This document shows positions 1-32,105 of a DNA stretch of 32,105 nucleotides, one piece after another. Every line of letters starts with the position of its first letter. Positions within the stretch are counted from its first letter, which is position 1. The DNA is taken from contig PJAB01000251.1 in assembly GCA_002887195.1 (NCBI GenBank), forward strand, positions 1 to 32,105, written 5' to 3'. The stretch comes from Chrysochromulina parva. Its lineage: Eukaryota; Haptophyta; Prymnesiales; Chrysochromulinaceae. The position numbers and the translations under genes are program-made. The notes under the pieces are model-generated. The model did not search any database. It worked only from the letters and a program-made list of their open reading frames with translations, and was not told the origin of the DNA.

Positions 1-283
1 AGCGCGCTTTTCCTCCTTGGGCGTGAGTCGGGGGCTGCTCGCTTGTTGTAGCTCTCTGCGCACTCCGCGTGCGACGTCTAAGGTTACTCACTACTACTCA
101 AGTAGTCACTCTTTCCCACGGAGACATGGAATTCAGGCCTACAATCGTACCCTCCCAGTTTGAGACGGACCGGGTACAGTGCAGGCCACGGTGCGACGGT
201 CTGAACTGTGTGCGTGTTAACGTTCACACCTCGGCACGTCGTCGCAAAACGCGGTTCTCGTGGTGAAGCAGCGTCATTGAGAG

Positions 284-970
284 ATGGACATCAACAAGGC
301 GCTGGCGTCACTGGGCGGCAAGGCCATTGAAGGGCCTTTCAAGGTCCAGGACATGAAGTCAGCGGAGTTCGCGCAGCCCAAGGTGCTGACCAAAAAGGAG
401 CAGGCAGCGCTTGATGAAAAGAAGAAGCTCGAGAAGGCCAAGGCCAAGGCCGCGGCGATGGTGGCTGGCCTGGCTCAGCCGGAGAAGAAGAAGAAGGAAA
501 AGAAGGACACGAAGGCTGCGACGGATGACTCCGCGGGCGAGCCGAGCGGCAGCGCGGACGCGGAGGGCGCGCCCTCTGTTGAGGCAGCCGCGGAGGGTGC
601 AGCGCCAAAGAAGGCGGGCAAGACTAAGGCAGCAGCGCCCGCGCGGGTGATCACCCCTGAGGAGCGCCAGCGCGCGATAGAGAAGCAGCGCCAGGCTGCC
701 GCAGCCGCCGAGCTCGCCTTCCAGCAGGCCTACGCCGCCGTCGCAGCCGGGGGCACGGCCATCACGCTGGACGTGGTGCCCATGGAGTACACTGTGCGGA
801 CAGCCGAGGAACTCGAGGCGGCGCGCCTGGCGGCCGAGGTGGCCAAGGCGGAAGATGCCAAGGCGGCAACGGAGCGCAAGCTCGAGGCAGCCATCCAGGC
901 TGCCATCGGCAAGAAGGGCTGCCAAGTGACGGTAGGCGACTGGGCTGTGCTGCGGCTCGCGATGGCATGA
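284..970 (+). CDS. Lys/Ala-rich hypothetical protein (228 aa)
   Basis: I do not recognise this family. The frame runs from an ATG at 284 to TGA at 970. The first 35 residues are of ordinary composition. Residues about 36-130 are rich in Lys, Ala and Glu, with runs such as EKKKKEKK. After residue 125 there are two likely amphipathic helices or coiled coils (around 127-147 and 170-205), followed by a short non-repetitive C-terminus ending in WAVLRLAMA. No signal peptide or membrane segment is visible. Codon use is GC-rich like its neighbours, and the reading frame is the only long ATG-started one on this strand here. It lies 241 bp upstream of a same-strand carrier gene. A charged nucleic-acid-binding or scaffold role is possible but cannot be shown from sequence. 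Confidence 0.6.
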   Translation: MDINKALASLGGKAIEGPFKVQDMKSAEFAQPKVLTKKEQAALDEKKKLEKAKAKAAAMVAGLAQPEKKKKEKKDTKAATDDSAGEPSGSADAEGAPSVEAAAEGAAPKKAGKTKAAAPARVITPEERQRAIEKQRQAAAAAELAFQQAYAAVAAGGTAITLDVVPMEYTVRTAEELEAARLAAEVAKAEDAKAATERKLEAAIQAAIGKKGCQVTVGDWAVLRLAMA

Positions 971-1211
971 CGGACTCAGACGGACACAATCGGTGTGCTG
1001 AAAACACAGGTGATGCGGAACGACTGGTTAGTACACGGTTATATAACCTTTGTGAACACAATTTCACAAGACCTCCACGAATCTTGAATGTGAATCTCCA
1101 CGTCGACTGAGGTGCATCTACGAACATGGCGTCCATCTCTAAGACCCCGCGGTTGGTTGCGATCCCGAAAGGCTCACGTGGACGACTTGGACCACTCGCA
1201 CACCGGCTCAC

Positions 1212-2117
1212 ATGGCGGCTCACATATCACTCAAGGTCACGACTCAGCCGATGCTGACACCCAAGCCCACCACCTCCGAAAGCAAGGGCGGCTGGCGCAC
1301 CGTTGCTGCTGGTGCAGGCGCTGGCGCCATTGACTGCTGCTTCACGATGCCCATGGACACCTTGTCAACGCAGATGCAGCTGCAAAAGTACCGCTCTCCG
1401 ATTGAGTGCACCCGGGCCATCGTGCAGGCCAATGGCATTATTGGCCTCTATAACGGCTTCTGGGCCTTCTTCTTGCAGTCGGCAGCCAAGACCTCAGTAC
1501 GGTTCTTCTCTTTCGAGTTGTTGTCTGACAACCTCAAGCATATCGGTGTGGACAGGAGCAAGTACCCTGGGCTGTCTTCGCTCGCATGCGGCCTCGGCTC
1601 GGGTGTCATCGAGTCCCTCTCGCTGACCGCGCCGACCGACCGCGTCAAGGTCCTGTCGCAGGCAATGTCGGCCCAGAAGGGTTCGGTACCCCTGACAGCG
1701 CTGCAGCTGGTGCGCGAGGGAGGCGTTGGCACACTCTACGTGGGCGCGACCGCCACGGCGCTGCGCCAATCGTCGAGCGTTGCCGTGCGCTTCTTCTGCT
1801 TTGGTGAGGTCAAGGCGGTGCTCTGCCGTGCACTCGGCCACGACGTCGGCAACGCTCCGGCGTGGGTCTCGTTTTTAGCCGGAGGGTGTGGCGGCGCGCT
1901 CTCAGTGTGCCTGAACAATCCCATCGACATCGCGAAATCGAAGATCCAGGCGGGCAAGCACTCAAGTATCATCCTCTGCCTGCAAGATTTTGTCCGCGAG
2001 CGAGGCTTCATCGGCCTGGCGTCCGGTCTCTCGGTACGCGTGCCGCGCCTCTTCCTCTCGCAGGCGATTCAGTTCAGCCTCGTGGACGTGTTCAAGAAGC
2101 TGTTGCAGAAATACTAG
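1212..2117 (+). CDS. Mitochondrial carrier family protein, citrate/tricarboxylate type (SLC25A1-like)
   Basis: This is an inner-membrane metabolite transporter of 301 aa with the usual three tandem repeats of about 100 residues. The family signature PX[D/E]XX[K/R] appears as PTDRVK (about residue 141) and PIDIAK (about 237). In the first repeat it is PMDTLS (47-52), with Ser where the basic residue belongs. Closest resemblance from memory is the citrate transport protein: KTSVRFFSFE corresponds to the conserved helix-2 VRF region, the ACGLGSGV segment to the start of repeat 2, and LRQSSSVAVRFF to the helix-4 region. This suggests citrate/malate-type exchange, which would feed cytosolic acetyl-CoA; substrate assignment is inference. 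A basic N-terminal extension of about 25 residues precedes the first repeat. The frame is intronless. It converges on the FAM91 gene downstream. Confidence 0.9.
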   Translation: MAAHISLKVTTQPMLTPKPTTSESKGGWRTVAAGAGAGAIDCCFTMPMDTLSTQMQLQKYRSPIECTRAIVQANGIIGLYNGFWAFFLQSAAKTSVRFFSFELLSDNLKHIGVDRSKYPGLSSLACGLGSGVIESLSLTAPTDRVKVLSQAMSAQKGSVPLTALQLVREGGVGTLYVGATATALRQSSSVAVRFFCFGEVKAVLCRALGHDVGNAPAWVSFLAGGCGGALSVCLNNPIDIAKSKIQAGKHSSIILCLQDFVRERGFIGLASGLSVRVPRLFLSQAIQFSLVDVFKKLLQKY

Positions 2118-2549
2118 GCCTGGGTGGCAGGTGCGTGTATCTTGGACGTGCATGTTCAGTTATCGGGCTAGTGGCCAGCAGCGTGACCTCGACGTCACCA
2201 AGCTTAACGAACCGTACATCGATCATCGAATTATAGGAATACGACGCTCTCCGACCGGACGGGGCGAATTGGGCGACGGCGACGAACTATAATTGTATAA
2301 AGTAGAACCGTCAACTCTAACGAGCAGTGCGTGCACGGCGGTTTGATTTAAGTTCGTCCCACATATTACGCCGCCAGTCCAGACCGCGCCCGCCAGAAGG
2401 CAGAGACCAGAGACCAGAGCTCGGCGAGACCGAGAGTCTCCACGCTCGCTCCCCCCCCCCGCCCCCCCGGCGGCTGAGCCTTGCTGTGCGCGGAATGGCG
2501 GGTGAGGCGGTTAGTGGCGATACAGTGGCGGATCCTCGCACCCCACACC
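2118..2549. other. Convergent intergenic region between the carrier and FAM91
   Basis: This 432-bp stretch lies between two convergent genes and should hold both 3' UTRs. I see no convincing gene in it. It contains homopolymeric C tracts around 2450-2467 and an AT-richer patch near 2285-2310. No clear polyadenylation signal can be assigned. Confidence 0.5.
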
Positions 2550-5500
2550 TCACCTCGCCGCTTCGGCGAGCACTTGCATGCAGCGGCCGTCGAAGAAGAG
2601 CGGTACGCACGGGTACGTGACGCTCTCGGCCGAGTCGGCAAGCGTCACGTCGCTCTCCTCCGCGGTCGCGGTCTCCATGCCCCTGCCCGCAGCTTCCGCC
2701 TCGATGCCTGTGTACTCGTGCACGAAGGCGCGCACGCGCCGCAGCAGCGCGCGCACTGCGTCTGTGTGGGCCTGCAGCTGGCTCGCACTGAAGAGCTGTC
2801 GCTGCCGCACCTGCGGGGAAGGAGGCGAGGCGTCGTGGTGAGCACTTGCATGCAGCGCCGGTACGGCTCGCACTGAAGAGTAGTCGCTGCCGCACCTGCT
2901 CGCACACCGCCTCGCACGTGGGCACGTCGCAGAGTGGCAGCCCGAAGTGCAACATGAGGGGCACCCACGCCGTGCTAGGCGGCCCTCCCGCGTCCGTCGC
3001 CGCCTGCACACGGACCAGCTGGAGCATCCCTATAGACGATTCGAGGCCGAGGGCGTGCATGACGCGTCGAGCGGCGGCATGAGGACCCTCGCCGTAACGG
3101 CTCGCGTCCTCGTGAGCGCCTTCATGAGCGCCGTCATGGTCGCCCTCGTGAGCGTCCTCGTGTGCGCCCTCGGCCTCGGTGTCGGTGCGTGTGCTGCCCT
3201 CGCCTGTGGGCATGGCCGGCGAGGGCGTGGCGGCGGGCGTCGACTCGAGCCGCGGCGTCTCGGGGGCGTCGGCGACCGGCATGGGCAGCCTGGCCGTGCC
3301 GGCGCTGGCGTCGGCCACGTAGGCTTGCACCAGTAGAGGGGCGCGCGTGAGGAGCTCAGCGGCGACCGAGAGCAGGTGTGACGTGGAGGTCACGGCGGGC
3401 TCCCCGCCCCAGGGTGTGAGGAGGAGGTGTGAATACGGCCGCAACCCTTCCGGCACGCGCCGGAGCCGAGCGCCACGTGGCAGCAGGATCGAGGGCGGGC
3501 CGCAGCCGAGCGCCGTATAGAGCGCGAGCTGGAGCCACGGCGAGGTGAGGAGCGAGAATGTGGGCCCGAAGTGCATCACCGGCAGCCCGGCGGTGTACAC
3601 GTGTTCACAGAGGGGCTCCATCGGCGCCATCGAGACGAGCAGCGCGTACTGGCGCTGCAGCACGCGCGCGCGCGTGGCGCCATCGAGGGTGGCGAGTGAC
3701 TCGGTGCGCACCTGTGGGGCATTGGGGAGATGGCGCCGTAATGAGCACTTGCATGCTGAGGAGTCGCTCGGGCATAGGTGCGAGTGACTCGGTGCGCACG
3801 ATGTCGAGGGGCCGCTCAGTGGCAATCAGTGGCAATCAGTGGCAATCAGTGGCAATCAGTGGCAATCAGGTGCGCACGATGTCGAGGGGCCGCAGGCTGC
3901 CGTTGATCGCACACGCTGGGTCGCTGCGCAGGAAGAGGAGGGCGTGCCGCAGCGCGATCGCCTGGTCAAAGTACTCGAGGAGATCAGCTTCGTGGAACTG
4001 CGGTCGCTCCACCTGTGAGGAGGGAGGCCATCCGAGGCCATCAGTGGCCATCAGAGGCAATCTAAGGCAATCGGAGGAGATCTGCGGTCGCTCCACCTTC
4101 TCTGTGGCTGCGAGGAAGGCGTCGAGTGCCTCGTTGGGGATCTTGCCCACCTGTGAAGAGGGAGGCAATCAGAGGCAATTAGAGGCAATCAGAGGCAATC
4201 AGAGGCAATCAGAGGCGTTGGGGATCTTGCCCACCTCATACAGCGTGACCGCGTGCTGCTTGAGGCCGTCCGCCAGGTTGGACATCATGAGGCACGCCGC
4301 CAGCTTCGAATCGACGAGCAGGCCGATGCGCTGCAGCGGCGGCGCAGCCTCGCTCGCCGTGCGCGTACCCTCATCCGCCGGAGCTTTCGGCGCCGTCCTG
4401 GGCGCGCCCGCCGCAGCGCCATCGCCCGCAGCCGCCGGGTCAGGCGTGGCGCCTCCGCCTTCCGCGATATCTGCCCGAGATTTGCAGGCGCCCCCGCCTT
4501 CCGCGAGGTGATGCCACGAGGCATGCCACGCTGGCTCCGCCAGCGGCTTTGGCTCCGCTCCATTCTCTGACCCAGCGGGTGCGCTCGCCGTCGTGGCTGC
4601 CGTCGGCCGAGGAGGCGGCGGCGAGCTGAGCGGCGGCGCGGTGAGCTTGACAGCGAAGCCGAGCAAGCACGCGATCGAGACGGCGCGCAGGATGCGAGGG
4701 AGTGGCTGGCCCAGCAGCGATGCCACCTGTGGGGAAGGAGGTATGGCGTCGTGGTGAGCACTTGCATGCAGCGAGTGGCCCAGCAGCGACGCTACCTCCC
4801 CAACGGTCATGGCCTCGTCGTTGGATACGAAGACCTGTGAAGAGGAGGGGGGGGGGGGCGCCGTGGTGAGCGCTTGCATGCCGACGAGCAGCACCCCGTT
4901 TGGACGCAGAGCTCCGGCCGGTAGGGTACCGGTATTACCTCGTACAGCATCTTTTCGAGGTAGTCATGCCCGACGCGATTCATGACGAAGCCCTTGAGTG
5001 GCGGCACCGCGATCCGATCGCACGCGGCGACGGGCACGTCGTAGCGCACCAACCCGAGCGAGTACAGAGCGGGCAGCGCGTCGCGCGGCAGCTCGCCAGC
5101 GGGCAGAGCGCCCCCTGCCACCTGTGGGGAAGGAGGCGAGGCGTCGTGGTGAGCACTTGCATGCAGCGCCGGTACGGGCAGAGCGCCGCCTGCCAGCCGC
5201 ATGCAATGAGGGAGACCATCAGAGGCAATCAGAGGCAATCATCCGGTTCGGAGCGCCCCTTGCCACCTCGATCACTCCGAGCACGCTCAACTGCTCCGCG
5301 GACAAGCCATGCGGCCCCGCGACGTCCTTGCTGCCGCCCACCGCGGCGCCCTCGTCGTCAGCCCCGTCGGCGCCGAGCTCGTCCCCGTCATTGCTGGCTG
5401 CGTGGAGCGCCGTCGTGGGCGGCGGGACGGGCCCTCCGGACGCGGTGCCCACCACGGCGCCATTCACAGCCGCGGCGGCCCCGGAGGCGCCGTGGTGGGC

Positions 5501-6187
5501 AGCCGCGGCCTCTCGGGCCTCCTTGAGAGCTTGGCTGATGCGCTCGCCGATGGACGACCGGAGCGATTCCTGGCGCGCGGCGCCTTGCGCGCGCGCTGCG
5601 GCTCGCTGCGCGAGCAGCTTGTGCGCCGCCTTGGTCAGGTGCACCTGCCACCAGTGCAGCACCGGCATCGTAGGCAGCGCCGCCGCCGCCGGCAGCGAGC
5701 TAGCGATGATGGCGCGCCGACGCTTCCACAGCCAGCCCTTGCTGCGGCACTGGTTGAGGGCGTGCAGGAACTCGTTGCGCCCCACGCCTACCAGGCGCCC
5801 GCAGTCGGCCGCTGTGAAGTTGGGGATTGTGTCAAACGATTTTTCGGCGCGCATCGTCTCGATGAGCATCTCTTGGTAGTAATCAAAGGGCGTGATGGTG
5901 GGGAGGCGCGGGTTTCGGCCGAGCGCATCCGCGAGGTGGTACGGGTAGAGCATGCACTTCTCACGGCTTTTGCGAAGCAGCTCTTCGAGGTACGAGGCCT
6001 CGTCGCCTCCCAGCGCAGTGGACCACGGCCCCTGCACGCCAAGGCTGTGTGCACGAGCCGCCCGCTGCCACTCTCCTTCGCTGATGGATGCGCGCACGGC
6101 CTCTGGAAGCAGACCCCAGCGCCAGTCGGGGGGGTCCGCGTCCGCCGCCGCCTCGAGGCACTCGGCGAGAGCGAGAGGCATTGCCAT
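2550..6187 (-). CDS. FAM91A1-like: FAM91 family protein (FAM91A1 orthologue), eight exons
   Basis: FAM91A1 acts at the trans-Golgi with TBC1D23 and the WDR11 complex in capturing endosome-derived vesicles (known for animals). Exons as I read them, in transcript order: 6187-5267, 5121-4939, 4834-4796, 4726-4235, 4150-4097, 4012-3878, 3711-2896, 2810-2550. Joined, they give about 966 aa (human is roughly 840), all junctions in phase 0. The N-terminus has YPYHLADAL (81-89), the ITPFDYYQEM segment, KSFDTIPNFTAADCGRL and NQCRSKGW, all close to animal FAM91. Exon 2 has AVPPLKGFVMNRV. Exon 4 has LVDSKLAACLMMSNL, exon 6 FDQAIALRHALLFLR, and exon 7 LLVSMAPM and GPPSILLPRGARLRRVP. Low-complexity inserts (Pro/Ala-rich in exon 4, GAHED repeats in exon 7) explain the extra length. 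The stop is TGA at 2552-2550. Start: ATG at 6187, with a second in-frame ATG two codons later. Confidence 0.93.
2554..2570. repeat. Short hairpin overlapping the end of FAM91
   Basis: CTCGCCG, a three-base CTT loop, then CGGCGAG form a perfect 7-bp stem just inside the stop codon. Beside it, 2568-2585 equals 18 nt of the family A introner core. Confidence 0.5.
2811..2895 (-). other. FAM91 intron 7: family A introner-like intron (85 bp)
   Basis: Donor CAG|GTGCGG, acceptor CCCCGCAG|GTGCGG. It is flanked by a 35-bp direct duplication with two mismatches (2780-2814 and 2865-2899). The core at 2811-2858 differs at one position from the cores in FAM91 intron 1 and ARM intron 2. Splicing gives CEQ-VRQRQLFSAS. 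Confidence 0.9.
3712..3877 (-). other. FAM91 intron 6: nested family B + family A intron (166 bp)
   Basis: Donor ATC|GTGCGC, acceptor CCCCACAG|GTGCGC. Two overlapping duplications mark two insertions: 25 bp (3791-3815 and 3869-3893) around (TGATTGCCAC)n, and 20 bp (3692-3711 and 3780-3799) around a diverged family A core. Splicing gives RPLDI-VRTESLATLDG, as in FAM91. Confidence 0.88.
4013..4096 (-). other. FAM91 intron 5: family B intron (84 bp)
   Basis: Donor AAG|GTGGAG, acceptor CCTCACAG|GTGGAG. A 17-bp exact duplication (3998-4014 and 4082-4098) flanks degenerate TGATTGCC/TGATGGCC units. The length is a multiple of three with no in-frame stop. Splicing gives ATEK-VERPQFHEAD. Confidence 0.9.
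4151..4234 (-). other. FAM91 intron 4: family B (TGATTGCC-repeat) intron (84 bp)
   Basis: Donor GAG|GTGGGC, acceptor CTTCACAG|GTGGGC. An exact 21-bp duplication (4132-4152 and 4216-4236) surrounds about five TGATTGCCTC units. Retention reaches a stop quickly. Splicing gives LYE-VGKIPNEALD, matching FAM91. Confidence 0.9.
4727..4795 (-). other. FAM91 intron 3: family A introner-like intron (69 bp)
   Basis: Donor GAG|GTAGCG, acceptor CCCCACAG|GTGGCA. It is flanked by a 22-bp direct duplication (4707-4728 and 4776-4797, two mismatches). The length is a multiple of three with no in-frame stop, so retention would insert 23 residues rather than truncate. Splicing restores TVGE-VASLLGQPL. Confidence 0.87.
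4835..4938 (-). other. FAM91 intron 2: diverged family A intron (104 bp)
   Basis: Donor GAG|GTAATACC, acceptor CTTCACAG|GTCTTC. It carries a degenerate family A core (GCATGCAAGCGCTCACCACG) followed by a pyrimidine run of about 12 C. Only a weak remnant of a duplication remains: CTCTGCGTCCAAAC inside against GTCTTCGTATCCAAC at the exon start. Removal joins KMLYE to VFVSNDEAM, matching the animal protein at this point. Confidence 0.85.
5122..5266 (-). other. FAM91 intron 1: nested family B + family A introner-like intron (145 bp)
   Basis: Donor GAG|GTGGCA, acceptor CCCCACAG|GTGGCA. In transcript order it holds a copy of the downstream exon start, TGATTGCC units (family B), a second partly decayed copy of the exon start (5176-5197), then a family A core. 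Positions 5122-5169 match 13748-13795 in the ARM gene exactly over 48 nt. Removing it joins GVIE to VAGGALPAG in frame. Confidence 0.88.
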
Positions 6188-6218
6188 GTGAATTGGCCGT
6201 GAATCGTCAAACTCTTCT

Positions 6219-6240
6219 CAAGTCAAGTCAAGTCGACTTG
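6219..6240. promoter_or_regulatory. CAAGT repeat ending in a palindrome, in the FAM91/beta-helix divergent promoter
   Basis: Repeated CAAGT units end in the 12-bp perfect palindrome CAAGTCGACTTG. The spacer between the two divergent start codons (6187 and 6322) is only 134 bp. A similar repeat lies just upstream of the hydrolase start at 22728. A regulatory or 5' UTR role is inference. Confidence 0.35.
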
Positions 6241-6321
6241 GTTGCTAATTAAAGGCACTCACAGGGGGGGGTAGGAAGTTTTCCCCTCTTGTGGGGCGAG
6301 GACGCTTTGAACTTCCACAAA

Positions 6322-8841
6322 ATGCGGCCGCGCCTATTCCTTCTCGTCGCCGCCGCTTTGGGCGCGCGCGCGAGCGCCGAAAGAACGACCTCTACCCCCT
6401 TTGTCGGGGCTGAGGCACCTTGGACCCGGGCGAGCCGTCAGCTCTTCCTCGGCGTCAGTTCGCCTCCCCTGCCGTCACTCTGTACAGTCGACGCTTGCGA
6501 GTTCGCCTCGGAGGTCCCGAAGTGCGCGTACGACAACGACTGCGTCGACTGCGACGGGCAAACCGCGTCGCCGCCCGCGCCGCTACATTCCCCTGGCATA
6601 GCATGCACGAACAACTGTCTCAACGCCAGCGGCAGCTCGTGCAGCGACGGCGGTGGAACTCTGTTTGATGCAACCGACTACCTGCGAAGCCAAGTGCTGG
6701 TCCAGATCACCAACTTCACCGATGCATTGGTCGGCCTCTCGTTGAGGCGTGCCAATGCGCGCTCCGCTCCGCCCGCCTCGTCGCGGCTATCCATTGCAGA
6801 GGCGCCTACTTGCCAACTGGTGGCGTCCGCTCGCCTTTCGGTGGCGCCTGCTCATGGTTTGGACGGCGGCAGCATCATCCTCATTCCCCGGCAGCTTGTG
6901 TGTTGGGGGTGCATGCTGATGGCATGTTCGCTCATGGCATGGCACCATCGTTTCGCCAAGTCTCCTTACATTCGGTCTCAGCCTCGAGGGAAGCATGAAA
7001 AGCTCGTTCTCCTCAGCACTCTCCTTGCATTGTGCACCATGCTCCCATGCACCGAGGCCACCGACAATGACGTTCCCGTAATAAACTCCGTTCAGCATGT
7101 GCTCACGAGCCACCGCCGTGCGCTGCAGACCGCGGTGAGCACCGTCGCCGACCTGACCAGTGCACTCGCCAACACCGCCGTCGGCCGCATCGTCCTTGCC
7201 TCCGGCACCTACTACCTCACCGCCGAGCTCAGCATCACCAGGAGCGTCATCCTCGAGGCGGCGGCGGGAGCCACGGTCATCCTGAACGCACAAGGGAGCT
7301 CCTCGAGTCCGCGCCGTGTGCTGAACATCAACCCGGGCTCGTCGGGCGTCGTGCAACTGTTCGGGCTCAGGATCACGGGAGGCTACACTCTCACCGGAGG
7401 CGCCGGTGTCTTCGTCCAGGGTGGCACAGTGACCTTCTCATCGTGCATCATCAGTGAGAACACAGTGACCTCCTCATCAGGGTCTCAGGATGTTTATGGA
7501 GGCGGCGGTGTTTTCGTTGCATCTGGAACCGTCTCCATCATCAGCTCACAGATCTACTACAACTCAGCTAGCTTATCTACTAGCAATGGGGGCGGCGGTG
7601 TCTATGTCACTTCTGGCACGGTCACGTTCACATCTTCCTCGATATACGGGAACTCAGCTGGATACAGTGGAGGCGGTGGTGTCGCCTTCTTGGGAGGCAC
7701 TGTCTCAATCGTCAACTGCCAAGTGTATTCCAACCGAGCCGGCCACGGCGGCGGTATCCTTGTCGGGGGTGCCATAGTGGCCATCTCATCATCCACCATC
7801 AGTGGTAACACAGCTTCATATGATTGTTGCAATAATGGGCTGTATGGTCACAATGTCTACTTTTCATCTGGTCGCGTTTGCTCCTGGGCAACGACCCTCA
7901 CCGGCGTAAACCCATCCCTCACAACCTTTCCTTGCCCGGCACCCCCGCCTCCCTCGCCGCCCTCGCCGCCGCCCTCTGGGGGAGCACCGTTGCCGCCTCC
8001 ACCTTCGCCCTCGCCGCCTCCACCTTCGCCCTCGCCGCCTCCACCTTCGCCCTCAAATCCACCGCCATTGCCAGCGTCGCTTCCACCACCCTCACCGCCG
8101 CCGCCCTCGTTACCGCCGCAGCAGCCCTCACCTCCTTCTCGTCCGCCGCCTCCGTTGCCCCCACCGCCCTCCCCCCCTCCTCCTCGTCGGCCTCCGTCGC
8201 CCCCACCGCCCTCCCCCCCGCCGCCCTCGCCTCCACCCGCCCCTCCGAGCGTGACTCTGACGCCCAGCACCATCGTGCACAGCTTCTTGACCATCGTCAC
8301 AGTGAGCGGGATCGCAAGCAATGGCAACCACCTCGTCTTCCTACCTTCCGGCTCCCGGACTTGCGCGGGCGCAGCCTTCGCGCGTGCCACTCAGTTGGGC
8401 GGAACGATCAGCAACGGCACCGTCTCGGTCCAGCTTACCACCATCGGTCTCTATAAGACCTGCCTCTCAACGCTACCCAACCCAGTGTGGGATGATCAAT
8501 TTGATTACCTGTCGGCCACGCAGCTGTTGGTCATTAACGGATCTCCGCTACTTGCGCCTCCACCGCCTCCCAGCATGAGGTGCGGCCCTGGCACCTTCTT
8601 CAACTCCATCACCAACCAATGTGAGATCGCGTGCAGCCCAAGCAACGGCCGGCGCATGGCCACCGAGGTGCCACCCGAGATCGCCGACTCTTCCGATGAC
8701 GCCCAGATCCTTGCCAACCAAGTGTTCGACGCGGTGAGCAGCTACTATCTGGAGAAGCATCCGGAGGTCACAGCCAGCACCAAAGATGAGGAGCTCCGCT
8801 CACGACTCAAGCAGCTTTTTGGGCAGCCGGCGCTCGCATAG
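6322..8841 (+). CDS. Secreted Pro-rich beta-helix protein, 5' part of a probable spliced gene
   Basis: The first in-frame ATG (6322) begins MRPRLFLLVAAALGARASA, a clear signal peptide, so I use it rather than the upstream TTG. About residues 50-110 are Cys-rich, with CAYDNDCVDC and CTNNCLNASGSSCSDGG, like short Cys motifs known from microalgal surface proteins. A hydrophobic segment (KLVLLSTLLALCTMLPCTEA, about residues 231-250) looks like a second signal peptide and may mark a fusion or an alternative start. Residues about 275-525 form a parallel beta-helix with Gly/Ser/Thr/Val turns (GGGGVFVASGTVSIISS and similar). A (PPPPSP)n region spans about 540-643, followed by a beta-rich domain. The frame ends at TAG 8841. 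No catalytic residues are evident. It is probably extracellular matrix or cell surface. Confidence 0.75.
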   Translation: MRPRLFLLVAAALGARASAERTTSTPFVGAEAPWTRASRQLFLGVSSPPLPSLCTVDACEFASEVPKCAYDNDCVDCDGQTASPPAPLHSPGIACTNNCLNASGSSCSDGGGTLFDATDYLRSQVLVQITNFTDALVGLSLRRANARSAPPASSRLSIAEAPTCQLVASARLSVAPAHGLDGGSIILIPRQLVCWGCMLMACSLMAWHHRFAKSPYIRSQPRGKHEKLVLLSTLLALCTMLPCTEATDNDVPVINSVQHVLTSHRRALQTAVSTVADLTSALANTAVGRIVLASGTYYLTAELSITRSVILEAAAGATVILNAQGSSSSPRRVLNINPGSSGVVQLFGLRITGGYTLTGGAGVFVQGGTVTFSSCIISENTVTSSSGSQDVYGGGGVFVASGTVSIISSQIYYNSASLSTSNGGGGVYVTSGTVTFTSSSIYGNSAGYSGGGGVAFLGGTVSIVNCQVYSNRAGHGGGILVGGAIVAISSSTISGNTASYDCCNNGLYGHNVYFSSGRVCSWATTLTGVNPSLTTFPCPAPPPPSPPSPPPSGGAPLPPPPSPSPPPPSPSPPPPSPSNPPPLPASLPPPSPPPPSLPPQQPSPPSRPPPPLPPPPSPPPPRRPPSPPPPSPPPPSPPPAPPSVTLTPSTIVHSFLTIVTVSGIASNGNHLVFLPSGSRTCAGAAFARATQLGGTISNGTVSVQLTTIGLYKTCLSTLPNPVWDDQFDYLSATQLLVINGSPLLAPPPPPSMRCGPGTFFNSITNQCEIACSPSNGRRMATEVPPEIADSSDDAQILANQVFDAVSSYYLEKHPEVTASTKDEELRSRLKQLFGQPALA
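7938..8252 (+). repeat. Proline-rich (PPPPSP)n coding repeat 1
   Basis: Imperfect tandem CCNCCNTCG-type units encode poly-Pro/Ser, resembling hydroxyproline-rich glycoprotein or pherophorin spacers. It separates the beta-helix from the following beta-rich domain. Confidence 0.85.
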
Positions 8842-8858
8842 GGCAAGCGACCGTCGGC

Positions 8859-10157
8859 TTGTTTCCTTTGCCCATCCCTGCACCTTCCTTTTCAGAATTT
8901 GCGGCTCAACGCGAGCTGCATCCCAACCTACGCCGCCTCCAGAGCGCCCTGAGCACGTGCCAGGCGGTGGCGCGACAGTCGTTCTGTCAGCCGCCCAGTG
9001 CGCCACCTTCACCATCGCCGCCGCCGCCATCACCGCCGCCGCCATCGCCGCCGCCGCCATCGCCATCGCCTCCGCCGCCATCGCCATCGCCTCCGCCGCC
9101 ATTGCCGCCGCCGCCATCACCACCGCCGCCCTCGACATCGCCCAGCCCGCAGTCGCCAGCACCCTCGCCACCGCCGCCCTTGCGCTCGCCTGCTCCGCCC
9201 TCGCCCCCACCGTCGCCCTCACTCCCGCCGCCCTCGGAGTCGCCACCGCCGCCGGCGATGAGCGTCGTCGAGCTCGCCCTGCGGCTCGCCGGCGACGTCT
9301 CCTCCTTCACCCCGAGCGTGCGGACCGAGATGAAGAGCGCGATCGCAGCCCGGGCGGACGTTGACCCGTCGGCGGTGACGGTGACTGTAACGTCGGGCAG
9401 CGTCATCGTCGGCGTGCGCGTCCTCACGCCCACGGTCATGGCGACCTCGGTGCAGTCGGCGATGGCAAGCGCAACGAGCAGCCCAAGCAGCGCGACCGCC
9501 ATGCTCGCGAGCGTCACCGGCGTCTCGATCGCCGTGCTTGCGGTGGTGACGTCACCCACCATCACGGACGTCGCATCACCGCCGCCGCAGCCCACTTTCT
9601 CGCCAACTTTCTCGCCCTCGCCCTCGCCGCCCCCGCAACGGCCGCCAGGCGCGCTAAACAGCGCCGTTGGTGAGGCCATCACGATCCTCGTCAGCGCCGT
9701 GCTCGTCGCGGTAGTTGCGCTGCTGTGCTGCCTGGCGATGGTCTGCTGGTGGACGAGGCGCAGACAAGTCGAGCTGCGGCGCAAAGACGTCAACAACTGG
9801 CTCCGCAATACGTCCGCGAGCACGGTCTCCGCAGAGGAGGCTCATCAGCAAAAGGAGGAGGCACAGCATGTGGCGGCGGTGTTGGCGCGGGAGGGTGCGA
9901 CGATCGTGCATGAGCAGCAGTGGGGGCTCTCCTCCGCACACTCGGCTCCCGACCTCTCCGTTGTGAACGACTCTCATGACTACCATCTCGATGCAGGCGA
10001 GTACCAGCTGAGCGACTATGAGTTTCGCAAGGAGGGGGACGACGGCGGGGGCCACGGCGTTGAACAAAGCGGGGGCCGCGCCTCGTCAGCAGGCGGCCGC
10101 GTCACCGGCAGCAGCAGCGGCCCATCGGGGAGCATGGACCTCTCTATACAGCTGTAA
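8859..10157 (+). CDS. Probable 3' exon(s) of the beta-helix gene: Pro-rich, SEA-like, TM and cytoplasmic tail
   Basis: The open frame has no ATG before 9259, beyond its Pro-rich region; 8859 itself is TTG. It is therefore unlikely to be an independent gene. A pyrimidine-rich tract ending in TTTTCAG at 8895 could be an acceptor, but no consensus donor upstream gives the matching phase without a stop, so the junction is unresolved. The encoded order is a short Leu/Gln segment, (PPPPSP)n, a region of about 100 residues with VTVTSGSVIVGVRV resembling a domain seen in other algal surface proteins, Pro-rich linker, one TM helix (around 9662-9750, VSAVLVAVVALLCCLAMV) with a basic stop-transfer TRRRQ, and an acidic/Gly-rich cytoplasmic tail. 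The topology needs the upstream signal peptide, which supports one gene. Confidence 0.65.
   Translation: MFPLPIPAPSFSEFAAQRELHPNLRRLQSALSTCQAVARQSFCQPPSAPPSPSPPPPSPPPPSPPPPSPSPPPPSPSPPPPLPPPPSPPPPSTSPSPQSPAPSPPPPLRSPAPPSPPPSPSLPPPSESPPPPAMSVVELALRLAGDVSSFTPSVRTEMKSAIAARADVDPSAVTVTVTSGSVIVGVRVLTPTVMATSVQSAMASATSSPSSATAMLASVTGVSIAVLAVVTSPTITDVASPPPQPTFSPTFSPSPSPPPQRPPGALNSAVGEAITILVSAVLVAVVALLCCLAMVCWWTRRRQVELRRKDVNNWLRNTSASTVSAEEAHQQKEEAQHVAAVLAREGATIVHEQQWGLSSAHSAPDLSVVNDSHDYHLDAGEYQLSDYEFRKEGDDGGGHGVEQSGGRASSAGGRVTGSSSGPSGSMDLSIQL
8998..9258 (+). repeat. Proline-rich (PPPPSP)n coding repeat 2
   Basis: CCGCCATCN-type tandem units encode a second poly-Pro/Ser spacer. Its antisense reads as long Gly-rich open frames that should be ignored. 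Confidence 0.85.
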
Positions 10158-10819
10158 ACGTTAAAACAGGCCGCTGCGCGCTGGCGCGCGCGGGGGGGGG
10201 GCTACAGTGATCACACCCGCGAGACACGGACGCTCGAGACACACGGAAGACACACGAGACTGCATCACACACGCAAGAGTGAGGAGAAGCATGGGTGTCA
10301 GTGGTTTATGGTACTGGCACGCGCGACTCGCGCGGACTGGAGATTTCGTCGGTTTGGGAAAGTGGTTCCGCCACAAGGCAGAGCTCCGCGATCGGACCGG
10401 ATGCCGGGATGGGCGCACGGATCTCTGTGCAGACTAATTGAGTGCACGCCGCGAGTCAGAGCCGTGAACGGCACGGTCCATGGTTCGGACATGGACCGGC
10501 GACCGTGGACGTCGGAAGATGAAGCTTGAAGGTTGAAGCGTGACCATTGCAAACAACGAACTGTGAAGTGACCTGAGGTGACCTGCGCCATACAACCTCT
10601 AGTACAAAGTACATGTTACCCACAATGTGCGAACAGATGAAGACTTGCGGCCTCTCTCGACTCCACATGTCGATTCCTCTGTCTCCGCGCGCCGAGCACC
10701 TCCAGGGCTGTCCTTAGACGATACGTTGGGAGCGGGCGTGGTACGCCGCCGCGGGGGTACGCCGCCGCGGCCGCCGCGCCGGCCACGTGTGGCCGTGTGG
10801 CGCCCGCCACATGGCACGT
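10158..10819. other. Convergent intergenic region
   Basis: This 662-bp stretch lies between convergent genes. It has a G run at about 10192-10201, a CACACG/GAGACAC-rich stretch (10213-10280), and CCGCCGCGG-type palindromic GC repeats (10745-10785). Short open frames occur on both strands but none has coding character. Confidence 0.5.
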
Positions 10820-13800
10820 TCACGACTCTGTCAGCTCGCGCAGCGCCTGCTTGGCGCGCGCGGCGAGGACCATGGTGTCGCGCCGCTTCGTGTCCCAAAG
10901 GGCGATCTGCTCGAGCACCCGCCGGCCACCCAGCCTGAGCACAGCCTTCTGCGAGGGCTCGGCGGAGACCAGCGCGAGGAGCAGGTTCGCCGAGCCCGTG
11001 CGCACCTCAGGATTGAGCGCCTGCACATCACCCGCCTGAAGGATGGTCATGAGGAGCTTGGTGCCATCTTCGGTCGCACAGAACTTCTCGCGCCCCTCCC
11101 GGCTGCCCTCTACGAGGTGCTCAAGCACCGAGAGACACTTCCCAAGCGCGTCCTCGTGCTTGATGCCGTGCGCCACGGTGGCAACCGCGAGGATCGCGCC
11201 GACCGCGCCGTGTCGGCACGCGAGCGACAGCGCCTTGCCATCCTTGAGCGAGGTCGCGTTCAGCAGCACGTAGAGGGCCTGCTCCTGCAAGTTGAAGGGC
11301 ACGGCGTCACAGAGGAGCGGCAGCAGGCAGTCCATCCCGTGCTCAGTGAGCAACGCGCGCTGATGGGCCTCGGCCGTGTAGACTGTGCCGTTGAGTACAG
11401 GCAGGCAGCGCTCGAGGAGCGCGATCGCCGTACGGCACGTGACCAACGTCTCCGTCGGCACTGACGAGAGGGCACCCGCGCCCGCCGCGGCCGCCGCACC
11501 ACCCCGGCGCCCAGTCGACGGCCGCAACGCGGTGGAGGCGGCGCCGTCCCGGGCGCCACTGGTACCGGTACCTCCGCCCTCAGCGCGCGCCGCGAAAAAG
11601 GAGCCGCCGCCGACGGCCGCCGAGGCGGGGCGGCGAGTCGGCTGATGCTGCTGCTGCTCATGATGCTGCTGCTGATGCTGTGACGTGGCGGGCGCGGGCG
11701 CGTGCCGAGCGATCAAACTATTGAGCGAGAGGGTCTCAATGTCATCCTCGATGTCTTCCATGAGAAGCTTGTCGGCGCCGTCCCGGGCGCCGCTGGCCGC
11801 GCCGCTGGCCGTGGAGGGTGTGCCGGCGCGCGCACCGCCGATGCCGGGCGCGCCAGCCGCCGCCTCGTCCGTCTCGTCCTCCTCGTCCTCGTCCTCGTCC
11901 TCGTCCGCAGCCATGGCCGCCGCAAGCGCGGCCTTGAGATCCGGCGTGCGCGCGTGGAGATCGGCGAGCTGCTTGGCGGCGTCGCGGCTCAAGTGGAGGA
12001 GCTGCTGCACGCCCGAGTCGCCCAAGTGCAGGATCGTCGAATAGGCCGTCTTCGAGAGCTCGTCGTCGTCGTCGTCGTTGAGGCAGTAGAGCAGCGACTC
12101 GATGCCGCCGTGCAAGACAACGTCGCGCGCGTTCGCGGAGTTATCGCGCACCTGATGAGGGAGGCAATCATCATGCAATCAGCATGCAATCAGTCAGGGA
12201 GGCAATCATCATGCAATCAGCATACAATCAGCATGCAATCAGCATGCAATCAGCATGCAATCAGCATGCAATCACGTTCGTCGCGCGCTATCGCGCACCA
12301 GGTTGCCCAGGCAGAAGGCGGCCGTCTTGCGCGCCTCGTAGAGAGGGCTCGCCAGCTGCTGGTGCAGCAGCGGCACGCCCCCGCACGCGCGCACGAGCTC
12401 CTGCACCGTCGCGTTGCAGTACGACAGGTTGACGAGCGCCATCATCGCGTAGAGGGCGAGCTCGACCGCTTGGCCCACCGCTTCCGCGCCGCCCTCGGCC
12501 GAGCCCGGGGCAAGCCCCTCAACGGCCGCGAGCCCCTCAGCGGCGGCCGCATCCGCCCTCTTCTGCCCCAGGGCCGCAGCCCGGCCTTCGGCCGAGAGGA
12601 GGGAGAGTAGGGTGCGAATGGCGGCCTCGGTCCCATACAGACGTTGGTTGGTCGGATGGTTCCACGCGACGTGCGAGAGCAGCAGGCACGCGGCGCACAC
12701 GATCCGGGGCGCGCCCGTCGCACTGAGCAGCCGATGGACCGCCTCGGCTGCCTCACGCGAGCCGAGGGCGTCCTGAGTGGCGCTGTTGGTGTCGGCCATG
12801 TTGATGAGCAGGTTGAGCGCTCCCGCGGCGAGCGACGCACCCACGCCCTCGCCGCCATCGCCGCTCTCGTGGCGCGCCAGCAGCGAGAGGCAAGCCGGGA
12901 GCACCCCAAGCTCGAGCAGCGCCTCCTGGTTGCCCACGTTACGGTACGCCACGTTGTTGAGCGCGTCGCACGCCGTCTCGGTCACTTTCCACAGGTCGAT
13001 CGCGCCGCTGGGCGCCACCGCCGTCGTCGTGCGGGCGGAGCGGCCGTCCGGGCCCGAGATTTTACCCGAGATCTCGTCCGACGCCCTCTCGCCGCGCACG
13101 CGCCCCGCGGTGGTCGGGCGTGAGCGGCCCGCGGTGGTCGGCCGCGATTGCGCGGCCGTGACCGCCGACGGGGCCCCACACGTGGCCGCTGGCTCAACGC
13201 GCGTCGGAGTGCCGTGAATGCCCGCTCGCCCACGCCGCGCGCCCATGCCGGCGCTGCCCATGGCCGCGCCTCCCGCAGCCCCCATGTTGCCGCCCATCCC
13301 GTCGAGGCCGTCGGCGCCGCGCGTCACGAGCGCTGGCGGCGAGTGGCGAGGGAGGGAGGCGACGCAGTGCTTGAGCGCCGTAGCGAGCGGCTCGAGCCCC
13401 GCCACCGAGCGGATGTAGTCCTGGTTGGTGCGCGAGGACAGCACGATGTGTGCAACCGCCTCGAGCGCTGCGTCGAGCACTGGCAGGGTCACGTCGTCGG
13501 CTGGGTACGCTTGGATAGTGCGCAGCACCTGCAGCAGCACCTCCTCGGTGCGCATCTCGTCGCGCGCGTGCGCCGACTCGGCCGCGAGCAGGCATAGGAT
13601 GCGCAGCGAGGTGGCCTTGACGTCGGTGTTGTAGTCGCGCAAGCACTCGGCGAGCTCAGCGATGCCTTGCTTGCGAAGGAAGAGGATGCGCGCGGGCGGC
13701 GAGCGCTGAATGAGCGCGTGGCACGCGAGGCACGCATGCGAGAGCACCTGTGGGGAAGGAGGCGAGGCGTCGTGGTGAGCACTTGCATGCAGCGCTGCAG

Positions 13801-15385
13801 GCACGCGAGGCACGCATGCGAAAGCACCTCCTCGTCAATGTTGGACACGCAGCGGATCATGAGCTCGAGCGTCTGGGTCCCGTGCATGTGCACGAGTAGG
13901 TAGGGTGCCTCCCCCTTTGAAGGGAGTGAGCGAGCGAGGAGCTTGAGGCTCTTGACCACTTCGTCACTGTGGTAATGGTTGAGCCGGATGTGCTCGATCG
14001 CCTCGAACATCTCCTGGTGCAGCGTGTAGAGCGCGGCCAACTCGCTGCGCAGCTCGTGCGTGTGGCCCGCCTTGGCGGCACGCGAGCTCACCTTCTCAGC
14101 ACGTTGGAGCACCGAGGACTGCATCGGCTTGTTCTCGAGCTGGCTGTTGAGCACGAGGAGAAGGCACGCCTGCGACACGATCGTGTCCGGGGTGGGGTGC
14201 GCCTCGTGGTGCGCCTCGCCATTGTCCAGGTTGCTGCTTGCGGGCGCGCTCGCCGCGGCCGACTGGTCGATGTACTTGAGGCATGCGTCCTGGGGGCGGG
14301 AGGGGACGGAGATGGGGGAGCTCAAGGAGGAGATGAAAGAGGAAAGAGCTCAAGGCGGCGATGAAAGAGCTCAAGGCGGCGATGAAAGAGCTCAAGGCGG
14401 AGATGAAAGAGCTAAAGGAGGAGACCAGCGGTGGGGCGCGTGGGGCATTCGGGCGCGGCGGCGGGTGAGGGCGGGGCGGTGCCAAGGCGCTTACGATGGT
14501 CCCCGCCTCGAGGAGCATGGTCTGCGACTGCGGCGTGCACCAGACGAGCGTTGCCGCTGCGAGGAGCACCTGCTCGGTGGCGAACGTCAGCGAGGGCTGC
14601 CCCTGGGCGACGGTCATCGAGCGCGTCGTCGTGAGCAAGGGCACCAGGTCGATCAGCGAGCGCAAGGCGCCGCCCTGCGTGAAGGCCTTCTGGGCTTGAC
14701 TGTTTGCCGACGAGACATTCGAGACGAGCTCGCAAATGTTGCCCGTGAGCGAGTCCCATTGCGCGGACGAGCCGGAGAGAGGCATTGGTCGCGAGGGGAG
14801 CGCGGTGCCGGGCCGCGCGAGCGTGCGCGTGTAGTGCGTGATGGCCGCATTGAGCATGCGCGTCACGACCGCGACGCCGTCGGCGGCGATGAAGATGGAG
14901 GCAGCGCTCGCAGGGTGGTAAAAGGTACAGTAGGAGAGCACGTTGCACGCGCGGTCGAGGATGTCGGGGCCTTCCGCGTCGTAGATGAGGTCCTCGTAGT
15001 GCGAGAGCGTGGTCACGAGGTTCTTGATGCCGTTGGGCATCTTGAGAAACGGCTTCAGGTTGGACGTCGCATTGCACAGCAGGCACTCGAGCAGCTGGAC
15101 GACGAGGCCGACAGGCACGCGCTGTCGAACGTCGACGCATTTGCGCACCGCGATGGGCCCGCCGAGCCGCGCGGCCGTGTCGAGCAGCTCGACTAGCACC
15201 GCGAGCGTCGGGAAGCGCTTGCCGCCGATGGCCTCGAGCAGCGCCGCATTGGCGCCGTCGCAAAAGTAGCGGAGCTGATCGAGCGCGGCCCAGCGCAACT
15301 CACTGGCGTCGTCCGCGATGCCGTCGAGGCACGTCGTCAAGCGCTGCGCGTCTGTCGTCGAGAATGCAGGCTCGGGCTTGGGCAT
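10820..15385 (-). CDS. Armadillo-repeat protein (about 1377 aa), four exons
   Basis: Exons in transcript order are 15385-14495, 14289-13828, 13747-12299 and 12151-10820, all in phase 0. The translation is mostly alpha-helical, with repeated ARM/HEAT-like units: for example LVVQLLECLLCNATSNLKPFL, ALYAMMALVNLSYCNATVQE, KTAAFCLGNLVRDNSANARD, and LNATSLKDGKALSLACRHG. The pattern of Leu/Ala-rich helices with Asn near the helix-3 end is typical of armadillo repeats. Exon 3 contains Gly/Ala-rich and Arg/Thr-rich low-complexity inserts. Exon 4 has an acidic run (DEDEDEDEEDETDEA) and a His/Gln-rich run. No catalytic domain or membrane segment is visible. A scaffold role is likely, but I cannot name the subfamily. 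It is divergent from the GBF1 gene with 281 bp between starts. Confidence 0.82.
12152..12298 (-). other. ARM intron 3: family B (TGATTGCATGC) intron (147 bp)
   Basis: Donor CTG|GTGCGC, acceptor CTCATCAG|GTGCGC. It is filled with TGATTGCATGC units and contains an internal duplication of about 35 bp. The flanking copies have diverged but still share TATCGCGCACC in plus orientation. Splicing gives CLGNL-VRDNSANARD. Confidence 0.88.
13748..13827 (-). other. ARM intron 2: family A introner-like intron (80 bp)
   Basis: Donor GAG|GTGCTT, acceptor CCCCACAG|GTGCTC. It is flanked by a 29-bp duplication with one mismatch (13721-13749 and 13801-13829). The 48 nt at 13748-13795 are identical to FAM91 intron 1. 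Splicing gives NIDEE-VLSHACLACHAL. Confidence 0.9.
14290..14494 (-). other. ARM intron 1 with 21-nt tandem repeats (205 bp)
   Basis: Donor ATC|GTAAGCGCC, acceptor CCGCCCCCAG|GACGCA. It differs from the introner families: there is no flanking duplication and no core. About 14321-14420 holds a 21-nt tandem unit, AGCTCAAGGCGGCGATGAAA in plus orientation, four to five copies, giving a pyrimidine-rich transcript strand. Splicing gives EAGTI-DACLKYIDQ. Confidence 0.75.
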
Positions 15386-15666
15386 GAGACTATCGCGTGC
15401 GGCTCCTCCCTCGCCAAAGCAGCACGGGGCCGCAGCGGCTGCGAGCGCAGTCTTCGCGTGCGTGCGTTCGGCGATACGGTAGCGCTCACCCGATGGCCTT
15501 GATTACATGATTAGGTCTCCTTGATTAGGTCACAAACAAACGTGTGTCAGCCATCCGAGATAGCGGTGCGTCAGACGACTCAAAGCCCTTGATTGTCGCC
15601 GTCATCGCGTCGCGGTGCGAAGTTCCTCGCACCTCGCCGCACTCACCTAACCCCACTGAGACAAAG

Positions 15667-18600
15667 ATGGCGCGCGGCGAGCTGCGCGACATCGTCTCGT
15701 TCGAGATTGCATCCATCACCACGCAGCTTCGCGCCGACTGGCGAGCCGCGACTAGCGCCTACCGAGCGCCGCCCCCGTCCGGCACGAAGCTGCTGCGCCA
15801 CTTCAACCAGGCGCGCCGCGCCGTGCTCACGAGGCGGGTGAGCAGCCTCGAGTACATCGAGCCCTTCCTGGAGACCATTCGGCAGGAGAACACGAGCGGC
15901 GTCGTCACGCAGCGGGCGCTGCTCGCTGTTCACACCTTCCTCGAGGCGGGGCTGCTCACGCTTGATCCGGCCACCGAGCCTGAAACGATCGTGGCAATCG
16001 TGCGCGCGGCGACCTACTGCCGCTTCGAGGTGACCGACCCGGCCGCCGACGAGGTGGTGCTCATGTGCATCCTGCAGCTGCTCGTCGCCTGCGTGCAGTG
16101 CCCGAGCGGCGGCGCTCTCTCGGACGAGGCCGTGTGCGAGGTGGTGCACTCGTGCTACCGCATTTCATCGCAAGGCTCGCTGTCGGACCTGCTGCGCCAC
16201 CAGGCGGAGGCTGGGCTGCGCGCGATGGTGCGCACGCTCTTCGCGCGCATCCCCGAGATCACCGTCGCCGACCCCAGCGCCGCCGCCCTGCCGCCAGATT
16301 CCCGAACGGGCGCCACATCGCCGCCTGTCGCGCGTGTCCACTCGACTCCCTGGGCAGGCCAAAAGGTAGCAGCCGCGGCCGCGGCCGCTGCCGCCGCCAA
16401 GATTGAGGCCGCGGCAGGGGCCGATGCCGGGGAGGTGCCCACCGACACAAAGGCCACGACGGCCGATGCCGACGCCGACGCCGAAGCGCTGCCCGCGGAA
16501 GGCGCGGAAGGTGCGGAAGGTGCGGCGTCGGTCGGTGCGGCATCGGTCGGTGCGGCGGCCGAGGCCGAGCCGCCCAGCACCCCTGCGCGCTCGGGTTTGG
16601 GCGGTGGCGCGGAGCCGGAGCCGGCGGCGAACGGCACGTCGGCGGCGCCGGCAGCGCCGGCGCTGGCACCCTACGGGGTGGGCTGCTTGTACGAGGTGCT
16701 ACGCTTCCTAATCGGGTTGATCGATCCGGCGGAGCCGCATAATCCGCCGCCCGTGCGCGAGTTTGCGTTGGCGGCGTTGCTCGCGGCGCTGCGGGCGGGC
16801 GGCGCGCCACTGGGCGCGACGCCCGCGCTTTCGACGCTGCTCACCGACTCGCTCTCCTACCTGCTCATCGCCAACATCGAGTGCAAGTACGGCAAGGAAG
16901 GGGAGCCCGAGCCTGGGCCCCCAACTGAGCTGCTCTCGCTGCTGCTCAAGACGGCGCAGGCGCTGCTCCAGACGGTCGGCGTGCTCGGCAGCCGACAGCA
17001 GGAGGCGCTCTTCACGCGCGTGCACCTTGCGCTCCTCAAGCCGCCCGCCGAGAAGCAGCCCGCGCCCCCTCCCGACCGTCGCCATCTCGTGCTGGAGAGC
17101 GTGCCGATGCTCCTCTCGCAACCGCTGCTCTCCATGCGACTCCTCTCAGCCTTCGACTGCAACATGCAGCGTTCCGACCTGCTGCACGCGCTCGCTGGTG
17201 CGCTCGCAGCCGCCGCGCACCCCGCCGCGCATGTGCCCGTCGACACGGCCCATTTGCTCGCCATCGAGGCTCTGCTGGACGTGCTCGCGTCCACTACCCT
17301 CGATGCCGACGGCCTCGAGCTGCCCTCGGTGCTCGCCCTCGAGGCCGAAGCAAGCGCCCGCGACGGCGCGCCGCTGTCGGCCGCCGACGCCGCGGCGGAC
17401 GAGTCGGCGGCGCAGCTGCTCGCCGCACGAAGGCGCAAGTCCGAGGTGCAGGCCGCGGCCGATGCGTTCAACAAGAAGCCTGGCAAAGGCCTCGCCGCGC
17501 TGCAGAAAGCCGGCCTGGTCTCGACGCCCCTCGATCCGGCCGAGGTGGCCGCCTTCCTGCGTGCGACGCCGCAGCTGGAGAAGGCGGCCCTGGGCGACTT
17601 CCTCTCGTCGCCCGGCGACGAGTCGGCGAGCGTCCTCAGGGCGTTCGTCGCGCAATTCGACTTCTCGGCCTACGAGATCGAGGGGGCGCTCCGCATGTTC
17701 CTGCAGTCCTTCCGCCTGCCGGGAGAGGCGCAGAAGATCGATCGGCTGATGGAGGCCTTCGCACGTGGCGTCTTCGAGGCGAACCCGAGCGTCTTTGCCA
17801 ACAGCGACGCGGCGTACGTGCTCGCCTTTGCGATCATCATGCTCAACACGGACCTGCACTCACCCCAGATTGCGAACAAGATGACTCTCGACCAGTTCGT
17901 CTCCAACAACCGAGGCATCAACAACAACAAGGACCTGCCACGCCCCTTTCTCGAGCGAGTGTACACCGTCATCCAGTCCGACGAGATCAAGCTCAACGAG
18001 GAGATGCTGGTCCTCTCGCGCCCCGCGTGGAGAGCCTTCGAAGACAAGCCCGTCGGCAAGCCCCCCGGAGGGCCGCCGCCGCCGACCGCCGCGCTCGGTA
18101 CGGCGCTCTCGGTCGGTGTGCCCGGCACGGCGCCCTCGACCCCAGTGCCCGGTACGGCGCGATCGGCCGCGCGCGCGCTGCCCTTGTTTCCGCCGCCGCC
18201 GCCGCCGCACGTCGGGCCCGCTGAGCGCGCGTTGCGGGCTCAGCTGTTCTCGTCGCTCTCGGCGGGCGTTCTGGAGGCGCTCGGCGCCATGCTCGCGCGT
18301 GCCGACTCCCGCGATGCGGTGGCCACGGCCCTTGAGGGCTACGGCCGGTGTGCGCGGCTCGCGTCGATCCACGGGCTGCAGCCCATGGTGGAGGCGGTCC
18401 TACGTTCGCTCGGCGTCGCCTCGTGCCTGTGCGCTGCCGCCGCCGCCGACGTCGACGCTGCCGCCGCTGCCGCCACCGCCGCCGCCGCCAAGGCCACCAC
18501 CGCCGCCGCCGCCGCCCCGGCCGGCGCGGCAACGGCCGCCACCCCGGGGGCCGACGGGAGTGTCGCGGTCGACGAGCCAGCGGCCGCCGCGAGCGCCGCG

Positions 18601-20554
18601 AAGCGGCTGCGCGAAAAGTGCCTGCTCGCGGGCGGCGCGCTCTTCGCGACCGCGCACTCGAGCGCGCCGGCGCTCACGAGCGCGCATCACTGGCTTCCCG
18701 TGGTGGAGGCGCTCTGCACGCTGCACGAGATGGAACTCCTCCCGAGCAGCCTGTGCGCCGACCCGGTGCTCGGCCGCTGCTGGGACGACGCCAAGGAGAA
18801 GCCCAAGCTCTCCGCGCAGCCGCCCAAGCTGGCCTCGTCCTCGTCCTTCTCGCTCTGGGGCGCCGTCACTTACTTGGTCGGCTCGGCTGAACCCGACCGT
18901 ACGGCAGAGCTGCGCTTGCAGCGCGCGATCGAGCACGCGCGCGCCGAGGTGGGCGGCTACAAGCTGCCCGAGCTGCTCGCAAGCACGACGGCGATGACCG
19001 AGGCCTCGCTCGAGGCGCTCCTCGCCGCGCTCCTCGCCGCGCACGACGGCAGCGCGCCTCTCGGAGGCGCCGACGCCGCGCGCGCCGCGTTGGGCATCCG
19101 GCCCCTCGAGGGGGAGGGCGCGGATGCGGCCCCAACCGCGCCCGGCACGGCGCGGCGCGCGAGCCTGCTGCTGCAGCTGCTCGCCGAGGTGACGATCCAC
19201 AACGGGCACCGCTTCGGCGCGCTCTGGCCGCGCATGGCGCCGGTGCTCGATACGGCGCTCGGTGAGTCGCCGCCCCGCGCCCTCGCACGTGGGGCGGTGC
19301 TCGCGTCGCTACGGATGGCCCTCCGGCTGCTGCCGAGCCATCCCGAGACGCTGCCGCTCTTGCTGCCACCGCTCGCGACGACCGTTGAGGCCAAGGGCGT
19401 CCTCGTCGCCCCCGCGGTCGACATGATGGCCGCAGGCATCGCCGAGCTCCTGCAGCCAAGCGTCGTCTCGAGCGTCGATGAGTCGTCGTCGCGCGTGCTC
19501 CTCGCGCTGGCCTCGTCGCCCGACGTGCTCGCCTCCAAAGCAGCGGCCGCCGCGACGCTCAACGCGCTCAACGCCCTCGTCCTCGCCTCCAATGCCACCG
19601 CTGCAGGCTCCGGCTCACCGCTGGCGGGCTGCTTCGCGGGCGTGATGAGCGCGGTCATCAGGCACGCGGCGTCGGACGCGACTCCACTCGAGCACTGATT
19701 GCCTCTGATGACACCCTTGATTGCCTCTGATGACACCCTTGATTGCCTCCCTCATCAGGCACGCGGCGTCGGACGCGACTCCACTCGAGCACGCGATCCG
19801 AGCTGTCGATCTCATCTCCGAGATGCATGCCTCACTGCGCACGCTCGCCGTCGCGGGCGCGCTGCCTGCGGGCGCGCTCGCGCCGCTGCCGCCGACGGTC
19901 GACCTAACGACCGCCGCGCTCGCGCCGCACGGCCCGTGGCTGCGCATGTGGTTGCCGTGGCTGCGCGGGCTCGCCTCCCTGTGCGTCGTCTCACGGAATG
20001 CCGTGCGCGACGCGGCGATCGTCGCGCTTCAGCGCGCGCTCCTCCACCCCGACGTGCGCAGCGAGCCGGCGGAGGTGTGGGCGGCGGCATTCGAGGGCGT
20101 CGTCTTCCCGATGCTCGCCGAGGTGCTGCACCGCTCGGTGGGGGGGGAGCTCGACGACGAGCGGCTCATGCTGCGTGCCGTCACGCTCTTGTCCAAGGGG
20201 CTGCTCCATCACCTCGCCGGCCTGCTCAGCCTCCCAACGTTTTCGCTGCTATGGCTGCGCGCGCTTGAGCTGCTCCAGTCATACACCCACGCGCCCAACA
20301 ACGAGCTGCTCCTCGAAGCGGTGCCCGAGACCCTTAAGAATATGCTGCTTGTGATGGCCACGGCGGGCGCCTTCGATGCGACCGGCCCGCCCGGTACTGG
20401 CGAGCAGTCGCTCGCATCGATCACGAAGGCGGTCATCGAGGGCTTCTGCCCCGAGCTCACCGCGGCGCCCGACGTTGCGCAGATCTGGGGGGGTGTACCC
20501 GCCGCACCGGCCGAGGCCGCCGAGGGTGGGACGGTCCCCGCCGAGGCGGCGTGA
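15667..20554 (+). CDS. GBF1-like: GBF1/GNOM-type Sec7 ARF guanine-nucleotide exchange factor, two exons
   Basis: It activates ARF GTPases at the cis-Golgi to recruit COPI (known for GBF1). Exons are 15667-19661 and 19759-20554, giving about 1596 aa. The start is the first in-frame ATG (MARGELRDIVSFEIAS), whose following YIEPFLETIRQENTSG matches the DCB domain. Sec7 spans about residues 598-780. It has the motif FRLPGEAQKID with the catalytic glutamic finger at about Glu687, and FANSDAAYVLAFAIIMLNTD. C-terminal HDS regions include WLPWLRGLASLC, LQRALLHPDV, LSKGLLHHLAGLLSLPTF and the GBF-specific PETLKNMLLVMATAGAF. Two Ala/Pro-rich inserts (about residues 195-335 and 800-840) are lineage-specific. 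It shares a short divergent spacer with the ARM gene. Confidence 0.93.
19662..19758 (+). other. GBF1 intron: family B intron with GC-AG ends and a 41-bp exact duplication (97 bp)
   Basis: A 41-bp exact duplication (19655-19695 and 19752-19792) surrounds TGATTGCCTC/TGATGACACCCT units. The junction is TCATCAG|GCACGC at both ends, so the simplest intron is GC-AG. An alternative GT donor inside the first copy (GGC|GTCGGA) would keep frame but repeat HAA. Without splicing the frame stops at 19698; with it, PLEH runs into AIRAVDLISEM. Confidence 0.87.
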
Positions 20555-21010
20555 GCCGTGAGACGGCCCTAGAGACGCCCAAGAAGAGTGGCGCGTGTGG
20601 GGCTCGCGCGGGCGTTTGGAGTGCACCTATGCACGCTGCACGGGTCCTCGCGCGGCGGGCAGAGAGTTGAGAGACCGCGGACATGTTCATGTGTTATGCG
20701 ACGGCGTGACGGTGTGCCAGAAAGCTTGCGAGAGAGAAGATATTCAAGCTCTTCCGACACTATACGACTTGTTCCGACTACAACCACTTCGCTTCGAGAC
20801 CTCCCGAATTCAAATTCATACCGATCCGCCCTGCCGTGCCTGCGCTGCGGAATCGCCCGTCCCTCAAGTGTGTGCAGCTCTGTGTGAAATGGCTTGCGGA
20901 TTCCGGGGACCCGAGATGGCACGGTGAAATTTGCTTTATACGTGTTGTGTGTATTCATATGAAGACCTCGACGGTGTGCTCGCGGATCTCTCTCCACAAG
21001 GCTTTTCCGG
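20555..21010. other. Intergenic region between GBF1 and the PDZ-ferredoxin gene
   Basis: This 456-bp stretch is less GC-rich than its neighbours and holds only short overlapping open frames without recognisable domains. It should contain the GBF1 3' UTR and the promoter of the next gene. An AT-richer patch (TTTGCTTTATACG) lies around 20931-20943. Confidence 0.5.
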
Positions 21011-21733
21011 ATGCTCGGTCTGAGCGTGCTATGCGTTGTCAGCTGGTCAGCTTGGACTCAACACTCGCTCATGCAGCCAAGGGCAGCGACGGTCAGACGG
21101 GCTGCGGGCATTACCGCCCAGGAGAAGCCCTTCAAATCTGACGACGAGTTCGATTACTTCCGGCAACCGAAGCAGCTGTCCGTGACTCTCACCAAGCCGC
21201 TCGGTGCGGTGATCGTGGACTGCGCGCCAGCTGGCGTGCGTGTCGACGATCTGCAAGACGGCGGCTCGGCCGCCACGACGGGCCTGCTCAAGAAGGGTGA
21301 CCGCATCCGAACGGTGCAAGGGGAGGACGTGTCGCAGGCTGGGGTTGACGCGGTGATGGAAAAGCTGGTCGCCGCTCCTGCGGAAGTTGAGATTGGCGTG
21401 CTGCGCTTCGTCGTGGTTCGCAAGCCCAAGGAGGCGATCGCTCCGACAACTTTGACCGTTGACGGCAAGAAGGTCGAGGTACAAAAGGGCGTGATCTTGC
21501 GCACTGCGGCGCAAGCGGCCGGAGCCGACCTCTACAAGGGCGTGATGGCGAAGATGCAGCAGTGCGGCGGCGTCGGCCAGTGCTCGTTGTGCTGGGTGGA
21601 GGTGACCAGTGGCATGGAGAATCTCTCGCCGAAGACGGCCGTCGAGGAGAAGAAGGGCACGAAACGGCCCGCGAATTACCGCATGGCGTGCCAAACCGTC
21701 ATCAATGGGGATGTGTGCGTGAAGGTTCCGTAA
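21011..21733 (+). CDS. PDZ-domain plus [2Fe-2S] ferredoxin-domain protein, probably plastid-targeted
   Basis: The 240-aa protein starts MLGLSVLCVVSWSAWTQ, a hydrophobic leader, followed by a Ser/Arg/Ala-rich basic stretch, like the bipartite presequence of secondary plastids (inference). Residues about 55-135 form a PDZ-like fold: GAVIVDCAPAGVRVDDL, then GLLKKGDRIRTVQGEDV. Residues about 148-240 resemble a 2Fe-2S ferredoxin, with ligands C185-x5-C191-x2-C194 (CGGVGQCSLC) and a distal Cys at 227 (YRMACQT). This probably places an electron-transfer cluster on a PDZ-type binding module. The partner is unknown. Plastid fusion proteins of this type may exist in algae, but I cannot name one with certainty. 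Confidence 0.82.
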   Translation: MLGLSVLCVVSWSAWTQHSLMQPRAATVRRAAGITAQEKPFKSDDEFDYFRQPKQLSVTLTKPLGAVIVDCAPAGVRVDDLQDGGSAATTGLLKKGDRIRTVQGEDVSQAGVDAVMEKLVAAPAEVEIGVLRFVVVRKPKEAIAPTTLTVDGKKVEVQKGVILRTAAQAAGADLYKGVMAKMQQCGGVGQCSLCWVEVTSGMENLSPKTAVEEKKGTKRPANYRMACQTVINGDVCVKVP

Positions 21734-21981
21734 TACAGAAGAAAATTTGCGTATACCAGGTTATCCGTGGTGAGAATGCGTGTAGTACAGTTAGGTTCCC
21801 TAAAAGTCACGTAAGTGTATACCGTTCGAGCCGTGCGCATTCAACACATCCGCGATCGGTACGTCTCACATTGGCACGTCTCGGCAGCTGCCCCCTTGTG
21901 GTGTGCCCAGGCCGCAGACCGGCAGCCGAAGTCGTCAGTCGGAACGAGCTGCGGCTTTGTTTTACCATGAGCGCCGTACGT

Positions 21982-22728
21982 TTAGCCTGAGGCAGAGCTG
22001 CAAGATGTATCGACTGGCCATGTTTTCGTCAGCCACTGGGCAATCACCGAAGATAGCTCTTCATCGAAGTCCGACCGTTCGAGCTCGAAGTGACCCACAT
22101 CCGGGAAGATGTGCATCGCGTTCTTGCCCTTCGAGGACGCCACCTTGGCCTGCAGAACCGTGGGCGATGTAAACTCATCATTTTCGCCCATCAGGAAGAA
22201 CTTCGGCTTTGTTGAACGCAGCACACCACCAAAGTGCGAGCCGAATGCAATGGACGAAAGCCGTCCGAACGTATAGCCGATGAAGATGGCACCCGCTGCG
22301 GCAGTGGCATCGAGAGCGCTGCCCGCCACAGGTGCTCCTGCCGAAGAGCCCAGCAGCAGCAATCGCGCGTTGCTCCACGTCTTCTGAGCCCACTCGCACA
22401 CGGCCTTGACTTGAGCGACCTCGCTCCTGTGACCGCTCAGTACACCCCACACCATGGAGGACGAGCGCATGTTGAAGGTCAGAACCACGGTACCTGGAAT
22501 CTGTTCGGGGAGCGCCTTTCCGTAGCCAACTGTGTTGTGCTCACCGCCACCAAGTGGTGCCCACGGATGCACAGTGACGATGACCATATTAGGCGGAGCA
22601 GTACTGGCAACCCAGGCGTGGACTAGAAGAGCACCCGCGGATGTGGCTACTGAGTACTCCGACGGCTGCGACGGCATTCTCCTCACGAGACGAGGCGTCT
22701 CCACGGTTTCGATGGGGTTTTCGCACAT
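21982..22728 (-). CDS. Alpha/beta-hydrolase fold protein
   Basis: From the first ATG (22728, MCENPIETVETPRL) the protein has 248 aa. The frame is open upstream to a TTG at 22755, which I reject as a start. Catalytic triad candidates are visible: nucleophile Ser129 in GSSAG, Asp184 in GENDEFTSP, and His213 in DVGHFELE, spaced as in small serine hydrolases. The strand before the nucleophile (ARLLLLG) and the earlier VIVTVHPWAPLGGGEHN loop (oxyanion region) fit. The overall size suggests a dienelactone-hydrolase-like or COG2945-like enzyme without a large lid. Substrate is unknown. No signal peptide is seen, so it is probably cytosolic. Confidence 0.85.
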   Translation of the reverse strand: MCENPIETVETPRLVRRMPSQPSEYSVATSAGALLVHAWVASTAPPNMVIVTVHPWAPLGGGEHNTVGYGKALPEQIPGTVVLTFNMRSSSMVWGVLSGHRSEVAQVKAVCEWAQKTWSNARLLLLGSSAGAPVAGSALDATAAAGAIFIGYTFGRLSSIAFGSHFGGVLRSTKPKFFLMGENDEFTSPTVLQAKVASSKGKNAMHIFPDVGHFELERSDFDEELSSVIAQWLTKTWPVDTSCSSASG

Positions 22729-22752
22729 GCGGCGCCATTCGTAGGTGTGATT

Positions 22753-22775
22753 CAAGTCAAGTCAGTCAAGTCAAG
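22753..22775. promoter_or_regulatory. CAAGT/CTTGA repeat upstream of the hydrolase gene
   Basis: Four CAAGT units lie 25-48 bp upstream of the hydrolase ATG, closely resembling the repeat 32-54 bp upstream of the FAM91 ATG (6219-6240). Read in the gene's sense it is (CTTGA)n. Function is not known. Confidence 0.35.
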
Positions 22776-24004
22776 TGTGAAATAAGGGGGCCCCGAGCTA
22801 GCGGTAGCCTCATCCGTATCTACGCCGGTCCGGTGTCTTGGGTGTCGAATCATAACCGAGGTGTACAAGGTATTCTGTGGAGGCCTCACGCAGAAAAGCG
22901 GTGTGTCGCCGTCTCGCCGTGCTGCCGAGCACCCTGCCGAGTGATCTCAAAATGGTCTAAAATTTCCGACCCCAAAAGAACGAGGTGTCACTCCCTCGAT
23001 CCGTGACGCAAGGTATTGCAAGGTGACCTGGGTGACGGGGGCTCCGGGGGGGACACAGACTGTTGACATGTTACTCATTTACGCCTTACACACTTTGTAC
23101 CATCGTGTGAGATCATCCCATGTGCTGCCATGCACGGTGTGCGCTCCGTTGCGCCCAAAGGCCCCCAGAGAGGGCAGCCTCACGAGCATGGGTCGCACCG
23201 TGGTTAGACCCTGTGCTCAGCAGGTACCGAGAGGCGTCCCTTCTCCTCTGTGCTCTGTTTTGCATGGATATGGTACTTCTTAGAAGGCCCGTGCCAGGAA
23301 CATCAACGCCTCCGCCGCGGATGTCTGCCTGCGAATGGCCGGTGCGTCAGCACAAGTCGACGCTGCTGAGCGGTTAGAGGCGGTTGAGCCATGGGACGAA
23401 CCGCTGGAGGCCAGTGCATCCGCAAGAGCATCGGCGAGCAGATTGGCCATCAAGGACTGCTGGGTTGGGTCCCACGTCGGTAGAAGAACTGTCGCTTGTA
23501 GCTGCGTTGGTTGCACAGTGGTCTGCGCCTCCCCGCGGTCATGTGAGGTGCTCGATGAGCAGGCCGCCCACGGAGCGCTTGCTGGGTGGGGGAAATGGGT
23601 AGGGTGCTCTCGCCTATGGGAACCAAAGCCGGAGCCAAGTGTCGACGATGCGGCCTGAAAGACGAGCGACGGTTGGGCTATCACCACGGCCGGCGATGGT
23701 GCACCAAGGGGGGCGCGGCGCTTGCTGCCGAACTGGGTCATCTCGTGTCACAGGGTTGTGTCTCGCGTGTCACGAGTGTCAGATGACTGGCGGGCCTTCG
23801 GCTCTCCGCGCGACTTTGCCGCGGAAGGAAAGAAAGCACTCACGGGCCGCGATCATATGCGCCTGAGGAAGGCGCGCGTTGACATGGTGCTCCATTGACT
23901 TGGTGCTCCAGACACATCAAGAATAATCAAGCAGAAAGCAAGCTCCACTGCTTCCCGCGGGAGGGGTGGGTGTGCTCGCTTTGTGAGAGCGAGCAGTCGA
24001 GTTA
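22776..24004. other. Gene-poor stretch
   Basis: Around 1.2 kb with no recognised gene apart from the weak minus-strand frame at 23280-23741. There are scattered short frames on both strands. A local direct duplication of GGTGCTCCA flanks CATTGACTT near 23884-23912. Confidence 0.45.
23280..23741 (-). CDS. Possible small hypothetical protein (153 aa)
   Basis: The ATG-started frame is Ser/Ala/Pro-rich, with a Leu/Ala helix (MANLLADALADALASSG) and an Ala-rich C-terminus. No domain is recognised, and the opposite strand is also open over part of it. It could be a small disordered protein, an exon, or chance in GC-rich DNA. Confidence 0.25.
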   Translation of the reverse strand: MTQFGSKRRAPLGAPSPAVVIAQPSLVFQAASSTLGSGFGSHRREHPTHFPHPASAPWAACSSSTSHDRGEAQTTVQPTQLQATVLLPTWDPTQQSLMANLLADALADALASSGSSHGSTASNRSAASTCADAPAIRRQTSAAEALMFLARAF

Positions 24005-25069
24005 ATGCAGCCATGGTCGCCATGGCTCGAGCGCGTGCGTTCCATTCAGCAGGCAAACGCGTCTCCCGAGCAGATTGACCGTGTGAGACAGCAAGCTGAA
24101 GCGGCTAGTCGGCAGGCCGAAGCACAGAAAAAATGCAGGCGATTGAGCACTTCCAATCACCTGTCGTCAGCGGCGTGGCGCACGGCCTCGCGTGACATTT
24201 CAGTTGCAGAAGCATCGCCCATTGCCGACTTCGCACGCACATCTGCCATCATCGCGGACCGAGCCACTTCAGCCATGAGGACGCTGGATTCCTTCACGTC
24301 ACCAGTCCGCTTTGTCGACGATGAGGCATTGATCTCACGCGGCCTCGCTCAGACGGCCGAAGCACTCGTGGCTGACGGAAGCGTGCCCGCTGCATACCTC
24401 ACCTTGGTCATGAACGATGAAGATGAGCAAAATGGACGAGCGGAGGCCGCATTCGAGGCGGGGCTCGCGCACGCGCACGCGGCGGAGCAGTCCGAGCTTC
24501 AGGAAGTTCTCCGTCAGCTCGAGGTAGAGCCTCCCAATGCGGAGGCTTGCGCAGTCAAGTTCCGCCTGTTCGAGCAGTACGCGAGCTCTGTGACCAACTC
24601 GCGACAAGCCACGCTCGCGCTGTGGGAAGAGGTCAAGGGTGAGTTCGCGGGTGCGACAAGCGTGCGATCCACCATCGAGCACGCCCTCAAGGCCATTGAC
24701 CAGGAGCGCAACCTCGGCATCGCGGAGGACACTCAAGTGTGGTTTGTGCACGCAATGACCGCACAGGCGGCCAGGAATGCGCGGGCACTCGATACAGTGC
24801 TCTCCGCCATCCGCACCAAGCTGGGGTTGCTCAGCGCTCAGCACACCTGCCCCGTGTGCTACGAGAGCTTCACCGATGCGGATGGCGCCAAGCCTGCTAC
24901 CACCCTCGGCTGCGCGCACAAGGTGTGCACCGAGTGCTGGAGCGAGTGGCGTCAGATGCAGGGTGCGCATGCATTTTGCCCGCTGTGCCGCCATGACGAA
25001 TTTCTCCATGCCGTCCTCCCCGCGGGGTCTGCACCGGGTCATCAACATTCCGGCGAAATGAGTTCATGA
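24005..25069 (+). CDS. C3HC4 RING-finger protein (candidate E3 ubiquitin ligase)
   Basis: The 354-aa protein has a long, largely helical N-terminal region (coiled-coil-like, residues about 10-45 and 150-245, Glu/Ala/Gln-rich) and a C-terminal RING at about 281-328. The zinc ligands are CPVC, then a spacer, CAHKVCTEC, and CPLC, which is the C3HC4 pattern with His in the fourth position. The RING helix WSEWRQMQG follows the third pair. A short tail (HDEFLHAVLPAGS) follows the RING. Known RINGs of this type recruit E2 enzymes; substrate and pathway are not visible. It ends 349 bp before the proteolipid ATG. Confidence 0.85.
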   Translation: MQPWSPWLERVRSIQQANASPEQIDRVRQQAEAASRQAEAQKKCRRLSTSNHLSSAAWRTASRDISVAEASPIADFARTSAIIADRATSAMRTLDSFTSPVRFVDDEALISRGLAQTAEALVADGSVPAAYLTLVMNDEDEQNGRAEAAFEAGLAHAHAAEQSELQEVLRQLEVEPPNAEACAVKFRLFEQYASSVTNSRQATLALWEEVKGEFAGATSVRSTIEHALKAIDQERNLGIAEDTQVWFVHAMTAQAARNARALDTVLSAIRTKLGLLSAQHTCPVCYESFTDADGAKPATTLGCAHKVCTECWSEWRQMQGAHAFCPLCRHDEFLHAVLPAGSAPGHQHSGEMSS

Positions 25070-25418
25070 ATGAGTTCCGAGACCGAGTTGAGCTGAAATG
25101 CCCAGCATCAATGGCGCATGTGACGTGCCGCACGCCGCGTGGTTGAGGTCCTCGTTGGTTGCCTTGTGCAGTGCCGTTGCTGCGTGCGTCATCGGCGACC
25201 AGCCGAGTTACATGTGTATCATGAGCGGTCGACGATGGGGTGGATGTGGGACGGTCATGTCTGTGGATCGGGAACACACGGACGAGTTGAGAGATGAGAG
25301 ACATGTGATGAGAGAGAGTTCAGAGATGCGGAGTTGCGAGAAGACACCATTCACAGCCAATGTTTACGCTCGAGTTAGTTCTCGAGTTCATGGAAGGACG
25401 CGAACCCCGCCCGACGCG

Positions 25419-26024
25419 ATGAACTTGTCCGAGGAGTCGTTCCCGCCCCCGCCCCCCAAGCTGCCTTTGATCCCGATGCCCGAAGGCGTGCTCGAGCTCT
25501 GCCCCGTCTACGGTCCGCTGCTCGGCTTCATGGGTGCCATGTCTGCCCTCGTCTTCTCAAACCTTGGCGCTGCATATGGCACTGGCAAGGCTGGGCAGGC
25601 ACTGTCGGCGACGGGCGTGACGCGCCCGGATTTGACCTTCAAGAACATCATCCCCATCGTCATGGCGGGCGTCTTGGGTATCTTTGGCCTCATCATTGCA
25701 GTCGTCATCGGCACGGGCATTCAGCCCTTCTCCAAAGGGTCGGGCACGTACTCGGACTACTCGCTGTACACCGCGTGCGCGCACCTCTGCTCGGGGCTGA
25801 CGGTCGGCCTGGCCAGTCTGGCATGCGGCATCTGCATCGGTATCTCGGGCGATGCGGGCATTCGGTCCGTTGCCGAGGCGCCCAAGCACAAGCCGGCGCA
25901 CGTCACCAAAGTGTACGTCGGCATGGTGCTGATCCAGGGCTGCGCATCGGCCCTGGCGATGTACGGGCTGATCATCGCGCTCCTCATGTCCATCAACGTG
26001 TCCACGGACTGCAACCCGCAGTGA
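25419..26024 (+). CDS. V-type ATPase proteolipid subunit c-like protein lacking the proton-binding glutamate
   Basis: Subunit c forms the rotor ring of the V-ATPase. The 201-aa protein aligns over four TM helices (about 32-54, 77-99, 116-144, 164-190): CPVYGPLLGFMGAMSALVFS, GAAYGTGKAG, KNIIPIVMAGVLGIFGLI, GISGDAGIR and MYGLIIALLM are near-canonical. I choose ATG 25419 because upstream in-frame codons are not proteolipid-like. In helix 4, the canonical FAE at the proton site reads CAS, so the essential Glu is Ser177; Gln173 replaces a Leu. Helix 2 has no carboxylate either. N-terminal Pro-rich and loop extensions make it longer than the usual 155 or so residues. It may be a non-pumping paralogue or a structural ring member. 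Confidence 0.88.
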   Translation: MNLSEESFPPPPPKLPLIPMPEGVLELCPVYGPLLGFMGAMSALVFSNLGAAYGTGKAGQALSATGVTRPDLTFKNIIPIVMAGVLGIFGLIIAVVIGTGIQPFSKGSGTYSDYSLYTACAHLCSGLTVGLASLACGICIGISGDAGIRSVAEAPKHKPAHVTKVYVGMVLIQGCASALAMYGLIIALLMSINVSTDCNPQ

Positions 26025-26400
26025 TTGTTCGCGCGGATGCTCGAGGAGGAGTACGCCTGCAGGTTCAGCACATGTGAGCATCCTTACCTCGCTGTGTGCG
26101 CCAGGGTGCGGTGCGCCGATGACGCAGCGATACCCGAGTGCGCCCGCATGTGGCTATGAGCCGTCGAGGGCAACCCGTTGATTAGAACGAGGTGTGGAGG
26201 GACTGCATATTGTCTGGCATATTGTACTGTGGTGCATGTTGTGGCTGTTGTGCATGTTGTACAGTGGTTCATGGGTGCATGGGGAGGCATGTTGTGGCTT
26301 GGAGTGCATGGCATGCAGACACTGAGGAAAGGACACTTTCTCAGGCTAAGCTTCACAGCCAATTCACACCTCCGCGATCGCTGAAGGCAAAAGGCCGGTC
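26025..26400. other. Intergenic region with TGCATG/TGTTGTG-rich stretch
   Basis: No gene seen in this 376-bp stretch. Positions 26230-26315 are crowded with TGCATG, TGTTGTG and GGCATG words, including GTGCATGTTGTGGC and GGCATGTTGTGGC. It could be promoter-like for the downstream gene; that is inference. Confidence 0.4.
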
Positions 26401-28083
26401 ATGGAAGGACAATGGCCCAGTCATGAGCGAGCCTGTAACAGACCCATCGCGCAGCCTGTTGCTATCTGCCGGGGCAATCTTGCCCGCGTACCGCTTCCGC
26501 GACCTTTCAGCGTTGGCGGCGCCGTGCACGACTCCGTGAGCGACGATGACCAGCACCGTCCGCCCCCTCTTTTCGTGCCGCCACAACACCACCTGAAGCG
26601 ACGGCATCCTGACGACTTCATCGGCTCGGGTGTGCCTTCGCCCTCCGGGGCTGTGCGCACGCCGTCGGACGAGATCTCGCCGCTGCTCGGCCACGGCTGG
26701 GGAGAGGAGGGCTTCGAGCGTCCGCCGCCCTCAGCACTGGTCAACACCTTCCAGCGGCTCGGTGTCTCGGCGTCGGACGCGACGCAGCACGAGCCGAAGC
26801 GGCTGCGAGCGAGCCCCTGGCCGCGCGTCGATTCCCCCGGCAACTTGTCCGTCGACGCGGACTTGGCAACTCGCGGCTCGACCTCTGGCATGCCGTCGGG
26901 ACTCGCCTCGCCTGCGATGGATGAGGCCACGCGCTGCGAGTATGTGAGCGAGCCGTGGCGACGCAGCCCATCAGACAACGAGCGCCTCTCGCCCGTGTCG
27001 CAGATGCTGCTTTGTGGCCGGCCGGGCATGCTGCAGCGCCATCTGGCCATCAGCGGCGCCCATCACAGCGCCATACCGGTACGATGGGAGAGCCATACCG
27101 GTACGATGGGCGGCGGCGATGGCGCTGTGATGGGCGCCGCTCATGGCCCCTTGTACCGCACCGCCGCCGCCACCCGCGCCGGTACCGCCACGCCCGCATG
27201 CTGCCCCGCGTCCGCCGGCTGCTGTGGTGCCTCGTCGATCGGGGAGCGCATGAGCGGTGTCGATGAGGGCGAGTACTGCGCAGAGGCGGCCGCGGTCACC
27301 GCCACCGCTGCTGGCTCGGGAGATCCCCACAGGGAAGATCCCCACAGGGAAGATCCCCACAGGGATCCCCACTCGCCCCCGGTGCTGATCAGTCCAACCG
27401 CCTCAGCGCCGAGTTGGGCACCGACGGCGTCCTACCGGCACGGCGCCGTGCCGAGCAGCCCGAGCGCCGTGCCGAGCAGCCCGAGCGCCGTGCCGAGCAG
27501 CCCGAGCGCCGAGCACCCGCCGCGCCCGTACCCTGCACTGCTCCCAATGCACCCAGCTGCCCTACTCGCGGGGATGGGCGAAGTGCCTGGTGCGCTCACT
27601 CCCGTGCCGCGACGGCGCTTGGCTGCGCGTGGTTCGCGAGCCTCAGATAGTCTCTTGAGCGTCGAGAGCCGCGCCGTGGTGAGCAGCATCGGTGGACCGT
27701 TCTCCCAACGGCTGGCCGAATTCCACGGCTCCCCGACAGTGCCTGGACCTGTCCCTGCGAGGCACGCGAGCCTTGACGGCCGAGAACCACCGCCCGCGCT
27801 CGCGCCGCCCGCCTTTGGGCTGCCCAACCAGGTGGCCGCTCGGGAGCGCGCGCCGCGTGCGGGCACCCCCTCGCCTAACCGACCCACGATCTTCCGGTCA
27901 GAGTGCATCTCGGGATTCCGGTCAGAGTCCATCTCGGGATTCATGGGCGGCAGCCCGAACGAGCGCTCAACTCAGCGCGACTTGAGTCCGCTGTGCTCGC
28001 GGGCGTCGTGCAGCGGACTACATGTAAGCGCAAGGGGCGAGAGGCAGCCCTCACATGACCGTGAGTGGACGGGTGACGAGTGA
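26401..28083 (+). CDS. Long low-complexity hypothetical protein (560 aa)
   Basis: The frame is open from an ATG at 26401 to TGA at 28083, but the true start could lie downstream. It is Ser/Pro/Gly/Ala/Arg-rich and probably disordered. The LKRRHPDDF segment (about residues 65-73) is a possible nuclear localisation signal. Near-repeats include DPHRE x3 (about residues 308-324), AVPSSPS x3 and two RSE(C/S)ISGF units, the last two in Ser/Arg-rich contexts. A perfect inverted repeat with 23-bp arms lies inside the frame at 27052-27141. No catalytic domain is recognised. A regulatory or transcription-related role is speculation. Antisense frames of up to 209 aa are shadows. Confidence 0.5.
   Translation: MEGQWPSHERACNRPIAQPVAICRGNLARVPLPRPFSVGGAVHDSVSDDDQHRPPPLFVPPQHHLKRRHPDDFIGSGVPSPSGAVRTPSDEISPLLGHGWGEEGFERPPPSALVNTFQRLGVSASDATQHEPKRLRASPWPRVDSPGNLSVDADLATRGSTSGMPSGLASPAMDEATRCEYVSEPWRRSPSDNERLSPVSQMLLCGRPGMLQRHLAISGAHHSAIPVRWESHTGTMGGGDGAVMGAAHGPLYRTAAATRAGTATPACCPASAGCCGASSIGERMSGVDEGEYCAEAAAVTATAAGSGDPHREDPHREDPHRDPHSPPVLISPTASAPSWAPTASYRHGAVPSSPSAVPSSPSAVPSSPSAEHPPRPYPALLPMHPAALLAGMGEVPGALTPVPRRRLAARGSRASDSLLSVESRAVVSSIGGPFSQRLAEFHGSPTVPGPVPARHASLDGREPPPALAPPAFGLPNQVAARERAPRAGTPSPNRPTIFRSECISGFRSESISGFMGGSPNERSTQRDLSPLCSRASCSGLHVSARGERQPSHDREWTGDE
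27052..27141. repeat. Foldback: perfect 23-bp inverted repeat with internal direct repeats
   Basis: Arms 27052-27074 and 27119-27141 are exact reverse complements. The 44-bp interior carries two copies of CCATACCGGTACGATGGG. The whole element could fold into a stem-loop and lies in frame within the 26401-28083 gene. Confidence 0.75.
27322..27366 (+). repeat. 15-nt tandem repeat (three units)
   Basis: GATCCCCACAGGGAA units encode DPHRE and lie in frame. This is a simple in-frame repeat expansion. Confidence 0.85.
27446..27512 (+). repeat. 21-nt tandem repeat (three units)
   Basis: GTGCCGAGCAGCCCGAGCGC units encode AVPSSPS repeats in frame. The copies are nearly identical, suggesting recent slippage. 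Confidence 0.85.
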
Positions 28084-28487
28084 CGTAACGAGTGACGACG
28101 CCGCGACGCCTGTAACAGTACGCCACCCGGCACGTCAGCGTCAGGATCTTCGTCAGTAGCAGTACCCCGCCGACGGTTGTGTATCGCCTTAGTTTAAGTC
28201 TCGCATACAGGTGCCGCCTCCACAACGTATGTACCCCACGACACCGCGCACGCCGCGCACGGCCGGCACCTCACGCGTGCGCTGGTCGCATGCGTGCGGG
28301 GGGCTCGGGCCTCGTTGACGGCTTGACGCCCGCGTGACCGGCCTGGGCGCGCGGTGCGTGTGACGCATTGAGACGCCTGAGACGCCACAGTGAACCGAGG
28401 GGTGTACGACACACTGCATTCCCTGAAGGTTATCTACGTCGAATGTATTGTGTGCGCGCGCGCGTGATCACAGAGACGCGCGCCTTG
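28084..28487. other. Convergent intergenic region
   Basis: This 404-bp stretch lies between convergent genes. It has a GCGCGCGCG alternating run (28455-28466) and a GAGACGCC-type repeat near 28370-28385. No gene is supported here. Confidence 0.5.
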
Positions 28488-29039
28488 TCAGCCGTTGAGC
28501 CAGTCGCCTTTGGTGGCTGAAGCCTGCTGCTCCGCGCTGCGCTTTAGTCCTTGCTGCTGCACAAGCTCGCCCAGTACGGCGATCTTGGCAATCTTCGTCA
28601 CGTCGCCGCCGCCGTGGTTACCGGGCACAAAAATGCTGAGTGTCTGAACATCCTGAAAGTTGACAAAGCGGAGCTCCTGCGGCGCACCGGCCATCACGTC
28701 GGCCTTGGACAGCGTCACCTCCTGCGTCGGCTTCGTCGACTTGGCGTCGTCAAAGTCCAGGTTGCCACCTGGCACATTCTTGTAGATGTTGATGGATGTC
28801 GGCGCACTGTCGACGTCGTCGAGGACTGCCTGCACTATGATCGCCGAGACTTTGACGGCCTGCATGAACTTGATCGTGATCACTAGCTCCTCGTCGGCAT
28901 CCGACTGCAGAAAGGCGCCCGAGTCCTCACGCGACTCGGCCGAAAGGCAGTGACGGAGCGTGTGGTCGCTCGCCTCGTTGAGGCAATGGCACTGGGGCAT
29001 CTCGAGCGCAGTGACGAGATCGTCCTTCGCTGGCGGCAT
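28488..29039 (-). CDS. PITH-domain protein (TXNL1/PITHD1 type, without thioredoxin domain)
   Basis: The 183-aa protein consists almost entirely of one PITH domain. Hallmarks are CHCLNEASDHTLRHCLS (about 17-33), FLQSDADEELVITIKF (about 43-58), a segment SINIYKNVPGGNLDFDDA, KPTQEVTLS, and the conserved RFVNFQDVQTLSIFVPGN followed by GGGDVTKIAKIAVLG. In TXNL1 this domain binds the 26S proteasome; PITHD1 has no thioredoxin domain, as here. The ATG at 29039 gives a short N-terminus (MPPAKDDLVTALEMP). It is divergently transcribed from the CFAP210-like gene with 260 bp between the starts. Confidence 0.92.
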   Translation of the reverse strand: MPPAKDDLVTALEMPQCHCLNEASDHTLRHCLSAESREDSGAFLQSDADEELVITIKFMQAVKVSAIIVQAVLDDVDSAPTSINIYKNVPGGNLDFDDAKSTKPTQEVTLSKADVMAGAPQELRFVNFQDVQTLSIFVPGNHGGGDVTKIAKIAVLGELVQQQGLKRSAEQQASATKGDWLNG

Positions 29040-29106
29040 TCGCTGGCGGCAGAGCGAGCGCGCGCACTCGATCGCTTTCGGCGAAATAGCCGGCCGATCG
29101 TCCGTT

Positions 29107-29126
29107 ACGTGACACGTGTGTCACGT
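29107..29126. promoter_or_regulatory. Palindrome with two CACGTG boxes in a bidirectional promoter
   Basis: ACGTGACAC and GTGTCACGT flank a GT loop, forming a perfect 9-bp inverted repeat. CACGTG occurs within it and at its right edge. It sits in the 260-bp divergent spacer between the PITH and CFAP210-like genes. A bHLH/bZIP-type binding site is possible (inference). Confidence 0.45.
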
Positions 29127-29299
29127 GGTTACAGACAGCGTTGCCGACGAGACGGAAGATTCGCTTGAAAGTGGATCCGACGCGCCGTACCGGTTTGCAC
29201 GACGTTGTCGTTTGCAGAGGTGCTCTTCCTCCTGCAGTCGACTGCGTCCGGTTCTCCTCTCGGGCACCGCTTCACTCCGTTTGCCGCCGCTCGGGAAGC

Positions 29300-30790
29300 A
29301 TGCCGTTCCGCGGGCGCATTGCGTACCCGTCGTACGTCGACAAGACCCTCTTTGGAAACCCGCACGAGTTTGTGGTCAAGAGGGCCGCCACGATGCCGGC
29401 GGGCCTCAAGGACCAGGTGGTGATTAGCTCGGAGGAGCTGCAGACTATGGCGTACCGCTCGCGATTGGGGCCGGCGGAGGCCTCTGAGAAGCAGATGGAC
29501 CGCGATCGGCTGCACCATCTCTCCAACGACCGCAAGGCCAAGTGGCCCAATACGATCGAGGCCAACCGCGAACGCAAAGAGAAGCTGCGGCTCGAGAAGA
29601 TGGATGCGGAGGAGCGGCTGCGGCTTGAGATTGACAAGGAGGAGGCGGCGCTGCAGGAGGAGAAGCGCCGGCTGGCCATCGAGCGCGCCAACAAGATGCT
29701 CTACGACTCGACCGACCGGGTCAAGTCGCTGCACTCGAAGCTGATGCTAGCTGACGTGATGGAGGAGCGCGAGCGCCAGATCGAGCTGAAGAAGCGGCTG
29801 CGCCTGCGCGAGATCGAGAACGAGGAGCGGTGGTACCAGAAGCAGCAGGACGCCATCCGGCGGATGGACGCGGAGGAGGACCTGCGCGACGAGGAGGAGA
29901 TGACGAAACGCGCGGCGGTGGCAAAGGTTCGACAGGAGCAGATCGAGTCGCAGATGGCCGACCAGGCGGAGCGGATCGCCGAGATGAAGCGCGAGGGCGT
30001 GGCGATGAAGCAGATGGCGATCGCGGACGCCGAGGCGGAGCACCGGCGGCGGCTCGAGAATCTCGAGCACGAGAAGCGCGCGCGCGCCGAGCTCGTCGAG
30101 GCGAACGAGTTTCTGCTCAAGCGGCGTGCCGAGGACCAGGCGCTCCTCGAGGCCGAGGAGAAGCGCATGCTCGCGTACGCGTCGCACAAGGAGAAGGACC
30201 TGCTCGAGCGGCGCGACCGCGAGGAGGCGCGCTTCAAGGAGCGCCAGGCGTGGCGGCAGCAGCTCATCGACAGGCAAATCGCCAAGCTGACCGATATGAA
30301 CAAGGCGAGCAATCAACGGCTCGAGAAGCAGGCGATGGAGGTGCAGGCCAAGGCGCAGGCGGCGCGCGAGCGGCTGGACGAGCAGAAGAAGACAGAGCTG
30401 CTCGTGATGCACATGTCGCGGCAGCAGCAGATGCGCTGGAAGGCCGAGCGCGCGGCGCAGGAGAAGGCAGAGGATCAACACTACGTCTCTGAGATGCAGA
30501 AGCTGAACGCGACGTTGCGCGAGGAGCACGCCATGGCCATCCGCGCAAAGTTCGAGCGCAACAAGCTGCGCGACGAGGGCCTGCTCCTCCAGATGGCCGA
30601 GAAGACCGACAAGCTCGACACGGAGAAGCTCGAGGAGATGTACGAGTCCGAGATGACCAAGCAGTTTGGCAAGGACGAGGACGCCATCTTCGACCAGTAC
30701 GCCCAGATGTGCCTGGACGAGTACGTGGCACAGGGCAAGAACCCGAAGCCCATCGAGATGGTCATGAAGAAGATCAAGAGCGCCCATTAG
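29300..30790 (+). CDS. Coiled-coil ciliary protein, CFAP210/CCDC173-like
   Basis: The ATG at 29300 (MPFRGRIAYPSYVDKTLFG) gives 496 aa; the open frame runs further upstream but has no ATG. Almost the whole protein, from about residue 60, is a charged coiled coil with Glu/Lys/Arg/Gln heptads. The stretch ANKMLYDSTDRVKSLHSKL, followed by DVMEERERQIELKKR, resembles the family that includes CFAP210, a microtubule inner protein of ciliary doublets. The C-terminus (GKDEDAIFDQYAQMCLDEYV) is non-repetitive and typical of such proteins. It implies a flagellated life stage. Assignment is by recalled family resemblance, and other coiled-coil ciliary proteins remain possible. Confidence 0.72.
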   Translation: MPFRGRIAYPSYVDKTLFGNPHEFVVKRAATMPAGLKDQVVISSEELQTMAYRSRLGPAEASEKQMDRDRLHHLSNDRKAKWPNTIEANRERKEKLRLEKMDAEERLRLEIDKEEAALQEEKRRLAIERANKMLYDSTDRVKSLHSKLMLADVMEERERQIELKKRLRLREIENEERWYQKQQDAIRRMDAEEDLRDEEEMTKRAAVAKVRQEQIESQMADQAERIAEMKREGVAMKQMAIADAEAEHRRRLENLEHEKRARAELVEANEFLLKRRAEDQALLEAEEKRMLAYASHKEKDLLERRDREEARFKERQAWRQQLIDRQIAKLTDMNKASNQRLEKQAMEVQAKAQAARERLDEQKKTELLVMHMSRQQQMRWKAERAAQEKAEDQHYVSEMQKLNATLREEHAMAIRAKFERNKLRDEGLLLQMAEKTDKLDTEKLEEMYESEMTKQFGKDEDAIFDQYAQMCLDEYVAQGKNPKPIEMVMKKIKSAH

Positions 30791-31728
30791 GCTGCTTGAG
30801 CCCTCTGCGGGGTGGTGAAGGGAGGCCAGTGAAGGGAGGCATGCGTGTGGACTATGAGAGAGAAGGACCCACCCACGTCTATCTGCGGGTCGTGACTGTG
30901 TCACACACATCGTGTCGTGCCGCGTGGAACCACTGTCGCGGTTTCGTCTCACGTGATGGATGCGTTCGCGCGGCGACGGCAAGTCCGGACAGACGGGCGC
31001 GCGGGACAGAATACAGTTCGATCATGAGTTCGATACCCTGTTGGAGTTTTGCTTTTCCTCCCGATCCGTCCCGTCCGCCCGCGCCCGTCGAACTCGAAGC
31101 AACGACGATCATGCTTCATGGACGAACCTACGTGCTACGACGCGACGAGCGGCCCGGGCACTCGGCGAAGGGTCTGCCCGTCTGCGCGGTCTCCGACCGG
31201 TGGTCCGGCTCGCGGTCGTGGACGACCCGGCGGGGCCGCGGTCGGGCGGTCGCGTCGTCGGGCGATAACGCTTTCGTACTACGTGGTCGTGGACGCCCAG
31301 CCCGCCTGGTGGGAGCGTACAGCGTAGCTACGCCGGCGGCCGGGCGTACAACGGTACATGAAGGGCCGCGCGACCCGTACGACTACCGGACGACGTCCGT
31401 GTACCCGAACGCGAAGCAAGACGCCTATTACCGGGAGTTCGTCAGTCACTTATCTCAGCCCATCTGCCCATGCGCTCCCGGACGGGAAACTGAGTCAACG
31501 CCACACCGATCTCGTCACACCGTCCGGCGGCCGCGCGATGTGTGAAAGAGTGAAACCACGCGCGGTCTCCGCGCATGTGTTCTCCGCGGCCCCCTGCCCC
31601 ACCCGCCGCCGTGCCCCGAGACCCCGGTAGTACCCCGGTAGACCCCGCGGGGCGTCCGGACCCGAAAAGACCGGCCGCCGGAGAGAGTGGATCTGTGGAT
31701 GCCGTTCAGACGTCGTTCAGTTCAACGA
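30791..31728. other. Uncharacterised CpG-rich stretch
   Basis: About 940 bp with no recognised gene. A plus-strand frame from the ATG at 31024 runs to about 31545, and another frame overlaps it at 31049-31327; neither has a recognisable domain. The composition is very rich in CG dinucleotides (CGACGAGCGGCCCGGGC). It may hold a spliced gene, non-coding RNA or regulatory DNA. Confidence 0.3.
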
Positions 31729-32091
31729 CTACGCGCGCCACTTGAAGTCGAATTCGGCCGTTGGCTCGCAGCCCTTGAAGTCGTCTTCGAGTTGCTCGAG
31801 GAGCGCCTCGATGCCCGGGCGCGTAAACTCCGCGTCGATGCCAAGCTCGGCGTCGCTGCGCTTGAGCAGGTCTCGCCACGCCTTGGCAAGCACCTTCATC
31901 GCAGTCTCGAGCTCCGCCCCTGACTCCCAGCACTCGTTGTCGTTCATCCAGAAGTCATACTCCTTGATGGCGTACGTGAGCGCGAACAGCGTGTCGAAGC
32001 GCTCGGGCAGTGTCTTGAGCTTGAGCGCCTTCTTGACCTCGCGCGGGAGCCCGATGCAGATCTGATTCCCCTCACTCGTCCCAAACATCAT
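31729..32091 (-). CDS. Hypothetical protein, probably cut by the window edge
   Basis: From ATG 32091 the frame encodes 120 aa, starting MMFGTSEGNQICIGLPREVKK; the frame remains open upstream to the window end, so the true start may lie outside. It is soluble, helical and rich in acidic/aromatic residues (YAIKEYDFWMNDNECWE, EALLEQLEDDFKGCEP). No family is recognised. The C-terminus (FDFKWRA) is the true end. Confidence 0.6.
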   Translation of the reverse strand: MMFGTSEGNQICIGLPREVKKALKLKTLPERFDTLFALTYAIKEYDFWMNDNECWESGAELETAMKVLAKAWRDLLKRSDAELGIDAEFTRPGIEALLEQLEDDFKGCEPTAEFDFKWRA

Positions 32092-32105
32092 GCTCGAGCC
32101 GCATG

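What the first reader, a model, noticed from the sequence alone, without database searches (positions are those of the whole stretch)
2811..13827. A mobile introner family (A) spread through two genes
Six introns (five in FAM91, one in ARM) carry the same core around GCATGCAAGTGCTCACC with a pyrimidine-rich CCCCACAG end, always in the sense orientation. A 48-nt stretch is identical between 5122-5169 and 13748-13795, and a third copy (2811-2858) differs at one position. Unrelated introns should not match like this, so recent copying is the best explanation. That introners exist in some algae is established knowledge; this sequence family I do not recognise.
Basis: partly seen in the sequence, partly recalled or inferred. 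Interest (0 to 1): 0.9.

Follow-up and report, generated by a model that had tools for sequence, protein, structure and literature searches.

The report
Introns copied with long target duplications
In a small freshwater alga, pieces of existing introns seem to be pasted into new genes, most pastes duplicate a stretch of the gene they hit, and that duplicate supplies one of the two splice sites, so the birth of new introns can be studied.

Summary
The 48-nt identity and the six core-bearing introns are as described. The 17-nt core occurs 641 times exactly in the 45-Mb assembly and its reversed control 0 times. The locus is that of the haptophyte Chrysochromulina tobinii or a very close strain.

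Lengths vary: 13-45 nt, median 24, in 39 cases of one class. In class A the element brings the acceptor and the duplication the donor; in class B the reverse. Copies without an element splice site are in-frame in 17 of 26 units. Minisatellite introns of another sequence show the same duplications.

Proteins of near relatives run unbroken across two of these intron sites. One FAM91 intron carries exon sequence of another gene, so its template was DNA or unspliced RNA.

Best reading: introners made by templated insertion at staggered nicks, then filtered by splicing. Inverted repeats and fixed short duplications were not found. Splicing lacks RNA evidence here.

The parts
2550..6187 (-). FAM91 gene; spliced frame of 966 codons over eight exons, seven introns, all phase 0 (lower end reckoned from the exon lengths)
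   Evidence: homologues P0069-P0073 carry PF14647/PF14648; P0069-P0072 aligned
2811..2895 (-). class A introner; 35-nt duplication (33 of 35 alike), copies at 2865-2899 and 2780-2814; core 2837-2853
3712..3877 (-). compound intron: TGATTGCC minisatellite part plus class A introner (core 3740-3756, 2 mismatches); exact 20-nt duplication at 3780-3799 and 3692-3711; a 25-nt duplication flanks the minisatellite part
4013..4096 (-). minisatellite-type intron; first 15 nt repeat the first 15 nt of the downstream exon
4151..4234 (-). minisatellite-type intron; 21-nt exon duplication
4727..4795 (-). class A introner, 69 nt; duplication (20 of 22 alike) at 4776-4797 and 4707-4728; core 4753-4769
4835..4938 (-). 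class A-like introner without a long duplication; holds 7 nt of another gene's exon plus that gene's private duplication, filler and core (core 4865-4881); matching copy is L130 on contig C1387
5122..5266 (-). compound intron: minisatellite part then class A introner (core 5148-5164); duplication (20 of 21 alike) at 5175-5195 and 5100-5120
10820..15385 (-). ARM-repeat gene; spliced frame of 1377 codons (lower end reckoned from the exon lengths)
   Evidence: relative P0074 matches ARM-type Pfam families, one of them above its cut-off
13748..13827 (-). class A introner in the ARM gene; duplication (29 of 30 alike) at 13800-13829 and 13720-13749; core 13774-13790; site unbroken in relatives P0074 and P0075
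12152..12298 (-). minisatellite-type intron in the ARM gene; only 10-11 nt of exact exon duplication, below the threshold used; site unbroken in relatives P0074 and P0075
19662..19758 (+). minisatellite-type intron in a Sec7-like gene (name recalled), flanked by an exact 41-nt duplication (19655-19695 and 19752-19792); donor read as GC
   Evidence: splice sites inferred
2565..2581 (-). core-like 17-mer (1 mismatch) in the coding end of FAM91

Best explanation
These are introners (sequence-similar introns that multiply) made by templated insertion. Shown: a short core-bearing sequence sits in many places between two copies of a piece of the target, typically 13-45 nt; where it looks like an intron, one splice site belongs to the insert and the other to the duplicated target; where the insert has no splice site, the unit is more often a multiple of three. 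Inferred: two nicks on opposite strands, 13-45 nt apart, leave overhangs that are filled in (the duplication), and the gap is bridged by copying a piece of an existing intron, from DNA or unspliced RNA, with at least one ragged end. Selection then keeps inserts that splice out exactly or keep frame. The core probably carries the branch point (CTCAC, A about 27 nt from the acceptor). Whether a LINE-type reverse transcriptase or a repair polymerase does the copying is open; the second rival below is therefore a special case of this statement.
For: Core 641 exact, control 0. Flanking duplications: score 14 or more in 87 of 117 copies against 7 of 230 mismatched pairs; on the enlarged set 103 of 143 against 18 of 422. 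Lengths 13-45 (39 of 41 class A cases at 90% identity or more), 13-35 (16 of 16 class B), 13-72 (31 of 34 unassigned, which include arrays). Splice registers: 32 units with the donor at the start of the duplication and 15 with the acceptor at its end, of 100; 13 of those 15 carry an element donor CAG or AAG|GT[AG]CGT. Unit length a multiple of 3 in 17 of 26 units without an element splice site against 23 of 74 with one. Minisatellite introns: 18 of 25 against 24 of 476. Relatives P0074 and P0075 run unbroken across the 13748 and 12152 sites with the duplicated motif once. FAM91 intron 4835-4938 holds exon plus intron sequence of L130. Overlap of 5-9 nt at six first-insertion ragged junctions (L072, L096, L020, L091, L042, L007).
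Against: No RNA evidence of splicing. About a quarter of copies show no duplication at the threshold (30 of 117; 40 of 143), and the 4835-4938 event has at most 2-4 nt (inspection). 29 of 50 ragged-junction rows have filler instead of overlap. No local-donor bias beyond the window's own four copies. The core keeps similar ends in unspliced copies, which a fully ragged process would not predict.
Confidence: 0.6

Rival explanations
1. A nonautonomous DNA transposon (MITE-like introner), as proposed for Micromonas and Aureococcus: a transposase moves the element and makes a short target duplication that supplies one splice site.
For: Splice-site capture from the target duplication is a published introner mode (PMC9860276). 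One inverted pair of cores was seen (L059), and the core is half of a palindrome (inspection). No transposase search was made, so an enzyme is not excluded.
Against: Duplication length varies, 13-45 nt. Minisatellite introns have the same duplications.
Confidence: 0.15
2. Target-primed reverse transcription by a LINE-type enzyme acting in trans on intron-containing transcripts, giving variable duplications and one ragged end. (A special case of the best explanation, so the odds overlap.)
For: Variable-length duplications and ragged ends; five reverse-transcriptase matches in the assembly, two kinds, with FVDD or YADD motifs. The 4835-4938 copy could come from unspliced pre-mRNA.
Against: A tail or shared 3' end with these loci was not looked for. 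13-45 nt is long for LINE duplications (recalled).
Confidence: 0.3
3. Reverse splicing of excised intron RNA followed by reverse transcription, as proposed for fungal introner-like elements.
For: One end often coincides with a splice site; sense bias among the decided copies.
Against: It predicts whole introns without target duplication. One copy includes the donor gene's exon beyond the splice site. Antisense, mostly in-frame copies exist.
Confidence: 0.05
4. Ordinary introns plus chance or assembly artefact: shared pyrimidine ends, low-complexity repeats, or misassembled duplications.
For: The genome is GC-rich and rich in minisatellites; the assembly is from 454 and Illumina reads and fragmented.
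Against: 641 exact 17-mers against 0; mismatched-pair controls; duplications often differ between copies (14 of 32 class A pairs identical, median identity 0.97), which a misassembly would not explain.
Confidence: 0.03

Closest known systems
Introners of diverse eukaryotes (Gozashti et al. 2022, PMC9860276; outline, section 8 and passages read)
   Same: Similar introns at many unrelated sites; one splice site from the element and the other from the target duplication, in both polarities across species; a Chrysochromulina sp. family carries its donor and co-opts its acceptor.
   Different: Duplications of 3-9 bp for previously characterised families, 4 and 8 bp in their pictured examples; here 13-45 nt and variable. 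Here both polarities occur among copies sharing one core, with in-frame unspliced copies and a copy carrying another gene's exon. 'tobin' does not occur in their main text; their supplements were not seen.
Direct repeats at intron borders (Rogers and Bendich 2025, PMC11782384; abstract and passages read)
   Same: Reports direct repeats of 4-30 bp (mean 11.4) at or near the borders of 213 introns of all classes and proposes insertion with double-strand break repair; the general idea is thus in print.
   Different: Repeats were found by eye at 70% similarity in single introns. Here longer duplications recur with the same insert, are tested against mismatched pairs, and supply a splice site.
Micromonas introner elements (PMC4815162; passages read)
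   Same: Short repeated introns, thousands of copies, much of the sequence not needed for splicing.
   Different: No long target duplication is mentioned in the passages seen.
Amoebophrya introners (PMC7789003; passages read)
   Same: Repeated introns with direct repeats overlapping the boundaries.
   Different: Direct repeats 3-5 nt, inverted repeats 8-20 nt, non-canonical splice sites; here mainly GT-AG, no inverted repeat found, longer duplications.

Membership tests
Introner (broad sense) | Group of highly similar introns at unrelated positions in one genome | tested here: met
Introner (broad sense) | Spliced from mRNA | not testable with these tools
   Indirect only: restored frames and contiguous homologues
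Introner (broad sense) | Recent gain, presence/absence between relatives | tested here: met
   At protein level: P0074 and P0075 unbroken at two sites; P0069 unbroken at three FAM91 sites but reads into the intron at 4151-4234. The DNA of those contigs was not seen, and loss was not excluded.
MITE-type introner | Terminal inverted repeats | tested here: not met
   on typed consensi
MITE-type introner | Short target duplication (3-9 bp) | tested here: not met
   13-45 nt, variable (nothing under about 12 nt could be detected, so short ones among the remaining copies are not excluded)
MITE-type introner | Autonomous element with transposase and the same ends | not tested
   no transposase search made
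Reverse-spliced introner-like element | No target duplication, whole-intron copies | tested here: not met
LINE-mobilised retrocopy | Variable-length target duplication and one truncated end | tested here: met
LINE-mobilised retrocopy | Reverse transcriptase in the genome | tested here: met
   five matches over the cut-off; of two rechecked, L131 is over it (32.9) and L134 just under (29.0 against 29.6)
LINE-mobilised retrocopy | Tail or 3' sequence shared with the LINE | not tested
   none

The most novel reading that the evidence does not exclude
This genome turns ordinary staggered-nick repair into an intron factory: any abundant intron fragment, whether the core family or the minisatellite family, can be pasted with a 13-45-nt duplication that supplies the missing splice site. 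No transposase or dedicated mobile element would be needed, and splicing and reading frame would be only the filters.
Probability: 0.4. Interest if true: 0.9.

Novelty: new variant of a known kind. Interest (0 to 1): 0.75.

Why it matters
How introns arise is a long-standing question. Introners are the best-documented source, and published families point mainly to DNA transposons with short duplications. Here the duplications are long and variable, two insert families share them, both splice-capture polarities occur among copies of one core, and copies without splice sites lean to in-frame lengths, as expected if insertion comes first and selection second. Near relatives appear to lack some of the insertions, so the process could be caught and timed in culturable algae.

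Tried and rejected
First codon-bias test used a wrong reading frame and is replaced, where 68 of 139 copies stay undecided.

Local-donor hypothesis (nearby introns as templates): tested on the 72 of 150 copies with a recognised acceptor arm. Only the window's own four copies are unusually alike (six pairs at 0.90-1.00); the other same-contig pairs lie within the different-contig range (28 against 2518 pairs). Not kept as a general claim.

Microhomology: the mean is inflated by tandem arrays, and its null counts matches on one side of the junction only. Counting first insertions, six junctions overlap by 5-9 nt (null for 4 or more: 0.035); 29 of 50 rows have filler. Suggestive only.

In-frame class: the class without an element splice site has 26 units, 17 of them multiples of 3 (P about 0.0008; Fisher P 0.005 against the other classes). 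By hand, after seeing the data, I set aside 12 units in compound arrays or with visible splice sites (L003, L004, L043 twice, L065 twice, L099 twice, L100, L067, L019, L070); the remaining 14 are all multiples of 3 (L005, L007, L018, L020, L024, L026 twice, L038, L042, L045, L071, L072 twice, L074). Because of the hindsight, 17 of 26 is the safer number; the 15-of-15 and 12-of-12 probabilities printed are not used. Several of the 14 have an interior or antisense GT-AG or GC-AG register (L005, L018, L020, L024, L026, L045, L071), so 'no splice site' means none carried by the element; L042 has no open frame across the stretch tested.

labels some class A copies with mismatched duplication edges as 'none' or 'antisense'; the element-based labels are used for the frame test; one of 25 rows (w3960) was cut badly, and three matches (L110, L117, L128) lie at least partly in the repeat; without those three, 15 of 25.

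Viral contigs: one IMG/VR contig with the core at its end, probably chimeric.

Literature: in the listings of searches, and in the passages read of six papers, I saw no description of 13-45-nt duplications at introners; PMC11782384 reports direct repeats up to 30 bp at introns in general. Subscription papers (Huff 2016, Roy 2023, Gozashti 2025, Daphnia break-repair work, all recalled) were not seen.

Full report
What is there. The window (C251 of an unnamed 45.07-Mb, 2199-contig assembly) holds two minus-strand genes, FAM91 and an ARM-repeat gene, with introns that share the core GCATGCAAGTGCTCACC. The organism is Chrysochromulina tobinii or nearly so: a protein deposited under that name, P0002, matches the window's mitochondrial carrier at 100% over 82% of the query and begins with the neighbouring window gene (gene order by inspection). 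The published genome is 59 Mb, 3472 contigs, 63.4% GC, on average one intron per gene (PMC4580454, passages); the assembly held here is smaller.

Family size. The exact 17-mer occurs 641 times and its reversed control never. A donor-side module of 24 nt occurs 117 times within two mismatches, control 0. A 27-nt stretch of the minisatellite has 2872 overlapping matches within three mismatches, control 0. The first 100 core places were listed; I fetched the surroundings of those on C5 to C235 plus the window, and left out seven on C236 to C241. With 20 donor-module places and the loci L130 and L136 this gave 150 distinct core copies. The sample leans to long contigs.

Duplications. I compared the 110 nt upstream of each core with the 110 nt downstream. 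Score 14 or more: 87 of 117 copies, against 7 of 230 pairs made from different loci. With the larger set and ungapped matching over 120 nt: 103 of 143 against 18 of 422 (tandem arrays and element-to-element matches are included on both sides). Of 110 copies at score 12 or more, 91 remained after dropping duplications that contain element words. Those of 90% identity or more measure 13-45 nt, median 24 (39 of 41 class A), 13-35, median 20.5 (16 of 16 class B) and 13-72, median 32 (31 of 34 unassigned); the lower limit is set by detection. Identity within pairs runs from 100% (14 of 32 class A, 9 of 15 class B) downwards, so the insertions probably differ in age.

Three outcomes. Class A: exon | GT-duplication, filler, core, pyrimidines, CCCCACAG | GT-duplication, exon; the donor comes from the target and the acceptor from the element. 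Class B: duplication-AG | GTACGTTGATTGCC..., core, duplication-AG | exon; the donor comes from the element and the acceptor from the target. Class C: duplication, core, duplication with no element splice site. By element content the repeat unit is a multiple of 3 in 17 of 26 class C units, 11 of 43 A, 8 of 24 B and 4 of 7 with both. The six strongly antisense copies of 139 come from five loci; four of these (L045, L018, L042, L072) are class C and one (L059) is an inverted pair of cores. Otherwise 65 copies are strongly sense and 68 undecided. The simplest reading is that insertion happens without regard to splicing and selection keeps what splices out or stays in frame.

Same process, other insert. 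The sampled minisatellite introns were chosen by a different sequence, yet 18 of 25 have flanking duplications against 24 of 476 mismatched pairs (15 of 25 if three matches in the repeat are dropped). The two insert types are not wholly unrelated: the class B donor module itself contains TGATTGCC. In the Sec7-like gene the duplication is an exact 41 nt. The duplication thus seems to belong to the insertion process rather than to one element.

Sites without the insert in relatives. P0074 (JGI, 5.8-kb contig) and P0075 (ENA, 28.2-kb contig) match the spliced ARM protein at 98% and 94% over 75% of it and run unbroken through the sites of the introns at 13748-13827 and 12152-12298, with each duplicated motif present once. 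The window's introns there are 80 nt, out of frame, and 147 nt with stops, so they cannot be in those frames. The two proteins begin at the same codon, read as V in one and M in the other, as prokaryote-style gene calls do at GTG; with a 28-kb contig this points to unspliced calls on DNA (inference). P0069, a FAM91 relative, is unbroken at the first three intron sites but reads into the fourth intron. I could not see the DNA of these contigs. More distant FAM91 homologues P0070 to P0072 align through all seven sites, with an indel of a few residues beside the first.

A copy with its origin written in it. The FAM91 intron 4835-4938 matches contig C1387 at 95%. At C1387 the intron has a duplication of its own downstream exon. 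The FAM91 copy contains seven bases of that gene's upstream exon, its private duplication, its filler and the core. The direction is therefore C1387 (or its like) to FAM91, and the template was genomic DNA or unspliced RNA, not an excised intron. This event has at most 2-4 nt of duplication, unlike most. A second pair, C1211 and the FAM91 copy at 3740 (89.9%), shares filler but its direction is unclear.

Mechanism. Variable duplications imply two staggered nicks and fill-in. Ragged inner ends, filler, and overlaps of 5-9 nt at six first-insertion junctions suggest templated copying and end joining. Reverse-transcriptase sequences are present, so target-primed reverse transcription in trans is a live alternative to a repair polymerase. 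The core's CTCAC lies a median 27 nt (22-40, n = 39 of 43) from the acceptor in class A, a plausible branch point (motif recalled). But unspliced copies keep similar core ends, so selection for branching alone does not explain the core; this remains unexplained.

Comparison. Published introners recruit one splice site from duplications of 3-9 bp and mostly look like DNA transposons (PMC9860276). Amoebophrya introners have 3-5-nt direct repeats and inverted repeats (PMC7789003). Direct repeats of 4-30 bp at introns in general, and insertion with break repair, have been proposed (PMC11782384). Here inverted repeats were not found and duplications are longer and recur with the same insert. It works like an introner with splice-site capture, but it is not filed as a transposon-type introner, because short duplications and inverted repeats were tested and not met.

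Limits. Class boundaries and the in-frame test were set after looking at the data. The species name rests on protein identity and gene order. No transposase search was made.

Noticed in passing
window 2565-2581 (minus): The last codons of FAM91 hold a core-like 17-mer with one mismatch, giving a C-terminus (CMQVLAEAAR) unlike the aligned homologues; possibly an insertion used as coding sequence, or an unrecognised donor GAG|GTGAGG at the stop.
   Followed up: no
window 284-968 and 1212-2114 (+): The deposited C. tobinii protein P0002 joins parts of two separate window genes, so published gene models here may hold false introns.
   Followed up: no
L089 about 4360-4554 (IMG/VR contig): A mostly bacterial-looking contig ends in the core with an acceptor, beside a TGACGAACCC minisatellite flanked by its own duplication of about 36 nt: a third insert type, or a chimeric contig from a relative.
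   Followed up: partly
L136 (C1211:2000-3500), L043, L058, L085, L091, L099, L103: Insertions repeat at the same site, giving tandem arrays of duplication plus core and stacks of several intron types in one short stretch.
   Followed up: partly
L059 283-363: Two cores face each other 47 nt apart as an inverted pair.
   Followed up: no
window 14290-14494 (minus): The ARM gene's first intron has a GTAAGC donor, an internal 21-nt repeat and no exon duplication noticed; it may be an older kind of intron in this genome.
   Followed up: no
window 27045-27148: A 30-nt inverted repeat, 97% complementary, with 44 nt between the arms.
   Followed up: no
window about 6320-10160 (+): Proline-rich reading frames with CCG/CCT repeats, by inspection.
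   Followed up: no
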